DNA of 64,000 bases from Mariniphaga sediminis (lineage in GTDB: Bacteria; Bacteroidota; Bacteroidia; Bacteroidales; Prolixibacteraceae). The stretch spans positions 248,001 to 312,000 of the forward strand of contig NZ_QWET01000006.1 of the NCBI RefSeq assembly GCF_003573545.1. The letters are read 5' to 3'. A model generated the notes under the pieces. It had not been told where the DNA came from. It worked only from the letters and a program-made list of their open reading frames with translations, and ran no database searches. Of this stretch, positions 1-64,000 are shown in pieces. A program made the position numbers and the translations under genes. Each line of letters begins with the position of its first letter. The first letter of the stretch is position 1.

Positions 1-312
1 ATTAAAAAGCACATCCAAAACTTCATTAATGCTTTTTGCCTGACAGTTGATATTTTTTTTCTGTTCTACATTAATGTTGTTACTATTGTATAAAAATCTG
101 TAATTACTCTGATTCTCTACCAATCTAAGTATCTCCTTCAAAGATTCATTCTCAGCTTTCAGGTTAATAAGTCCTCTGTTCTGGGAAAAGACGCCGGCGG
201 AAACCTGAAAAAACATTACAAACAAAAGAAAAGTTGTTATTTTCATAATCCTAAAAACTTTTTTAGTGCAGGGAATTCGCCTGCACTCATAAAGGCTTCG
301 CTTTTTTTTCAT
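1..312 (-). CDS. SusC-like TonB-dependent transporter, N-terminal part (cut by window edge)
   Basis: The minus strand from 312 reads without a stop to the window edge, giving the first 104 residues of a much longer protein. A basic N-terminus (MKKKRSLYE...) is followed by a hydrophobic stretch and an SxxFSQN signal-peptidase-like region. After it comes a segment resembling the STN domain of SusC proteins regulated by FecI/FecR (LKAENESLKEILRLVENQ, then YRFLYNS). A second in-frame ATG at 246 sits directly before the hydrophobic core. I prefer 312 because SusC proteins of this group often have a 20-25 residue basic leader, as the other two in this window do. It lies downstream of the fecR and sigma genes on the same strand, so it should be an outer-membrane glycan importer under their control. 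Its substrate cannot be read from this fragment. Confidence 0.82.
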   Translation of the reverse strand, partial: MKKKRSLYECRRIPCTKKVFRIMKITTFLLFVMFFQVSAGVFSQNRGLINLKAENESLKEILRLVENQSNYRFLYNSNNINVEQKKNINCQAKSINEVLDVLFN

Positions 313-365
313 ACTTTTACAGTGTTAATTGATAAATATTAATATCACCATCTCATGGTGATTTT

Positions 366-393
366 GAAGGAAAGTGGTCGGACACTTTCCTTC
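366..393 (-). terminator. Hairpin between fecR and susC (module 1)
   Basis: A perfect 11-bp inverted repeat (GAAGGAAAGTG at 366-376 and CACTTTCCTTC at 383-393, 6-nt loop) begins two bases past the fecR stop. A second small hairpin (ATCACCA/TGGTGAT, 344-362) follows on the minus strand. A T-rich tail is weak, so termination or mRNA-end protection is inferred from position and stem strength. Confidence 0.6.
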
Positions 394-394
394 T

Positions 395-1384
395 TTATTT
401 TGAATATATTTTTACCCTGGAACCTACTATTTCATAATCAAAATCTGATGTTAATTTCATCATATCAAGCAATTCACGCAAGCTTTCCGTTTTAATGGTC
501 ATTGTAAACCGGTCTTCCTTGTTAATTCCTTCATCTAATTCGACTGAAACTCCATACCACCGCTCTATTTGCGGAACTAAATCATAAAAAGAGGTTTCAG
601 AAAAAATGATTTCGTTGTTTTTCCATAAGGAATATAACTCGGGCGAAACCTTTTTTACCTCCACTTCACCTCCCCGGATTGTATACCTGGCTTGTTGCCC
701 CGGATTTAATTCTGCCAACCGCACAGCATTTTCTCCCAATATCTCCACCCGGCCTTCCTCAAGGGTTGTTTCCACAAAGGGATCACCGGCATAGCTCCTG
801 AGATTAAACCGGGTTCCTGTTACTTTCACTGTCATTCCGGAGGCTGTCTCAACCCAAAATGGGTTCCCGGCATCTTTCTGTATATCAAAAAACGCCTCCC
901 CTTCCACGCGAACATTTCTGGGATTGGTAGCATCGTAAGTTAAAACGGTTTCTGAATTCAGCCACACACTGCTGCCATCTGCAAGCTGAATCTTTGACTT
1001 TTCGCCCGCCGGGGCTTCAATGTGAACAATCGCAAATGTACTTCCCTTAAAAATGTTTTCATAGGTCCAGATACTACCCAAACCAACAGCAACAAGTATA
1101 AGAACAGAGGCTGCCACTTTTAATAATAAAGAAACGTTTAAAGTTCCGGAATGGCTTCTGTATTCTTTCAGAGATTGATATAACTTGTCCCAGGCATCAT
1201 CAATATCAATCTCTGACTGGAATTGTTTAAAGTTGCTTGAAAGGAATATCTTATGCACTTTTCGGAATTCCTCGCGGTTTTCCTCAGAAGCAGAAACCCA
1301 ATGAATAATTTCCTCGTTTTCCCCTTCTGATGTCTCCTTTTTAAAGAAACGGTAAAGTATTGTATGATCATCAAATCTATCCAT
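395..1384 (-). CDS. FecR-family anti-sigma factor (module 1)
   Basis: This 329-residue protein has the FecR layout: a cytoplasmic N-terminal part of about 85 residues, one membrane helix at about residues 87-107 (LLLKVAASVLILVAVGLGSI), and a periplasmic FecR domain. The diagnostic IxAPAGEKSKIQLADGSSVWLNS segment is present (about 122-145), followed by VxGEAFFDI and VTGTRFNLRSY. The C-terminal about 70 residues fit DUF4974, which meets the STN domain of the partner transporter. In this family the protein holds the ECF sigma factor and releases it when the SusC protein is loaded. The sigma gene lies 132 bp upstream and the susC start lies downstream on the same strand. The family is certain; the inducing glycan is unknown. 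Confidence 0.95.
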   Translation of the reverse strand: MDRFDDHTILYRFFKKETSEGENEEIIHWVSASEENREEFRKVHKIFLSSNFKQFQSEIDIDDAWDKLYQSLKEYRSHSGTLNVSLLLKVAASVLILVAVGLGSIWTYENIFKGSTFAIVHIEAPAGEKSKIQLADGSSVWLNSETVLTYDATNPRNVRVEGEAFFDIQKDAGNPFWVETASGMTVKVTGTRFNLRSYAGDPFVETTLEEGRVEILGENAVRLAELNPGQQARYTIRGGEVEVKKVSPELYSLWKNNEIIFSETSFYDLVPQIERWYGVSVELDEGINKEDRFTMTIKTESLRELLDMMKLTSDFDYEIVGSRVKIYSK

Positions 1385-1516
1385 CTATTCTTTCTTGTTA
1401 TATGCTTACACAGGTAAGTTTGATTTTACCCTGACAAAAAATTAATCTTTTTTATGAATTTGGGAGGAAAAACAAATCAGCGTACTTCTAACCGGGGTCT
1501 CGATTAACACGCTATT

Positions 1517-2080
1517 CTATTTTTGCAGAAGGATGAGAATGATAATAACAAGATAATCACTCAACTCTCTTCGTAAGGTAACCAGGGCACGACTCATTTG
1601 TGTTTCCACTGTTTTTACAGATATGTGAAGTTTTTCGGCTATTTCCGTATATTTTAAACCGTCAAAACGACTCAAACAAAATATCTCCCTGCATTTCTGT
1701 GGCAATGAATCAATGGCCTCATCCACTTTAACCTGAAGTTCGGAATACAAAACAGATTCAAAAGTATGAAAGTCTTCCTTCTGGTTTCTATATGCTATTT
1801 CAATAACCTGGTAATACTTTTCTTCCACTTTTTGATGTTCCAAAAAGTTATAACAAAGATTTTGTACTGATTTAAAAAGATAAGGACGAATATCATCATC
1901 CAGATTTAATCGATCCCTTTTCTTCCATATACTAAGAAAGGCTTCCTGAACTATTTCTTCTGATTCAGCAGTATCATGAATGAACTTATTTGCAAAACTG
2001 CACAGCCTTACATAGTACCTTCTGAATATTAACTCAAAGGTCTGCTCTTCTCTTGACTTTATGCTTTTGACTAATTTCAT
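1517..2080 (-). CDS. ECF RNA polymerase sigma factor, FecI-like (module 1)
   Basis: At 187 residues it has the usual length of Bacteroidetes ECF sigma factors. Region 2 is visible at about residues 11-80 (FELIFRRYYVRLCSFANKFI, then EEIVQEAFLSIWKKRD), and region 4 at about 118-170 (LPQKCREIFCLSRFDGLKYTE, then AEKLHISVKTVETQMSRAL, the helix-turn-helix). It should direct RNA polymerase to the susC promoter of this module once released by the FecR protein encoded next to it. The C-terminus is hydrophobic (LVIIILILLQK), which is common in this family. Expression of its own gene may be autoregulated, but no promoter was identified with confidence. Confidence 0.95.
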   Translation of the reverse strand: MKLVKSIKSREEQTFELIFRRYYVRLCSFANKFIHDTAESEEIVQEAFLSIWKKRDRLNLDDDIRPYLFKSVQNLCYNFLEHQKVEEKYYQVIEIAYRNQKEDFHTFESVLYSELQVKVDEAIDSLPQKCREIFCLSRFDGLKYTEIAEKLHISVKTVETQMSRALVTLRRELSDYLVIIILILLQK

Positions 2081-2568
2081 TCAATACTTCACCTGTGAAC
2101 CGGATGTATTATACCATCAACAACCTTATTCTAAACCTGGTTTAATGCTTAAAATAAACTGCAAAGAAATATTTCAAGACGTCAAATATACCATTCAACA
2201 TTATAATTTAAAAATATGCAATAAAATGATATAAAATGCACCTGATGTATTCGATGCAACAGACGGTAAAATGATAGAAACCTTTTGATAAGCCAGAAAG
2301 GAATATGGCACAGCGCCACAGTATTTGACTGTTTAAAGTATCGAAAACATTTTGTTGATTTCCTTCAGACGAAAACAATGGATCCTTCTTCCCATGAAAA
2401 GAATTATCTGCTACCCTCTCCCTGACGCTTCAAATGATAACGGGTAATTTGTATCCATTTCTTTGCCGTTGACTATCCATTTATCCATTCCTGGTTCGTT
2501 CACCCGCCTTACTTCCTGCGGCAATTCGATTTATTGATCCACGTGTATACCTGATACAATCTGTTTTA
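2081..2568. other. Intergenic region with possible gene remnant
   Basis: 488 bases without a full gene. On the minus strand a stop-to-stop frame of about 39 codons ends at a TAG near 2413 with a Phe-Glu-Ala-Ser-Gly-Arg-Gly C-terminus. The last about 50 bases around 2388-2437 resemble the murQ 3' end and downstream flank near 5422-5472. No promoter was assigned with confidence. The rest is AT-rich and unremarkable. Confidence 0.4.
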
Positions 2569-4161
2569 TTATTTCCTGTAATCTTTATAGTTTATACCCC
2601 ACATATAGAACCTGTTGTATTCGGTATTCATACGTGATTCGAAATTATTGTAGTCCTTCTTTTCTTTAGGGGTCCAGACCATTTCCGCCAAAGCACATAT
2701 CCGCGGGAACAGCATGAATTCTGCCACTTTTATATTTGATATGAATTCAGTCCAAACACACCCCTGGGCGCCAATAATAAATTTCGACTCATCAGAAGAT
2801 AATTCTTCGGGTATGGGTTCGTAAGAATATACTTTTTCTAAGGGCAATATGCCTTTATAATAGTTAAAGGGCTCATTGGCTTTATCTTCAGATTGGTATT
2901 GTATAAAATATAAATGAGAAAAGGGTGTCATTACTACATTATGCTCCGACTTTGCAGCTTTTACTGCATCTTCTGCCCCGCGCCATGCCATAACAGTAGC
3001 ATCCGGCGCAATTCCCCCTTCCATTATTTCATGCCATCCTATCAGGCTGCGCCCTTTTGTCGCCAGGTAGTTACTCATCCGTTTGATAAAATAGCTTTGT
3101 AGCTGATGTTCATCTTCCAGCCCTTCTTTTTTAATCCGTTCCTGGCAATGAGGGCATTGTTCCCATCTTTTTTTAGGGCATTCATCACCTCCAATATGGA
3201 TATATTGGGAAGGAAAAAGTGTACAAACTTCATCAAGAACGTCCTCCAAAAAATTGAATGTAGTTTCCTTTCCGGCACAATAAACATCTTCGAATATACC
3301 CCATTCTTTGGAGACCTCGTAAGAATCCCCCCTACATCCCAGTTCCGGATATGCTGCAAGGGCTGCCACTGAATGCCCCGGCATTTCAACTTCAGGGATT
3401 ACTGTAATGTAACGTTCATTTGCATAACTTACTATCTCTTTTACCTGTTCCTGGGTATAAAATCCCCCGTAACCAATACCATCATATCCTGTTACCTCTC
3501 TGCCATCATATACCGCGGTTTCATCACGCCAATGGGATATTTCTGTCAATTTTGGGTACTTTTTAATTTCGATCCGCCATCCCTGATCTTCTGTCAAGTG
3601 CCAATGGAAGGTATTGAGTTTATATTGGGCCATATAATCAATATACTTTTTTATGAAAGAAACCGGAAAAAAGTGCCTGCCTACATCTAAATGTAATCCC
3701 CGCCATGTAAAACGCGGCTGGTCTTCAACAGTAACTGCAGGAATTCTTAACTCTTTGGCATCTTGCCCCAATGGAAGTAACTGTTTCAATGTCTGAATAC
3801 CATAAAACACCCCGGCATAGTTATTGGCAGAAATGGTAATCCTGTCATTGGATACATCCAACCGGTAACCTTCGTTGCCAAGTGTTTTGTTTTTAACTAT
3901 CTGCAGCTGAATGGGACTACTTCCATTGTTGAGTTTGATATGAAAACCATAGTAAGTTTGCAGATACTCATTAAAATATTGCGCCATCCATGACAACTCC
4001 TTGTCATGTGCTTCAAATTCCAAAGTACACCCTTGCCCTAAAACAAATCCTCCCTCGTTTAATTGCATATATGCAGGTTGGGGAATAATAGAAATATCCT
4101 GTGCATGGACTGATGAAACAAATACAACTAATAAAATAGTAAGTTTGATTTTAATTTTCAT
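2569..4161 (-). CDS. Secreted beta-N-acetylhexosaminidase, GH20
   Basis: The 530-residue protein starts with a clean signal peptide (MKIKIKLTILLVVFVSSVHA, cut before QDI). It then has the non-catalytic GH20b domain (about 22-145) and the GH20 TIM barrel (from about 150, WRGLHLDVGRHFF). The catalytic Asp-Glu pair is seen in HIGGDECPK at residues 326-327. The HWHLTEDQGWR motif (about 187-196) and the FPRICALAEMVW tail motif complete the family signature. GH20 enzymes remove terminal beta-GlcNAc or GalNAc by substrate-assisted catalysis; this one probably acts in the periplasm. It lies divergent from an AraC regulator and near murQ, which fits amino-sugar scavenging. The enzyme class is firm; the natural substrate is inferred. 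Confidence 0.95.
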   Translation of the reverse strand: MKIKIKLTILLVVFVSSVHAQDISIIPQPAYMQLNEGGFVLGQGCTLEFEAHDKELSWMAQYFNEYLQTYYGFHIKLNNGSSPIQLQIVKNKTLGNEGYRLDVSNDRITISANNYAGVFYGIQTLKQLLPLGQDAKELRIPAVTVEDQPRFTWRGLHLDVGRHFFPVSFIKKYIDYMAQYKLNTFHWHLTEDQGWRIEIKKYPKLTEISHWRDETAVYDGREVTGYDGIGYGGFYTQEQVKEIVSYANERYITVIPEVEMPGHSVAALAAYPELGCRGDSYEVSKEWGIFEDVYCAGKETTFNFLEDVLDEVCTLFPSQYIHIGGDECPKKRWEQCPHCQERIKKEGLEDEHQLQSYFIKRMSNYLATKGRSLIGWHEIMEGGIAPDATVMAWRGAEDAVKAAKSEHNVVMTPFSHLYFIQYQSEDKANEPFNYYKGILPLEKVYSYEPIPEELSSDESKFIIGAQGCVWTEFISNIKVAEFMLFPRICALAEMVWTPKEKKDYNNFESRMNTEYNRFYMWGINYKDYRK

Positions 4162-4294
4162 ATAGTTTAATTTATTATTATTTATAGTTCAACAATCCGG
4201 CTGGCTTGGTTGTACCGCCTTTTTCCCTCCGTTAATTGCTAATCTTTTTCCCTTTTGCAAATAATTAGTTAGGTACTTATCTTTTCCCGAAAGG

Positions 4295-4324
4295 CAAAAA
4301 TACTTTACTCCGAGCCACCACAAA
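4295..4324 (-). promoter_or_regulatory. Candidate Bacteroidetes promoter for the GH20 gene
   Basis: On the minus strand there is a TTTG box (4324-4321) and a TATTTTTG box (4302-4295) separated by 18 nt. This is close to the known Bacteroidetes consensus TTTG-N19-21-TAnnTTTG. It would give a leader of about 125 nt before the GH20 start at 4161. Confidence 0.4.
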
Positions 4325-4405
4325 TTTATTTCAAAAGACAGCACGCAAACAGTACATTTAACCGGAATAATGATACTTTTACACGGACTCAAAGGGAACA
4401 TTTAT

Positions 4406-4413
4406 TACTTTTG
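4406..4413 (+). promoter_or_regulatory. Candidate -7 box for the AraC regulator gene
   Basis: TACTTTTG matches the TAnnTTTG consensus exactly and lies 28 bases before the ATG at 4442. No good TTTG box was found at the expected distance upstream, so it is only a half match. Confidence 0.4.
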
Positions 4414-4441
4414 AAGTAAAAACCGGATATTTATATCAACA

Positions 4442-5308
4442 ATGGAAATATCAGAAATACGCTTATTTAAGGATCCCAGCAGTTCTTTTATTTATTACCA
4501 TGAAAAAAATCCTTTTTCATTATGGCATAACCACCCGGAATATGAATTTTGTTATATAAAGAAAGGGGAAGGCATCAGGACAATAGGAGACCATATCGAC
4601 CGCTTTGTTGGTGGCGACATTGTTTTATTGGGTCCCTATTTGCCCCATGAATGGAAGTGTGACCAACATTACTATGACAAAAAAGGTATGTTTACAGGCG
4701 AAGGGTTTGCGGTACAATTCCAGGAAGATTTTATTGGAGGCAAATTTTTTTCGCTGCCCGAAAATGCGAAACTAAAAAAATGCCTTAATGATGCTTCCCT
4801 GGGATGTTTATTTTATGGGGAGTTAAAAGAAAAAATCATAGAATGCATACTTGAAATGCTCCATTCAGACATTACAGGCCGCCTTTATAAGCTATTTTCA
4901 ATTTTTAATCTTTTAGCTGAGGTGGATGATTATAAGTTATTATCCAGCCCTTCTTTCCTGGAACCTTATTTAAAAAATGAAAATGAGGGATGGGACAAGG
5001 CTATCCAGTATATACTCCTGAATTTTCAGAAAAATATAAAACTTCAGGATTTGCTGGAATTGACGAACATGGGCAGTACTACTTTTTTAGAGTCTTTTAA
5101 AAAGCACTACCGGATGCCGTTCAAACGCTACCTCATAAATATCAGGATTGGCTATGCCTGCCGGCTTTTAGCTGACGATGCTTTAAATATATCCCAAATA
5201 GCTTATGAAGCCGGCTTTGAGAATCTTTCCAATTTTAACCGGCAGTTCAAGACATTAAAAGGCGTTACTCCACGGGAATATAAAAAACATATATTGGGGA
5301 TAGGGTAA
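4442..5308 (+). CDS. AraC-family transcriptional regulator with cupin sensor domain
   Basis: The 288-residue protein has an N-terminal cupin-like sensor domain (about 10-110; HNHPEYEFCYIKKGEG, then GGDIVLLGPYLPHEW, typical of sugar-binding AraC proteins). The C-terminal part has two helix-turn-helix units (about 185-285), ending in the AraC signature ISQIAYEAGFENLSNFNRQF and KGVTPREYKK. It is transcribed divergently from the GH20 hexosaminidase gene across a 280-bp gap, which suggests that it controls that gene and perhaps itself. The ligand is not known; an amino sugar released by GH20 is a reasonable guess. Confidence 0.93.
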   Translation: MEISEIRLFKDPSSSFIYYHEKNPFSLWHNHPEYEFCYIKKGEGIRTIGDHIDRFVGGDIVLLGPYLPHEWKCDQHYYDKKGMFTGEGFAVQFQEDFIGGKFFSLPENAKLKKCLNDASLGCLFYGELKEKIIECILEMLHSDITGRLYKLFSIFNLLAEVDDYKLLSSPSFLEPYLKNENEGWDKAIQYILLNFQKNIKLQDLLELTNMGSTTFLESFKKHYRMPFKRYLINIRIGYACRLLADDALNISQIAYEAGFENLSNFNRQFKTLKGVTPREYKKHILGIG

Positions 5309-5447
5309 ACCCCGTTTACTAAAGTTCCACACTTTGTTAACCAATATTATCTTAGGCACATAAAAAAAATGTCCTTCGGGAGTACACCATCCAATATTGG
5401 GAGAAGGTCAATTGTATTGAATCCTTTTCCCTGAAATGAATTATCCG

Positions 5448-6257
5448 CTACCCTTTTCCTGATTCTTCAAGTACTTTCTGCACCGAACCATGCATTAACA
5501 AAAGCCGACGGGCTTTTTCTTCTGAGAAACCCAGCTCCTCCACAATCATCCGGGTGCCTCGTTCCACCAGCTTTTCATTGGTTAATTGCATGTTTACCAT
5601 CCTGTTCCCTTTTACCCTTCCTATTTGTATCATCAACGTAGTGGTAATCATATTCAGAATAATCTTTTGTGCCGTCCCCGATTTCATGCGCGTACTTCCG
5701 GTAACAAATTCCGGCCCTACAATAACTTCAATGGGAATGTCTACATTTTTTGCCAGGGCAGAGCCGGGATTGCTGGTGATACACGCAGTTAAAATACCAT
5801 GCTCCCGTGCATTTTTTACGGCGCCTATAACATAAGGGGTACGACCGGAGGCGGCTATTCCAACCACTGTATCCCATTCCGTGATGTTATACTTTTGCAG
5901 TTCCTGCCATGAGAGATTTTCATTGTCTTCTGCCGATTCTACCGCCTTACGAATGGCCTGATCCCCTCCGGCAATAATGCCGATAATCAAATCATACCCT
6001 ACCCCGTAAGTGGGTGGGATTTCAGATGCATCCAATATCCCCAGCCGGCCACTGGTGCCTGCTCCTACATAAAAAAGACGCCCACCCTTTTTTATTCTCG
6101 GGACCAGTTCTGTAACCAGTTTTTCAATTTCCGGCATTGTCTTTTCTACTGCCGGAAGCACCTTTTTATCTTCGTTGTGTATTCCATCCAACAACTCCCG
6201 AACACTCAATTTTTCAAGGTTGTTGTAGGGCGAACTCGATTCAGTAATACTGTTCAT
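5448..6257 (-). CDS. murQ: N-acetylmuramic acid 6-phosphate etherase
   Basis: MurQ removes the lactyl ether from MurNAc-6-phosphate in the cytoplasm to give GlcNAc-6-phosphate and D-lactate, a step of peptidoglycan recycling. Seen in the sequence: the SIS-domain core with GRLFYVGAGTSGRLGILDASE, the PTYG segment, IAGGDQAIRKAVESAEDN, GIAASGRTPYV, and GPEFVTGSTRMKSGTAQK, all hallmarks of MurQ. The open frame extends to 6338. I place the start at the internal ATG at 6257 (MNSITESSSP, 269 residues) because a perfect -7 box (6336-6343) would put transcription start downstream of the longer ATG. Its convergent neighbour is the AraC gene. With the GH20 enzyme it points to use of cell-wall amino sugars. 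Confidence 0.95.
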   Translation of the reverse strand: MNSITESSSPYNNLEKLSVRELLDGIHNEDKKVLPAVEKTMPEIEKLVTELVPRIKKGGRLFYVGAGTSGRLGILDASEIPPTYGVGYDLIIGIIAGGDQAIRKAVESAEDNENLSWQELQKYNITEWDTVVGIAASGRTPYVIGAVKNAREHGILTACITSNPGSALAKNVDIPIEVIVGPEFVTGSTRMKSGTAQKIILNMITTTLMIQIGRVKGNRMVNMQLTNEKLVERGTRMIVEELGFSEEKARRLLLMHGSVQKVLEESGKG

Positions 6258-6335
6258 TTTTTTTAATTGAAGATGGTATTCCATCCATTTTAATAAAGGT
6301 TCCTGCAAAATCACTCCCGGAACCATATTTCGCTC

Positions 6336-6343
6336 CAAAAGTA
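6336..6343 (-). promoter_or_regulatory. Candidate -7 box for murQ
   Basis: The minus strand reads TACTTTTG, an exact match to TAnnTTTG. Transcription would begin near 6329, after the upstream ATG at 6338, so this box favours the start at 6257. No clear -33 TTTG was seen. Confidence 0.4.
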
Positions 6344-6686
6344 CATCTTTTTATGCGATTAAAATGACCATGTATTCTGTGATTCAAGGTCAGGTGTTTC
6401 CTGAATAATATTCCGGGAATATTGCAAATTATTATTCTCCTGCAAAAATCCAGCTTTACCTTTTCAAATATTCAAATTGGAAGAAGGTTCAGCCAGAACA
6501 TAAAAATATGATTGCAACGATGGGAATACTCCATGTACACACATCTTAAATCCTGCTTATTAGCTACTTAGATAATTGATTTTTGGGTATTTAATATTTA
6601 CTTTTTCCCATTTTTCTGACTTCTTTCTCGTCGACTATTTCATGCGAAGAGATTTTTGCAGGCATTTTTCTACCTAGAAACCAAAA
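6344..6686. other. Intergenic region, no gene seen
   Basis: About 340 AT-rich bases between murQ and the last gene of the sulfatase run. No open frame with coding character and no strong terminator was recognised. Confidence 0.5.
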
Positions 6687-8780
6687 TTAAGGGGAAGATT
6701 TATCTGTTTTATTAATCCCCGACGGCAAGAATTTTTTCCCAAAATGATCAACAATTCGATTATAAGCTTCTGACGCAGCACCGTTTCCCCAGTCATAAAT
6801 TGTAAATTCGCCTATCCCTATTCCATCAGGACTTGTAACTCCTCCATGCCCATAATTTTCCATCATAAAACCATAGTCTTTTTCATTGAAAAAAGGCCAT
6901 ACTTTTTCCCATTGTTTTTTCGTGTCGTTGTTTTCAGGGCAGTACATCATTTCGAATGAAGCATACAAAGCGGCAATACCTCTTTCTATATACTCATCCC
7001 GTTTTAACTCCTCACCATAACGGATAATTAATTCGGAAAAAAGGCTCTGTCGCGAATCGTTCCATTCGCCATCGGCATTCATCACAGCAAACCCTCCCAC
7101 AGTCCTTACATAAATATAAGGCGGCTGCCAAGATGCTTGGTACATCAGCAATTCATCCAAAGTTCGCTCTCCCTGATTCAAATACTCCCGATTATCTGTG
7201 AGGTAAAAACTTTCGAGCAAAGCTTCTGCTGCCCAAAACATTGAAAGTGTATTTTGCTTATACTGATTATTTCGTTCAGCTTTCTTCCCGACCAGATCTT
7301 CCGAACCATATCGAGAACAGGACCAATATGTTTCGAAGTCTTCCCATTGTCCTTCGTACAAAATATTCTCAATAATGGTATTCATCGCCTTCAAGGCAGA
7401 CCGGCGGTATTTTTCATTTTGTGTAATTTTATATAGGTTCAGAAGAAAAGTAACTGACATGGCCGACTCCGGTGACTCGTTTAAATGCTGCATCGGATGG
7501 AGTGTCTCCTGATCGAGCCATCCTGGGAAAAATCCATTTTCAAACTGTATTTCAATCAGGGCATCGGCGTAACGAACAGCATAGTCGAGAAGGCGCTTAT
7601 CCTGCTCCAGCTCTGAATACCACAAAAGCATCTGATTGGCAGTAAAACTCATATCAAGAATATGATACGGTGAAACACGTGCGTTCCGTGAATAAGGATT
7701 TCGATTGGAATTCCCAAAATAATAAGTACCCCATCCTTTTGAGCGGTTGTATTTTTTTTCGTTGATTTCAACCTTTTCCATTTCTGTGGAAATCAGGCCA
7801 GGGAAAAATCCATTCTTCTGTGGAAATGCCAAAGCCAGTTCCTTAGTCTTATTTGCATATTCCAGCAATTTTTTATTTTCCGTCCTTTTGGCATACCTGT
7901 ATAATCCTGATGCCGACCGTAAAGAATTGAACCAAGCCTGGTTCCAAATGGAACGGAATTCTCTTTCGTTTACCTCATCCGGGTAATTGGGACTTTGTGT
8001 AGTATTGACAATAAACACCGGGGCTCCCACCTCTTTTCCATTTAGATTAAATTCCTGCCACACGCTTTCTTTCCAAGCATCAAATGCCCAATTATAGGTA
8101 TGCACCACATATCTCTCAAGATCCACAAAACCAGATACCATGGATCGGAAAGCATTATTTCCCCATTTCTCCCAAAGAAATGCAACCGCATCTCTGAATG
8201 GATTCTGAATACTTTCCTTTTTATCTGAAACCAATATGTAAAAGCCGAATTCTCTTTTACCTGGTGGAAAAACTGCACCTGAATCTCTTACAAAAAGAAC
8301 GTGTTCCCGGACTTTGGATTTGCTCATTCCCAAAGTAATTTTATTGTCGGCGGCGTCCATATCCATATACCAGTTCACCGACGGAATCTCTTGCAATAAG
8401 TTAAGATCCGGGATAATTGTTAACTTTTTCTCATCGGAAACAACTATTACTGCAGGTGCGCGAAACGCATGTTGTGCAATAATGTGTTCATCCGTTGGAG
8501 TGAGATGCGAAGCCCAATGAAAATCCGGCAAAAAAGCAGGTATTATATTTACCTGCCAATCATCCTGATAAATTGAATCTTTCAAATTAAACGAAACTGA
8601 CACTTTTACAACATGTTCCGATAGCACAGAATAATGCACATCAGGTGTCTCACCTCCCAGCAGTTGGTAATCAATCGAAGCAACGTATTCATTTATCCAT
8701 GAAGGGATTTCCGGCTTATAATCGGAACAACTCAGAAAAAAAATAAAAATGGGTACTAATAGCCTTGTTAGGGTATACAT
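6687..8780 (-). CDS. Lipoprotein with predicted helical (alpha/alpha) toroid; possible glycan-active enzyme
   Basis: The protein has 697 residues and starts with a lipoprotein signal (FIFFLSC, Cys18). The N-terminal about 200 residues look beta-rich. From about residue 280 it shows repeating helical hairpins with aromatic-rich loops, for example ASGLYRYAKRTENKKLLEYA, NGFFPGLIS, NGFFPGWLD, ESPESAMSVTFLLNLYKI, and a C-terminal GHGGVTSPDGIGIGEFTIYD. This pattern is typical of six-hairpin glycosidases and lyases, but I do not recognise a named family or catalytic pair. It is the last gene of the long sulfatase run, 17 bp after the aldolase gene. Its role as a secreted glycan-cleaving enzyme is inferred from fold and context only. 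Confidence 0.7.
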   Translation of the reverse strand: MYTLTRLLVPIFIFFLSCSDYKPEIPSWINEYVASIDYQLLGGETPDVHYSVLSEHVVKVSVSFNLKDSIYQDDWQVNIIPAFLPDFHWASHLTPTDEHIIAQHAFRAPAVIVVSDEKKLTIIPDLNLLQEIPSVNWYMDMDAADNKITLGMSKSKVREHVLFVRDSGAVFPPGKREFGFYILVSDKKESIQNPFRDAVAFLWEKWGNNAFRSMVSGFVDLERYVVHTYNWAFDAWKESVWQEFNLNGKEVGAPVFIVNTTQSPNYPDEVNEREFRSIWNQAWFNSLRSASGLYRYAKRTENKKLLEYANKTKELALAFPQKNGFFPGLISTEMEKVEINEKKYNRSKGWGTYYFGNSNRNPYSRNARVSPYHILDMSFTANQMLLWYSELEQDKRLLDYAVRYADALIEIQFENGFFPGWLDQETLHPMQHLNESPESAMSVTFLLNLYKITQNEKYRRSALKAMNTIIENILYEGQWEDFETYWSCSRYGSEDLVGKKAERNNQYKQNTLSMFWAAEALLESFYLTDNREYLNQGERTLDELLMYQASWQPPYIYVRTVGGFAVMNADGEWNDSRQSLFSELIIRYGEELKRDEYIERGIAALYASFEMMYCPENNDTKKQWEKVWPFFNEKDYGFMMENYGHGGVTSPDGIGIGEFTIYDWGNGAASEAYNRIVDHFGKKFLPSGINKTDKSSP

Positions 8781-8797
8781 CTGACCTTATTATTAGA

Positions 8798-9712
8798 TTA
8801 AAATTCTATGCCATTCAATGCTTCTTCAATTATTCTTCGCTCCGGAGACTTAAACCGGTGAAAGGGTTCAGCCATAAAATCGGAACAAATTCCGCATAGA
8901 GATAAAGCGCATTTAAGGCCTTTCAAATAACTTGAACCGTAATGGCCGACATTATATATTGAAGCGCTAATTTGCATTACTTTTTGCTGGAGTTTATTAA
9001 TCTCAATAAAATCTTTTTTTACTGCTGCATTATACAAGTCAACATAAAGTTTTGGATATAGATTTGCACCACCATTTACTCCCCCATGTCCTCCCGTCAG
9101 AACAAACTCAGCCATAAACTCCTCAGGACCAACAAAAAAAGCAAAGTCCTTTTTTTCGCGCATCAAGTGCTGAACCTGTTTTAAATAAACCAGATTAGAC
9201 GAACTATCCTTCAAGCCAATAATCCCAGGAATTTGTGCTGCAGTGTAAACAGTTTCTGGTGAAATTATTACCTTGGTGTGAATGGGCATATTATACAAAA
9301 AAAGCGGCAACGGTAATTGCAAAACAAGTTTTTCCAGATATTCCAGCAGCTCAGGCTGAGCGGTCGCAAAATAAAAAGGTGGTGCCAATACAACCGCATC
9401 AGCGCCACAATCAGCTGCAAAAGCAGCAAGATTAACGCTTTCAGCAAATGCAGAATCAGTTATACCAACCAAAACCGGGACACGCCCATTTACCAGCCCG
9501 CAGGTTTTCCTGATTAATTCCCTGCGCAGCTTATAACTTAAACTGGCAAATTCTCCAGTTGTGCCTAAAATAAAAACTCCGTGCACCCCGCCTGCAATGG
9601 TGTGCTCAACTAACCGCTCCAATCCTTCAACATCAAGCGTGTCATTATCAAGCAAAGGAGTAACGAGTGGAGGGATAATACCAGTTAAAGGCATTTTTAA
9701 TTTGCTTTGCAT
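8798..9712 (-). CDS. DapA/NanA-family class I aldolase
   Basis: The 304-residue protein is a complete DHDPS/N-acetylneuraminate-lyase TIM barrel. Seen are the GTTGEFASLS loop (about 50-59), the LYNMP tyrosine (Tyr140) and the Schiff-base lysine in GLKDSS (Lys168). There is no signal peptide, so it acts in the cytoplasm, unlike most of its neighbours. Family members cleave or form 2-keto acids such as sialic acid, 2-keto-3-deoxy sugar acids or dihydrodipicolinate. In a PUL, cleavage of a 2-keto(-deoxy) acid derived from the imported glycan is more likely than lysine synthesis. A sialidase-fold gene upstream could suggest sialic acid, but the exact substrate cannot be read from sequence. Confidence 0.88.
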   Translation of the reverse strand: MQSKLKMPLTGIIPPLVTPLLDNDTLDVEGLERLVEHTIAGGVHGVFILGTTGEFASLSYKLRRELIRKTCGLVNGRVPVLVGITDSAFAESVNLAAFAADCGADAVVLAPPFYFATAQPELLEYLEKLVLQLPLPLFLYNMPIHTKVIISPETVYTAAQIPGIIGLKDSSSNLVYLKQVQHLMREKKDFAFFVGPEEFMAEFVLTGGHGGVNGGANLYPKLYVDLYNAAVKKDFIEINKLQQKVMQISASIYNVGHYGSSYLKGLKCALSLCGICSDFMAEPFHRFKSPERRIIEEALNGIEF

Positions 9713-9733
9713 GTGTTGTTATTCTATTAAATG

Positions 9734-11152
9734 TTATTCATTGTTGTTCTTTTTCCAGATTGGCCCGCCCTGATATTTTACACCTACGGAGTAACGTTCA
9801 CTCGGCACATGGGCTTCGTCCATTATTTTTTCTATTTTACTAACAATTTCCGGATAACTTTCAGCTAAATCATTAGTTTCTCCCATATCATTATTTAAAT
9901 CATAAAGCTGAATTTTTGCATGTTGTCCAAGTCGGATTCCCTTCCAGTTTTCAAAGCGAACTGCCTGATCGTACCTGTCCCGGCAATGTCCATAGTCCCA
10001 GTAAAGGTATTTATGTTTTTTCGCCTGCTTTTTCCCGGTAAGTCTATTTACTACCGAAATGCCATCTGTTGTTTCAGGCGGAGTTACTCCTGCCAATTCA
10101 GCAAAAGTGGACATCATATCCTGAAAGGCAATAATTTCATTGCTGGTTTTTCCTTCCGGAATTCTTCCGGACCACCGAGCGATAAAGGGCACACGAATTC
10201 CTCCTTCTGTCAAGTCTCCTTTATACCCACGAAAAGGACCATTTGTATTAAAATCTGTCCAAATTGCACTATGTCCACCGTTATCACTTGTAAAAATTAT
10301 CAGGGTATTGTCTCCCATTCCTAATTCATCAACCAAATCAACAATACGACCTGCATCCCGGTCTAACATGTGAACCATCGCCGCATACTTTTTAGATTGT
10401 TCATCCCAATTTTTATCCCCGTAAGGTTCTGTAGAAGGAACAGTAAATCTGTCTTCATCTTCCGATCGTGATGAAAAATGAGGTAAGGTAAAAGCAACAT
10501 ACAAAAAAAACGGTTCACTGTGCGAGTCTCGGATAAATTGTAACGCCCGATCTGTGATTAAGTTATGACTGTAATGTTGTTTAGTCTCAGTATTTCCAGG
10601 AAGTTCACACCGGTAATTATTTTCTGGACGATAGCTGTCGTCCAGGTATTCTGTATAATAATAATGTGCATGATCCTGGTTTAAATAACCAAACCACATA
10701 TCAAACCCCTGATTTGTAGCGGCCCCGACAGTACCGGCGTCACCCAGCGACCACTTGCCCACACCGCCACACCGGTAACCGGCCTGCTTTAGAATTTCGG
10801 CAACGGTAACATCGTCTTCCTGAAGGTAAGTAGAATAATGTGGAATATTATCGCGGGCTGGGGTATGCCCGTTGTGAAGCCCGGTCATTAGTACACTTCT
10901 TGAGGGAGTGCATACGGGGCCTCCGGCATAAGCCTGGGTAAAACGAATTCCTTCAGAAGCAAGTTTATCAATATTTGGTGTTTTAATTCTTTCCTGCCCG
11001 TAGCAACCTAAATCACCATAACCTAAATCATCAGCCATTATAAAAATAATATTGGGATTATTACCTTTATAATCAGAAGCTTTTATCAAGCAAACGCTAA
11101 ACATACTACTGAATAGAAAAAATATTGTTCTTAACATATATTTGAAAACCAT
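9734..11152 (-). CDS. S1-family sulfatase (Cys type)
   Basis: Sulfatases hydrolyse sulfate esters and use a formylglycine made from Cys or Ser. This 472-residue protein has a hydrophobic signal (about 6-24), the metal-binding MADDLGYGDLGCYG block (Asp41, Asp42), and the CTPSR maturation motif with Cys81 as the residue to be converted. The FTSDNGG block and a C-terminal NDLAESYPEI tail complete the family. The GHTPARDN segment after the active site resembles GHARVRGN in the sulfatase at 25432-26958, so the two probably belong to related subfamilies. It lies between the aldolase gene (21 bp) and another sulfatase (45 bp). The sulfate position attacked is unknown. Confidence 0.95.
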   Translation of the reverse strand: MVFKYMLRTIFFLFSSMFSVCLIKASDYKGNNPNIIFIMADDLGYGDLGCYGQERIKTPNIDKLASEGIRFTQAYAGGPVCTPSRSVLMTGLHNGHTPARDNIPHYSTYLQEDDVTVAEILKQAGYRCGGVGKWSLGDAGTVGAATNQGFDMWFGYLNQDHAHYYYTEYLDDSYRPENNYRCELPGNTETKQHYSHNLITDRALQFIRDSHSEPFFLYVAFTLPHFSSRSEDEDRFTVPSTEPYGDKNWDEQSKKYAAMVHMLDRDAGRIVDLVDELGMGDNTLIIFTSDNGGHSAIWTDFNTNGPFRGYKGDLTEGGIRVPFIARWSGRIPEGKTSNEIIAFQDMMSTFAELAGVTPPETTDGISVVNRLTGKKQAKKHKYLYWDYGHCRDRYDQAVRFENWKGIRLGQHAKIQLYDLNNDMGETNDLAESYPEIVSKIEKIMDEAHVPSERYSVGVKYQGGPIWKKNNNE

Positions 11153-11197
11153 ATATCTAATATTTATTGTCCTATTGAAAATTTGAAATATAATTAG

Positions 11198-12664
11198 TTA
11201 TTCATCTCTATATCCTTCAGTATAGTTTGGATTTAAAGAGTGCATAACCGGATCCATTTTTTTTAGCCAACTGTCAAACGCACGTTTTAATTCATTTACT
11301 TTCTCAGGGTGACTATCAGCCAGGTTTTGGCTTTCATTTATATCGTATTTTATATTGAATAATTCAATCTTTTCGGGATCATAGTGCTCTATAAGTTTAA
11401 AATCACCTTTACGAATTGCATAGCCAGGCATTTTAGCCTGAGGACTGTAATGGGGATAATACCAGCATAATTGTTCCCTTTTCAAAGTTTTGCTATGCCT
11501 CAGCACAGGAATAAGACTTAATCCATCAATATCTTTGGCAGGTTTAACTCCTTTGCCAATTATTTCCATAATGGTTGGATAAATATCGTCACTGATAACC
11601 GGAACATCGCAGGTAGTATTTGCTCCAACTTTTCCTGGCCATTTAATAATCAAGGGAACACGGATACCTCCTTCATAAAGGAATCCTTTCCCTTCTCTCA
11701 ACGGCTTATTGGATGTCGCTCTTTGTTCTCCTCCATTATCACTATAGAATATTATAATCGTATTATCCGATAAATTCATTTTTTGTAGTTCAAACAGAAG
11801 ACGGCCAATGTTGGTATCCATATTTTCAATCATTGCTGCATACACCGCACTTTTTTGGGATTTATTTTTTTTTAGTTTTTTTTCATATTTCCTTACCAGA
11901 GAATCAGGAGCTTCTAAGGGTGTATGTACGGCATAATGAGATAAATAAATGAAAAAAGGACGTTCTTTATTATTTTTAATAAAATGAATTGCTTCATCGG
12001 TTAGCCGATCGGTCAAATATTCACCCGGTTCTCCTTCCATCATATTCTTAATCTTAGGGTTCCAGTCTGAGTTTGGATTTTTATATGGTCCCCAATATGT
12101 AGGAGGGCTTCCGTGTTCATACCCTGCAATATTAATGTCGAATCCTTGAAGAGTTGGAAAATATTTCTCTTCTTTCCCCACATGCCATTTTCCAATACTA
12201 ATTGACTTGTAGCCAAGTGATTTCAATGCTTCAGGAATCATAATTTCATTTAAATCAACATACATTTTATCATCTGGAGGTATAATCCGCCCGTGTTCCG
12301 GATAACGATGCCGTCCAATAGCGGTAATGTGCCCTGTAAACTGAAGATGCGCAGGATTCTTACCGGTTAATATACTCGCACGCGTTGGAGAACAAACAGC
12401 ACAAGCCGAATAGGCATTTGTAAACATCATTCCTTCTGATCTCAGTTTGTCGATGTTAGGTGTTTCATAGAACTTACTCCCGTAGCATTGCAAATCCTGC
12501 CATCCTAAATCATCTATCAGAATAAAAAGGATATTGGGTTTTTGCTTTTTTGCCATGAGCTGAAAAGGTGAAAAAAGAGCAACAAAAGAAATAACAAATA
12601 CAAAAAAGGAAAATTTCGACATTTTCATCTTTACTTTCTTAATAGAACTCGTATTATAAATCAT
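11198..12664 (-). CDS. S1-family sulfatase (Cys type)
   Basis: The frame gives 488 residues. The ATG at 12664 overlaps the previous stop (ATGA), but an internal Met13 or Met15 directly before the hydrophobic signal (KFSFFVFVISFVALFSP) is an equally good start. The mature part begins with KPNILFILIDDLGWQDLQCYG (metal ligands), then CSPTR with the convertible Cys91, and YSDNGGEQRATSNKPLREGKG with a GGIRVPLIIKWPG block. The LNEIMIPEALKSLGYKS and GKWHVG segments are normal for the family. It has the same general plan as the sulfatases at 22522 and 23951. It is probably periplasmic and translationally coupled to the sialidase-fold gene upstream. Confidence 0.95.
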   Translation of the reverse strand: MIYNTSSIKKVKMKMSKFSFFVFVISFVALFSPFQLMAKKQKPNILFILIDDLGWQDLQCYGSKFYETPNIDKLRSEGMMFTNAYSACAVCSPTRASILTGKNPAHLQFTGHITAIGRHRYPEHGRIIPPDDKMYVDLNEIMIPEALKSLGYKSISIGKWHVGKEEKYFPTLQGFDINIAGYEHGSPPTYWGPYKNPNSDWNPKIKNMMEGEPGEYLTDRLTDEAIHFIKNNKERPFFIYLSHYAVHTPLEAPDSLVRKYEKKLKKNKSQKSAVYAAMIENMDTNIGRLLFELQKMNLSDNTIIIFYSDNGGEQRATSNKPLREGKGFLYEGGIRVPLIIKWPGKVGANTTCDVPVISDDIYPTIMEIIGKGVKPAKDIDGLSLIPVLRHSKTLKREQLCWYYPHYSPQAKMPGYAIRKGDFKLIEHYDPEKIELFNIKYDINESQNLADSHPEKVNELKRAFDSWLKKMDPVMHSLNPNYTEGYRDE

Positions 12665-13698
12665 ATAAAAACCAATTGGACATATTTTACTGTTTTCCTA
12701 TTATAGGTATAAGTAATATGAATTGTGCCATCAGTTCCCTGAATAATTGCAGGATAACTAAATTCCCCTTCAGGCTGGTCTTCAAGGACCAATATATCTT
12801 CCCATTTTTTACCATCATCAGATAATAAAAGCGAAAGCTTATTTCGTCCTTTTTCAACAGGATTACAAATTAGCAGGTGCTTTCCGCTATTCAGCGTTAC
12901 AGCATCGAAACCCGAGTTGTTATTGGGAAGCGATGTGGCCTGAACCGACAACCACGTTTTCCCGTTATCATCTGACCATGTTTCAACAATACTTTTTTCT
13001 TTTGAGCGGCAAAGCATCTGAATTTTCCCGTCTTTATGAAACAGAATGGCAGGTTGAATTGCATTGAATCCATTGTTGTCAATTTCTGTCTTTTTCCAGT
13101 TGTTCAGGTTCTGGTCGGAAGTTTCAGTATAAATTGTCCAATATTCATTTGTTTCATAACTTGTAGGATACAGAATGGTGCCATCAGCCAGCCTTTCCGG
13201 TTTATTTTTTATAGGTCCCAAAAGATTATCGGGAATTGGAATTTCATCTGACCAGGTTTTTCCGTTGTCTTTTGATATTTTGTACAATCCCCACCATTCA
13301 CGTGGACTGGGCCCGACTTTGTAATAAAGAATAATATCTCCGTTATCTCTTTTAAACAGAACCGGGTTCCAGCAAGGATACCTTAGTGTATCATTTATTA
13401 TCCCATCTGCAACAAGTACAGGAGTACTCCACTTTTCGTCTTTTCTTTCAGACGTGTAAATACAAACGTCCGGGTTCTTTTCTTTGGTACCTCCAAACCA
13501 TGCAGTTAACAGTCCATCTCCTGTTTCTACAATTGTTGAGGCATGGCATTGGGGAAACGGCGCATTCTCATATATAAATTCAGAAACTATAATCTTAGGT
13601 TCTATTTCGCCTGATGACTTCTTGCTACTGCATGCACACGGAAATGTTATACCTATTGCAAAAAATATAATAAAAATGTAATAAAAAAACTTTTTCAT
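12661..13698 (-). CDS. Sialidase-fold (BNR repeat) lipoprotein or secreted protein
   Basis: The 345-residue protein has a signal sequence ending at a Cys (FPCACSSKKS), probably a lipoprotein. It then forms a six-bladed propeller of the BNR_2/sialidase type. Seen are CHASTIVETGDGLLTAWFGG near the start, and Asp-box-like repeats (SKDNGKTWSDE, SDDNGKTWLS, SDDGKKWED). Related proteins are annotated as exo-alpha-sialidases, but many such propellers in PULs act on other sugars or have no known activity. A sialidase-type Arg triad could not be confirmed by reading, so I leave the activity open. The gene overlaps the next sulfatase by 4 bp. Confidence 0.8.
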   Translation of the reverse strand: MKKFFYYIFIIFFAIGITFPCACSSKKSSGEIEPKIIVSEFIYENAPFPQCHASTIVETGDGLLTAWFGGTKEKNPDVCIYTSERKDEKWSTPVLVADGIINDTLRYPCWNPVLFKRDNGDIILYYKVGPSPREWWGLYKISKDNGKTWSDEIPIPDNLLGPIKNKPERLADGTILYPTSYETNEYWTIYTETSDQNLNNWKKTEIDNNGFNAIQPAILFHKDGKIQMLCRSKEKSIVETWSDDNGKTWLSVQATSLPNNNSGFDAVTLNSGKHLLICNPVEKGRNKLSLLLSDDGKKWEDILVLEDQPEGEFSYPAIIQGTDGTIHITYTYNRKTVKYVQLVFI

Positions 13699-13769
13699 AA
13701 ACTTAATTTTTGAACTAACTATTAATTAAAATGTCCTTTTTCAAATCATTAAAGGATTGTTTTAAAAAC

Positions 13770-15671
13770 TTATTCATACCAATTTTTACCAATTCCATTT
13801 TCCATTAATACTTTTAATTTATTCAAATGGTTTTGATAGACTCCTCTGGGAGTTGTGTTGTTTTTTCGCGCCAAAGATGCAGCCATTCCAACTACCTCAC
13901 CCATCATGCCGGTTGTACGCATAACACGCACTGTACCCAGCGCAACATGTGTTACACTGATGTTTCGTCCGGCCATAAACAAATTATCAATATTTCTGGA
14001 ATATAAACACCGGTATGGAACTGCATACGGTTCTATTTTAACATGTTTTGCTTCTGACAGAAACGGCTCTTCATTAAAACCTTTCAGGGCAACCGGATAA
14101 TGGAGGTCAATGGTCCAGGTTGCTGTAAAACTTGCATCGGGGAATTCTACCTTGTTTAAAAGGTCTTGTTCTTTTAAAATTGCATCGCCAAGAAGCCTGC
14201 GTGATTCGCGTTTTCCACCGATGTAAGCCACCCACTTTAATTGACAGCCATTGTATTTTTCCTTCTCTTTGCTTTTGTTTTTGAGATAGGACCAGTTCCC
14301 AAAAACAGCACGAAGTCCGTAATCTCTTATGTACTCAATATCTTCAACCTGATCCCAGTAGAATCCGGTTTCCCAGTCCCAGTCGCCGCGTATAAGGTGC
14401 TGAACAGTTTCTTCGTTAAACTGAACAGCCCAGAAGCATTCGGGGAAGGAAGAAGGTTTATCCAGATTTTCCGCATACCACTGCACCGAAGTACCCATTA
14501 CCAAATCGTCCTCATTTTCAGGAGCACTGGGTTCTCCGGTTTCTTTTTTGCTTTCCCTTCCCATCCTGAAATCGGCTCCGGCTAAAAATCCAAGATTACC
14601 GTCGCCAGTGCAATCGGCAAAAAGTTGTCCCTTAAATTTCATCTCCTTGCCGGTAACAATATTTTTTCCGGTAACAGAGATGATTTTGTTTCCTGATTTT
14701 TGGGCCTCAAAAACATGGGTATTTAGAAACAATTCGATGTTTTCCTCCGCCTCAACTATTTTCTGTTTTTTATCGTCGCCATAGTTGCTCTGAGGGCCGG
14801 CATTGTGAATTTTCTTTTCCGGATTCTTTTCAATCACCTCCAAAATTTTTTTACTCCTTTCCATTTCCGGCTCACGATTGGCTTCCCAAAGGGCCCAGTA
14901 GCCGACAGAGCCAATTTCATCAACCAGTTTTCCGAGGTTGGGATAGGGTTGTTGAAAAATGAGTCCCGATAGTCCTACACGTACTTCGGAACTGTTGTTG
15001 CCGCCAAGCACCGGCCTATTTTGAATCAACGCCACTTTGCATCCCAATCTGGCGGCACTAATTGCAGAAGTGATTCCCGCCATTCCACCACCCACTACAA
15101 CTAAATCGAATTCGCCGGCCAGTTGTGGTTGTTCGGGAAGATTCAGATGTGCAGCACGGAAATCTGCCAGCGCATCATTTTCATTGGGAGGAATGAATTC
15201 CGTATTTTTTGTCAAAAAAATAGCATCACAGCGGCCATTGAATCCGGTCAAATCATGCAGTTCGATTTCAACCTGCCCTTTGTTTAGTTGAATTGTACCA
15301 CCTTCCTGCCAGTGCCATTCCGATCCCTCTGTGCCGAATGATACTTTTAAAGGTTTTTCATCGAACAGCAACTGAAACTTTCCGGGAGTTCCCGGAACAC
15401 CCCACGGGGCAACCCAGTTTCGGGTGCGCACCCACACCCGGTATTCTCCCTCTTCGGGGATGCTAATCTGCGTTGTCGCATTTTCAACCGGAATTCCCAA
15501 ACCGTGCGCCATCATATAAGGTGAACCCATTTGATCCATACTTTGCTGGTCGATTACCCAACCGCCCCTGTTTTCAAAGCTTTCGGCTTCAATAAAAATT
15601 ATTTGGGCATTTATTGAGAATGTTCCTAAAAATATCAGAGAAATTGTTGCTAAAATTTTGTGTTTCATCAT
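13770..15671 (-). CDS. Secreted FAD-dependent oxidoreductase with N-terminal beta domain
   Basis: The 633-residue protein has a signal peptide (about 1-22, IFLGTFSINAQ). An N-terminal beta-sandwich-like domain (about 23-155) begins FIEAESFENRGGW and contains a YRVWVRTRNW strand, as in golvesin/xanthan-lyase-like modules. The main part is an FAD_oxidored domain with the dinucleotide motif VVVGGGMAGITSA (Gly194-Gly199) and a conserved NRPVLGGNNSSEVRVG segment. The DCTGDGNLGFLAGADFRMGRE block and the late NLFMAGRNISVTH motif are typical of this family. It probably oxidises sugars or cofactors outside the cytoplasm; electron acceptor and substrate are unknown. It belongs to the same run as the exported Gfo/Idh enzyme. 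Confidence 0.88.
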   Translation of the reverse strand: MMKHKILATISLIFLGTFSINAQIIFIEAESFENRGGWVIDQQSMDQMGSPYMMAHGLGIPVENATTQISIPEEGEYRVWVRTRNWVAPWGVPGTPGKFQLLFDEKPLKVSFGTEGSEWHWQEGGTIQLNKGQVEIELHDLTGFNGRCDAIFLTKNTEFIPPNENDALADFRAAHLNLPEQPQLAGEFDLVVVGGGMAGITSAISAARLGCKVALIQNRPVLGGNNSSEVRVGLSGLIFQQPYPNLGKLVDEIGSVGYWALWEANREPEMERSKKILEVIEKNPEKKIHNAGPQSNYGDDKKQKIVEAEENIELFLNTHVFEAQKSGNKIISVTGKNIVTGKEMKFKGQLFADCTGDGNLGFLAGADFRMGRESKKETGEPSAPENEDDLVMGTSVQWYAENLDKPSSFPECFWAVQFNEETVQHLIRGDWDWETGFYWDQVEDIEYIRDYGLRAVFGNWSYLKNKSKEKEKYNGCQLKWVAYIGGKRESRRLLGDAILKEQDLLNKVEFPDASFTATWTIDLHYPVALKGFNEEPFLSEAKHVKIEPYAVPYRCLYSRNIDNLFMAGRNISVTHVALGTVRVMRTTGMMGEVVGMAASLARKNNTTPRGVYQNHLNKLKVLMENGIGKNWYE

Positions 15672-15734
15672 TGATTATTAGTTTCGTCATCAAGACTTTT
15701 ACATACATCTAATTACGTTGGTAAATTGCAGTAT

Positions 15735-18062
15735 TTATTTTCTAATTATCCAAACTTCTGCAACGGGTGCTCCCCTCTCTCCTTTTGCACATGTCCACGA
15801 CAATTCCATTTTGCCCGATGAATAAGCTTCCCGGGGAAGGTTAAACTCCTGAATGGGTTTCCCTTCAGTGTTTATAAAGTTATGAACAATGTATTTTCTG
15901 TTGGCCACAAGTTTTATTTTCGACTGCCCCCTGCCTATTCCACCCGTGTAATTTATACGGATATTATATGCTGAACCAGGGTCAAGGTTTTCGTACACCA
16001 AAACCAAAGGTTCCTCGTAAAGTGTACCCATCTGAACCTTCCAGGAAACAGGCATCGGAACCGACCCCCTGATGTAATTCCTGCGTGGATAAAAATGCGT
16101 TCCGGGATCTTCTTCAGCTTTCTTTTTTGATTGTACCCGGTTAAAAGATGCTTCTGTACCCAAATTGTCATAAAAGCCTCCGGGGCCAGGATTAGTGCGG
16201 TTTAAAATTTTGTTAACCATTTGCAACCGTTTAAGCTCGCCTGATACGCTTTTTATCACCTCAAACTGACTTAAAAGCCACTCCGAGTTATTAAGAGAGA
16301 CGTCAATACGGTCCACAAACTCACATTTTTGAAATTCTGACATCCATCGTGGATTCGCTCCCTCAAAAAGAGAATTATACAACTCATTGATTTTCATCTT
16401 ATAATCATTTTCCACAGGATATTCAGCAGCTTCATTCAGCACTTTCGTTGCCTGGGCAATAGATTGCATTGTGCCCAAATTCTGCGCATCCCGTAAAACT
16501 TCCATTGCTCTATATTCCAACACATTTTCATACATCAGACGTTGTTTCTGGTACGCATCGTAATAAGCCCTGATAAGCCCTGACTGAAAGCGTGGGTTTT
16601 GCAGAACTTCAGGTTCTGCCATTTGTTCCATCTCCTGCCATTGCAAAAGGGTTTTTTCAATATTTTCGTTTTCAATCAGCGGCCCCTTAAGGTTTTCTTC
16701 CAGAGCAAGAATACCCTGAGCAATACTTTCAGCATAATCAGGTCCAATAAACAGCCGGGCATAGTCACGAAGAGTTTCTACAACAGGTATATCCGTGTTC
16801 CAGTCCTGGTCACTCCATACAAATTTATTCACATCATCGCTGTTTCCTTCTGAATAAGGACGTGCGCCGACAACCAGATTAGCATATAAATTATGAATAT
16901 GCTTAAACCCTGTCGGACGTGGCTGAATTGACATCCTACTCAGTGTATGGGCAAAAACCCAGTCCAATTCAGGAGCAGGATACTGGCAACCAAACAAATG
17001 AGTGATATCCGGAAACCGGCGAACAGGAATATCTTCCCTTACAATATCTCTTACTTCATCGAGAGGAACCCGGGTCCACGGACCAAATACCACGCCTCCA
17101 AACCAGGGATAGTCCTTGTTAACATACTCAAAAAAAGAACGATACCATTCCTCAGTCGCTTTTCCTTTGTTATTATTTTGAGGGGAAACCCAAATCCTTG
17201 CATCAGGATGATATTCCAACAGGACTGGAGCCAGTTTTTCGAGCCAGTTAAATAAAACATCGGGTTCCAAATCACCCGGATCGCCACCGGGAACAAAAAC
17301 TTCGTTTAGTTTTGGCATATTCCTGAATATTGTTTCTCTTTTTTCCAGCTCCTTTCTAATTCCTTCAGCTGACTGAAAATCGTCTCCCACATTCGCCATA
17401 TATATAGAAATATCCATACCATATTTCATGGCTAATTTTGCTTCAGCCGGGCTGCTAACAGAAACATGGTTTAATCCGAAATAGATTAATTCTCTGAGAT
17501 ATTGCTCAAAAAGAGATTTTGTCTGAAACATACTGTCGCCTGTAAAATGGTACGTAATATGATGGCCTCGAATTGGCATCTTCGGAGATGACGAAACAGA
17601 CAATGAATCCGGTAACCTGATGTCATTATTTTTTAATTCCATTTTTCGAAGCAGGTATCCAATACCGTACATTACACCGCGCTTGTCAAAACCTGCAACC
17701 AATATGATCTTATTATCAGGAAGCATTGTAATTTTATACCCTTCCGGGCTTGTTGTAGGAAGCTTTTTTAAACCTGATTCAAAATCTTCCCGTAACGATG
17801 AAATTTCGTTTTCCAATCCAACTACAATGGTCGGGGTACGAAAATTATCGGGATCTGTCCCCATAGGTAAATGAACACCTGCCTTCAGTGCAATTTCGTC
17901 ATGAAGCATTTGCGCAGCCAGCTTGGACTTTCCACTACTCATAGCAGGATAAAAAATTGTACAATCCGTAAAATTTATATACCGGGCTTGCAAACTACCT
18001 GCAATAAATACTCCTAAAAACGTTCCTGTTAATATTCTTAAAAGTCTTTTATTCTGTATCAT
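15735..18062 (-). CDS. Putative secreted glycosidase with GH20/GH67-type N-terminal domain
   Basis: I start the gene at the ATG at 18062 (MIQNKRLLRILTG, 776 residues), directly before a signal peptide; the frame runs back to 18149, but that would overlap the upstream gene by 101 bp. With this start the overlap is 14 bp. Residues after the signal form the alpha/beta domain found before the barrel in GH20, GH67 and GH84 enzymes (KLAAQMLHDEI, TIVVGLEN, PEGYKI, GFDKRGVMYGIGYLLRKME). A TIM barrel follows (RGHHITYHFTGDS, LRELIYFGLNHVSVS), then a helical region and a beta domain at the end. Catalytic residues were not assigned. Cleavage of a glucuronide or hexosaminide is possible but unproven. Confidence 0.72.
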   Translation of the reverse strand: MIQNKRLLRILTGTFLGVFIAGSLQARYINFTDCTIFYPAMSSGKSKLAAQMLHDEIALKAGVHLPMGTDPDNFRTPTIVVGLENEISSLREDFESGLKKLPTTSPEGYKITMLPDNKIILVAGFDKRGVMYGIGYLLRKMELKNNDIRLPDSLSVSSSPKMPIRGHHITYHFTGDSMFQTKSLFEQYLRELIYFGLNHVSVSSPAEAKLAMKYGMDISIYMANVGDDFQSAEGIRKELEKRETIFRNMPKLNEVFVPGGDPGDLEPDVLFNWLEKLAPVLLEYHPDARIWVSPQNNNKGKATEEWYRSFFEYVNKDYPWFGGVVFGPWTRVPLDEVRDIVREDIPVRRFPDITHLFGCQYPAPELDWVFAHTLSRMSIQPRPTGFKHIHNLYANLVVGARPYSEGNSDDVNKFVWSDQDWNTDIPVVETLRDYARLFIGPDYAESIAQGILALEENLKGPLIENENIEKTLLQWQEMEQMAEPEVLQNPRFQSGLIRAYYDAYQKQRLMYENVLEYRAMEVLRDAQNLGTMQSIAQATKVLNEAAEYPVENDYKMKINELYNSLFEGANPRWMSEFQKCEFVDRIDVSLNNSEWLLSQFEVIKSVSGELKRLQMVNKILNRTNPGPGGFYDNLGTEASFNRVQSKKKAEEDPGTHFYPRRNYIRGSVPMPVSWKVQMGTLYEEPLVLVYENLDPGSAYNIRINYTGGIGRGQSKIKLVANRKYIVHNFINTEGKPIQEFNLPREAYSSGKMELSWTCAKGERGAPVAEVWIIRK

Positions 18063-18981
18063 TTTCAAGCACATTTCGGCAATACTCAACACATTTTGCA
18101 ACTTCTGTAATAGCATTCGAATCTTCAGACACAGGGTATTCCAATTCAATATCGCAAACTATTGGCCATTGTTTTTCTTTTATGAGATTCAGAATTTCAG
18201 TAACAGGCGTATCTCCCTGTCCAAAAGGCCGGTTTGTATCTGGCTCGGCAGCATCCGGACCAGTTTTATCTTTAATGTGGATACTTGCAATCCTTTCGTG
18301 CAACTTTTCAAGAATAACATTGGGATGTGTTCCTGTTGCTCCGTAAAAATGCCCCACATCGAAGTTTAACATCATCTTGGGGCTGTAAGCAAGAAATTTT
18401 TCGAAATTAAAACCGGGGGTTCCAGGTTGACCGTGATTATGGAAAATGACGTACAGGTTATGTTTTTCGGCAAACGGAGCCAGGCGTTCTGCTGCTTCCT
18501 CTGAAATTTCCATGGTAATTCCCATTGCCCCGAGAGCCCTGCACACATTAAACGCATAATCGATTTCTTCGTCAGTCCAGCGTCTGCACCGCATTTTTAC
18601 AATATGAATGTTGACTCCCTTATCGTTAAACATTTTGCGGATATTTTTAAATTTATCCATTGAGACCGTTTTGCGCCATTCTTTTATTTCCTCCCGATCT
18701 TCCGGTATGCCGGCATACGCTTCTAGTGGCGTTCCCATCAGTTCAACCGACCCAATTCCCGATTTTACGGCATAATCCAAAATGGCAGGCAATGACTGGT
18801 CGGGCATACTCCGATAGCTATAAGTTATCGTTCCAATTTGTACTCCTTGAAAATTCGATTTATTTTTCCCTGAAACACAGCCATTTACCAAGAAACCCAA
18901 ACACAGACTAAACACTAGAATAATACCTGGCAAGGCAAATGAATGGAGTTTTTTTGTTTTGAATAATTTTTTTTTCATCAC
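18049..18981 (-). CDS. Exported TIM-barrel sugar isomerase/epimerase-like lipoprotein
   Basis: The 310-residue protein has a lipoprotein signal (LCLGFLVNGC, Cys35) followed by an AP-endonuclease-2/xylose-isomerase-like TIM barrel. Metal-site landmarks are visible: VELMG, HIVKMR, VIFHNHGQPG, LNFDVGHFYG, SIHIKDK and CDIELEYP. Cytoplasmic relatives isomerise sugar phosphates, but an exported version has no phosphate donor available. In gut Bacteroides, exported members act with Gfo/Idh dehydrogenases in the 3-keto-glycoside route, where oxidation at C3 allows elimination of the glycosidic bond. The adjacent Gfo/Idh gene (12 bp upstream) makes that role plausible here. That assignment is inference. 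Confidence 0.85.
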   Translation of the reverse strand: MMKKKLFKTKKLHSFALPGIILVFSLCLGFLVNGCVSGKNKSNFQGVQIGTITYSYRSMPDQSLPAILDYAVKSGIGSVELMGTPLEAYAGIPEDREEIKEWRKTVSMDKFKNIRKMFNDKGVNIHIVKMRCRRWTDEEIDYAFNVCRALGAMGITMEISEEAAERLAPFAEKHNLYVIFHNHGQPGTPGFNFEKFLAYSPKMMLNFDVGHFYGATGTHPNVILEKLHERIASIHIKDKTGPDAAEPDTNRPFGQGDTPVTEILNLIKEKQWPIVCDIELEYPVSEDSNAITEVAKCVEYCRNVLENDTE

Positions 18982-18993
18982 TGGTATTATTTA

Positions 18994-20337
18994 TCAGAGT
19001 GAATAAGGATTCCTGTATTGATAACCATAAAGCCGGTGTGCTTTTGCTTCCTTATCATCGCCAAAACTTAACGTTGCCGGGTTCCATTTTACCGGACGTT
19101 GAAGTTCTGTAGCAATATTTGCCAAACAACAGAGGGTGTTGGTACTGCATCCTACCTCTACGGGTGCAATTGGGTCTTTTCGTGATCTGACCGCATCGAT
19201 GAAGTTTTGCATGTGTGGAGAACTCACCTCATATTCTCCCTCGGCAATCTCTTTTTCTTTTTTTCCCAGCAACGACGGGTCAGAACTTTCAATGTAACCT
19301 CTCATCACATTAACCCATCCTTTGGTTCCGTTAAAACCGATTCCGCGGCTCCCTCTTTTTCCCCCGTCTCTCCAGTTTTGTTCGGTCATTATTATGCCAT
19401 TTTGATATTTCATGGTCAGGTATTCTGTATTGTTATAACCTTTAGGTATAAACTCACATGGACCTAAACCATCCATTCCAATGGCAGCCTGTGCTATATC
19501 GAACATGTGGGCTCCCCAGTCGGCGGTATAACCGTTTCCAGTTTCCCTGTACCATCGCCATGCTCCCCAAAGTTGCTCATCTTTTTCCGGATTGATGGAA
19601 ATTGGAGGACATAAGTCGGGATGGTAGTGAATTGCCGGATCATTTAACGGTCCCATCCAAAGATTCCAGTTTAGACCTGAAGGAACCGGCTGTTCAGGCA
19701 AATCGAGTGGCTTTGGCGAATCTCCAACCTTAACATAAATGGATTCAATATGTCCGATTGCCCCGCTTCTGACCAGTTCAACCGCCTGCTGAAACTCTTC
19801 ACTTGAACGCTGCTGGCTTCCAACCTGTAAAACCCGGTTATTGGCACGTACTGCTTTAACCATTTCAAGTCCCTCTCGGATAGTAAATGCCAGCGGTTTT
19901 TGTACGTAAACATCTTTGTTTGCCTCGCAAGAGTGAATAGTCATTAACGCATGCCAGTGATCAGGTGAAGCAATAGATACGGCATCAATATCCTTCCGTT
20001 CCAGTAGATCTTCATAAAACTCGTACATATCGCACCTTTGCGGTATGTTTTGACCTGCCTGCCAGGCTTCCACCTTATTTTTAAAACGAATACGTTTCAG
20101 GTTATCAACATCGCAGCATGCAGCTACCTGCACTCCCGGACAACCGGTAAAGCTATTAAAATCGGAAATTCCCTGCCGCCCCAAACCAATAAACCCTAAT
20201 ACTACCCGGTCGCTTGGCGCAATTCGTTTTCCATTTGCCATTACCCAACCGGGTAAAATGGTGAGTCCTGTCAATCCCAGCGCTGAGTAGCTTAAAAACT
20301 TACGCCTGTTCAGTTTAGCACTCTTCTTCTCTTCCAT
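18994..20337 (-). CDS. Exported Gfo/Idh/MocA-family oxidoreductase (Tat signal)
   Basis: The 447-residue protein starts with a twin-arginine signal (KLNRRKFLSYSALGLTG, Arg11-Arg12), so it is exported folded and with its cofactor. The Rossmann motif VVLGFIGLGRQG follows (about 44-56), then VAACCDVDNL, ASPDHWHALM and the EKPL-like VQKPLAFTIREG (Lys of the family). The C-terminal half contains WGAHMFDIAQAAIG and ends YRNPYSL, typical of PUL members. It should oxidise or transiently oxidise a sugar hydroxyl with tightly bound NAD(P). It is next to the exported TIM-barrel gene and 10 bp after the GH20 remnant. Substrate unknown. Confidence 0.93.
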   Translation of the reverse strand: MEEKKSAKLNRRKFLSYSALGLTGLTILPGWVMANGKRIAPSDRVVLGFIGLGRQGISDFNSFTGCPGVQVAACCDVDNLKRIRFKNKVEAWQAGQNIPQRCDMYEFYEDLLERKDIDAVSIASPDHWHALMTIHSCEANKDVYVQKPLAFTIREGLEMVKAVRANNRVLQVGSQQRSSEEFQQAVELVRSGAIGHIESIYVKVGDSPKPLDLPEQPVPSGLNWNLWMGPLNDPAIHYHPDLCPPISINPEKDEQLWGAWRWYRETGNGYTADWGAHMFDIAQAAIGMDGLGPCEFIPKGYNNTEYLTMKYQNGIIMTEQNWRDGGKRGSRGIGFNGTKGWVNVMRGYIESSDPSLLGKKEKEIAEGEYEVSSPHMQNFIDAVRSRKDPIAPVEVGCSTNTLCCLANIATELQRPVKWNPATLSFGDDKEAKAHRLYGYQYRNPYSL

Positions 20338-20347
20338 AACTTAACTT

Positions 20348-20556
20348 TTAAATTCTTCTTTTTTTGGTGTAATAAATATCCATGAGATCCAATCGATTGA
20401 AATGATCTTCGAGCCTCATCCTGAATTCAATCCAGTTTTTTTCACCGGTTCTTGACCAGCCTACTTCAGCCAAAGCAATAATCCGCGGAAAAACCTGTTT
20501 TAAACTGAAAAAAAGGAAACAACTACAGAAATCAAAAAAACAATACAGACTCTCAT
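20348..20556 (-). pseudogene. GH20 beta-hexosaminidase remnant (signal peptide joined to C-terminal tail)
   Basis: An ATG at 20556 starts a signal-like stretch (MRVCIVFLISVVVSFFS) that stops after 18 codons at 20500. Overlapping the end of this frame, another minus-strand frame runs to a TAA at 20348-20350 and reads FPRIIALAEVGWS, then EFRMRLEDHFNRLD and IYYTKKRRI. This matches the end of GH20 enzymes and parallels FPRICALAEMVW in the intact GH20 at 2569-4161. The simplest reading is an internal deletion of about 1.3-1.4 kb that fused the signal-peptide region to the tail out of frame. Gene spacing on both sides (about 10 bp) is that of a normal operon member. Confidence 0.72.
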
Positions 20557-20566
20557 AACAATAATT

Positions 20567-20740
20567 TTATTCGTTTTCCAAATAATAGAAATGTCCGTCT
20601 TCAGCTCCGAAAAGCAAATCAGGCTTTCCGTTTTTATTCCAGTCAACAATGGTCGGGCTGGTAGTGTGTCCCGCGAGCGAAATACCAGAAAGGTCACCTT
20701 GACATTTGAAATACACCTTCTCATTTTCACTTCCCATATT
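20567..20740 (-). pseudogene. Detached 3' end of the FG-GAP repeat gene, after an in-frame stop
   Basis: The frame continues exactly in phase past the TAA at 20741-20743 for 57 codons to a second TAA at 20567-20569. It reads NMGSENEKVYF, then a typical repeat (SPTIVDWNKNGKPDLLFGAEDG) and HFYYLENE. The Phe-Phe before the stop and Asn-Met after it match the FKN-type loop of the other repeats, so a Lys codon (AAA) changed to TAA is likely. The next coding start (20556) is 11 bp on, as expected if 20567 was the original end. Confidence 0.75.
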
Positions 20741-22510
20741 TTAAAAAAATTCAACATTTTTACTGTTGGCCAATAAATCAATTTTCCCGTCTCCATCCCA
20801 GTCAGTCAGACAAATTTTTCGCCTTCCGCTACTGCCTGCTTCTCTTTCTGACAAACGCAGTAACGCATTATTGTCAGCATCCATAAATATGCGTTTACCT
20901 GGTTTTAAATACAATTTCCCATTTTTTCTAAAACGTTTGTAGAATGCCAGATATCCCTCATGATCCAGCATGATCAAATCCATTAGTCCATCATCATTCC
21001 AATCAATTGCAAAAGGTGTTGTACGCCACTGAGTTACTAATTCTTCATATTTCGGATTCCACCAGTTCCACGATGGTTTTTTTACTTCTCCCCCTTCCCA
21101 GTCAATTTTCACGCTCCTCCTTTTTGCAAGTTTGGGTGTCCCCCTTACTCCAATATTTTTATACCATTCAATTTTTCCCCAAATGGAATTAACTATGATA
21201 TCTTTTAACCCGTCGCCATCCCAGTCAGCTACAGACAACGTTGTATAACCCCATTTTTTTTCGGCTGGTCCTTGTATTGACCCCTTTTCTCCGGCCATTA
21301 TCCGAATTAACTCGCCATCGGCTTCAAGGTAAACGGGGTTATTCCATTCGAGTTGATTTTCACCACCAAGATTTTCTATAAATCCTATATATCCTGCTGA
21401 ATTTCCGCAAATAAGATCTTCATCACCATCGTCATCCCAATCAACACTAAAAGGTGTTGCCAAAACTCCAAATTTCACATATCCGGCCTGCTGTTTCAAA
21501 TACACCGGGGACTCAAATTGAGGCATATTTCTTTTTCTTTCTCCGGTATTTCTTAATAATGCCACCCGCCCATCTTCCTTACCAACAACCAAATCCCAGT
21601 TACCATCGTTATCCCAATCAAAGGCAACGGGCGATATCATTTGCAGATCGAAATGAATTATGCCATCATCATTTTCAAGAAACCGTCCTTCTGCAAATTC
21701 AGGTTTTTCCCGCGTGCCAACATTTTCAAACCAGGTTAACCTGTCGATAAACTCACCACAAATCAGATCCAAATCACCATCTCCGTCAAAATCTTCCATG
21801 TTGGGAGTTGACATGCCATAAACATCAATAGTTTTGCCTCCTGCCTTGAGCTTCCCTGACAATTTATATTCTCCATTTACATTTTCAATAAGAATAACAT
21901 ACCCATGAAGTTTGCCTTTCGTCCATTCACCCTTTAAATTAAAGGCATTATCCCATCCATAATCCGACCAGTCATCTACTCCCACTATTATGTCTAAATC
22001 GCCATCATCTTCGTAATCCACATATTTCCACTGGCTGGTACGTTTTCTTTTTGATAAGGAATGAATTATTCCGGCATTAAAAATTCCTTCAGCTCGTTTT
22101 AAAATTCTTCCCTTAAAATTAATGTATTCAGTTCCGGGACCTAAAACCCTTGGTTCATTGTTGGAATAGGACGCCTGAATATGCACTGGTCCATCTCCTA
22201 TCCTCACAGGTCGCTCAAAAACAGGTTTTTTATTATCATTTAAATTTTTAAAAAAATAGAGTCCATTATATACGCCGCGGGCAGCACTCGAAACAACAAT
22301 ATCAATTTTCCCATCATCGTCAAAATCCATTGGCATTGGCAATGCCCAAAGACCGACCCCCAAGTCAACCTCAAGTTCGGGATTGTTGTATTCCAGGCGA
22401 ACTATCTCTCCAAGTTCATACAAAGTATTTTGTTGGGCAATCAGTTTTGGTGGTAATAGAATAATTAAAATAAACAGAATTTGTATTTTACTTTTTCCAG
22501 GTAATTTCAT
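20741..22510 (-). CDS. Secreted FG-GAP/VCBS repeat protein, truncated by a stop codon
   Basis: I take the start as Met8 of the open frame (22510; MKLPGKSKIQILFILIILLPP), which leaves 11 bp after the sulfatase; the frame begins at 22531. A signal peptide is followed by many FG-GAP/VCBS-like repeats with Ca-binding DxDxDGxxD loops, for example PMDFDDDGKIDIVV, DYEDDGDLDIIVG, DWDNDGNWDLVVG, DWDGDGLKDIIV and DWNDDGLMDLIML. Such propellers bind glycans or proteins at the cell surface; some PUL members are lyases. No catalytic residues were recognised. The frame stops at 20741 but coding character continues in phase to 20567, so the protein probably lacks its last repeat. Confidence 0.85.
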   Translation of the reverse strand: MKLPGKSKIQILFILIILLPPKLIAQQNTLYELGEIVRLEYNNPELEVDLGVGLWALPMPMDFDDDGKIDIVVSSAARGVYNGLYFFKNLNDNKKPVFERPVRIGDGPVHIQASYSNNEPRVLGPGTEYINFKGRILKRAEGIFNAGIIHSLSKRKRTSQWKYVDYEDDGDLDIIVGVDDWSDYGWDNAFNLKGEWTKGKLHGYVILIENVNGEYKLSGKLKAGGKTIDVYGMSTPNMEDFDGDGDLDLICGEFIDRLTWFENVGTREKPEFAEGRFLENDDGIIHFDLQMISPVAFDWDNDGNWDLVVGKEDGRVALLRNTGERKRNMPQFESPVYLKQQAGYVKFGVLATPFSVDWDDDGDEDLICGNSAGYIGFIENLGGENQLEWNNPVYLEADGELIRIMAGEKGSIQGPAEKKWGYTTLSVADWDGDGLKDIIVNSIWGKIEWYKNIGVRGTPKLAKRRSVKIDWEGGEVKKPSWNWWNPKYEELVTQWRTTPFAIDWNDDGLMDLIMLDHEGYLAFYKRFRKNGKLYLKPGKRIFMDADNNALLRLSEREAGSSGRRKICLTDWDGDGKIDLLANSKNVEFF

Positions 22511-22521
22511 AGGGTTTATTT

Positions 22522-23940
22522 TTATTTCCAATTTGGGTGTTTATTTATATCGGGCATTTGGGCGCCAGTCTCTTCCCTCCATTTATTCAATTGGTTAGCC
22601 AGTTCCATTGTTTTCTCAGGATAATCGGCAGCAAGATTGTCTGTTTCTCCTTGGTCTGTTCCCAAATTATACAATTCAAAAGATGTTTCTTCATCACCTA
22701 ACAAGCTCTTCTCGTACCATTCAATAAGCTTCCAGGTTCCACTTCTTATGGCACCTGCCGGAGCCATCCCTGAGCCAAGGTGATAGTGCGGATAATGCCA
22801 GTAAACCGTTTGGTGGATTCCGGTTTCCGATTTTTTTAAAACCGGCACCATACTTTTCCCATCAATATTTTCGGTTATAGTGTGTTCAATTCCGGCCATT
22901 TCAAGAAATGTCGGAAAAAAGTCATTGGATATCACCATTGATTCTGATTTGGAGTCAGGCGTCACTACACCTTTCCATTTCACAATCAGTGGTTCCCTGA
23001 TACCTCCCTCGTATAACCAGCCCTTGCCTAACCTGAAAGGAGTTTGGGTGGCATACCTGTGTTTTCCCCCATTGTCGGCAAAAAAAATAACAATAGTATT
23101 GTTTTCCAATCCAAGCTTTTTTACCTTTTCGAGAATCTCTCCGCAACTGTTGTCAAGTCGTTCTATCATGGCAGCTAAAACAGGATGATTTTCCGGTTTG
23201 GAAGATGCCTGCATATTTTCATATTTACGAATAGTTTCAGCACGTTCTTTGAGCGGATCGTGAATGGTGTTGTGTGAAACAAACAGAAAAAATGGTTTTT
23301 TCGTATTACGTTCCATAAAATTGAGCGACAGATTGGTGATGGTATCTACGTTGTGAGCGTCCGTATCAGCATCCTGCCAGGGTTGTGCCAAATCCCCGGA
23401 AGGTTTATAAGTCACAAAATATTCATCAAAACCCTGCTTGTCGGGGTTAAATGGTAAACTTTCCGGCGGTGTTTTTTCAGGACTCAAATGCCATTTCCCA
23501 AAATGTGCTGTTCTGTAACCATGTTCTTTTAAAACTTCAGCAAAAGTGACTTCCTCCAACGGTAAAAATTTTTGCCATCCGGGCTGACTTAAACGGTAAT
23601 CATCATTAATATTTCCTGCTATAAAATCGGTTAAATGTAAACGGGCCGGGTATTTTCCGGTCATAATGCTGGCGCGTGTCGGAGAACATACGGCTGCAGC
23701 GGCATAGGCATTTGTGAAAAGCATACCTTCGGATGCCAGCTTGTCAATGTTGGGGGTCTGGTAATAATTACTTCCATAACAGCCAAGTTGCGCACATCCC
23801 ATATCGTCAGCCAGTATGAAAATGATATTGGGATAATTCTGTGTTGCTTCATTCTTCTTGCATGCGCCGGTAAAAACAAATGTAAAACCTACGGCAAACA
23901 GAGAAAATCTCACTATATCTCTCATCTTATGATTGCCCAT
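22522..23940 (-). CDS. S1-family sulfatase (Cys type), probable lipoprotein
   Basis: The 472-residue protein begins with a hydrophobic signal and a possible lipobox (FVFTGAC, Cys27); Met6 is an alternative start. The metal block ILADDMGCAQLGCYG, the CSPTR motif (Cys85), GKWHLSPEKTP, FFADNGGKHRYATQTPFR and GGIREPLIVKWKG give the S1 family. Compared with the sulfatase at 11198, it shares the RLHLTDFI-like segment after the active site and the GKGWLYEGGIR block, so the two are probably related in specificity. It is the fourth of four sulfatase genes in a row, spaced about 10 bp from its upstream neighbour. The sulfate ester removed is not known. Confidence 0.95.
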   Translation of the reverse strand: MGNHKMRDIVRFSLFAVGFTFVFTGACKKNEATQNYPNIIFILADDMGCAQLGCYGSNYYQTPNIDKLASEGMLFTNAYAAAAVCSPTRASIMTGKYPARLHLTDFIAGNINDDYRLSQPGWQKFLPLEEVTFAEVLKEHGYRTAHFGKWHLSPEKTPPESLPFNPDKQGFDEYFVTYKPSGDLAQPWQDADTDAHNVDTITNLSLNFMERNTKKPFFLFVSHNTIHDPLKERAETIRKYENMQASSKPENHPVLAAMIERLDNSCGEILEKVKKLGLENNTIVIFFADNGGKHRYATQTPFRLGKGWLYEGGIREPLIVKWKGVVTPDSKSESMVISNDFFPTFLEMAGIEHTITENIDGKSMVPVLKKSETGIHQTVYWHYPHYHLGSGMAPAGAIRSGTWKLIEWYEKSLLGDEETSFELYNLGTDQGETDNLAADYPEKTMELANQLNKWREETGAQMPDINKHPNWK

Positions 23941-23950
23941 CTGTTAATTA

Positions 23951-25387
23951 TTATTTATTTAAAACAACAGGAATAGGTGCATTAACCTCATTCACCCAGG
24001 AATGTAACTGTTTAAGCAACCTGAGAGCCATTCTGGTTTTTACGGAAGACAAATCGTCTTGTTCTGAAATGTCGTCTTTCAGGTTAAACAACTCATAACG
24101 TTCATATTCATAGTAATAAATCAATTTCCAATCGCCGGAAATAATGGTTGTGGAAGGTACCGCCCTCCAGTAGTTTTCTGCTCCAGTAAAGGAAGGTAAC
24201 ACCGCATCCTTTCGTCCTCCAAGGTATAGGGGAAAATGAAAAAACAGGGGCCGTTCCCTGTCAAACGATCTCCCGGTTAACACAGGGAGAATCGATTTTC
24301 CGTCAACCGGTTGATTTTTGGGAAGAGCGGCTGAGGCAATTTCAGCAAAGGTGGGCATAAAATCAACGCCGTTGACAGGAATCTCGGTTTCAGAATCTGG
24401 TTGAACTAAACCGGGCCATTTGATACACAACGGCACCCTAATTCCGCCTTCATAAAACGTTCCTTTTCCCGCACGCAACGGGTAATTGGAGGTAATCCTT
24501 GAAAGCCCGCCATTATCAGAAGTAAAAATAACAACGGTGTTTTCTTCCAGTCCGGATTCTTCGAGCTTCTTTAAAAACCTGCCTACACTCAAATCAATCT
24601 GCTCAATTTCTGCAGCATAAACCGGGTCAAAATTCTTACCACTCCGCCTTTTTAATTTTTCAATAAAATAATCTACCCGCTCTTGCTGTGCTGCAATTGG
24701 AGTATGCACTTCCCAATGACTGAGGTAAAGAAAAAACGGGTTGTTTTTATTTTCGTCAATAAAATTGAGCGCGGCATCAGTTAATCTTTCTGCCACATGC
24801 ACATCATCGTAATAACGTTCTTCAGTGCCACCGAAATTGGAAAAATTACCAATTTCTCCCTCAGCAGAAACCACATCGAATCCCTGGTTGTCGTCGCCAA
24901 TATGCCATTTCCCTAACCTGGCGGAAATATAACCCGATTTACTTAATACCTCGGCCAGCGATTCAAATTCAGGTGAAACATTATTGATACTTACCGGAAA
25001 CGTGTTAAAAGTAGAATTTTGGTTTTGAGTGGGTACTTTAAACCGCATTTGGGAAACATCGCCGCCTCTAGCCACCCCTTGCGGAATATAAACATGGTGG
25101 CGTGGTGAATACATGCCGGTCAATAAACTGGCCCTTGACGGTGCACAGTTGGCGGCAGAAGGGTAAAACCGGTTGAAAACCATTCCGTCAGCCGCCAGTT
25201 TGTCGATGTTCGGGGTTTCATAGAAATCTGCCCCATTGTAACCAACATCAGACCACCCCAAGTCATCGGCAATAATAACAACTATATTGGGCTTTTCTTT
25301 CACTGAACCGGTAACCGATGAGACAAACAAGGTTGTCCCCAGTATAACCGATAAAATGACATGTTGCATAATCTTGATTTCATTCAT
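23951..25387 (-). CDS. S1-family sulfatase (Cys type)
   Basis: The frame is open to 25411; I prefer Met9 (25387) or Met15 (25369), which stand before the hydrophobic signal (VILSVILGTTLFVSSVTG). The IADDLGWSDVGYNG metal block is followed by NCAPSR with the convertible Cys89 (counted from 25411), GKWHIGDDNQGFD, FTSDNGGLSRITSNYPLRAGKG and GGIRVPLCIKWPG. An insertion after the active site (YIPQGVARGGDVSQMRF) sets it apart from the other sulfatases here. It lies 44 bp after the next sulfatase and 10 bp before the one that follows. It is probably periplasmic. Confidence 0.95.
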   Translation of the reverse strand: MNEIKIMQHVILSVILGTTLFVSSVTGSVKEKPNIVVIIADDLGWSDVGYNGADFYETPNIDKLAADGMVFNRFYPSAANCAPSRASLLTGMYSPRHHVYIPQGVARGGDVSQMRFKVPTQNQNSTFNTFPVSINNVSPEFESLAEVLSKSGYISARLGKWHIGDDNQGFDVVSAEGEIGNFSNFGGTEERYYDDVHVAERLTDAALNFIDENKNNPFFLYLSHWEVHTPIAAQQERVDYFIEKLKRRSGKNFDPVYAAEIEQIDLSVGRFLKKLEESGLEENTVVIFTSDNGGLSRITSNYPLRAGKGTFYEGGIRVPLCIKWPGLVQPDSETEIPVNGVDFMPTFAEIASAALPKNQPVDGKSILPVLTGRSFDRERPLFFHFPLYLGGRKDAVLPSFTGAENYWRAVPSTTIISGDWKLIYYYEYERYELFNLKDDISEQDDLSSVKTRMALRLLKQLHSWVNEVNAPIPVVLNK

Positions 25388-25431
25388 TTTCAAACCGATA
25401 AAATACCTCATCCGATTGTCTGCCTTTATAA

Positions 25432-26958
25432 TTAAAACAACGCTACATTTTCAGGCCGTTTACGAATATTCCTCTCTTGAAGCCGTTTGGTAAATTCTGC
25501 TTCGGTTTCTCCGGGACTTGGCCACACATCGCTGGGTTTATGTGATTTTTTCATCACTCCTTTCATCTCCTTTACAATACAGGGGAAACTGTTGCTCAGA
25601 TCGTTCATTTGCTGGGGATCGGCAATCAGGTCATAAAGTTCTACCTTTTTACCATTTTTCTTGTGCGCATACCATTTACTTTTTCTTACTGCCTGGTTCT
25701 GGTTATATTCCCAATATAAATAATCATGTTTTACCTGTTCCCCTTCTCCTTTGAGAGTTGGGAGAATTGATATTCCATCGGTGTATACTGGAAGTTTCAC
25801 ACCTGTAATTTCGGCCACAGTCGGCATAAAATCCCAGAATGCCCAGATATGGTCACTAACCCGACCGGGTTTAATGTTTCCTGGCCAGCGGACCATGGCA
25901 GGAATACGGAAAGAACCATCATAAGTGCCCCCTTTTTCTCCACGGGTTGGCGCATCAAGATTGAATAAGTCTTTTCTGGTTGGAGATTCATTCTCATCCA
26001 GATAACGCTTTTCTTGACCATAAGTATTACCATTGTCTGATGCAAAAAAGATAATAGTATTATCGTCTAATTCTAATTCTTCGAGGAGTTTAAAAAGTTT
26101 ACCTACTTCCTTGTCCATGCGTGTAATCATGGCTGCCCACTCTTTGTGCTGAATGGGCCAGTCTTTGTCCTTATATTCTCCCAGATAAGGAACAATTAAT
26201 GGACCATGAGGAATGGTATAAGCCAGGTAAAGGAAAAAAGGGGTCTCATGGTTTTCTCGAACAAAATCAAGCGATCTTTTGCAGTATTCGTCAAATGAAT
26301 TGGTCACTTTGTAAGGATTATTTACGATTCCGTTCGGCAAACATTTTCCATTTTCATCGTATAAACTTGCCCGTGAATAGTTTTCCTTTTTATAGTGAAA
26401 ATTATTTTCCGGGTAATAGACCCTTTCCCGGTTATGGTATAAAAACTCCGGATAATAAGTGTGTGCCTGCCTTTGGTTAAGGTAGCCGAAAAACTCATCG
26501 AAGCCCATATTATTGGGTATACCGGGCTGGTTATGCAAGGCAAGTCCCCATTTGCCAAACAGGCCTGTTTTATAACCTGCTTGTTGTAACAGCATAGCAA
26601 CGGTAAAATCCTCATTCTGCAGCGATTCACGATACCCTTTGTACATATTTCCCCGCACACGGGCATGCCCCTGATGCTTTCCTTCCATCAGCGACGACCG
26701 GGACGGTGCACATACAGAACTGCCCGCGTAAGCGTTGGTAAACTTTATCCCTTCATTCGCTATCCGGTCAATATTTGGTGTTTTAATCTTTTGCTGTCCA
26801 TAAGCTCCGGTATCACCCCAATTTAAATCATCGCTGAGGATAAAAATAATATTTGGTAAATTCCTATTATTAGCCTGCGTTTTATAGCAACTACAAAAAA
26901 ATAAAGAAGCAATAGAAACAAAACTTATAATCAGTGTTTTCATTCTTTTAGTATTCAT
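25432..26958 (-). CDS. S1-family sulfatase (Cys type), lipoprotein
   Basis: The 508-residue protein has a lipoprotein signal (ASLFFCSC, with Cys at 22 or 24); Met6 is a second possible start. The LSDDLNWGDTGAYG metal block, CAPSR with Cys83, the GHARVRGN segment, FASDNGNTYGQEKRY and the DLYxL-type C-terminal part (VELYDLIADPQQMNDL) define the family. It resembles the sulfatase at 9734 in having a long insertion rich in Tyr and Asn after GYLNQRQAHTYYPEFLYHN. That resemblance suggests the same subfamily acting on a related position. Surface or periplasmic location is inferred from the lipobox. Confidence 0.95.
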   Translation of the reverse strand: MNTKRMKTLIISFVSIASLFFCSCYKTQANNRNLPNIIFILSDDLNWGDTGAYGQQKIKTPNIDRIANEGIKFTNAYAGSSVCAPSRSSLMEGKHQGHARVRGNMYKGYRESLQNEDFTVAMLLQQAGYKTGLFGKWGLALHNQPGIPNNMGFDEFFGYLNQRQAHTYYPEFLYHNRERVYYPENNFHYKKENYSRASLYDENGKCLPNGIVNNPYKVTNSFDEYCKRSLDFVRENHETPFFLYLAYTIPHGPLIVPYLGEYKDKDWPIQHKEWAAMITRMDKEVGKLFKLLEELELDDNTIIFFASDNGNTYGQEKRYLDENESPTRKDLFNLDAPTRGEKGGTYDGSFRIPAMVRWPGNIKPGRVSDHIWAFWDFMPTVAEITGVKLPVYTDGISILPTLKGEGEQVKHDYLYWEYNQNQAVRKSKWYAHKKNGKKVELYDLIADPQQMNDLSNSFPCIVKEMKGVMKKSHKPSDVWPSPGETEAEFTKRLQERNIRKRPENVALF

Positions 26959-26968
26959 TTAAGATACG

Positions 26969-28507
26969 TTATTTTGTTTGCTTGTAATACTCTCTGTTTA
27001 CCTGAACTTCGTCTAATAATGGATCGTTTATACACTTCATTTGCTCAATTATCTTTTGATGCAAAAAATCAACAACTTCCTGTATCTCCTCGCCTGAATG
27101 GTTTATTAAATTAATATTCTCCTCAGGGTCTAGTGCAATGTGATATAACTCATCCCGGCCAGGATCCATAAAATCACGTACCAGTTTCCAATCCTGGTTC
27201 CGATAACTTCTTAAAAATGCTGTGGCGTAGTTTATCATGCTGTACTCCGAATAAAAATTATTATCCCAATTGGATACATTTTCTCCTTTAATTAATGGGA
27301 GAAGACTTCTTCCTCTCACAATATGCTCCTTATGATAGGGTTGCTCAACTCCAGCTATTTCAACTATTGTAGGATAAAGATCAAGTGATGAGACTGTATT
27401 TTCGATGACAGTTCCCGGCTTAACCACTCCTTCCCAATAAATAAATGCGGGAACCTTTAGTGAGTTATCATATAAATTTGGGCGGTATCCTCTTTTAATA
27501 TTTTCGGTATGATAGGGTTTCGTTTTTGTTATCCACTTACCGTTTCCTTTGTGCTCAATTCCATTATGTCCCATATTGTATCCATGATCGGAAAAAAATA
27601 TTATTACTGTATTTTCAAGTAATCCAAGTTCTTCCAAAGCATTGATGACGTGGCCTAAATTCCTATCCATCCCCTTGGTACTAGCCAGATATTCCAGCAT
27701 ACGCCTTTTTGTCTTTTCAGTATCCAGATCCGGATATCCGGGATTCGGAAGAATGGGGTCCATATTTTCGAAAGGAGCCCAGTCTGATTCTGATACGGGT
27801 AACCATTTAGTATGTGGAGCACGGGTATTCAGACATAATAAAAAATTATCATCTGCATTCTCTTTTATAAATTTTATGGCATAATCAGCTAAAATATCGG
27901 TTGTAAATCCCTTTAGTTTTTTTAATTCTCCTTCTAGCTCCAATTCCGGATCAACCGGGGACACTCCACCACCGGTGAGTCCCATAAAATAATCAAATCC
28001 ATGGTTTGTAGGATGGTATTTTTTTTCACCATTTGCTGTCCAGTCTCCCAAATGCCATTTTCCAACCAAACCGGTTTTGTATCCTGCCTTTTGTAAAACT
28101 TCAGCGAAAGTAACACTTTCAGGATCCAAGCCAGCATTATAAGTGGGGTCATAAGTTAGAGAACTATGTGTTGGACTTACAATAAAATCGAAAATACCGT
28201 ATTCACTTGCATAACGGCTGGTCATTATACTTACCCTGGAAGGACTACAAACCGGTGTGGTGGTAAAAGCATTTCGAAAAATCGCCCCTTTTTTTGCCAA
28301 TTTATCCATGTTGGGGGTATTGGCATTTGGATCTCCGGAAGCACCAAATGCCCATGAAGCTTGATCATCTGTTAAAATGAAAAGTATATTTGTTTTGTTG
28401 TTTAATCCAGCGTAAGAATCAATAGTGAGGACAATGCAAAACAACAAAAATATCACAAATAAAAATCTATCGATCAATACATAAGACACAAAGTTCATCC
28501 TTTCCAT
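26969..28507 (-). CDS. S1-family sulfatase (Cys type), N-sulfoglucosamine-sulfohydrolase-like layout
   Basis: This 512-residue sulfatase is first in the run. After a signal (about 14-33) it reads TNILFILTDDQASWAFGASG, DPNANTPNMDKLAKKGAIF, and PVCSPSR with Cys87. The DQASWAFG block and the FFSDHGYNMGHNG motif, with His replacing the usual Asn-Gly-Gly, are seen in heparan N-sulfatase and choline-sulfatase-like members, so it differs from the other five. Subfamily and substrate are uncertain. A 399-bp gap separates it from the SusD gene, and the sulfatase operon promoter probably lies there. Confidence 0.93.
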   Translation of the reverse strand: MERMNFVSYVLIDRFLFVIFLLFCIVLTIDSYAGLNNKTNILFILTDDQASWAFGASGDPNANTPNMDKLAKKGAIFRNAFTTTPVCSPSRVSIMTSRYASEYGIFDFIVSPTHSSLTYDPTYNAGLDPESVTFAEVLQKAGYKTGLVGKWHLGDWTANGEKKYHPTNHGFDYFMGLTGGGVSPVDPELELEGELKKLKGFTTDILADYAIKFIKENADDNFLLCLNTRAPHTKWLPVSESDWAPFENMDPILPNPGYPDLDTEKTKRRMLEYLASTKGMDRNLGHVINALEELGLLENTVIIFFSDHGYNMGHNGIEHKGNGKWITKTKPYHTENIKRGYRPNLYDNSLKVPAFIYWEGVVKPGTVIENTVSSLDLYPTIVEIAGVEQPYHKEHIVRGRSLLPLIKGENVSNWDNNFYSEYSMINYATAFLRSYRNQDWKLVRDFMDPGRDELYHIALDPEENINLINHSGEEIQEVVDFLHQKIIEQMKCINDPLLDEVQVNREYYKQTK

Positions 28508-28906
28508 TTTTGTAATGAATTATATATTATTCAAATCTCAGAAACCGGGGAATCCCATCCACCATCTTATTCATATATCAATATTGTTATTAAAAACTTT
28601 AGCAGGTATTAAAATCACAAACAGGAAGAGTCCCTGCTTTCATTAATTCATGAGCAGGATTATTATCAGCCAATGTTTTCTTCTGAAAGAATAATCAAAA
28701 TTATTAGAACACTTATTTATCAACTCACTAAGATTCTTTGAAATATAAGTACAATTAATCTTATTCAATTAATATAAAACCTAAAAAATAAACCCAGTAG
28801 AGTGCCTAAGTAAAAGCAAAGCCGAAATTTTCCAGACTTTAAAAGACCTGAGTTCCGGCTTTGTCTAAATATTTATTATCAAGTGTTTATTAATCTTGCC
28901 TTTTCT
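28508..28906. other. Intergenic region between susD and the sulfatase run
   Basis: 399 AT-rich bases. The part near susD holds a hairpin (28817-28863). The rest has no coding frame and presumably carries the promoter for the sulfatase run, but I could not point to a consensus match. Confidence 0.5.
28817..28863 (-). terminator. Possible terminator after susD (module 2)
   Basis: CAAAGCCG (28817-28824) and CGGCTTTG (28856-28863) form an 8-bp stem, with an imperfect inner palindrome around CAGACTTTAAAAGACCTG. It stands 44 bp after the susD stop. The loop is long and no T tract follows directly, so strength is uncertain. Confidence 0.45.
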
Positions 28907-30592
28907 TTAATAAGGTTTCCCTGTATTTTGAATCAACCATATTTTTGAATATGGATGATCTTTACTTTGTCCGCCAGGCACATAAATAGTAGATTCCAAT
29001 TTTCCTACTGCAACATCGTAGTTCACCAAATACTTTTCGTCTTGATTTGGTTCAGGATACATAAACCGAACTGGAAGTGCTGGTCCAAATTCGGCCACAG
29101 GACCTGCTTCAAGTGCCGGATAGCCTGTTCTCCTCCAATCAAACCAGGCTTCAACATTAAACCAGAGTGATATCCATTTTTGTTCAATTATCCGTTCCTG
29201 CTTATCTGGAGCTGTATCAATATCCACTTTGTCGTTGGAAAAATAATCTTCAAAACTAAATCCATTCACTCCGTCAGAAATTCCCCAATAGTTCAGGGAA
29301 GCAACCACTCCATTTCTGTAATGTTCTGAAGTACTCCCACTTATTGAAAAATCTCCAAGTATTGATGCCTCGGCAAGTAGAAACTCTACTTCACTATAAG
29401 ATATCAGGTTCATCTTGAGGTATTCTTCTGTATTTTTCCGAAAACGTTCATGTAAGAACGAAATGTATGGGCTCATTTCCGAATGGTAAGAGCCTGTATC
29501 ATCGCCCTTATTAAAATTCAAAGCATCCTGGGCAGCTAGTCCCATCGGTAATCCTACATATAATGAAGTATCAACGTTACTTTGGGCTGATAAGGGGCGA
29601 AATTTCACATCGTACATTTCTCCAAATAAATTCGCAATTGATTTATCTGACATCTCTGTAACTTCAGAATCCCACTTGTATTGTACCGGCGTAATCCAGC
29701 GATGGAGACGTGGATCATTCAACGATTTCAGTTTATTTACTATTGTAGCACAAGGTTTGGTCCTAAACGGAGGATTTGACTCATTTAATGGTCCCCCCGA
29801 AAATGAATTAGTCCATGTTGTACCTAAATATTTAATTTCAGCATTGTCACTATTGTCGGTGAATGTGAAGGATGCAGCATCACTAAACTCAGATAAAATA
29901 TTTATCCCAGCATCACTCATTTCATTTTTTTTATGATAAAGCCTCATACAATATCTTAATCGAAGGGCATTATTGAATTTTCTCCACTTTACAGGGTCAC
30001 CTCCATACAAAACATCAGAATTCGGAGCAATTAAAAAATCATTAATGCCAGGATTGGCAAACAGTTCATCAGCTTTTTTTAGATCTTCCAAAACTCCTTT
30101 ATAAATATCCTTTTGCTCATCGTACTTTGGGAAGTACAGTTCATTATCAGCCTCTAAACTTTCAGAGTATGGGCAATCTCCAAAAAGATCTGTCACAGTT
30201 CCGAAAAGAAATGCTCTTAATGTAAGTGAAATCGCTTCAAACATCAGATTTTCATCTTTTATCGCATCCTCATTTATTATTTCCACATTTCGTAATAAAT
30301 TATAGAAATTTGCCCATGATCCTCGATCCCAATTGTAATGATTAATTCTATATGACTGGAATTCGGTCCCCTGCTGAATATATTGCATTGCACCGGCAAC
30401 ATTTGAGTTCCAATCACCCATGCTGCTGTAAGTTTTTGCTGTATTTGTCAAAACATAGGTTAAAATATAGTTTGAAGATACTTCCTCAGGATTATTAGGG
30501 TCCTGATTAAGTTCTGTAAGATCAAGACATGAGAAAAGTGGTATAAACATTATTATTGTCAATATATACAAGCTTGTTTTTATGATTTTCAT
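28907..30592 (-). CDS. SusD/RagB-type glycan-binding lipoprotein (module 2)
   Basis: The 561-residue protein carries a lipobox (FIPLFSC, Cys22) followed by LDLTELNQDPNNPEEV, the usual start of SusD-like_2 proteins. Helical TPR-like segments follow, with LLRNVEIINEDAIKDENLMF, AFLFGTVTDLFGDCPYSES and LLAEASILG, and a late WISLWFNVEAWFDWRRTGYP motif that is diagnostic. SusD proteins sit on the outer membrane as a lid over their SusC partner and capture glycan. Here the partner SusC gene lies 11 bp upstream on the same strand. The substrate is probably a sulfated glycan because of the sulfatase genes that follow. Confidence 0.96.
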   Translation of the reverse strand: MKIIKTSLYILTIIMFIPLFSCLDLTELNQDPNNPEEVSSNYILTYVLTNTAKTYSSMGDWNSNVAGAMQYIQQGTEFQSYRINHYNWDRGSWANFYNLLRNVEIINEDAIKDENLMFEAISLTLRAFLFGTVTDLFGDCPYSESLEADNELYFPKYDEQKDIYKGVLEDLKKADELFANPGINDFLIAPNSDVLYGGDPVKWRKFNNALRLRYCMRLYHKKNEMSDAGINILSEFSDAASFTFTDNSDNAEIKYLGTTWTNSFSGGPLNESNPPFRTKPCATIVNKLKSLNDPRLHRWITPVQYKWDSEVTEMSDKSIANLFGEMYDVKFRPLSAQSNVDTSLYVGLPMGLAAQDALNFNKGDDTGSYHSEMSPYISFLHERFRKNTEEYLKMNLISYSEVEFLLAEASILGDFSISGSTSEHYRNGVVASLNYWGISDGVNGFSFEDYFSNDKVDIDTAPDKQERIIEQKWISLWFNVEAWFDWRRTGYPALEAGPVAEFGPALPVRFMYPEPNQDEKYLVNYDVAVGKLESTIYVPGGQSKDHPYSKIWLIQNTGKPY

Positions 30593-30603
30593 ATTCGTAG
30601 ATT

Positions 30604-33600
30604 TTAAAATTCAACATTAAGCTTAATTCCCAGCGTTCCTATCCACGGCATTACATTATAATATTCAACACCCTGATTCCATACTCCGCGTCTGGCTCTG
30701 TACGCTCTTTCAGGATCTATATCAAGTCCTGCTGCATTCCATTGAAACATGTTAGTTGCGATGAATGAAACGGAGGAATTTTGAATATGTATTTTCTCGT
30801 TTACAGATTTCGGGAACCGGTATGTTAGCGCAATCTCTCTTAGTTTTATATAGGTGGCATCATACAAATTCCGACTTGGAAATGGACGGTTGGCATACCG
30901 GTTTGCTCGCATAGGTGTTTGCCACTGTGTTCCCTCTCCTCCAAAATTTTCCACATAAATTTTTTCACCATTTTGTACAATCTCACGTACTCCAACATTA
31001 AAACTTGCGTCTTGAAGACGGTTATTATCTGAAGGCCAAGGAAAACCTCCATATTCAGTTGTCCTTCCTCCTACCCATTCACCAAAAAATGCTTCCGGAT
31101 TTTCTTTAATTTGTTCCTCAATACTCCTGTTTGGATCGTAGGCAATTCCTGAAAAAGTATTATCAAGTACTCCATTATGGTTGAAAAACATCATTGTTCG
31201 CGAATAGAATTCACCTCCTTGACTCCAGTCGATATTTGCATACAACGAAAATGATTTGTAACTGAATGAAGGTTGAATACCTATGGCGAAGTCTGGATTA
31301 GCATTCCCAATTTTTACTATATTGTTTGGATCATTGTCATTCTGATACCTGCCATTAGAAGTAAGAAGTGGGTATCCATAATATGGAGAACTTTCATCTT
31401 TTACGCGCAACATTGGCTGTTCAAAAATATCCCCAATATAACCTCCTTCGTAAGTTCTAAGCATTGCTCCGTCAACAGATGCAAATTCAAAATGCGTTAA
31501 CCCATCGGCAAGCTCTTTTATTTTAGTCCTGTTTTGTGTAAAATTCAAATTCATATCCCATCTAAACTTACCCGCGATAACCGGCGTAGTCTTTAGTCCA
31601 ATTTCCCATCCCTTACTTTCAATGAGTCCTGTATTAATCATTTTACTTGTTGCTCCCGATTCAACCGGGAGTGAAATACTTAATACCTGATTTCGGTTTT
31701 GCACAATATAATAGGTTGTTTCCAAGCCTAACCGATTTTTCAAAAAGTAAAGATCTGCTCCCACCTCCATCGAGGTAGCCTTTTCTGGTACCAGGTTACT
31801 ATTTCTGAGAGTTCCTCCCATAAATATTTGTTTAGCTGTCCCCCAGTCTTCGCCTGTGGAGAAATATTGATATAATCTATAAGGTTCAGTATCATTCCCG
31901 ACCTGTGCTATCCCTCCGCGTAATTTCAGAAATGTAAGCCATTTGGGCATTGTTATCATCTCAGAAATCAACATACTTAATGATGCCGAGGGATAAAAAT
32001 AGGAGCGATTATCGATGGGTAAAGTACTCGACCAATCATTTCTGGCAGTTAAATCTAAATATACCATGTCTTTAAACCCCAAAGAAGTCATTCCATATAA
32101 GCTGTAAATAGCTTTTTCTGACCAGAAACTATTGTAGGTAACACTCCCTGGAACACCATTCGAAATGGTATATAGTCCAGGGATCACTAATTGCGCTGCA
32201 TCATTTTCAATTGCCTTATAATAAGAATACATTCGATTACTTGCAATAAATGCATCCAAATTCCAAGAATCACCCAAATCTTTTTTATAGTTTAAGCTGA
32301 TTTCAAAATTGGTTTCTTTCCGATATATATCTGATACATTGTAGCCTCCTGTTTCCTGTCCCATGGTACTAAAAGCTTTCTTTGATTCCCGTCCTTCAGT
32401 ATACCCATCACGTGTAAATCGGGCCATCAAATTTAACTCCTTCGCTAATTCCCAATCAAATTGAACTTTTGTTGTCAACCGGTCTCGCTTGAAAGATTGT
32501 GTATTTTCATGTGCTATAAACCAAGGATTATTTTGTTTTCCTTTGTATTTCAATTGCTGAATACCTTCCTGTCCTTTAACCCAGTAGTCTTTTAAATCCA
32601 ATATATTAACCTCTGCTCCCCATTCATACAAACTTCGGACTACAGCATTTCTGTCATCTCCATCAATATTTGGTCTATTTCCTGAACCAGACTCCGACCA
32701 GTTGAAGTTAGTTGTAATAGTAAAACTGTTTGTTATTTTATAACCCAGATTTAAGTTGATAGACGATCGGTTCAGATCAGTATTAGGTATTACACCAGTA
32801 TTTCTTAAATCCCCAACAGACAAACGAAAATATCCTTTTTGATAATTTCCATCAATAGCCAAATTATTAGTTGTTGTAAAACCAGTATTGAAAAAGTCTT
32901 TAAACCTATCAGGATAAGAGACTAATGGTATTTCCTCTCCATTGCTGTTCCATTGCACCCAGTTTTCACCTGCATCTAACTGAGGCCCCCAACTCGGATT
33001 TTCTTCCTGTTGTAGTCTATGTGCACCGTCGTTTCCGGAGCCAAATTTATTTTGAACGGAAACAAAATTATATGGTATTTCAAATGTATTGGTAGTATTA
33101 AAAGAAATCCCCAAACCTTGTTTACCTTTATTTCCAGAGCGGGTAGTTATAAGAATCACACCATTACCTGCACGAGAACCATATAAAGCTGCTGCACTCG
33201 CTCCTTTTAAAACTGATACACTTTCTATATCATCAGGACTTAAATCACTAATGGCATTTCCTAAATCGGCTCCCTGAAAAAGGTTATTAAGTTGATTTTG
33301 TACCGGAATACCATCCACAACAAAAAGTGGTTGATTATCATTATTTAAAGAGGTAGCACCGCGTATAACTATGTTAACAGTGGAGCCTGAGGTTCCGTCC
33401 ATCTGATTTATCTTTACTCCCGAAACTTTTCCTGCCATGGCATTCAATATATTTCCTTGGCTTGTTTCAGTCAATTCACTTCCTTTAACTTCGCCCACAG
33501 AATAGCCCAAGGCTTTCTTGTCGCGTTTCAACCCAAGTGCTGTTACAACTACTTCGTCAATCCCGACCGTTTCTTCTTCCATTCTAACATTAATAGTTGT

Positions 33601-34194
33601 ATGATTTCCAACAATTAATTCCTGCGACTTCATTCCTATAAACGAAAACACCAGAATACCATTTTCAGGAATATCTGTGAGAGCGTATTCTCCGTCCGCA
33701 TTGGTAACTGTACCTTGTGTTGTGCCCTTCACCACAACAGTTACCCCGGGCAGTGGTTGCCCACCGGAGTCGGTGACTTTGCCGGATACCTTCGCAGGTT
33801 GCGCTTCAGATACTACAATTCCTGAGACAGTGGACAATACGATGACTCTGTCAATAATGTAATATTTTACATTTGTGTTTTTAAACAAATCATCTAAAAT
33901 ATTATCGACTTTTTCCTCTCTGTAATTCGCATCCACTTTCCTGGTCAGGTCAATGGCATCACGATTATAAACAAAATCGAACTCACTATTTCCCTTTATC
34001 TCGGTAAGTACCTGCTCCACAGTGGCATCTTTTAACGAGATGGTTAATCTGGCCAATTGAGAATAGCTTTCTGATGCCACCAGGTTCAGAATTCCTACAA
34101 GGGAGAGAAGTAATGTTAGCTTCATTTTTAATCCAATTTTTTGTACAAAGCAAATAATCTTGACTCGTACATAGAACATTAAGTCTTTTTTCAT
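30604..34194 (-). CDS. SusC-like TonB-dependent transporter (module 2)
   Basis: The 1196-residue protein has a long basic leader before the signal peptide (KLTLLLSLVGILNLVAS). Then come an STN domain (about 47-100; LKDATVEQVLTEIKGNSEF), a carboxypeptidase-regulatory-like beta domain (about 135-215; SGKVTDSGGQPLPGVTV), a TonB-box-like DEVVVTALGLKRDKK, and the plug (VSGVKINQMDGTSGSTVNIV, GSRAGNGVILITT). The rest is the 22-strand barrel, ending in WIGTLGIKLNVEF with terminal Phe. It imports oligosaccharides across the outer membrane with SusD. The STN domain means that it also signals to FecR, whose gene is 94 bp upstream. Confidence 0.97.
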   Translation of the reverse strand: MKKDLMFYVRVKIICFVQKIGLKMKLTLLLSLVGILNLVASESYSQLARLTISLKDATVEQVLTEIKGNSEFDFVYNRDAIDLTRKVDANYREEKVDNILDDLFKNTNVKYYIIDRVIVLSTVSGIVVSEAQPAKVSGKVTDSGGQPLPGVTVVVKGTTQGTVTNADGEYALTDIPENGILVFSFIGMKSQELIVGNHTTINVRMEEETVGIDEVVVTALGLKRDKKALGYSVGEVKGSELTETSQGNILNAMAGKVSGVKINQMDGTSGSTVNIVIRGATSLNNDNQPLFVVDGIPVQNQLNNLFQGADLGNAISDLSPDDIESVSVLKGASAAALYGSRAGNGVILITTRSGNKGKQGLGISFNTTNTFEIPYNFVSVQNKFGSGNDGAHRLQQEENPSWGPQLDAGENWVQWNSNGEEIPLVSYPDRFKDFFNTGFTTTNNLAIDGNYQKGYFRLSVGDLRNTGVIPNTDLNRSSINLNLGYKITNSFTITTNFNWSESGSGNRPNIDGDDRNAVVRSLYEWGAEVNILDLKDYWVKGQEGIQQLKYKGKQNNPWFIAHENTQSFKRDRLTTKVQFDWELAKELNLMARFTRDGYTEGRESKKAFSTMGQETGGYNVSDIYRKETNFEISLNYKKDLGDSWNLDAFIASNRMYSYYKAIENDAAQLVIPGLYTISNGVPGSVTYNSFWSEKAIYSLYGMTSLGFKDMVYLDLTARNDWSSTLPIDNRSYFYPSASLSMLISEMITMPKWLTFLKLRGGIAQVGNDTEPYRLYQYFSTGEDWGTAKQIFMGGTLRNSNLVPEKATSMEVGADLYFLKNRLGLETTYYIVQNRNQVLSISLPVESGATSKMINTGLIESKGWEIGLKTTPVIAGKFRWDMNLNFTQNRTKIKELADGLTHFEFASVDGAMLRTYEGGYIGDIFEQPMLRVKDESSPYYGYPLLTSNGRYQNDNDPNNIVKIGNANPDFAIGIQPSFSYKSFSLYANIDWSQGGEFYSRTMMFFNHNGVLDNTFSGIAYDPNRSIEEQIKENPEAFFGEWVGGRTTEYGGFPWPSDNNRLQDASFNVGVREIVQNGEKIYVENFGGEGTQWQTPMRANRYANRPFPSRNLYDATYIKLREIALTYRFPKSVNEKIHIQNSSVSFIATNMFQWNAAGLDIDPERAYRARRGVWNQGVEYYNVMPWIGTLGIKLNVEF

Positions 34195-34243
34195 ATTTTT
34201 AAATGCTTAATTAATAATTAAGGTTTATACCTTTATTGAACTT

Positions 34244-34273
34244 ATGCAGGGAAGAGGGCAATCTTTCCTGCAT
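34244..34273 (-). terminator. Hairpin between fecR and susC (module 2)
   Basis: ATGCAGGGAA (34244-34253) and TTTCCTGCAT (34264-34273) form a 10-bp stem with one G-T pair, 15 bp past the fecR stop. It takes the same position as the hairpins in the two other modules. A clear T tract is missing on the minus strand. Confidence 0.5.
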
Positions 34274-34288
34274 TTTGGTTTTATATAG

Positions 34289-35404
34289 TCATAGTAATTT
34301 CCTTGTTTTGTCTTTTGATATGATAATTTTTCTTATTGAAAACGTTTGGTCATCATTTTGCTTTGCATGAACCGACCTCCATTTAATTGGCAATGAAACG
34401 CTGAATATTTCCATAATACGATCGATGTTCTGGTCTTCAAAGGTCGCATCAAAATAGTATTCTCCTATAGTTTCATCTTCCAGAACAAATTGCACATTAT
34501 GTATTTTTTCAAGTCGTTTTAAAATATTTTTGAGTTGTGCATTTTTGAAAACATATCTTCCATTAACCCATCCCGTGTAAATCTCCAAATTATTCGTTTT
34601 CGCAATGGCAATGGTATTTTTTTGCCTGTTCAGTTTTCCGGCCTCTCCCGGCGCCATCTCATATTCAACATCCTTAGGATTTCCCTGCCCATCCAACTTT
34701 TGGATGGATATACTTCCCTCAATAAGAACTGTTTCTATGTCCTGGTTATCTTCGTATGCATTAATATTAAATGTGGTGCCATAAACCTTTACCTGCATTC
34801 CGGAGGTGGTTACCAACATGGGTTTATCCTTGTCCTTTGCCACCTTAAAGAAGCCTTCTCCGGTTAGTTTCACTTCCCTGCACGATGGTTTGTTTAAAAT
34901 GGGGTACTGTATCGAGCTACCGGAATTTAACCAAATTTCAGAACCATCTGGGAGCACTGCTTTTGTCCTACCTCCGACAGGAGCAGAAACGGTATTGTAG
35001 ATCCCGGTCAACCGGTCAACTTCATCGTTCTTAAATGATTGTAATTCATTCGTTTTATCAAATAACCAGATGGACGTAATTAACAACGGAATAAACAGGA
35101 TTGCAGCAACTTTACTCACCCACCTTATTATTTTTCTATGTTGCGGTTTCGGCCTGAGCGTAATTTTGGATTCTTCTATTCCTAATTTTTCCCAGAAGTA
35201 ATTCAATTCTTCATCGGAAAAGTCTATTCCTTTAAAGTTTAATCCATTTAAAATTGTCCTTGCTTTAACAAATTCGTCTTTGGTAAGGGAAAACTGTTTG
35301 ATAAATGCTTCCTTCTCTTCTCTGTCAAATGAGTCAAAATCAATTATCGCATTTTGAAATTTTTCATCAGCAAGTAGCTTATCGAAGTCTTTTCTGTATG
35401 ACAT
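34289..35404 (-). CDS. FecR-family anti-sigma factor (module 2)
   Basis: The 371-residue protein has a cytoplasmic N-terminal region of about 90 residues, a membrane helix (about 92-110; SKVAAILFIPLLITSIWLF), and a periplasmic FecR domain with VSAPVGGRTKAVLPDGSEIWLNSGS, LTGEGFFKV and VYGTTFNINAY. The C-terminal DUF4974 part (about 300-371) begins YVFKNAQLKNILKRLEKIH. It should keep the sigma factor encoded 73 bp upstream inactive until the SusC protein of this module signals through its STN domain. Order sigma, fecR, susC, susD is the usual one. Confidence 0.96.
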   Translation of the reverse strand: MSYRKDFDKLLADEKFQNAIIDFDSFDREEKEAFIKQFSLTKDEFVKARTILNGLNFKGIDFSDEELNYFWEKLGIEESKITLRPKPQHRKIIRWVSKVAAILFIPLLITSIWLFDKTNELQSFKNDEVDRLTGIYNTVSAPVGGRTKAVLPDGSEIWLNSGSSIQYPILNKPSCREVKLTGEGFFKVAKDKDKPMLVTTSGMQVKVYGTTFNINAYEDNQDIETVLIEGSISIQKLDGQGNPKDVEYEMAPGEAGKLNRQKNTIAIAKTNNLEIYTGWVNGRYVFKNAQLKNILKRLEKIHNVQFVLEDETIGEYYFDATFEDQNIDRIMEIFSVSLPIKWRSVHAKQNDDQTFSIRKIIISKDKTRKLL

Positions 35405-35477
35405 ACCCGAATTAAATAAATTCCTTATCTAATTCTATAGAGTGTAAAAGGAGAAAATAGTACTTCAAAAAAATGAT

Positions 35478-36110
35478 TTATTTTTTTAAAAGGAGCAAAA
35501 AAAGGTTGAACAACATGATATCCATATCTTCCATATCCTCCTTCGGAACATCCGTTATGCCGACAGAAAGCTTTTGAAAAATTTTAGGCATACTGTTTTT
35601 TACGGATTGCTCCTTCATATCAACAATATCCGATATCTCTTTATATGTCAATCGATTATAAAACCTCAGAAAAATAATTTCCCGCTGAATGACAGGTAAG
35701 GAGTTCAAATTCTCTATCAATCTTTCCTTTACATTATTTGATATAAACTCTTTATCAATAAATTCATTGGGCTCAAAAATTAAGGCTTTGCTATCTTTTT
35801 CAGAAATACTATCTAACGGAGCAGCGTATACCTTAGATTTTGTTGAAGCAAAAAGTCTCCGGCGTAAAGAAATGAATAAATACGCCTTTACATTAGACAC
35901 CTCACCAAGTCCTTCCCTGTTCTGCCAAATACTGATAAAAAGATCCTGTATCTGATCCCGGACAAAATCGTTAAAAGGAACTAACTTGATGCCATAGGTA
36001 TACAATTTCGGATAATAAAATTTGAAGATTTCTGAAAACGATTTTTGGTCGCCAGACTTCATCGTTTTCCATAAAATACCTTCATCTGTTTTATTCACCT
36101 TTTCCGGCAT
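35478..36110 (-). CDS. ECF RNA polymerase sigma factor, FecI-like (module 2)
   Basis: The 210-residue protein shows sigma region 2 (SFSEIFKFYYPKLYTYGIKL, then QIQDLFISIWQNRE) and region 4 (LPVIQREIIFLRFYNRLTYKE, then DIVDMKEQSVKNSMPKIF). It probably transcribes the susCD genes of the sulfatase PUL when released by FecR. Region 4 carries the helix-turn-helix at about 160-185. A -7 box match (TACTTTTG on the minus strand, 36140-36147) lies 30 bp before the start and may be its housekeeping promoter, though no -33 box was found. Confidence 0.94.
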   Translation of the reverse strand: MPEKVNKTDEGILWKTMKSGDQKSFSEIFKFYYPKLYTYGIKLVPFNDFVRDQIQDLFISIWQNREGLGEVSNVKAYLFISLRRRLFASTKSKVYAAPLDSISEKDSKALIFEPNEFIDKEFISNNVKERLIENLNSLPVIQREIIFLRFYNRLTYKEISDIVDMKEQSVKNSMPKIFQKLSVGITDVPKEDMEDMDIMLFNLFLLLLKK

Positions 36111-36345
36111 TTAATTAATTCTTCCTCCTTTTTGAAAATCAAAAGTAAAATTTTATAGTCATATCAGGAAAATCATAACATTAAAAAAGCAACTCAACTC
36201 TACTGATATAATTTGTCTGGCTTTATCCCAATCGATACTTATTTTTTTCTAAAAAGCTTTTGTATACTTCTGAATCGCAGGAATACTTTATATCATAATA
36301 CGCAAAAGTAAAAGACTTGCATTGCTTGGACAAAACACACCCTCA

Positions 36346-37758
36346 CTATAAACACTTACTCAAAACCCGAAGACCTTTTTCCAAATTTTCTTTTGATAAA
36401 GAAGCATATCCTAAACGGATTCCAGATATTGATTCATTGAAACTAAACCGTTCAGGAGTATAAAAACCCACTAAATTAGAATGAGCCATTTTTTTGACCT
36501 GATACAAATCAACCTCCATTTTCGGTTTTAGCCAAAATGCCAACCCTCCATCAGGCCTTTTATACGTTATTTTATCTTTTAAATAGGTATCCAAAAGAGA
36601 GGCAAAATAATCTTTCTTTTCACTATAAAAACCAAGCATTCTTTTACGATGTCTGCGAATATCTCCTGAATCGATTAATTCCAATATAGATTGCTCCATA
36701 ATATTATCGCCTTGAATATCTATAATCTTCCGTAACTCCCCTACTTTCTTTACAAATGATACTGTACTATAAATGTATCCAATACGAATAGCAGGAGCTA
36801 TTAATTTACTTAACGTTCCTATATATACATAATTATTTATACCGTCATGCGCAGAAACAGGCATAACGGGGCGCTGCCCAAAATGATACTCATTGTCGTA
36901 ATCATCCTCGATAATTGTAAAGCCATATTTATTTGAAAGTTCGATTAATTTTAATCTCCTTTCCAAACTGAGTGTAACCGTTGTTGGATATTGATGATGA
37001 GGTGTTATATATACGGCTTTTACCAAATGCTTTTTAAGAATATTCTCTATATATTCTGTACAAATACCTTTGTCATCCACAGGGACAGGAACCAAATTAG
37101 CTCCCGCATGCCTGAAAGCGTCCCAGGCAGGCCTAAATCCCGGATTCTCAACCATAACAATATCACCTTTTTCCAAAAAGGAATGAGCTGTTAAAAACAA
37201 CGCCATTTGGCTACCCCTTGTAATACAAATTTGATAGGCAGTAGTACTCATACCTCTATTGAAATTGAGCATTTTAGAAATAGCTTCTCTAAAATTAATA
37301 TCGCCAAACTCACTGGCAAGATTCATCACTTGCCATTTAGCCTTTTTACTGAATATTCTACGATGCGCCCTTGAAAGTTCATTCACAGGAGCACATGTTG
37401 TGTCTGGCAAACCATCATCGAAAAAAATTAAATCATTTCTGAAAATTTCTGTCGTTTGTATCCGTTGCTCACCTTTTGCTTTTACAGGCTTTTTAATGGG
37501 CAAATTCATTGAAACAAAAGTCCCTTTTCGTTCAGATGAACTTAACCAACCTTCGGCCAAAAGAATATCAAATGCTTTTACAACAGTATTACGGTTTACC
37601 TTCAGCTCTATCGATAATTGGCGAGTGCCCGGGAGTGCTTCGCCTGCCTTCAAAACTCCATTTTTAATATACAGAATAATTTTATCTGCTATTTGAATAT
37701 AAATGGCTTGAGTACCATTTCTGTCAATTTTCAACTGCATCAACCAAGGTCGTAACAT
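36346..37758 (-). CDS. MocR-type regulator (GntR helix-turn-helix plus aminotransferase domain)
   Basis: The 470-residue protein has a GntR-type winged helix domain (about 14-80; YIQIADKIILYIKNG, LPGTRQLSIELKVNRNTVVKA), a linker, and a fold-type I aminotransferase-like domain. The PLP lysine is seen in YIGTLSKLIAPAIRIGY (Lys318), and the EDDYDNEY motif (about 284-291) is present. MocR/PdxR proteins bind PLP and often control a divergently transcribed gene for vitamin B6 metabolism. Here the neighbour at 37851 encodes a PNPOx-fold protein, which supports that link. An inverted repeat in the shared 92-bp promoter region is a candidate operator. Confidence 0.95.
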   Translation of the reverse strand: MLRPWLMQLKIDRNGTQAIYIQIADKIILYIKNGVLKAGEALPGTRQLSIELKVNRNTVVKAFDILLAEGWLSSSERKGTFVSMNLPIKKPVKAKGEQRIQTTEIFRNDLIFFDDGLPDTTCAPVNELSRAHRRIFSKKAKWQVMNLASEFGDINFREAISKMLNFNRGMSTTAYQICITRGSQMALFLTAHSFLEKGDIVMVENPGFRPAWDAFRHAGANLVPVPVDDKGICTEYIENILKKHLVKAVYITPHHQYPTTVTLSLERRLKLIELSNKYGFTIIEDDYDNEYHFGQRPVMPVSAHDGINNYVYIGTLSKLIAPAIRIGYIYSTVSFVKKVGELRKIIDIQGDNIMEQSILELIDSGDIRRHRKRMLGFYSEKKDYFASLLDTYLKDKITYKRPDGGLAFWLKPKMEVDLYQVKKMAHSNLVGFYTPERFSFNESISGIRLGYASLSKENLEKGLRVLSKCL

Positions 37759-37759
37759 C

Positions 37760-37803
37760 TGGACTATCTAATTAAATAAAAACTGAACTGCAAATATAGT
37801 CCA
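37760..37803. promoter_or_regulatory. Candidate MocR operator: spaced inverted repeat
   Basis: TGGACTAT (37760-37767) and ATAGTCCA (37796-37803) are perfect inverted copies, 28 bp apart. They occupy the short gap between the MocR gene and the divergent PNPOx-like gene. One arm abuts the MocR start codon and overlaps nothing else. The other overlaps a -7-like box for MocR (TATATTTG on the minus strand, 37798-37791) and lies about 10 bp upstream of a TACTTTCG box (37813-37820) for the plus-strand gene. Confidence 0.5.
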
Positions 37804-37812
37804 ATCATTCTC

Positions 37813-37820
37813 TACTTTCG
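37813..37820 (+). promoter_or_regulatory. Candidate -7 box for the PNPOx-like gene
   Basis: TACTTTCG differs by one base from TAnnTTTG and lies 30 bp before the ATG at 37851. No -33 TTTG is seen, which would fit a promoter that depends on an activator such as the MocR protein. Confidence 0.35.
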
Positions 37821-37850
37821 CCTCACATTTATAAACTAAAATATACAGCC

Positions 37851-38330
37851 ATGCAAGGACGAATGAAAAAACATCAATTAAACAGTACAGAAATAAAACA
37901 ATTATTATGGACTGAAAAAGTAGGTAGACTAGCGACATTAAATTCAGATGGTTTCCCGTATGTTGTTCCGGTACATTTTGCGTTTTATAATGACAAAATT
38001 TATATACATGGATTACCCAAAGGACAAAAAGTTGAAAATCTAAAATCGAATCCGCATGTTTGTTTTGAAGTTGATCATATGTCCGGACTCATTATGCATG
38101 AAGACCCTTGTCATGTGAATACAGCATACCAAAGTGTGGTTATTATGGGCCTGGCAAAACTAATTGAAGAAGAAAAAGAAATAATTTTAAATCAGATAGT
38201 CAATAAATATACCCCAACATTATCAGGGAAAAAACTTCCTGCCAAAATGATAAACGTAACCTCTGTCATTGAAATTAAAATAAAAGAATGTACCGGGAAA
38301 TATTATGAAAAAACAGGAGCTGTCTCTTAA
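37851..38330 (+). CDS. Pyridoxamine 5'-phosphate oxidase-like flavoprotein
   Basis: The 159-residue protein has the split-barrel FMN-binding fold: WTEKVGRLATLNSDGFPYVVPVHFAFYNDKIYIHG, then GQKVENLKSNPHVCFEVD and YQSVVIMGLAKLIEE. These are hallmarks of the Pyridox_ox_2/NimA-like group. Such proteins bind FMN, and some reduce nitro compounds; the exact reaction here is not known. The first ATG (37851) and a second at 37863 are both possible starts. It is divergent from the MocR-type regulator gene, which probably controls it. A hairpin terminator follows after about 180 bp. Confidence 0.88.
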   Translation: MQGRMKKHQLNSTEIKQLLWTEKVGRLATLNSDGFPYVVPVHFAFYNDKIYIHGLPKGQKVENLKSNPHVCFEVDHMSGLIMHEDPCHVNTAYQSVVIMGLAKLIEEEKEIILNQIVNKYTPTLSGKKLPAKMINVTSVIEIKIKECTGKYYEKTGAVS

Positions 38331-38512
38331 AAAAGAATCAAATTCTCACCAGGTGCAATTCCTTCGAATTTACCCCTGAAATATCAACTAAATACCCGCT
38401 TTTAAGCTCCGAAAAGGTAGAATGGGCAAACGATCAAATAATGTTTGCCCGTATCTACATTTTCAAACCACAACTAAGTAAAATTGTGTGGCTGAGGTAT
38501 ATTTCCAAAATA

Positions 38513-38546
38513 AAAAGCCTGCAAATCACGCGACTTACAGGCTTTT
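38513..38546. terminator. Terminator hairpin between convergent genes
   Basis: AAAAGCCTG (38513-38521) and CAGGCTTTT (38538-38546) form a perfect 9-bp stem with a 16-nt loop. With A and T runs at the two ends, it can serve both strands: the PNPOx-like gene from the left and the acyltransferase gene from the right. Confidence 0.7.
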
Positions 38547-38604
38547 GGGGCTCTTAAAATCCCCTTCTGTTGGGGTAATGTTTTACAAATAATTGACGCG
38601 GCCG

Positions 38605-39717
38605 CTAAATTTTAATAAATATGCGTTTCCGGTACAAAATCCAGCCGATGCCCCAGCACACAGAACAAAATAACAACGAGAACAACAACGAACCGCCATA
38701 ATCACCGGCCATGGGTTGAAACCAATTTGTAAATATCCAACCTTTCAAACTTATTATCTCAGCGGATGCTGGAAGGGGAATTTTTATATGCTTTAATGTG
38801 TTTGAAAGAAATTCGGCAAAAACATATAAAAACAGGGGGTTCATACCAAAAACCCGAAACGGTGCTATCCAGTTTTTGTATTCCCTGATATCAATTACCC
38901 ACAGCAGTATCCCAAGCAGAAGCATTGCCAAACCGGAAGAATAAACAACATACGAACTGGTCCAAAGGGGTTTATTAATCGGAAAGGCCACATCCCATAT
39001 TCTTCCCAAGATGATTCCTGCAATACCAAAAATCATCAGTTTTTTAACCGCGCTCAACTTGTTTTCAGATAAGTCAATCCACCTTCCGGCAATATATCCC
39101 AGTAACACGTTAGCTACAGAAGGCAAAGTCGACAGCAAACCTGTCTGGTCGAATATGGCTCCTCTGAACTTCCGCAAGTGATTTGCCCCCAAAACAAATG
39201 CATCAAATTTTCCAACAAAATTACCTTCAAGTGAAAATGGATCATCACCGCCGAAAATCGCCAGGATAGCCCAATACCCCAACAAAATTATGGCTGTGGC
39301 TAATCTTAAATTGGTGTAGCTTAACCCGAGAACGATAAATGATGCCACACCATAGGCCAGGGCAATCCTGTTCATAACTCCCATAATCCGAAGGTGACTA
39401 AAGTCCAGGCTAAAAGAAGCGTAAATACTTATGGAAATACCTATTAAAAAGATAATTACTATTCGCCTCACTATTTTTGCAATCACTTGTTTTGTTAGTA
39501 CGCTACCGTATTTTTTAAATGAATACCACATCGCCGAGCCCATAATAAACAGGAAAAACGGGAAAACAAGGTCCGTAGGTGTACATCCGTGCCATGGTGA
39601 ATGTCCCAAAGGGGTATATACATGCTTCCAACTTCCCGGGTTGTTTACAATTATCATAAGGGCGATTGTTAATCCCCGAAATACGTCAAGAGCTACTAAT
39701 CGTTTCGGATTCTTCAT
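38605..39717 (-). CDS. Inner-membrane acyltransferase, HGSNAT/DUF5009-like
   Basis: The 370-residue protein is a polytopic membrane protein with about 10 helices. It opens with RLVALDVFRGLTIALMIIVN, the family signature, and TDLVFPFFLFIMGSAMWYS follows. DUF5009 and heparan-alpha-glucosaminide N-acetyltransferase proteins share this layout; the human enzyme acetylates glucosamine at the non-reducing end of heparan sulfate across the membrane. In Bacteroidetes PULs they occur beside other glycan genes, with a proposed role in acetylating a sugar or a cell-wall precursor. It ends the module 3 gene run, about 105 bp after the M14 peptidase gene. The acceptor is unknown. Confidence 0.9.
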   Translation of the reverse strand: MKNPKRLVALDVFRGLTIALMIIVNNPGSWKHVYTPLGHSPWHGCTPTDLVFPFFLFIMGSAMWYSFKKYGSVLTKQVIAKIVRRIVIIFLIGISISIYASFSLDFSHLRIMGVMNRIALAYGVASFIVLGLSYTNLRLATAIILLGYWAILAIFGGDDPFSLEGNFVGKFDAFVLGANHLRKFRGAIFDQTGLLSTLPSVANVLLGYIAGRWIDLSENKLSAVKKLMIFGIAGIILGRIWDVAFPINKPLWTSSYVVYSSGLAMLLLGILLWVIDIREYKNWIAPFRVFGMNPLFLYVFAEFLSNTLKHIKIPLPASAEIISLKGWIFTNWFQPMAGDYGGSLLFSLLFCSVCWGIGWILYRKRIFIKI

Positions 39718-39821
39718 ACTATTTACATCGTTACTTTTTAACCGTAAATCATGGAATACGAACCATATTCCAACGTGGTAATTTTTATTTTAACCTGGCT
39801 GACTGTTTTATGAGGTAGATT

Positions 39822-40982
39822 CTACTTTTTCCACAACAATCTTTCTTCTAAAATGTAATCCACCATTTCATCATACAACAATAATTGTATATCCAGAATG
39901 TCTTCGTAAGTGACAAATGGCTCAGGAATCTTATCTGAAATGGTCCCGTCATTGCATTCGTATGCAAAAGCCATGGTACCGGAAATATTGTGCAACGCAC
40001 ATACTAAATTGAAGCTTGTTCTCGGTGGAAATTTTTCATCTTCTATTTTAGGTTTCCGAAGCAGGTTGTCGGGTGTAAATGATACATTTTCTTTTTTATA
40101 CCTGTTATTTAAACGCTGCTCTAAGTCGTAAACCCTCTCTTTCATATACCTGGCAGTATACGCCGGATTGTAAATGGCAGGAGGTGTTTCGTGCGAATGG
40201 AGCGTAACAGCCATATCCGGAGCTTCGGTACGCGTAATTTCCAGGATTGCTTTTGTTTCCTCTGCCATCGGATGGAAAAATTCATCGTGCATAATATTGA
40301 TTCCATCGTCATTAAAATAAGCTCCAAGAATGCCCACATCTCCTTTCATGGGGTGATTCGACTTTGCCCCGGGCCATCCCCACATGGAGCCGTCTTTGCG
40401 GGTTCCCTGCCCGTATTTTGTTACCATATCTTCATGCAACCCCAAAAAACTATCGTACGGGCACCTCTTTCGCCCATCAGGATTGGCACACGGAATTATA
40501 ATCACCCTGCATTTCTGCAGCTTATTTCTTAAAGAACTCCAGTCTTTGCCACGGTAATCTTTTCCGGTTTCCATAATATGAACCAGGTTGACCAACCCAA
40601 CTATCCCTTCCACTTCCTGCCCATGAACCGGACCGATAATGAAAATAACCGGTTTGGTGTCCTCGCCTTTTTCTGCATAATAGGCCGGGTTCCAGGCAGC
40701 AACAGCTGAATTGTAATTTGCCTGTGATTTAAAATCGTCCTTTTCGCCATAGTAAACAGCATAAACAGGAAATCCCCCCGGGGATGTGGCTATTGTTTCT
40801 ACTTTCCCATGCTTTACAAGTTTCAACTCGTCTTCAATATCAGATAACCCGGATTTAAAAAATTCCGGAAGGTCAGTATTATTGGGAGGATCGCCCGCAT
40901 CGATTGGTATCTGGGAATAGGAATTTATGAATGAAAATAAACTGATTAAAATGGTTCCAAAATAAAAAAGTACTGCTTTCAT
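39822..40982 (-). CDS. Secreted M14-family zinc carboxypeptidase
   Basis: The 386-residue protein has a signal peptide (about 1-23, ending SYSQ). The zinc-site motif IGPVHGQEVEG carries His120 and Glu123, and the third ligand lies in VTLHSHET (His262 or His264). CANPDGRKR is the substrate-binding region. M14 enzymes remove C-terminal residues from peptides; members that are secreted by PULs may trim glycopeptides or peptidoglycan stems. The gene stands 39 bp after a propeller gene and precedes the acyltransferase gene. Peptidase activity is well supported by ligands; the substrate is inferred. Confidence 0.92.
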   Translation of the reverse strand: MKAVLFYFGTILISLFSFINSYSQIPIDAGDPPNNTDLPEFFKSGLSDIEDELKLVKHGKVETIATSPGGFPVYAVYYGEKDDFKSQANYNSAVAAWNPAYYAEKGEDTKPVIFIIGPVHGQEVEGIVGLVNLVHIMETGKDYRGKDWSSLRNKLQKCRVIIIPCANPDGRKRCPYDSFLGLHEDMVTKYGQGTRKDGSMWGWPGAKSNHPMKGDVGILGAYFNDDGINIMHDEFFHPMAEETKAILEITRTEAPDMAVTLHSHETPPAIYNPAYTARYMKERVYDLEQRLNNRYKKENVSFTPDNLLRKPKIEDEKFPPRTSFNLVCALHNISGTMAFAYECNDGTISDKIPEPFVTYEDILDIQLLLYDEMVDYILEERLLWKK

Positions 40983-41021
40983 AGTATGAATATTTAAAAT
41001 GATTAATGCACTGTTAAAAAA

Positions 41022-43457
41022 TTACTCTTTTCGATAACCAAATTCCGGTGAAATAATATCCCCGAAAGCTTGCTCATCTCCAAAAGCAGGTCCATACCAC
41101 ACCCCACCTCCGAATGTTACGATAAATATCTTCTCCGGATTTCGTGGATCCATATCCACCCTTTTGCCCCATTTGAAATTGTATCCGTTGATGCGTTCCC
41201 AGGTTTCACCCCTGTCGGTTGAGCGGTACGCGGAGCTGTTAAAACCACAGGCATAATAAACTTTAGTACGATGGTCGTAGGTTATGTCGTGAATGTGTTG
41301 GTCTTTTTGCAAAACCGGCTTCCAAGTTTCCCCTTCATCTTTTGAAAGAAATATCCCGCCGCCCATATCAGGGTTAAACCGGCCACCGGTACTCCTACCC
41401 CACGCAGACAATAGCAGGCAGGCAGGATCTTCCGGATCAATCACTAAACTGGTTGGCCCGTTTGTTCCTGAAGGCAGATGTATTGGGTTCCAGGATTCGG
41501 CATGGTCATCGGATCGGTAAATTGCCCCGTCTCCCTTAGTACCAATGCTACCATCGTCACTTCGCCTGCTTTGGATAAGAAACAATACACCATCTTCCCT
41601 CCGGACAATCCTCCAGGCGAATGGCTCTTCATTTTTTAAGCCTCTATTTTTCAGTTGCCAGTTGATACCTCCGTCGGTCGATTTATAAACCCCTTTGCCA
41701 AAAGCACAGGAATACAATGTCCGGGACTCTTTATTGCTCGTTGGGTCGATTAGAATATGTGTAATGGCCGCCTCTCCGATATCGGCGCTAACCGGGCTCC
41801 AGCTTTTTCCTCCATCAACGGTCATCACCACCCCTCCTGTAAACCTGGCAATTCCATCCCTTCGCCACATTTTGGGGCGGGGCAGATCGTGCGTGCCACT
41901 CATTGCAGCCCAGGCTTTTCCCGGTACATCGGGGTCAAAAGTCAGCCAGTATGTGCTGTTTTGCCAGTTGCGGGGGATGCCGTTATTTTTTGTACCACTT
42001 GACCAGCTTTCCCCTCCGTCGTTGCTTACCATCAGGCCAATGTCAGTATTTGCAAGAAAAATGTGGTTCGTGTCAAAAGGATCAAATACCACAGCATAAC
42101 CGGTATTCACTTCCAGCCCTCGTGATATCCAGCCGCCACCAGGCTTTTTTTGGGTGTACACCTGTTCCCATGTTTCCCCCCTGTTCGTTGTTTTGACCGT
42201 TCGGCCAAAGTCAGTGGCATAAGCCACATCCGGATTGGATGCCGATACGCCAATGGAAAAAGGATTTTCTCCCCATGTGGGCCCGAAACGTTCATTCAAC
42301 CATCCTCCCCTAAAATTAGCGGAAGGAATATTTCCATTACCGGTTATTTGGTCTTTCCACGAAAGTTCCCAGGTAAGTCCGTAATCTTTACTCACTGCCA
42401 CGCCCAGGCAGTTGGTATCGTTAGCTGTTTTCATGTTGGCGTAGGAGACATATACGACCTCCGGATGTTGTGCGCTGGTTGCGATACTCCTCCATTCCGG
42501 GAAATCATTCTTTCCATCTTGAAATGCGACCAAACCACCCTGCCGGTTTTCCCAACTTTCGCCTCCGTTTTCAGTATAGAAAATACCTGATTTACACCCC
42601 TTCGCATTAAAGTATCCTTTTCCTGAAATGGCATAAATGATAAACCTCTTTTTAAGCCGGTCGGCTCCCCCGGCAAATTCTGTAAACATGTCAACACCAT
42701 CCGGTCCGCTATTCGTTTTCCAGGTGTTGTTTTTTCTCACCTTTATAAAATTCTTTCCGGCGATATAGATCGTACGGTTTTCTTTCGGCGTAAACGGATC
42801 GATATAAATATTTTTTGCTTCCCCCTCCAGTGCAGTTGATTTTGACCAGCTTTCTCCACCATTGTCTGAAATAAAAAAGCCCGATAATTCATCCACTGTG
42901 ATAACGGCATACAGCTTTTTTGAGTCTTCCGGATCAACTGCGAATGCGTAAACCTTCCGATATGTACTGTCGCTGGTAACTACAGTTTCCCCGGCATGGT
43001 CCCCTTTGGAAACGACACCGGTAATTTCACCGGGAGGCGGATATAGTACACTCCAGGTATTTCCGCGGTCGGTGCTTTTGAACAAGGCAATGGAGTTAGC
43101 ATAAACGGTATTAGGATCAATCGGGTCGAACACATAAAAATTTACGAACCCACGAAGGTTGAACCTGTGCCAGGATTCCCCTCCATTGTATGTTACAAAC
43201 GACCCGGTCATGTCGCAACTTACAAAAGCATATTCCGGATCTTTCGGGCTAACAGTGGGATGAAACATGGCGCCACCACCGCCCGCACCAACAAATCCCC
43301 ATGCCTCATTTCTTCCGTTGGAGTTCACAGGCTTACTTTCCTTTGTTGATGAAGTACAACCATAAATGATGGCCATTGCAACAATGAATACCCCAATCAA
43401 AACACAAGTTCTCCCAACCGGATGCTGTTTGGGTTCCGGTTTTATCGCGTAATCCAT
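41022..43457 (-). CDS. Large Asp-box beta-propeller lipoprotein, paralogue A
   Basis: The frame is open to 43505; I prefer Met17 (43457), 17 bp after the stop of the upstream gene, or Met15 (43463). A signal with a lipobox (FIVAMAIIYGC) is followed by many sialidase-type Asp-boxes, such as SDNGGESWSKS, TENGGESWENR, SKDYGLTWELS, SNDGGESWSSG, STDGGINWQLK and STDRGETWERI. About 14 blades are likely, as in tandem seven-bladed propellers like GH74 xyloglucanases, VPS10/sortilin or HCF136-type proteins. I could not assign catalytic acids. It is paralogous to the gene upstream, for example in GGGAMFHPTVSPKD / GGGSTFIPTFSYH near the N-terminus. It may be a glycan hydrolase or a surface binder. Confidence 0.85.
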   Translation of the reverse strand: MDYAIKPEPKQHPVGRTCVLIGVFIVAMAIIYGCTSSTKESKPVNSNGRNEAWGFVGAGGGGAMFHPTVSPKDPEYAFVSCDMTGSFVTYNGGESWHRFNLRGFVNFYVFDPIDPNTVYANSIALFKSTDRGNTWSVLYPPPGEITGVVSKGDHAGETVVTSDSTYRKVYAFAVDPEDSKKLYAVITVDELSGFFISDNGGESWSKSTALEGEAKNIYIDPFTPKENRTIYIAGKNFIKVRKNNTWKTNSGPDGVDMFTEFAGGADRLKKRFIIYAISGKGYFNAKGCKSGIFYTENGGESWENRQGGLVAFQDGKNDFPEWRSIATSAQHPEVVYVSYANMKTANDTNCLGVAVSKDYGLTWELSWKDQITGNGNIPSANFRGGWLNERFGPTWGENPFSIGVSASNPDVAYATDFGRTVKTTNRGETWEQVYTQKKPGGGWISRGLEVNTGYAVVFDPFDTNHIFLANTDIGLMVSNDGGESWSSGTKNNGIPRNWQNSTYWLTFDPDVPGKAWAAMSGTHDLPRPKMWRRDGIARFTGGVVMTVDGGKSWSPVSADIGEAAITHILIDPTSNKESRTLYSCAFGKGVYKSTDGGINWQLKNRGLKNEEPFAWRIVRREDGVLFLIQSRRSDDGSIGTKGDGAIYRSDDHAESWNPIHLPSGTNGPTSLVIDPEDPACLLLSAWGRSTGGRFNPDMGGGIFLSKDEGETWKPVLQKDQHIHDITYDHRTKVYYACGFNSSAYRSTDRGETWERINGYNFKWGKRVDMDPRNPEKIFIVTFGGGVWYGPAFGDEQAFGDIISPEFGYRKE

Positions 43458-43474
43458 AAGCATATTTTCAGTTC

Positions 43475-45886
43475 CTACCATTCTTTTTCCGGTATTCCGT
43501 GCCAAACGCTTGAACCGAAGGTGGTGATATATATTTTCTCCGGTTCGTTTTGGTCAACTATAATTCTGTGCCCCCAATGAAAATCGTAATCTTTTATTTT
43601 CTCCCAGCTTTTCCCATAATCGTCACTACGCCAGGCTGCGTTATTAAATGTGCAGCAATAAATTCTTCCGGGATGATAAGGGTCAGTTGTTACATCATAC
43701 ACATATTGGTTTTTATCAAATAGGGAAGTCCAGGTTTCCCCTCCGTCTTCTGACACAAAAACTCCTCCCTGCATATTGATCACTTCATTCCCTCCGGTCT
43801 CCTCTGCAATATCTCCTCCAACCAGGTCGCTCAGTTGAATATCGGCCCAACACCCCAGATAAATCCGTTTTGGATTCTGCGGATCACAGGCAACTCCATT
43901 AGGAAAAATGGGGTCTTCGGCAACATCAAGCTTTTTCCAGCTTTCTGCTTTATTGTTTGACTTGTATATTGCCCCGGAATAATATCCCCGTCCTTTTACA
44001 CCATCGGTATGTTTGGGCGTAGGACTTACCGTCAGGAACAAGCTTCCGTCGGGCGCCATGGTGAGTTCAAAAGCACAGGTGCTGCCATCAATACCTGTGT
44101 TTTTAAGTTCCCAAGACTTGCCATCATCAACTGATTTATATACTCCTTTGTTATATACAGCTGCGTAGATTGTCCGGTTATTGGGCGCCGATCCCTGGTC
44201 AAGTACCATTGAAGTTACAGGCGAGTCAAACCCCATTCCTTCATTGACCGGCCTCCAGGTCTTTCCACCATCAAGAGACAAGCATATACCTCCTTTTGCT
44301 GACTCTTTCCAATGCGGATTACGTGTCATTTTACCACGGGGAAAATCGTGCATCCCGGACCAGCCCGACCATATCTTATCTTTTATATCGGGATCGAATA
44401 CAACCCAATAGCAGGTGTTACTCCATTCAACAGGCACTCCTTCGACTGATCGGCTCCAGCTTTTTCCACCATTAAATGAATGGTGGTATCCAATATCGGT
44501 GTAACTAATAGCTATATGACTGCTATCAAACGGATCAAAATGAACACCAAATGAAGTAGTTACATCCATTCCTCTGCTCGTGAACGTTCCATCAGGTTGT
44601 TTCTCGCTGTATATTTCAGCCCAGTTTTGCCCTCCGTCGGTAGTTTTCATTGTCCGGTACCAGTCAGTAACAATAGCCGTTTGCCCGTCGTACGGTGCAA
44701 CCCCCACATCCAACAAACGGATATATTCGCCTCCAAACGCATTTTCCACCCAGGCATCTTTTAAGTTTGAAATTCCGATGCCGTCTTTTACTCCATATTG
44801 CCCGGAGCCTCCCCCACCTTTCCAGACCCATTCCCAGGTTTTACCGGTATCATTTGTTTTCAATACACCATACCAGTATGCCATTGTTCCGTCCTCTTTT
44901 TTTTCCTGATAGCGATTGCATACAAGGTAGGCATGCCGGGCATCAAACTCAGCACATGAAATCATTGAATAGCTTGGCATTAACCCGGATTTATCGTTGG
45001 TAACAATTGAATCTGTTAACCGGTTCCAGGGAATTCCAAAATCGTTGGAAAACCAGACTTCGGTATATCCAAACTCTCCCTGTATCGGTTTATTTTGATT
45101 GTGGTGCAATGCATAAAATATTTCCTTGCCGTTGCTTTGTTCGATTCCTGCGGCAAAGGAGAATGCCGGTGTCATTTCTTTTGGAAGTTTCTTTTCTATA
45201 AATGTATTTGAGGATTTATCGAAAATACAGATTGAATGTGACGTAAAAATATAAACGTCATTCTTTAACCCGGTTTTATTGGTATAAATAAAATCAATTT
45301 GTTGATTAAGATCTTTTTTGTGCCACGATTTGCCTGAATTTGAGGAATAATAAAAAAACGATCCCATACTAAAATAGATTGCTCCTGCAATTTCCGGATC
45401 TACACAAATAGTCTTTATCCTTTTAAATTCAGCACCGTATAATGATTTTTCGTTTGTTTTTACCTGGTAATTTGCATGGTCGCCGATGTACTCTTCCCGA
45501 ATAACATCTTCCTTTGAAGGGAAGATTTGTTCCCAGTTTTTTCCCCCATCAGCAGAGTATTTTAAAACATTCGAGCCGATATAAATCTTATTGGCATCCT
45601 TTGGGTCAAAGGCATAGGCTGTTGCTCCATTGGGCACATTGATTTGTTGATACGAAGCCCCTCCGTTTTTAGTAAGGTAGGAACCTGTCATGTCGCAACG
45701 TACCATAAAATTATCAGGGGAATGATATGAAAAAGTTGGGATAAATGTTGAGCCTCCTCCGCCAGGGCCTAATTTTTCCCAATTCACGGGTTGTTCAGCG
45801 ACTTCCTTTTTTGTAGTATGACAGCCAACCAGCAAAATCGCCATGCACAAAAGGTTTATTCCTCTATTCCAAATGCAATAGGTCAT
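43475..45886 (-). CDS. Large Asp-box beta-propeller lipoprotein, paralogue B
   Basis: The 803-residue protein has a lipobox (LCMAILLVGC, Cys22) and then a chain of Asp-box repeats: SADGGKNWEQI, SSNSGKSWHKK, TNDTGKTWEWV, TTDGGQNWAEI, SFNGGKSWSRS, SLDGGKTWRPV, SVDDGKSWELK and SEDGGETWTSL. The order and spacing match paralogue A along the whole length, including WGHRIIVDQNEPEKIYITTFG versus WGKRVDMDPRNPEKIFIVTFG near the C-terminus. The two are an old tandem duplication. In GH74-type tandem propellers the cleft between the propellers cleaves beta-glucans, but identity with that family was not established. It lies 283 bp after susD. Confidence 0.85.
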   Translation of the reverse strand: MTYCIWNRGINLLCMAILLVGCHTTKKEVAEQPVNWEKLGPGGGGSTFIPTFSYHSPDNFMVRCDMTGSYLTKNGGASYQQINVPNGATAYAFDPKDANKIYIGSNVLKYSADGGKNWEQIFPSKEDVIREEYIGDHANYQVKTNEKSLYGAEFKRIKTICVDPEIAGAIYFSMGSFFYYSSNSGKSWHKKDLNQQIDFIYTNKTGLKNDVYIFTSHSICIFDKSSNTFIEKKLPKEMTPAFSFAAGIEQSNGKEIFYALHHNQNKPIQGEFGYTEVWFSNDFGIPWNRLTDSIVTNDKSGLMPSYSMISCAEFDARHAYLVCNRYQEKKEDGTMAYWYGVLKTNDTGKTWEWVWKGGGGSGQYGVKDGIGISNLKDAWVENAFGGEYIRLLDVGVAPYDGQTAIVTDWYRTMKTTDGGQNWAEIYSEKQPDGTFTSRGMDVTTSFGVHFDPFDSSHIAISYTDIGYHHSFNGGKSWSRSVEGVPVEWSNTCYWVVFDPDIKDKIWSGWSGMHDFPRGKMTRNPHWKESAKGGICLSLDGGKTWRPVNEGMGFDSPVTSMVLDQGSAPNNRTIYAAVYNKGVYKSVDDGKSWELKNTGIDGSTCAFELTMAPDGSLFLTVSPTPKHTDGVKGRGYYSGAIYKSNNKAESWKKLDVAEDPIFPNGVACDPQNPKRIYLGCWADIQLSDLVGGDIAEETGGNEVINMQGGVFVSEDGGETWTSLFDKNQYVYDVTTDPYHPGRIYCCTFNNAAWRSDDYGKSWEKIKDYDFHWGHRIIVDQNEPEKIYITTFGSSVWHGIPEKEW

Positions 45887-45982
45887 GGGTTTAAATTCGT
45901 TATTTATTATTTTGAATCAGGCGTTTAAGTACTGCTGTTACATTCATTATCAGCTACCGGGATATAGTACAGCCCGAAGGAA

Positions 45983-46002
45983 CAAACAGGGCATTCTGTT
46001 TG
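45983..46002 (-). terminator. Small hairpin after susD (module 3)
   Basis: CAAACAG (45983-45989) and CTGTTTG (45996-46002) form a 7-bp stem with a 6-nt loop, in the gap between the module 3 susD and the propeller genes. No T tract follows. It may be a weak terminator or a processing site. Confidence 0.35.
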
Positions 46003-46169
46003 ATTCTTTCTTTGCATTACTGAACTCTGTCGCTCGTTTCCACCCAAAATGGAATTGAGTATGTTAAACCTCAGCAACGCTTAAAAATATCAAACAGAAA
46101 TACCCTATATCCTGTTAAACTAAAATCAAAGCAGTAATTATGTCATTAAAAATTACAACCATCAAATTT

Positions 46170-47615
46170 TTATTCACTATACCCCGGATTTTGTTCCAGT
46201 AACTCGTTTAATTCCAAATCAACTTCAGGGATTGGGAATAAATAATCATCCTCACTAAAATTGGCCAGGTAATCGGGCCGGGTTGTTACTTCATCCAGTA
46301 TCCTTTTCCGGCAGATGTCAAACCAGCGGTCGCCATTTTCGAAAACCAGTTCCCAGCTTCTTTCCTGTATCACTGCCTCATCAAATTCTGTTTGCGACAT
46401 AGAGGTGGTCATTTTGGGATGCAAAGGGTTTTCAACGTACCCGTTTGCCCTGTCGATCACTTGATTGACAGCATCTACCGCTTGCTGGGTAGGCCCGCCG
46501 TTGGCCATATTGGCCGCTTCGGCATAAATTAAAAGCACATCGGCATATCGAATTATTGGCCAGTTAGCTGTTGATGCGTATCCGTTGAAATCATCCAATG
46601 AAATGTAAAAGAAGAATTTTTTACAAAATGGCGTTTGTTCCGGGAAATCAGAATAATGCGTTCCATTCCATTCGGTCATAAGATAAGCATCTTTTCTTGC
46701 CTGTGCCGGCCAGCTTTTTTCGAAAGTGGTGTCTATTGCAGCATCGCCCCAACCGCCATCACCATACACCGAAGGAGCCCAAATCTGAGGATCGGTAGTT
46801 TTATCATCAGAGGTAGAATTGTACCCCCACATCATTTCCGGTCCGTATTCGTTTTCCGGTTTGAAAACATCAACGACATCCGTAACTAACCAATATTTAC
46901 CTGATTCCATAACTTCCCGGGCCATCTGCTCTGCTTTTTGGTAGTTCGAGGTTTCATTTAAAGGGAATGTAGCCATGGTTAGGTAAACCTTTGCCAATAT
47001 ACCTTTTGCAGCTCCCTGGGTTGGTTTGCCGGGTGCGTCGGGCCAGGACAAGGGAAGTTTTGATGCGGCAAATGTCAAGTCACTCACGATTAAACTATAC
47101 ACATCAGAAACTGAAGACCTTGGCATCGGGTTGGAAATCGGGTCCGGCGATTCATCCGTAATTAACGGAACTCCACCAAACATCCGTACCAACATAAAAT
47201 AATTGTGGGCACGTAAAAACATTCCCTGGGCAAGCAGCCTGTCAATCGTTTCCTGATCTTCGCCTTTTACACGTCCTGCTTTGATTGCCGCAATTGCGCC
47301 ATTGATACTTTGAATGGATGCGTAATGAACATTCCAAAGCCCATCTCCATTATCGGCGCCAATATTTAAGTTTCCTCCAACAAACTGGTCGTCATGGCGG
47401 AAAGGGTTATAACCATAACCATAGCCAGACCAATAGTCCCATAGGTGATTTAAGGATGCCGCGTAAGAAGCCTCGACCTGTGCAGCCGAACTTGAGAAAG
47501 TTTCAGGAGAAACAAAACTAAAAGGTTGTTCATCTAAATTTTTACACGAAAAACCTGTAAAAAAGACGGATAGAAGTAAAGCACAACGCAGTGCGAAATT
47601 TATATTTTTTTTCAT
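46170..47615 (-). CDS. SusD/RagB-type glycan-binding lipoprotein (module 3)
   Basis: The 481-residue protein carries a lipobox (FFTGFSC, Cys24), then KNLDEQPFSFVSPETFSSS, the common SusD N-terminal pattern. The helical middle reads MFLRAHNYFMLVRMFGGVPLI with the AKGILAKVYLTMA segment, and the C-terminal SusD domain reads RYADVLLIYAEAANMA and ERSWELVFENGDRWFDICRK. It belongs to the classic SusD_RagB group and differs from the SusD-like_2 type of module 2. It pairs with the SusC gene 11 bp upstream. The ligand is unknown. Confidence 0.97.
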   Translation of the reverse strand: MKKNINFALRCALLLSVFFTGFSCKNLDEQPFSFVSPETFSSSAAQVEASYAASLNHLWDYWSGYGYGYNPFRHDDQFVGGNLNIGADNGDGLWNVHYASIQSINGAIAAIKAGRVKGEDQETIDRLLAQGMFLRAHNYFMLVRMFGGVPLITDESPDPISNPMPRSSVSDVYSLIVSDLTFAASKLPLSWPDAPGKPTQGAAKGILAKVYLTMATFPLNETSNYQKAEQMAREVMESGKYWLVTDVVDVFKPENEYGPEMMWGYNSTSDDKTTDPQIWAPSVYGDGGWGDAAIDTTFEKSWPAQARKDAYLMTEWNGTHYSDFPEQTPFCKKFFFYISLDDFNGYASTANWPIIRYADVLLIYAEAANMANGGPTQQAVDAVNQVIDRANGYVENPLHPKMTTSMSQTEFDEAVIQERSWELVFENGDRWFDICRKRILDEVTTRPDYLANFSEDDYLFPIPEVDLELNELLEQNPGYSE

Positions 47616-47626
47616 GATAAAACAGT

Positions 47627-50600
47627 TTAGAATGAAACATCAATTCCGAAAGTGAATGTTTTCGCAGTGGGGTAATTACTCAGGTCAACACCGATCTGGG
47701 CATCGTTTCTATTGTATGCACTCACTTCAGGATCGTATCCTGAATAATCTGTAAGAGTAATCAGATTGGTAGCGCTTATATATAATTTCGCACTGCCCAG
47801 GCCAATTTTTTGTGTTAAGCCGGCAGGAATGTTATAAGCCAGTACGATATTCTTAAGCCTGACATAAGAGCCATCTTCAACCCACCGCTGCAAACGTTCG
47901 GAATCTCCACTTCCCAGATTAATTGTACTAACAAGGGCCGCATCCATCCTGGTTTTTTCATCAATAAAAGCGGGTACATCCGTGTTTTGGTTTTCAGGAG
48001 TCCAACGGTCAAGTAACCGTGCACTTGTTCCTTCACTTCCTCTCTCAAGACGTATTCTTCCCTGGTTAAATATATCGTTTCCTTTCGAGCCTTGTATAAG
48101 GATAGTCATATCGAAGTTTTTATATGACAAGCTATTAGTCCATCCAAAAATGAAGTTCGGCATAGAGTTCCCGATAATTTTTATGTCTTCTGTATTAATT
48201 TTACCGTCTGCATTCGTATCCGTGTATTTAATATCGCCAGGCAGCTGCCCGAATTTTGCAGCCTGAGTTGCTTCACTTTCTTTCCAGGTGCCCTCGGTTC
48301 CGTATCCATACATTTGGCCAAACGGCTCGCCAACGCGCAGCTGCATAAAACCATTTTTAAGACTATACCCGCCATAAGTTGTTCGAAACCTCAACGTTTC
48401 ATTTTCACCTAAATCCAGTACTTTATTCCGGTTCCATGAAATATTAAACCCGGTATTCCATCTAAAAGCTCCCACGAAAGGATCGCCGGTGATTGATAAT
48501 TCGACCCCTTTGTTTTCCACAGAACCAACATTGTCGATAACACTTCTAAGCCCGGTATATCTTGGTAAGGTGCGATTTAAAAGTAAGTCTTCTGTCTTTT
48601 TCTTATATATATCAACAGTAGTAGATAACCGTCCTTTGAAAATGCTTGCATCCAAACCAACGTTAAGCTGCGTTGTACTTTCCCACTTAAGGTTTGGATT
48701 GGCGGCGCTGGCAATTCTGAACCCTAAATTTGTTGAGCTCCCCCCGTTGTATGGGTAGTCGGAACCGGATTCCATTCTGGCAATTGTTTCATACGGGCTA
48801 ATTGCCTGGTTTCCTGTAATCCCCCAGCTTCCTCTAAATTTCAGGTTTGTAAACAGGTTTAAATTCTGAACAAAGGGTTCTTTAGACACCCTCCATGCGA
48901 GAGAGGCAGATGGGAAATACCCCCATTTATTGTTTTTTCCAAACACAGATGAACCATCCGCACGGTAGCTCGCTGTTAGCATATATTTATCGGCATAAGC
49001 ATAGTTAACCCTGCCTAAATAGGAGTTAATCACCCTTTCAGAAACACTTGAATATTTAGACGAAATTTCATCTGCTCCGCCTAAATCATTTATTCCGGTC
49101 TGGTCAACGGTAAACTTTGAGGCCACTAAACCGGAACCCTGATATTTATCGTACTGTTGCTCTGCAACAGCTATTGCCGTTAACTTATGAGTACTATTAA
49201 AGGTTTTATCGTAGGAAAGAATATTCGAATTTTGATAATGCGAATTTACTTGTTCGGTGAGAGTACCATATCCCACAACCCCTCCAACGGGTTTACCTTC
49301 CCAGGTTTTGCTGTTGTAGTAACTCTTATCATTAACATTGGAAATAGCTGCTCCTCCCGAAATTTTCAATTTCAACCCATCAATAATTTCATATTCAATG
49401 TATGTATTGACATTATTTCTGATGGTGTGATTCTGGATATCGGGCTCCACAGTTGCAGCCAGCGGATTCCAGGTGTCGTACGCTCCATATCCAACCGGGT
49501 GGCTATTGTAATTTCCGTTGGCATCGTAAGGAGGCGTTGTAGGATCCCAGCGGGGGGCAATGTTTACCGCCTGCCCCAGAAAACTTAATGCAGTCCCGCC
49601 GCCATAAGGAGGAGAACTTCCAAATTCTTTTGAACCTCCCCAATTCAATTCAAAGCTCACCTTTTCAGTAATGTCAGCGCTAAAGTTTGCCCGAAGCGTA
49701 AAACGCTCGTATTCAGAATTCAGCAAAATCCCTTGTTGATCCAGGTATCCCCCGGATACCATATATCGCATATTTTCCGTTCCTCCCCCCATCGACAATT
49801 GATGATTTTGGATTGGAGCTATCCGGTATATTTCATCCTGCCAATCGGTTCCGCCGGTTCTTTCCAGTTCCTGAATTTGCTGTTCCGTAAAAATGGGCAC
49901 CGGGGTTCCCGACCCGTTTTGGGTGGCTCTAAATGCATTACGTGTCCTAGCATAATCAGCAGCCCCCATTATATCAAGCTTAGATCGAATAGACTGGGAA
50001 CCGTAACTATAACTGTAGTTAATGGTGGGTTTCCCTTTTTTACCCCTTTTGGTTGTAACCAGGATTACCCCATTTGCCCCCATCGATCCGTAAATGGCAG
50101 TAGCAGAAGCATCTTTCAAAATCTCTAATGATTCAATATCATTGGGATTAATTGAATTAAGGTTTCCACCTTGCAGTCCATCAATTACCACCAGGGCATT
50201 ATTCCCTCCATTGATTGAGTTCATCCCCCTGACACGGATGGTTGTTTGTGCACCGGGAGCACCGGCAGTATTCAATACCAAAACACCGGAAGCACGTCCC
50301 TGCAAAGCCTGGTCGACCCGTTGCATGGGCATTTGCGTAAGTTCATCTCCTTTTACCGAACTTACAGAACCAGTAATGTCACTTTTCTTTTGAGTGCCAT
50401 AACCTATGGCAATAACTTCTTCAATACCAATTGTACTTTCATACATTACCAGGTTGATATTGGTTTTTCCTGAAACATTAACTTCCTGCGTTTCCATGCC
50501 CATAAAGGAAAACTGAAGAACATCCCCTTCTGCAACATCAGATAAAGTGTATTTTCCTTCAGCATTTGTAATGGTTCCCTGTGTGCTTCCTTTGACTATA

Positions 50601-51082
50601 ATTGTCACACCTGGCAAAGGCAAACCATTCCTGTCTGTCACCTTTCCGGAAATTTCCTTTTTCTGTTGAACAGCATCCTCTATAACAGACACACTGGGCA
50701 CCCTTACTTTTTCTTCTTTGGATACTCCAATAACTATTTGTCTGTTATTTATAAAATAGATGTTATTGGTACCTGCAAATAACTTATCCAAAATGGATTC
50801 AATTTTCTCATTTTTAACATGGACAGAAACTTTTCTATCTAAATCTATTTGCTGTTTCTGATAGAAAAAAATGAATTCACTTTGTTCTTCAATCTCAGAA
50901 ATTATTTCCCGAATTGTTTTGTTTTCCAATTCTAAAGAAAATTTAGTTACCTGAGAATAGGAATTGGAACTAACAGCAACTGTAGTGCTTAAAATGATAA
51001 GAAACAGAATTAAACGCATAATTTGCATTACTTTAGAGAGATAAACATACAGTTCTCCCCATGGTTTTAGCATTTTTTTCAT
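47627..51082 (-). CDS. SusC-like TonB-dependent transporter (module 3)
   Basis: The 1151-residue protein has a basic leader and a signal (LILFLIILSTTVAVSS), an STN domain (about 50-105; LENKTIREIISEIEEQSEF), and a carboxypeptidase-regulatory-like domain (about 145-220; SGKVTDRNGLPLPGVTIIV). A TonB-box-like EEVIAIGYGTQKKSD follows, then the plug (RASGVLVLNTAGAPGAQTT, GSMGANGVILVTTKRGK). The barrel ends with TFGIDVSF and the usual terminal Phe. Glycan import with SusD across the outer membrane, and signalling to the FecR of this module through STN, follow from the family. It starts 109 bp after fecR, past a strong terminator. Confidence 0.97.
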   Translation of the reverse strand: MKKMLKPWGELYVYLSKVMQIMRLILFLIILSTTVAVSSNSYSQVTKFSLELENKTIREIISEIEEQSEFIFFYQKQQIDLDRKVSVHVKNEKIESILDKLFAGTNNIYFINNRQIVIGVSKEEKVRVPSVSVIEDAVQQKKEISGKVTDRNGLPLPGVTIIVKGSTQGTITNAEGKYTLSDVAEGDVLQFSFMGMETQEVNVSGKTNINLVMYESTIGIEEVIAIGYGTQKKSDITGSVSSVKGDELTQMPMQRVDQALQGRASGVLVLNTAGAPGAQTTIRVRGMNSINGGNNALVVIDGLQGGNLNSINPNDIESLEILKDASATAIYGSMGANGVILVTTKRGKKGKPTINYSYSYGSQSIRSKLDIMGAADYARTRNAFRATQNGSGTPVPIFTEQQIQELERTGGTDWQDEIYRIAPIQNHQLSMGGGTENMRYMVSGGYLDQQGILLNSEYERFTLRANFSADITEKVSFELNWGGSKEFGSSPPYGGGTALSFLGQAVNIAPRWDPTTPPYDANGNYNSHPVGYGAYDTWNPLAATVEPDIQNHTIRNNVNTYIEYEIIDGLKLKISGGAAISNVNDKSYYNSKTWEGKPVGGVVGYGTLTEQVNSHYQNSNILSYDKTFNSTHKLTAIAVAEQQYDKYQGSGLVASKFTVDQTGINDLGGADEISSKYSSVSERVINSYLGRVNYAYADKYMLTASYRADGSSVFGKNNKWGYFPSASLAWRVSKEPFVQNLNLFTNLKFRGSWGITGNQAISPYETIARMESGSDYPYNGGSSTNLGFRIASAANPNLKWESTTQLNVGLDASIFKGRLSTTVDIYKKKTEDLLLNRTLPRYTGLRSVIDNVGSVENKGVELSITGDPFVGAFRWNTGFNISWNRNKVLDLGENETLRFRTTYGGYSLKNGFMQLRVGEPFGQMYGYGTEGTWKESEATQAAKFGQLPGDIKYTDTNADGKINTEDIKIIGNSMPNFIFGWTNSLSYKNFDMTILIQGSKGNDIFNQGRIRLERGSEGTSARLLDRWTPENQNTDVPAFIDEKTRMDAALVSTINLGSGDSERLQRWVEDGSYVRLKNIVLAYNIPAGLTQKIGLGSAKLYISATNLITLTDYSGYDPEVSAYNRNDAQIGVDLSNYPTAKTFTFGIDVSF

Positions 51083-51122
51083 AAATTTGTTCGATTTTTA
51101 TTTATAACAATAAGGATTACTT

Positions 51123-51160
51123 AAAAACCGGGATTTGTTTTGCCGCTCATCCCGGTTTTT
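51123..51160 (-). terminator. Strong terminator between fecR and susC (module 3)
   Basis: AAAAACCGGGAT (51123-51134) and ATCCCGGTTTTT (51149-51160) form a perfect 12-bp stem with a 14-nt loop. On the minus strand the stem ends in a T run, as in an intrinsic terminator. It should separate sigma-fecR transcription from susCD. Confidence 0.8.
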
Positions 51161-51191
51161 TATTTAGTTACATAAGTTTATATCATAGGCA

Positions 51192-52370
51192 TTACTCTTT
51201 TATTTTAATTACTATATTATTTTCTCGCTTTTGAATTTCAAATGGAATAGAAAACGAAATATTCTCAAGTACCTGGTGCAGCTCTTCTGCTAAATCGAGT
51301 TTCCCTGTAAACAATGTTTTCTTCCCGTTTCCTTCTACAATTATTTTTTGATTATAAAATCGCTCCAGTTTTTTCAGAACTTCGCTAATGGTTTCATCTT
51401 CAAACATGAGATAGCCATTTATCCAGGAAGAATACAATTCGATATTCACTTTATCTTTCTCGATCAAACGGTCTTCTTTATTGTACGTTATGCGTTCTCC
51501 GGGATTAAGATCAATTTCGCGGGCAAAAGTTTTGTTCTCTTTAGCCGACACTTTCCCTGAAAGTAAAATGGTTTGGGAAGTTTGATCCCCCGGATAGGAA
51601 GTTACGTTAAAACGTGTACCGGTTACTTTAATCCTCATATCCGAAATGATGACATGAAAAGGCTGCGAAGGATTGGATGTAACATCAAAAAATGCTTCTC
51701 CTGATAAATATACTTCGCGCTTATCATCCTCAAAACGGGAAGAATATAATAACTGGCTTCCTGCATTTAGCCAAACAGTTGTTCCATCGGCCAATGTAAC
51801 TTTCGATTGTTTCCCGTATGGAACAATCAATCGGTTCGGTTCAGCATCTCTTGTATTCTCATTGTTTTTCAGCAGCCTGTCATTTACCCGTATTTCTTCC
51901 CCTTTTTTACCGTAAACAATCTCTGAATGATCGGAGTCTATTTTTATTTCTTCCCCATTATCCAAAATAAGCTTGGTTTCAGTGTAACCGGTTAATTCAT
52001 TTGTTGGAAGCATAAATTCTGAATTATTCCCGGAAAAATAATACCATACCGAGGCCACCAGAAATATTACTACAATTGATGCCGCAATGCGTAAAAACAA
52101 ATTTGGATGAAAACGTCTTTTCTTTTTGCTTTCATTCAAAATATTTTCCCAGGTTTGTAATTTCCGGATTGGTTCGGTTTTTATTTTTTCATCGTCGAAA
52201 AAGCGAATGAGTTGACGCGCCTTGTCAAAATCCTCCTTACAATCAGGAAATTCCTTTATCATCATCCGATAGTAGTCATCCAGATCTGGTCTTTCATTCC
52301 TTACCCAACCGCAAAAATCGATATTGAGTAAAAAATCTCCGAGTGAATATTTCTTGAAATCTTTTTTCAT
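51192..52370 (-). CDS. FecR-family anti-sigma factor (module 3)
   Basis: The 392-residue protein has the usual parts: cytoplasmic N-terminal domain, membrane helix (about 97-112; LRIAASIVVIFLVASVWYYF), FecR domain with LIVPYGKQSKVTLADGTTVWLNAGSQL, LSGEAFFDV and VTGTRFNVTSY, and a C-terminal DUF4974 part that begins LMFEDETISEVLKKLERFY. A stretch of about 60 residues between helix and FecR core (LTGYTETKLILDNGEEIKID and following) is longer than in the other two FecR proteins here and is typical of a FecR subgroup in the Bacteroidales. It should control the ECF sigma factor encoded 237 bp upstream. Confidence 0.96.
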   Translation of the reverse strand: MKKDFKKYSLGDFLLNIDFCGWVRNERPDLDDYYRMMIKEFPDCKEDFDKARQLIRFFDDEKIKTEPIRKLQTWENILNESKKKRRFHPNLFLRIAASIVVIFLVASVWYYFSGNNSEFMLPTNELTGYTETKLILDNGEEIKIDSDHSEIVYGKKGEEIRVNDRLLKNNENTRDAEPNRLIVPYGKQSKVTLADGTTVWLNAGSQLLYSSRFEDDKREVYLSGEAFFDVTSNPSQPFHVIISDMRIKVTGTRFNVTSYPGDQTSQTILLSGKVSAKENKTFAREIDLNPGERITYNKEDRLIEKDKVNIELYSSWINGYLMFEDETISEVLKKLERFYNQKIIVEGNGKKTLFTGKLDLAEELHQVLENISFSIPFEIQKRENNIVIKIKE

Positions 52371-52607
52371 ACTACATACAATAAGTAGCAGTTAGCTATA
52401 ATACATAGACATTTTTTTACAAAAAAGTCATATTTTTTTCTGTCACATGATACAAGAACAGTCTCAAACAGCTAAATACCAATCCAATAGAATTCCCAAA
52501 TCTTCCAACAGATTAATGTCGTGTGAAAGGTATTTGGTATTCATTCATCACTTTTCTATAATGTCGTTCGATGTGTTATCCTTATAACATATCATTCCGG
52601 AAAAATA

Positions 52608-53234
52608 TCAGGAGAACGATATATTCCGGGACCGCATGAGCATAAAAAAAACAAGATTGGAATATTCACTATTTCCAAATTTCTCTTTTAAACTTTTGAT
52701 TGTTCGGTACAGCAACGTTCTGCAAGATTCGACGCTGATATTCATCAGTTCTGATATCTGAGCATATTCAAACCCACAGTTAAACCGTAAATACAAAGCT
52801 TCTTTTTGTTTATTGGTAAGGTTTTCTTTTACCATATTCAAAAACCTGTCGCGTGTTTCTTCCGTATCTTTCGAAATAACAGTATGCTCAATACTGTATG
52901 TGATATTAAAATTTATTGTGCCCGACTCTGCAACGGGAATCAGCTTCTGAGTCTTTCGTTGCTGATACAATATTTGATTTTTTATGGATTTTAACAGGAA
53001 GAACTTAATATTGTTAATCTGTTTCCCATTCCCTTTATTTCGAATTAAATCCACAAAAATATTTTGAATACAATCTTCAACAAGGTAGCGGTCGGATGAA
53101 TATTTCATGCCGAAATTTAACAGGACATCAAAAAAGTCGAAATATAAAGCGGAAAGTGCTTCCCGATCTCCGTCAATGAATTTTTGCCATATATCCTTAT
53201 AAGAATCATTTTTCGTACTTCCAGACATAGACAT
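52608..53234 (-). CDS. ECF RNA polymerase sigma factor, FecI-like (module 3)
   Basis: The 208-residue protein shows region 2 (REALSALYFDFFDVLLNFGMKY, VEDCIQNIFVDLIRNKGN) and region 4 (NLTNKQKEALYLRFNCGFEY, then ELMNISVESCRTLLYRTIKS). It should activate the susCD genes of module 3 when freed from FecR. Two Met codons near the start (Met1, Met3) are both usable. The gap of 237 bp to fecR is larger than in the other modules and shows no extra gene. Confidence 0.93.
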   Translation of the reverse strand: MSMSGSTKNDSYKDIWQKFIDGDREALSALYFDFFDVLLNFGMKYSSDRYLVEDCIQNIFVDLIRNKGNGKQINNIKFFLLKSIKNQILYQQRKTQKLIPVAESGTINFNITYSIEHTVISKDTEETRDRFLNMVKENLTNKQKEALYLRFNCGFEYAQISELMNISVESCRTLLYRTIKSLKEKFGNSEYSNLVFFMLMRSRNISFS

Positions 53235-53585
53235 ACCTAAAAATTAATGATAAAAACAAAATATTCATTTTACTACCGGTACCATGCAAGTTATATCCCT
53301 GAAAAGTGTTGGTCTTCCAACTAAGGTATAAGTTACATTTTAAATCCCTGAGCGCCAAATTTAATAATTTTTAACATTGAAATTCAGTTTGGCTCGAACG
53401 AATCAAGGGATCCTCCCATAATCCAACTTAGTTTGAATTCGAATCAGAATATGTTGGGGTAAATAATAAGCAGTAAATAAGATTGGGTAGCAGGATTCAA
53501 ATATTGTTTTGATACTAACTGTTATTGATAGGTTAAACTGCATCTTAAAAACCAACTCTCTTTCCCAATATAACAGTCAATACGT
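53235..53585. other. Intergenic region, no gene seen
   Basis: About 350 AT-rich bases between the module 3 sigma gene and the dnaE remnant. I see no coding frame, RNA gene or repeat in it. The sigma gene promoter is presumably close to 53250-53300. Confidence 0.5.
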
Positions 53586-54127
53586 TTTTTATATTTCTCT
53601 CGTAACATAGTAAACGAAGCCCGGCGAAAAGGCGCCACCATCGAACTGCCGTGTGTAAACCACAGCAACAACGCCACATCGTTCGCCCTGTTTCATACTT
53701 CATTCAAAGAATTCGCCCTTTCCCAGCTTCCGTACGAAAAAAATTGAAGATGCCTACGACGAGATCGAACTGGTGGGCTTTCTGGTAAGCATGGATATTT
53801 TCGACATGCTCCAGACCCGTTTCAGAGGGGAAGTACAGGCCAAAAATAATGCATTGTGTAGGGAAAAAGGTGCGGATGGCAGGACGGCTTGTGACTATTA
53901 AATACGTGCGTACAATAAAGAATGAAATAATGCATTTTGGTACCTTCTTCGATTCCACCGGTGAATTTTTTGATACAGTACATTTTCCACAATCATTGAA
54001 GAACTATCCGTTCCGTGGCGACGGTGTTTACCTGATACTGGGCAAAGTGGTGGAAGAGTTCGGATTTCCCTCGCTGGAGGTGAAAAAGATGGCAAAACTG
54101 CCGTACAAGCCCAGCCCCAAAGCCTGA
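53586..54127 (+). pseudogene. dnaE: Remnant of a DNA polymerase III alpha subunit (DnaE-type) gene
   Basis: Three plus-strand frames carry consecutive pieces of the C-terminal half of a DnaE/ImuC-like polymerase. From about 53586 the first frame reads RNIVNEARRKGATIELPCVN, then FKEFALSQLPYEKN and a stop. A +1 slip in an A run near 53740 leads to KIEDAYDEIELVGFLVSMD. A second slip near 53848 leads to RMAGRLVTIKYVRTIKNEIM, FFDTVHFPQSLKNYPFRGDG and EVKKMAKLPYKPSP, the OB-fold end. Between NHSN and KEF many residues of the usual protein are missing, so there is also an internal deletion. The catalytic part is absent. It is a decayed gene with no function expected. Confidence 0.8.
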
Positions 54128-54240
54128 GGTGCTATACATATATTTGGGCAGGCTCTCCCCGCTCCTGCCTTCAAATACTCTAAATTCAACAGAAAATTCA
54201 TAAATTGGGGTATTGCAACTTACATTTATCGTATTGAAAC

Positions 54241-55107
54241 ATGAGCATTACAATTAAAATAACAGGGGCTTCGGGTTATTTGGGAAAAATTATTTCCGGG
54301 GAACTGCATAAAAAGGGTTACGAAGTTTCGGGAATTGACCGTGAATTATTGTACGGGCCTGCAGAAAGGATTGGCGACACAATAAAGAATGCTACCGTTC
54401 TCATTAACCTGGCGGGAGCGCCGGTTTTACAGCGATGGACAGCCAAAAACAAAAAAGAAATTTATGACAGCCGGGTGTTAACAACAGAAAACCTAGTACG
54501 GGCCATTAAAATTCTGCCCCCCGGGAAGCGCCCCCAAAAGGTGATTTCAGCTTCGGCTGTCGGTATTTATATGCCCGGGCACACACATACGGAAATCAGC
54601 CAGAATTTTAACACCGGCTTCTTAGGTCGGGTGGTTACCCATTGGGAGGCTGCGTGGAATAGTCTGCCCGAAAATATCCCGCTCACCATTTTCCGTATTG
54701 CCGTTGTACTGGGAAAAGAGTCGGCGACCATAAAAAAAATGCTGTTGCCTTTGAAATCAGGCCTGGGCGGAAGAATCGGCAGCGGAAAACAGCCTTTCCC
54801 TTTTGTACACGAAAAAGATGTGGCCCGCGCTTTTACATGGGCTGCGGAATCTCCCGGCAGTAATGGTATTTACAACCTGGCTGCGCCTCACCTTATTACC
54901 AACGCAGAATTTACCCGTGCGTTTGCCAAAACGCTTCACCGGCCAGCTATTCTCCCTGTTCCAACGCTGGCATTGCGAATGCTTTTCGGAAAAGCTGCCA
55001 CCATGCTCACAGAAAGTCCCGCTGTTATCCCGGATGCCCTGAAAGCGAAAGACTTTCATTTTCAATATCCCACCATCGAAACAACTTTACAGGAGATTTT
55101 AAAATAG
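54241..55107 (+). CDS. TIGR01777-type NAD(P)-dependent epimerase (SDR39U1-like)
   Basis: The 288-residue protein is a complete atypical SDR. The dinucleotide site GASGYLGKIISGELHKKG is at the N-terminus (about 9-26), followed by ATVLINLAGAPVLQRWTAKNKKEIYDSRV, the family signature. SASAVGIYMPG replaces the active-site Tyr region as in other members, and LGGRIGSGKQPFPFVHEKDVARAF is a hallmark. Related proteins are YfcH and the vertebrate SDR39U1; their substrates are not known. It starts 113 bp after the dnaE remnant and appears to be its own transcription unit. An inverted repeat follows. Confidence 0.92.
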   Translation: MSITIKITGASGYLGKIISGELHKKGYEVSGIDRELLYGPAERIGDTIKNATVLINLAGAPVLQRWTAKNKKEIYDSRVLTTENLVRAIKILPPGKRPQKVISASAVGIYMPGHTHTEISQNFNTGFLGRVVTHWEAAWNSLPENIPLTIFRIAVVLGKESATIKKMLLPLKSGLGGRIGSGKQPFPFVHEKDVARAFTWAAESPGSNGIYNLAAPHLITNAEFTRAFAKTLHRPAILPVPTLALRMLFGKAATMLTESPAVIPDALKAKDFHFQYPTIETTLQEILK

Positions 55108-55260
55108 CCTTTGGTTTTTTAGAATCAGTCAAAAAAGTTGTGGTTCAATTTCGGGATGGATAAAAAAAGGTCGTTTCGCCAATGTAACGTTTGTGGTTAT
55201 TTCAGCAACTTCGGAGCCCTGGTATTCTGCTGGTGACAGGAAATAAGTGAGGTAGCATTA

Positions 55261-55303
55261 AAAATGAATGCTCTTGAGGAGGCACAACGAGTTCATTCAT
55301 TTT
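55261..55303. repeat. Inverted repeat after the SDR gene
   Basis: AAAATGAATG (55261-55270) and CATTCATTTT (55294-55303) are perfect inverted copies, 23 bp apart, about 155 bp after the SDR stop. It may be a weak terminator for that gene or a protein-binding site; nothing decides between these. Confidence 0.4.
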
Positions 55304-55322
55304 AGCGGAACGAATAAAAAAA

Positions 55323-55345
55323 GCCACCCCAAAAAACAGGGTGGC
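55323..55345 (-). terminator. Terminator of the exported TIM-barrel gene
   Basis: GCCACCC (55323-55329) and GGGTGGC (55339-55345) form a GC-rich stem. On the minus strand it is followed by a T run, giving a standard intrinsic terminator 26 bp after the stop at 55371. Confidence 0.78.
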
Positions 55346-55370
55346 CATGTAAGGTGAAAGAATTATAAAA

Positions 55371-56231
55371 TTAAATAAAAGAAGCTTTTCTGAGATAATT
55401 GTAACTCATCTCAACGCTTTCCATCGGATCGAATGTACGAAAACTATCCTGTTCAACAAAAAACAATTTCATTCCGGCAGTATTTTTCTCATCAAAAATA
55501 CGTTCAAAATCAATTCGTCCGTAGCCTGCCGGAGCAAAAAACATATCCTCTGTTTTCACCATATCTTTTACATGCCAGAGTTCAAAGCGTCCGGGGTATT
55601 TCTTTATGTATTCCACCGGGTCATAACCGGCACGGGTTACCCAGTAAAGGTCAAGTTCAAACGTTACCATTTCAAAATCGGTTTCTTCAAGCAGAATATC
55701 CATCCCGGTTTGTCCATCCATCTTTTCAAACTCAAAAGCATGGTTGTGGTAACCAAACCGAATTCCGTAATTATTGGCAATTTCCCCCATGCGGTTCAAT
55801 TTGGCTGCGGTGGCCTTATATCCATTTATATTCTTACGAAACTCCTCCGGCAAAAAGGGATAAACAACATACTGGCATCCTGCTTCGGCCGCGTCTGCGA
55901 AAACCTTTTCGGCATCTCTGTTTTCAAATACCGTATGGCTGCTGTGCAAGGGCATTCCCAATGCATCCAACTTTTGGGCAAACGCTTTGGGCGACAATCC
56001 GTAAAAAGTGCCCTCAGATAAATTATAACCGGCAGCTTCAACGGAGTTGTATCCAATTTCAGCCAGCCTGTTGAGTGTTCCGTCCCAATCCTCTTTTAGT
56101 TGGTCGCGGACTGTATAAAGTTGTAACCCGATTGTTTTTCCAAATATTCCTGAACATGAAACAGCAGGAAGTACCATACTCCCCGCAGCAAATGCAGCAG
56201 TCGTTTTAAAAAAAGTTCTGCGATGTATCAT
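55371..56231 (-). CDS. Exported sugar isomerase/epimerase-like TIM-barrel protein
   Basis: The start is Met4 of the open frame (56231; MIHRRTFFKTTAAFAAGS); the frame begins at 56240. A twin-arginine-like start (HRRTFFK) and a lipobox-like LPAVSC suggest export, perhaps folded. The TIM barrel is of the AP-endonuclease-2/xylose-isomerase type: GLQLYTVRDQL, YNSVEAAGYN, HSSHTVFEN, FGYHNHAFEF, TFELDLYWVTRAGYDP, LWHVKDM and FVEQDSF. These carry the His/Glu/Asp metal ligands. It is close in plan to the exported protein at 18049 but lacks a Gfo/Idh neighbour. Substrate is unknown; a keto-glycoside or free sugar is possible. Confidence 0.9.
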   Translation of the reverse strand: MIHRRTFFKTTAAFAAGSMVLPAVSCSGIFGKTIGLQLYTVRDQLKEDWDGTLNRLAEIGYNSVEAAGYNLSEGTFYGLSPKAFAQKLDALGMPLHSSHTVFENRDAEKVFADAAEAGCQYVVYPFLPEEFRKNINGYKATAAKLNRMGEIANNYGIRFGYHNHAFEFEKMDGQTGMDILLEETDFEMVTFELDLYWVTRAGYDPVEYIKKYPGRFELWHVKDMVKTEDMFFAPAGYGRIDFERIFDEKNTAGMKLFFVEQDSFRTFDPMESVEMSYNYLRKASFI

Positions 56232-56295
56232 TTTAAGCAAGATTTTATTGTGTGCATAGTTCTTTTAACCCCAAAATCCTGTTTTGGTTCAAGAA

Positions 56296-57012
56296 TCATT
56301 CGTAATGGGCAATTATTTTTTTGTTTTTGAGAATACTTACAATGGCATCTATAATTTCATCATCCTGCAACGATGCGTAATTAAATATAATATCGAAATC
56401 ATCGTTATTGGCTTTTCTTCCAATCACCTTTTCAATAAACGAGTCCCTTTTATCATCCATTTCTTTAACAAATTCAACCGCCTCTGCCTGACTCACATCT
56501 TTCAGTTGCATTATCCGGTTTATTCGCCATTCCATAGGGGCTTCCAGCCTTACATTCAACTTGTTTGGCACATTCTTCAGAATAACTCCTGCCGAACGTC
56601 CGACAATAATAGTCCGCCCTTTACATGCCAGTCTGCAAACAACTCCCCGGAATGTTTCAATCAGGCGGGTATCGGAAATGTCGTAAATGGTTTCGTTTGA
56701 GAATGCACGAGCTACCTGCTTCAGCATTTTCACCGCTTCATCTGTATCGTCATATCCGCCGGTTCTTACACTTTCAACCATCCCCTCCACAACTTCCTCA
56801 AAAATATCTTTGTCTACCCATTTCCATTCTGCATCGGTTTTGGTGTCGGACATATAACTGTAACCGGTCAAAATTTTAGACAGTTTGATAGCTATTCGCT
56901 GCGCAGAGCACCCCGACTGCCTGGAAATAGTAACCACCGGCCCCGGAAAATCCCCGGTTTCAAGATCACAACATGTAATACTTTTCATAAAACTTTTAAT
57001 AAACTTTTCCAT
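56296..57012 (-). CDS. Cytidylate-kinase-like protein (Cytidylate_kin2)
   Basis: The 238-residue protein resembles the Cytidylate_kin2 family. An N-terminal phosphate-loop-like segment VVTISRQSGCSAQRIAIKLS (about 26-45) is followed by WVDKDIFEEV, IVGRSAGVIL and VRLEAPMEWRINRIMQLKDV (lid-like basic region) and a C-terminal DIIFNYASLQDDEIID. These proteins are common in Bacteroidetes and their substrate is not established; a true CMP kinase is normally encoded elsewhere. It is divergent from the PAS gene with about 215-250 bp between. Confidence 0.85.
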   Translation of the reverse strand: MEKFIKSFMKSITCCDLETGDFPGPVVTISRQSGCSAQRIAIKLSKILTGYSYMSDTKTDAEWKWVDKDIFEEVVEGMVESVRTGGYDDTDEAVKMLKQVARAFSNETIYDISDTRLIETFRGVVCRLACKGRTIIVGRSAGVILKNVPNKLNVRLEAPMEWRINRIMQLKDVSQAEAVEFVKEMDDKRDSFIEKVIGRKANNDDFDIIFNYASLQDDEIIDAIVSILKNKKIIAHYE

Positions 57013-57154
57013 ATTGTCGGATTATTAATTGTCTTTCTGCTTTTAAATATCCTAAGTTACAATCAAATTTCTTAATATCTGACGATACATGTTGTAGAAT
57101 AGGTAAAACAGAAAATGTTTTTCAACAAGTTTATTTTTAAATTCCGAATATTTT

Positions 57155-57188
57155 TTTGCGGATTATATAATTTTAATTGCTACTTTCG
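57155..57188 (+). promoter_or_regulatory. Candidate promoter for the PAS-domain gene
   Basis: TTTG (57155-57158) and TACTTTCG (57181-57188) are spaced 22 bp, close to TTTG-N19-21-TAnnTTTG, with one mismatch in the -7 box. Transcription would begin near 57195, before either possible start of the PAS gene. Confidence 0.45.
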
Positions 57189-57264
57189 ATTGTACAAATT
57201 TTAGGTATAGTATACAAATGAAACGTTTTTGCCAAAAATTACTAAACCGCTTAAACAGAAAAAC

Positions 57265-57681
57265 ATGAAACTCGATTTTCAAAAAATAGAAGAAGCAAAC
57301 GATTTGCTCAATCAACTGATAGAACATCACCCTCAGGCCATTTTTTTGACGGACAATAACTTCAAGGTAAAATATTTCAACAAGGCTTTCCAGAAACTGA
57401 CCAAAAGTGACAAGGGAGATATTCTGGAACATGAGTTTTGTGAAATCATGGGATGCACCGAACGTGGAAATATTGTCACAAGAAACGATAATTTTTGCAA
57501 AATATGCCAAATGAGAGAATTACTCTCGGGCTCCAACCTTTCGGAACTGTCCTTGATACGAGATTTTAATATTCACAATAAAATGGTGACCAAACATCTT
57601 CACATAGATGCCCACCGGGTTGTCATGAGCGGACATAAATACCGGCTTGTGGTAATTGAAGACCGCACCCAAAAACATTGA
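57265..57681 (+). CDS. Small single-PAS-domain protein with a cysteine cluster
   Basis: I start at the ATG at 57265 (MKLDFQKIEEAND, 138 residues), because the upstream 12 codons are Lys-rich and lack family character; the open frame begins at 57229. A short helix leads into a PAS domain (HPQAIFLTDNNFKVKYFNKAF) and its C-terminal strands (KYRLVVIEDRTQKH). Between them is a cluster of cysteines: CEIMGC, then NFCKICQMR. Many PAS kinases in this phylum have such Cys patterns, suggesting metal or redox sensing, but no kinase or output domain follows. It may be a partner of a separate histidine kinase. Confidence 0.82.
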   Translation: MKLDFQKIEEANDLLNQLIEHHPQAIFLTDNNFKVKYFNKAFQKLTKSDKGDILEHEFCEIMGCTERGNIVTRNDNFCKICQMRELLSGSNLSELSLIRDFNIHNKMVTKHLHIDAHRVVMSGHKYRLVVIEDRTQKH

Positions 57682-57714
57682 TTTTACACGGGAAGGGAAC
57701 CCCTAAAATACATA

Positions 57715-58728
57715 TTATAAAGAGTTGCGCCGGATAAACCGGAAGGGGCTTTTTATGCGCCGGAAGTTTTTTGTCAGAATCATTTCGGCGGCAACACGGC
57801 CAATTTCATCATGGTTGGTTGAAATGGTGGTGATACCATCTTCCAGAATTTCCTTCACCGGATTATCATTATATGCCACCACACCAACATCGGTTCCAAG
57901 CTTCCATTTTTCCAGTCGGCAAATTTTGATAAAACGATACAAATCGTCGTCTGAAACAATCACATAAGCCTCCCCTTTTCTTACATCATGAGAACTTAAC
58001 TGGTCAATAACAGCAAACTTCATCTCATTCACCTGGCAAAAAATCCGGAATCCCCGTATGATATATTTCGAGTAGTATTGGTCCGAAGGAAAAATGAGAT
58101 TAATTTTCCGGTATTTCCGAACCAGTTTAATCCCCTCCTCCAGAGCCGACTGTATATCTTTTTCATATTCCTGATAAACGATAGGATAATCTTTTAATGT
58201 CTCCAGGTTACGATCAACCAGCAACACTTTTTCCCGGGGAATCGTTTGAATTACAGCCGCTACATCAGAATTTTCATTTTTAAAATGCGGCAGGATCACA
58301 TAGTAATCATACTTGGAAACGTGGTTATCAATAATACTTTTAAATTGCTGCAAATCATAATTATAAATAAAAACATCCACGATTGCTTTATTCCCCAACG
58401 TTTCGATAAATGAATAATAGATGCTTCTTTTATAATTACTCAGCTTATTAAAAATAAGTGCCACTTTAATCTGTCTTCCCACATTACATTCTTCCACGTA
58501 ATAGCCTTTCCCCCGTACCGAAGATAAAATCCCCTTTTTACGCAGAAATACGTAAGCTTTCTCCACAGTATCCCGCGACAGAAGCAATTCTTCGCTGGTT
58601 TCGTTGATAGACGGAATGCGCTGCCCCTGCTTAAAAATTCCTGATTCAATATCAGAAACGATCAACTCTACCACTTGCTTGTACTTTGGAACTTCAGACT
58701 GATGGTCTATCCTTAAATAACCGTTCAT
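57715..58728 (-). CDS. GntR-type regulator with LacI-like sugar-binding domain
   Basis: The 337-residue protein has an N-terminal GntR winged helix (about 10-77; SEVPKYKQVVELIVSDIESG, IPSINETSEELLLSRDTVEKAY, KGKGYYVE). The remainder is a periplasmic-binding-protein fold as in LacI/GalR effectors (IKVALIFNKLSNYKRSI, VGVVAYNDNPVKEILEDGIT). The family answers to a sugar. It lies divergent from the sorbosone-dehydrogenase-like gene with a 94-112 bp gap and probably controls it. The protein ends in a short basic tail (RRIKSPFRFIRRNSL). Confidence 0.93.
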   Translation of the reverse strand: MNGYLRIDHQSEVPKYKQVVELIVSDIESGIFKQGQRIPSINETSEELLLSRDTVEKAYVFLRKKGILSSVRGKGYYVEECNVGRQIKVALIFNKLSNYKRSIYYSFIETLGNKAIVDVFIYNYDLQQFKSIIDNHVSKYDYYVILPHFKNENSDVAAVIQTIPREKVLLVDRNLETLKDYPIVYQEYEKDIQSALEEGIKLVRKYRKINLIFPSDQYYSKYIIRGFRIFCQVNEMKFAVIDQLSSHDVRKGEAYVIVSDDDLYRFIKICRLEKWKLGTDVGVVAYNDNPVKEILEDGITTISTNHDEIGRVAAEMILTKNFRRIKSPFRFIRRNSL

Positions 58729-58747
58729 TTTTTTCTAAATAGAAGGA

Positions 58748-58755
58748 CAAAAGTA
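58748..58755 (-). promoter_or_regulatory. Candidate -7 box for the GntR/LacI-type regulator
   Basis: The minus strand reads TACTTTTG, an exact TAnnTTTG match, 20 bp before the start at 58728. A -33 box was not found. Confidence 0.38.
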
Positions 58756-58840
58756 AAAAGTGTTTTTAAGAAAACCTTCACGAAGTTACTTTAAATTGTC
58801 ATACTGAACTTTTCGTATACTGTTGCGTTCAGATAAAAAA

Positions 58841-60127
58841 ATGAATATGGTAAATATTATGAAACTGATTTCTGTTTTGTTATTGTCTGTTGTGGTATTT
58901 TCCTGCAATCAAAACGGGAAAGCGCCTTCAGAAATAATTGCTGACAGTGACAACGGTGGCCTAACCCTCCCGGAAGGGTTTTCGGCATTGATAGTGGTAG
59001 ACGAAATCGGCCACGGCCGGCACATCGTTGTAAACGATAACGGCGATATATATGTCTCCCTAAGAAATCACAGCCAAAACAAAGGGATTGTTTGTTTGCG
59101 TGACACAACCGGTGACGGAAAGGCTGACGTGGTGGAATATACCGGAGAACACACCGGAACCGGCATTAAACTGCATAAAGGGTACCTTTACTTTGGCGCT
59201 GATAGTGCCATTGTTCGCTATCCGATGCAGGAAGGGAACCTACTACCTGGCAGCCAGTGGGAATTAATTGCAAGAGGTTTCCCGCAGGAAAGACAACACG
59301 AAGCCAAGCCCATGGAATTCGATGATCAGGGAAATATGTATGTTACGGTTGGCGCACCCTCCAATGCCTGCATGGCTCAGATGCGGACCAAAGGCTCGCC
59401 TGGAATGGATCCTTGCCCGATACTTGAATATGCAGGCGGAATATGGAAATTTAGGGAGGATGTCCTGAACCAGGAACAGTTAACCGATGGGGTACGTTAT
59501 GCCACCGGCATAAGGCATGCCGTGGCTAATTGCTGGAACAGTGAAGTGAATGAGTTGTATGTAGTGCAACATGGCCGCGACCAGTTACACCAGTTTTTCC
59601 CCGAAATATATGATTCCAAACAGAGTGCCGAACTCCCTGCAGAAGAATTTTTTCTGGTTACGGAAGGATCTGATTTTGGCTGGCCCTATTGCTACTACGA
59701 CCCACTTCAGGCGAAAAAGGTACTTGCACCTGAATATGGCGGCGACAGTGAAATACAGGAACGCTGCGAAAACAAAACCGATCCTGTTATGGCATTTCCC
59801 GGTCATATTGCTCCAAACGACCTGCTTTTTTATACGGGCAATATGTTTCCCGAAAGATATCGGAACGGAGCGTTTATTGCCTTTCACGGATCATGGAACC
59901 GGGCGCCTGAACCGCAGTCGGGTTATTTTGTGGTATTTGTGCCGTTTGAAGGCGCTTACCCTTCGGGCGACTGGGAAGTATTTGCCGACGGGTTTGCCGG
60001 AGAAGGCATCATCAACAGCACCCGCGATGCCGAGTTTCGTCCCTGCGGACTGGCACAGGGGCCTGATGGCTCGCTTTATGTAGTGGACAGCAACAAAGGA
60101 AAAATCTGGCGTATTATTTATTCATAA
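58841..60127 (+). CDS. Sorbosone/glucose dehydrogenase-like beta-propeller lipoprotein
   Basis: The frame opens at 58823; Met7 (58841) or Met13 (58859) stand directly before the lipoprotein signal (LLLSVVVFSC), and I use 58841 because of its A-rich upstream sequence. The protein of about 428 residues has the PQQ-dependent sugar-dehydrogenase propeller with LPEGFSALIVVDEIGHGRHI, DTTGDGKADVVEYTGEHTGTGI, TEGSDFGWPYCYYDP and AFHGSWNRAPEPQSGYFVVF. Relatives oxidise aldoses or sorbosone with PQQ and pass electrons to a cytochrome. A cytochrome c lipoprotein gene follows 17 bp on, which supports a real redox pair. Cofactor binding is inferred. Confidence 0.9.
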   Translation: MNMVNIMKLISVLLLSVVVFSCNQNGKAPSEIIADSDNGGLTLPEGFSALIVVDEIGHGRHIVVNDNGDIYVSLRNHSQNKGIVCLRDTTGDGKADVVEYTGEHTGTGIKLHKGYLYFGADSAIVRYPMQEGNLLPGSQWELIARGFPQERQHEAKPMEFDDQGNMYVTVGAPSNACMAQMRTKGSPGMDPCPILEYAGGIWKFREDVLNQEQLTDGVRYATGIRHAVANCWNSEVNELYVVQHGRDQLHQFFPEIYDSKQSAELPAEEFFLVTEGSDFGWPYCYYDPLQAKKVLAPEYGGDSEIQERCENKTDPVMAFPGHIAPNDLLFYTGNMFPERYRNGAFIAFHGSWNRAPEPQSGYFVVFVPFEGAYPSGDWEVFADGFAGEGIINSTRDAEFRPCGLAQGPDGSLYVVDSNKGKIWRIIYS

Positions 60128-60144
60128 AAACCATACAAAGAGAG

Positions 60145-60603
60145 ATGAAGTTTAATGTAATTCTGAGCACACTGTTGATAATTTTACTGAGCGCCTGTGG
60201 AGGACAGGAGAAAAATGAAGATGAACAACAGCAATCCCCAAATCAAACACAAACTGACAGCCCCAAATCGGCAACAATGGCAAACCACCCCGGCAAAAAA
60301 GTATATGATGCGGTATGCCTGGCCTGTCACATGGCTGACGGTTCGGGTGTTCCCGGAATGTTCCCGCCGCTTGCCCAGACTGATTGGGTATTGGAAGACA
60401 AGGAGAGGCTTATTCACATTACCCTTGAAGGATTAAGTGGAAAAATAGTTGTTAACGGGGAAGAATACAATAGTATTATGCCCCCCAATTCGCACCTTAG
60501 CGATAAACAAATTGCAGATGTTTTGACCTACATTCGTCAAAGCTTTGGAAACGATGCAAGTGAAATTACAATAGAAGAAGTACAGAAAGTAAGAAACAGG
60601 TAA
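60145..60603 (+). CDS. Cytochrome c lipoprotein, class I
   Basis: The 152-residue protein has a lipobox (LLSAC, Cys18), an acidic Gln-rich linker, and a monoheme cytochrome c domain. The heme site is CLACH (Cys58, Cys61, His62), and Met112 in SIMPPNSHLSD is the likely sixth ligand. LSDKQIADVLTYIRQSF is the usual C-terminal helix. It is likely the electron acceptor for the sugar dehydrogenase encoded just upstream in the same operon, at the periplasmic membrane face. A bidirectional terminator follows. Confidence 0.93.
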   Translation: MKFNVILSTLLIILLSACGGQEKNEDEQQQSPNQTQTDSPKSATMANHPGKKVYDAVCLACHMADGSGVPGMFPPLAQTDWVLEDKERLIHITLEGLSGKIVVNGEEYNSIMPPNSHLSDKQIADVLTYIRQSFGNDASEITIEEVQKVRNR

Positions 60604-60608
60604 TATTC

Positions 60609-60646
60609 AACCCTGACGGGGCAGGTATCCAAACCCTGTCAGGGTT
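60609..60646. terminator. Bidirectional terminator between convergent genes
   Basis: AACCCTGAC (60609-60617) and GTCAGGGTT (60638-60646) form a perfect 9-bp stem with a 20-nt loop, between the cytochrome c stop and the OmpA-gene stop. T runs are short, so it may act on both strands only weakly. Confidence 0.65.
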
Positions 60647-60650
60647 AAAC

Positions 60651-62594
60651 TTATTCTCCCAATATTTTAATGGTTGTCCTGCGATTCAGGCGGCGTCCCT
60701 CCGGCGTACTGTTATCTGACACGGGTTGTTTTTCGCCGTAGCCGGCCCATTGCAACCGCTCTTTCCGGATACCCTGTAAAACAAGGAATTCTACCACCGA
60801 GCGGGCACGCTTCTCCGAAAGTTCCAGGTTTTTACCTGCATCGCCGGTATCGTCAGTATGCCCCTGAATCTCAACATCCAGCCTGGAATTTTCGTTCAGA
60901 AACACCACCAGCTTTTGCAGTTCAGGCTCCGACTCCGGTAAAATTCTGAATGAATCCGTTTCAAAGTAAATGTTGTATAAATTCATTTCGGCTCCTACTT
61001 TAACCGGTGTCAGACCAATCTCCAGTTCATACGGTTCGTAAACCTGTCTTTGTTCCCTTAAATCGAATGTATTGGAATAAAAAAGGTATCCTTCTTTTGA
61101 TACTGAAAACGAATAATTTTTCCCCACCGGAAGACAGAGTAAACATTCACCTTGAGTATCTGTCATTTCCATGCGAGGTGATTTATCCGGATGCACAAGG
61201 TTCAATAATTCTATTTGAGCCTGCACAGGTTCCCTGGTTTCGGCATCGAAAACAAAAGTCCTGACATACGTTGCCGGTGAAGGACGAATGGATTCATCGA
61301 GGCGAAAAGAATAAATATCGAGGCCACTGAGGCTGTCGCGGGCCGAGGAAAAAAAGGCGGTCATCCCGTCGGCGCTGATATGCAACCCTTGTTCATCGTT
61401 GGATGTATTCACCGGGTATCCTAAGTTCTGAGGAGCAGAGAAAACCGAATCATTTTGAATGGAGGACATAAACAAATCGAAGCCGCCCATCCCAGTGTGA
61501 AAATCGGAGGCGAAATAAAAATTCATATTTCCGGCATGAATAAACGGTGAAGTTTCATTGCCGGAAGTATTGACGCTATCTCCCAGGTTAACCGGCGCCT
61601 TCCACTTCAACCGCCCGTCCGGACCAAACCCCAGGCATTCGGCGCGCCAAAGGTCTTTTTCTCCCTTTCCCCCGGAACGGTTACTCGTAAAATACAGAAA
61701 CCGGCCATCGGAAGAAATGGATGGCTGTGCCTCCCACCCCGCAGTATTCAGCGGGCTGCCTGCATTTACCGGCGGGCTCCATTGCCCGTTGTTACGCAGC
61801 GAATAATAAATATCACAACTTCCTGCCCCGCCAGGCCGGTTACAGGCTGTAAAAAAAAACAGGTTACCGTCGGCAGAAAGACTTTGGGCGCCTTCATTCT
61901 CCGGAGTATTTAGTTCACTGACAGGTTGTGTTTCGCTCCATTCTTCCGGTCCGGATACAGAAAAGAAAAAGTCCTCTTGTGGTGGTTGCCCTGCCCGTTT
62001 CACCAAACGCGTAATAACCAACTGCTGCTGATCAACACTCAGGCTTGGCCAGTATTCGTCAAAAACTGAGTTTACCGTATTGGGAAGACGCTCGGGATAA
62101 AACTCCACCGGATTTTCCATGGCATGCAGAGCAAACCGGCAATTTTCCATTTTCCTGTTCACTTCTGCTTTACGTTCAGTACTCAAAGAAGCAGCATCAA
62201 GGTATGCCTGAAAATAATCCAACGCTTCCCCGTAATTCCCGTTTGACAACAATGCATCTCCCAGACGGCGCATGATCAGGGGCATTTCAGACTTTTCAAG
62301 GGCCTTTTTTAACTGGAATATCTCACGGGGCGTATCTTTTGTTTCATAAAAAATATCAGCCAGCAACAGGCGGGCATCCAAAAACTCAGGATTACGTTCC
62401 AATATTTTTTCACAACGCTCAATAGCCAGAGAATAATCCTGTTGTGCAAGAAGCTGGCGCGCTTCGTCAAAATGCTTTTGTATCCTCTTCTGATGTTGGG
62501 CAAATCCCCCAAAAACAAATAACAGAAAAGAAATAAGGATTAAATATTTCTTCCACCATTTTGTTTCCCCAATCGAAAAAAAACTTTTACTCAT
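60651..62594 (-). CDS. OmpA-family protein with TPR and PD40 repeats
   Basis: The 647-residue protein has a signal region (about 17-32; LILISFLLFVFGGFAQ), TPR repeats (about 35-145; HFDEARQLLAQQDYSLAIER), and a PD40/WD40-like propeller (about 165-420; GAQSLSADGNLFFFTACNR, QPSISSDGRFLYFTSNRSGG). A short carboxypeptidase-regulatory-like beta domain (about 455-510) and the C-terminal OmpA domain follow (YFETDSFRILPESEPELQKL, EIQGHTDDTGDAGKNLELSEKRA). The last part binds peptidoglycan. This architecture is common in Bacteroidetes and is linked to outer membrane stability or gliding/type IX-related proteins. Specific function is unknown. Confidence 0.93.
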   Translation of the reverse strand: MSKSFFSIGETKWWKKYLILISFLLFVFGGFAQHQKRIQKHFDEARQLLAQQDYSLAIERCEKILERNPEFLDARLLLADIFYETKDTPREIFQLKKALEKSEMPLIMRRLGDALLSNGNYGEALDYFQAYLDAASLSTERKAEVNRKMENCRFALHAMENPVEFYPERLPNTVNSVFDEYWPSLSVDQQQLVITRLVKRAGQPPQEDFFFSVSGPEEWSETQPVSELNTPENEGAQSLSADGNLFFFTACNRPGGAGSCDIYYSLRNNGQWSPPVNAGSPLNTAGWEAQPSISSDGRFLYFTSNRSGGKGEKDLWRAECLGFGPDGRLKWKAPVNLGDSVNTSGNETSPFIHAGNMNFYFASDFHTGMGGFDLFMSSIQNDSVFSAPQNLGYPVNTSNDEQGLHISADGMTAFFSSARDSLSGLDIYSFRLDESIRPSPATYVRTFVFDAETREPVQAQIELLNLVHPDKSPRMEMTDTQGECLLCLPVGKNYSFSVSKEGYLFYSNTFDLREQRQVYEPYELEIGLTPVKVGAEMNLYNIYFETDSFRILPESEPELQKLVVFLNENSRLDVEIQGHTDDTGDAGKNLELSEKRARSVVEFLVLQGIRKERLQWAGYGEKQPVSDNSTPEGRRLNRRTTIKILGE

Positions 62595-62735
62595 CTGCCT
62601 GATAACTTTTTAGCTCTTTTCAAAAACAAATTAAAAATGCCGCCGTTTGTTTCTTTTGTATTTGTATTTTTTTTTATTTTGGCTTTGTAAACTATTAAAA
62701 ATTAATTGTCTTATTTTTTTGAATGAACTTTAAAA

Positions 62736-62924
62736 ATGAAACGGAAAGTAAACAAAAAAAATTACACCGAAGTAGATAACTTCGAACGGAAACAAAAAAA
62801 GCACCCTGAAAAAAGGGACAAAAGCTCTAAAAGAAGGCTTTCCATTTATGACGAGTTTGATGATGAAGATCTCGATGATTATGCATCCAATTACGAAGAT
62901 CTCGATGAAGATGAGGACTTTTAA
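62736..62924 (+). CDS. Small charged protein, basic N-terminus and acidic C-terminus
   Basis: The 62-residue protein reads MKRKVNKKNYTEVDNFERKQ, then a Lys/Arg stretch to RRLSIYDEFDDEDLD, and ends in an acidic tail YEDLDEDEDF. It stands alone on the plus strand in a gap of over 400 bp, with an A-rich sequence before the start and no other gene in any frame. The biased but ordered composition and the N-terminal KRKVN motif suggest a real gene. Similar small proteins occur in Bacteroidetes, to my recollection. The function is unknown; nucleic-acid binding is possible from the basic part. Confidence 0.65.
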   Translation: MKRKVNKKNYTEVDNFERKQKKHPEKRDKSSKRRLSIYDEFDDEDLDDYASNYEDLDEDEDF

Positions 62925-63008
62925 TCGCTACACTATAAGAAGAAAAAATCCATCGTAACATATTTTACCTGCTCCCTTCTTTTCGGATTGGATAAGAATG
63001 TATTTGCA

Positions 63009-63494
63009 TTAGTCTGCAAAAAACGCTTCCACTCCGGGATAGTTGTATTTTGCCCGTGCAATTTTTTCCGGGAAACAAAAGTAGGAAGCTTCGGCAATAG
63101 CGCAAACTTCACCTTCGCCGTCGAAAAGCGTACATTCTATTTTTGCTATACGTTTTTCCACAGCAAGGAGCTTTGCTCTTACGGTAATTTCACCTTTCGA
63201 AATAAACACAGGTTTCGGGTAATTAATGGTAAGGTTTGCTGTCACGCCGGCCGTTTTCAGCTTTATAAAAACAAGCCAGGCAGCTGCTTCGTCAAGCAGG
63301 GTAGCCTGAATTCCGCCGTGTAAAACACCGATCCAGCCTTCATACGACTTTTGCGGTATCCACCGGGCCACCAACTCTTCACCATCTGCCCAAAACTCCA
63401 GATGTAACCCCCTGTCGTTGGCAGGCGAACACCCAAAACAGTTGTATGCATCTTTTGAAGCTGAAGGGGAAAAAGGATTTTTTATTTTTCTCAT
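63009..63494 (-). CDS. Hotdog-fold thioesterase (PaaI-like)
   Basis: I use Met4 (63494; MRKIKNPFSPSASKDAYNCF, 161 residues); the frame opens at 63503, next to the terminator. The fold is a 4HBT/PaaI-type hotdog: CFGCSPANDRGLHLEFWADG, then YEGWIGVLHGGIQATLLDEAA (the catalytic HGG segment), and TANLTINYPKPVFISKGEIT. Such enzymes hydrolyse acyl-CoA thioesters in the cytoplasm. The acyl group is not known. The gene is followed at the left by a short spacer and has a terminator on its right that belongs to the prohibitin-like gene. Confidence 0.92.
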   Translation of the reverse strand: MRKIKNPFSPSASKDAYNCFGCSPANDRGLHLEFWADGEELVARWIPQKSYEGWIGVLHGGIQATLLDEAAAWLVFIKLKTAGVTANLTINYPKPVFISKGEITVRAKLLAVEKRIAKIECTLFDGEGEVCAIAEASYFCFPEKIARAKYNYPGVEAFFAD

Positions 63495-63507
63495 TGGGTA
63501 CAAAAAA

Positions 63508-63529
63508 AGGCCGGCAAAATTGCCAGCCT
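63508..63529 (-). terminator. Terminator of the prohibitin-like gene
   Basis: AGGCCGGCAA (63508-63517) and TTGCCAGCCT (63520-63529) form a 10-bp stem with one mismatch. On the minus strand it is followed by a run of seven T, as in an intrinsic terminator, 20 bp after the stop at 63550. Confidence 0.8.
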
Positions 63530-63549
63530 GAAATGTATAAAATCTTCAT

Positions 63550-64000
63550 TTAATTATTGCCAAGAATCAGCGGCAAACCATCTTTCCCGCTGCCAATCAC
63601 AACCACCTTTGAATTTTCCGATTTTGCCAAATCAATGGTAGCTTCTATCCCCCGCTGTTGCAAAATGCGGTCGGTTAAGCTGGCATTAATAATCTGGTTA
63701 TAATTGGCAATTCCTTCCGCTTCAATGCGCCGGCGTTCCGCTTCCGATTCTTCCCGCTGGAGCCTGAATTCATAAGCCAGGGCTTCCTGTTCCTGTTGAA
63801 GTTTATTTTCAATGGCTCCTTTAATCTGTTGAGGAAGGTTTATCGACCGGATAAGCAACGCCCGCATTTCAATAAAATTTTCTCCCAAAACATTCCGGGT
63901 TTCATCCTTTATCGTTTGCTCTACTTCTGCCCTCTTGGTAGAGTATATCTCCTCTGCCGTATAACGGCCGGCTACCTGGCGCACAGTTGATCTGACTTCG
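63550..64000 (-). CDS. Prohibitin/SPFH-domain protein, C-terminal part (cut by window edge)
   Basis: The frame is open to the right edge; the GTG at 63984 is internal because coding continues (EVRSTVRQVAGRYTAEEIYS). Visible are the end of the SPFH/Band 7 domain (KRAEVEQTIKDETRNVLGENFIEMRALLIRSINLP), a coiled-coil region (about KGAIENKLQQEQEALAYEFR and REESEAERRRIEAEG), and the C-terminal NYNQIINASLTDRIL, with VVIGSGKDGLPLILGNN at the end. Prohibitin-like proteins form rings on the inner membrane. The N-terminal membrane anchor lies outside the window. Confidence 0.92.
   Translation of the reverse strand, partial: EVRSTVRQVAGRYTAEEIYSTKRAEVEQTIKDETRNVLGENFIEMRALLIRSINLPQQIKGAIENKLQQEQEALAYEFRLQREESEAERRRIEAEGIANYNQIINASLTDRILQQRGIEATIDLAKSENSKVVVIGSGKDGLPLILGNN

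Follow-up and report, generated by a model that had tools for sequence, protein, structure and literature searches.

The window analysed here is a 64,000-nucleotide stretch of the Mariniphaga sediminis genome (contig NZ_QWET01000006.1). The locus of interest in it has eight genes on the minus strand, transcribed in the order ECF sigma factor, FecR, SusC, SusD, propeller A, propeller B, M14 and NagX/HGSNAT-type acyltransferase, and a stem-loop past the last of them:

52608..53234, minus strand: ECF sigma factor, upstream regulator (Pfam Sigma70_r4_2, E 3e-10; position kept in Sunxiuqinia elliptica, G126, and Maribellus luteus, G038)
51192..52370, minus strand: FecR-type anti-sigma factor (Pfam FecR, FecR_C)
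47627..51082, minus strand: SusC-type TonB-dependent transporter, 1151 aa (Pfam STN, CarbopepD_reg_2, Plug and TonB barrel)
46170..47615, minus strand: SusD-type lipoprotein (Pfam SusD_RagB, E 3.9e-30)
43475..45886, minus strand: propeller A, GH74-related lipoprotein, 803 aa, with catalytic-type D65 (45692-45694) and D464 (44495-44497)
41022..43505, minus strand: propeller B, GH74-related lipoprotein, 827 aa, with catalytic-type D98 (43212-43214) and D488 (42042-42044)
39822..40982, minus strand: secreted M14 zinc carboxypeptidase-like protein (Pfam M14, E 2.9e-9)
38605..39717, minus strand: NagX/HGSNAT-type membrane acyltransferase, H39 standing in for the catalytic His (NCBIfam NagX, E 3.3e-43, below cut-off)
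38513..38546, minus strand: intrinsic terminator-like stem-loop past the acyltransferase gene (15-pair stem and T-rich tail)

All the ORFs named in the initial annotation (SusC, SusD, two paralogous propeller lipoproteins of about 800 residues, M14 and an HGSNAT/DUF5009-type acyltransferase, on one strand) were found in their places. The extent it gave, 38605-51082, does hold these genes, but the unit starts earlier, with the FecR and ECF sigma factor genes. The two propellers are paralogues, 34-36% identical, and a lipobox-type Cys closes the signal peptide in both; the 827-aa length of propeller B is counted from a doubtful TTG start, its ORF overlapping the end of propeller A. SusC and SusD are 11 bases apart, and apart from the propeller overlap the remaining gaps from SusC on are of at most about 285 bases. 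Given these short gaps, the overlap and the terminator-like stem past the last gene, the genes from sigma factor to acyltransferase are likely to form a single operon. With its adjacent susC and susD, a regulator and surface lipoproteins, the locus has the make-up of a SusCD polysaccharide-utilisation locus.

Elsewhere in the window, positions 6687-36110 hold a separate sulfatase-rich SusCD locus, with six sulfatases, a DHDPS/NanA-like aldolase, a BNR_2 sialidase-like protein, an FAD oxidoreductase, uncharacterised proteins of 697 and 804 aa and its own SusD, SusC, FecR and sigma factor. Between the two SusCD loci, at 36346-38330, a MocR/PdxR-type regulator is divergent from a Nim-like flavin/PPOX protein. 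Positions 395-5308 carry a further amino-sugar gene, encoding a GH20 hexosaminidase (2569-4161), together with an AraC regulator (4442-5308) and an ECF sigma/FecR pair.

In the propellers, Pfam recognised nothing beyond BNR and sortilin repeats. Single-sequence PDB searches with propeller A, propeller B or M14 gave almost no matches, phmmer with the two propellers returned no GH74 entry at E 0.001, and GH74 was reached by profiles only. The AlphaFold2 model of propeller B (pLDDT 81.2, pTM 0.81) has strands that form, in our own grouping, 14 blades and thus two seven-bladed propellers. Its best 25 Foldseek matches in the PDB were all GH74 (E 1.6e-26 to 2.2e-19, TM(target) 0.61-0.69), with 14-18% sequence identity to GH74 in the structural matches, and the best non-GH74 match came at E 3.5e-17. 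Built from 14 relatives, a family profile matched PDB xyloglucanases of GH74 with E 1.6e-21; built from 43 diverse relatives, it had a top E of 1.2e-22. The family profile reached 2cn2 at E 1.2e-22, 6p2l at 3.9e-19, 4lgn at 3.5e-18 and OXG-RCBH at 5.6e-18. Profile-profile comparison with Bacteroidota GH74 genes by hhalign gave a probability of 99.6 and E 3.2e-24 over 595 columns. The statement that the module lacked any recognisable glycan-cleaving enzyme is thus contradicted by Foldseek, by the family profile and by profile-profile comparison.

The propellers resemble the endo- and exo-xyloglucanases XGH74A (2cn2), OXG-RCBH (1sqj) and NkGH74 (6p2l) in their Asp-boxes and their tandem arrangement of two seven-bladed propellers, in a GGGG motif that precedes the base-position Asp in blade 1, and in length and Asp spacing; by blade count, their putative acid Asp also falls at the corresponding turn of blade 8. 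They differ from them by a structure-based identity of about 14-18%, by escaping single-sequence searches, by the absence of xyloglucan-type partners, by the A/B paralogue pairs and by invariant motifs of their own (CDM, TDxG and HDxPxxKM). Since the identity is remote and single sequences miss GH74, the family is related to GH74 and lies outside GH74 proper at the sequence level. The suggestion that the propellers might be enzymes of an uncharacterised family gains from the GH74 fold, the two invariant catalytic-type Asp and the high divergence, and the counter-claim, that they belong to a characterised glycoside hydrolase family, holds by half, the homology to GH74 being clear but remote. 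No description of the propeller family was found in the literature covered, which included few subscription papers, and an earlier CAZy assignment is possible; the propellers form an apparently undescribed GH74-related family.

To map the family, one genome per species was scanned, which yielded 106 matching loci, of which 80 were kept. A contig scan with the propeller A sequence alone had found no relatives, but an alignment query did recover them. Many 1100-aa BNR proteins matched only part of the query and were excluded as belonging to another family. Within the Bacteroidota, loci were found in Dyadobacter, Chryseolinea, Agaribacillus, Flagellimonas, Chitinophagaceae and Prolixibacteraceae; outside it, many were in Acidobacteriota and few in Planctomycetota and Gemmatimonadota. 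With a strong match in only 3 of 396 sampled genomes of the phylum, the window genome counted, the family is widespread but sparse. Propeller A forms a separate clade of 19 members (support 0.99), and both A and B are present in 16 loci, with A preceding B in almost all of them; the pair is old. Acidobacteriota propellers are mostly single and without SusD, and among the 80 related loci SusD is found in 17 and SusC in 15.

The closest loci are those of S. elliptica (NZ_FONW01000003.1), a genus placed in Prolixibacteraceae, and M. luteus (NZ_QWGR01000026.1), where the gene order from sigma factor through FecR, SusC, SusD, A and B to M14 is identical to that of the window. In these two genomes and in G001, the SusC copies adjoining the propellers are 70-74% identical to the window SusC, and the SusD proteins 74-76% identical to the window SusD. 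After M14, both operons extend into DUF5107-TPR, DoxX, Gfo/Idh, Nramp-like, M20, epimerase and DHDPS-like genes, and end with NagX and GH20. Three further loci (G001, G093 and G013) have their SusCD-propeller genes next to DeoR, AgaS-like SIS, GatZ/KbaZ-like and PfkB genes, with a class II aldolase additionally in G093, GH20 in G001 and G093, and GH123 in G001. This gene set corresponds to the tagatose-phosphate route for N-acetylgalactosamine. GH123 is a family of beta-N-acetylgalactosaminidases (PMC11087588).

Of 140 genomes of the bacterial family, 9 carry propellers and 131 do not. GatZ was present in 6 of the former and 3 of the latter (Fisher p 7e-7, or 0.003 when counted by genus, in a count that mixes two subfamilies), and GH123 in 7 and 41, respectively (p 0.008), both tests ignoring shared ancestry. 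On another contig, M. sediminis itself carries AgaS-type and GatZ-type genes that adjoin each other. No GalNAc catabolic genes were found in the window locus, nor in the two closest loci, where only NagX and GH20 are present. The commonest neighbours over the 80 loci were DUF4832 (29), an outer-membrane barrel (23), Amidohydro_2 (21), DUF5107 (20) and DeoR (18), while AgaS-like SIS genes, about 30% identical, lay near the propellers in 14; those of Acidobacteriota could have another hexosamine-phosphate role, and other sugars would be compatible with neighbours like Hepar_II_III, DUF4832, DUF2961 and Amidohydro_2. The amino-sugar neighbours in relatives point to an amino-sugar glycan rather than xyloglucan, and the most likely substrate is a glycan rich in hexosamine, probably containing GalN or GalNAc.

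Two side observations concern these neighbours. DUF4832 (L034:181-1671) has a weak GH42-like N-terminal match and is a candidate glycosidase; phmmer against the PDB found no relative of it. A pair of epimerase-like and DHDPS-like genes (L038:6157-8273, L042:9289-11383, L173:6903-9245) accompanies the propellers in several loci and M14 in a genome without propellers.

The M14 protein has its zinc site complete, as had been annotated: 11 homologues all retain H120, E123 and H262, in the HxxE...H arrangement, and the general base E342. Its structure model is weak (pLDDT 68.5), and Foldseek matches say only "M14 carboxypeptidase". At L171 and L172, close orthologues of the secreted protein adjoin V-type ATPase-like operons. 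It has been proposed that the system scavenges glycopeptides or bacterial cell wall, M14 trimming the peptide and the propellers cutting the attached glycan. Such a division of work is consistent with the M14 gene in the operon here and in S. elliptica and M. luteus (78-79% identical to the window protein), with the M20 peptidase that follows in the latter two, and with a known glycopeptide and GalNAc locus, BT4240-50 of Bacteroides thetaiotaomicron, as outlined in PMC11992087. In that outline, the mucin/GalNAc locus shares with ours the SusCD genes and the association of a peptidase with GalNAc metabolism, but encodes an M60-like peptidase, a galactosidase, an alpha-GalNAcase and a GalNAc kinase where the window has GH74-like propellers, M14 and NagX. 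However, 11 of the 15 genomes of the bacterial family with M14 homologues have no propellers, most relatives encode the orthologue at another place, several of them in unrelated contexts such as beside V-type ATPase-like genes, and no peptidoglycan enzymes were found nearby. Since M14 adjoins propellers in three genomes only (those of the window, S. elliptica and M. luteus), it argues only weakly for a substrate of glycopeptide type, a reading that we consider unlikely, the context favouring hexosamine, mostly GalNAc. Whether the genes travel together in relatives differs by gene: SusCD accompanies the propellers, M14 in most cases is not with them, and the acyltransferase is with them in some.

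In the family profile, D98 of B and D65 of A, in the motif "CDMTG", fall on the base position of XGH74A, which is the Asp of "ARADIGG" and is Ala in entry 2cn3 ("ARAAIGG"). In GH74 the acid belongs to blade 8, with which the second propeller begins ("LMSAMGDYDGFRH" in one genome); counting blades in the model places D488 ("TDIG") at the corresponding turn. The spacing from base to acid Asp would be 390 in B and 399 in A, near the 361-388 of five GH74 genes; the competing Asp D540, also invariant, would give 442. As hhalign on the second propeller half left the GH74 acid blade unaligned and D488 was placed by blade counting, we infer D488 as the putative acid. D98, D488, H539, D540, K545 and M546 are conserved without exception across 99 distinct family members from several phyla, a pattern more typical of enzymes than of surface glycan-binding proteins that share the GH74 fold and leave cleavage to enzymes encoded elsewhere. 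A purely binding role would agree with the general knowledge that many Asp-box propellers bind without cleaving, with the lack of another endo-enzyme in the window operon, and with the GH123 genes elsewhere in the genome and the GH20 gene of the window; against it also stand the single, SusD-less propellers of Acidobacteriota, and we regard it as decidedly improbable.

GH74 is known for its high specificity for xyloglucan. Degradation of xyloglucan or another beta-1,4-glucan by the propellers is nevertheless very improbable: although the top structural matches are xyloglucanases, identity is about 17%, a GH74 query found nothing in the M. sediminis genome at E 1e-20, the partners in relatives are amino-sugar genes, and the alpha-xylosidase, alpha-fucosidase and beta-galactosidase that are encoded with GH74 in the xyloglucan locus of Xanthomonas (PMC8245568) are absent.

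The last gene of the operon was compared with NagX, the glucosamine transacetylase, and HGSNAT. The protein is similar to them over most of its length and has the catalytic-type His, but scores 148.2 bits against NCBIfam NagX, below the equivalog cut-off of 480, and barely exceeds the Pfam DUF5009 cut-off. HGSNAT structures match it at E 1.9e-20, with "GHSPWHG" aligned to "KHASWNG", so that the His motif is kept with respect to human HGSNAT. NagX was proposed by Price et al. to acetylate periplasmic glucosamine with cytoplasmic acetyl-CoA (PMC9007349). By analogy, a NagX-type gene fits a substrate with free amino sugars, the acceptor being GlcN or GalN; no link between NagX and galactosamine was found in the literature covered, which included few subscription papers.

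Taken together, we favour a model in which paired GH74-related surface glycosidases act with SusCD uptake of a hexosamine-rich glycan and NagX re-acetylation, and which we hold, as a whole, to be evenly poised between right and wrong. Propellers A and B would be the glycan-cleaving enzymes of a polysaccharide-utilisation operon, the active-site cleft lying between the two joined seven-bladed propellers and one Asp from each (D98 and D488 in B, D65 and D464 in A) acting as putative base and acid. With their GH74 fold, invariant Asp and lipobox, they would by analogy with GH74 be inverting glycosidases of the cell surface. SusCD, as is known for this family, would import the glycan fragments; M14 may remove an amino-acid or peptide substituent in the periplasm, and NagX may acetylate the free hexosamine with cytoplasmic acetyl-CoA before uptake. 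Final catabolism would proceed via enzymes of the AgaS and KbaZ types, whose genes lie elsewhere in the genome.

More tentatively, and somewhat less likely than not, the propellers could be a new glycoside hydrolase family in which the GH74 double-propeller fold no longer acts on glucans but on galactosamine-rich polymers, be they microbial exopolysaccharide or archaeal or animal chondroitin-like chains; the Bacteroidota A/B pair would then be an ancient one with divided labour, coupled to periplasmic re-acetylation. A widespread sister family in amino-sugar contexts, if true, would add a new class of substrates to those of the double-propeller fold, assign a function to more than 100 proteins so far annotated just as BNR or sortilin-like, and provide candidate enzymes for galactosamine-rich polymers.
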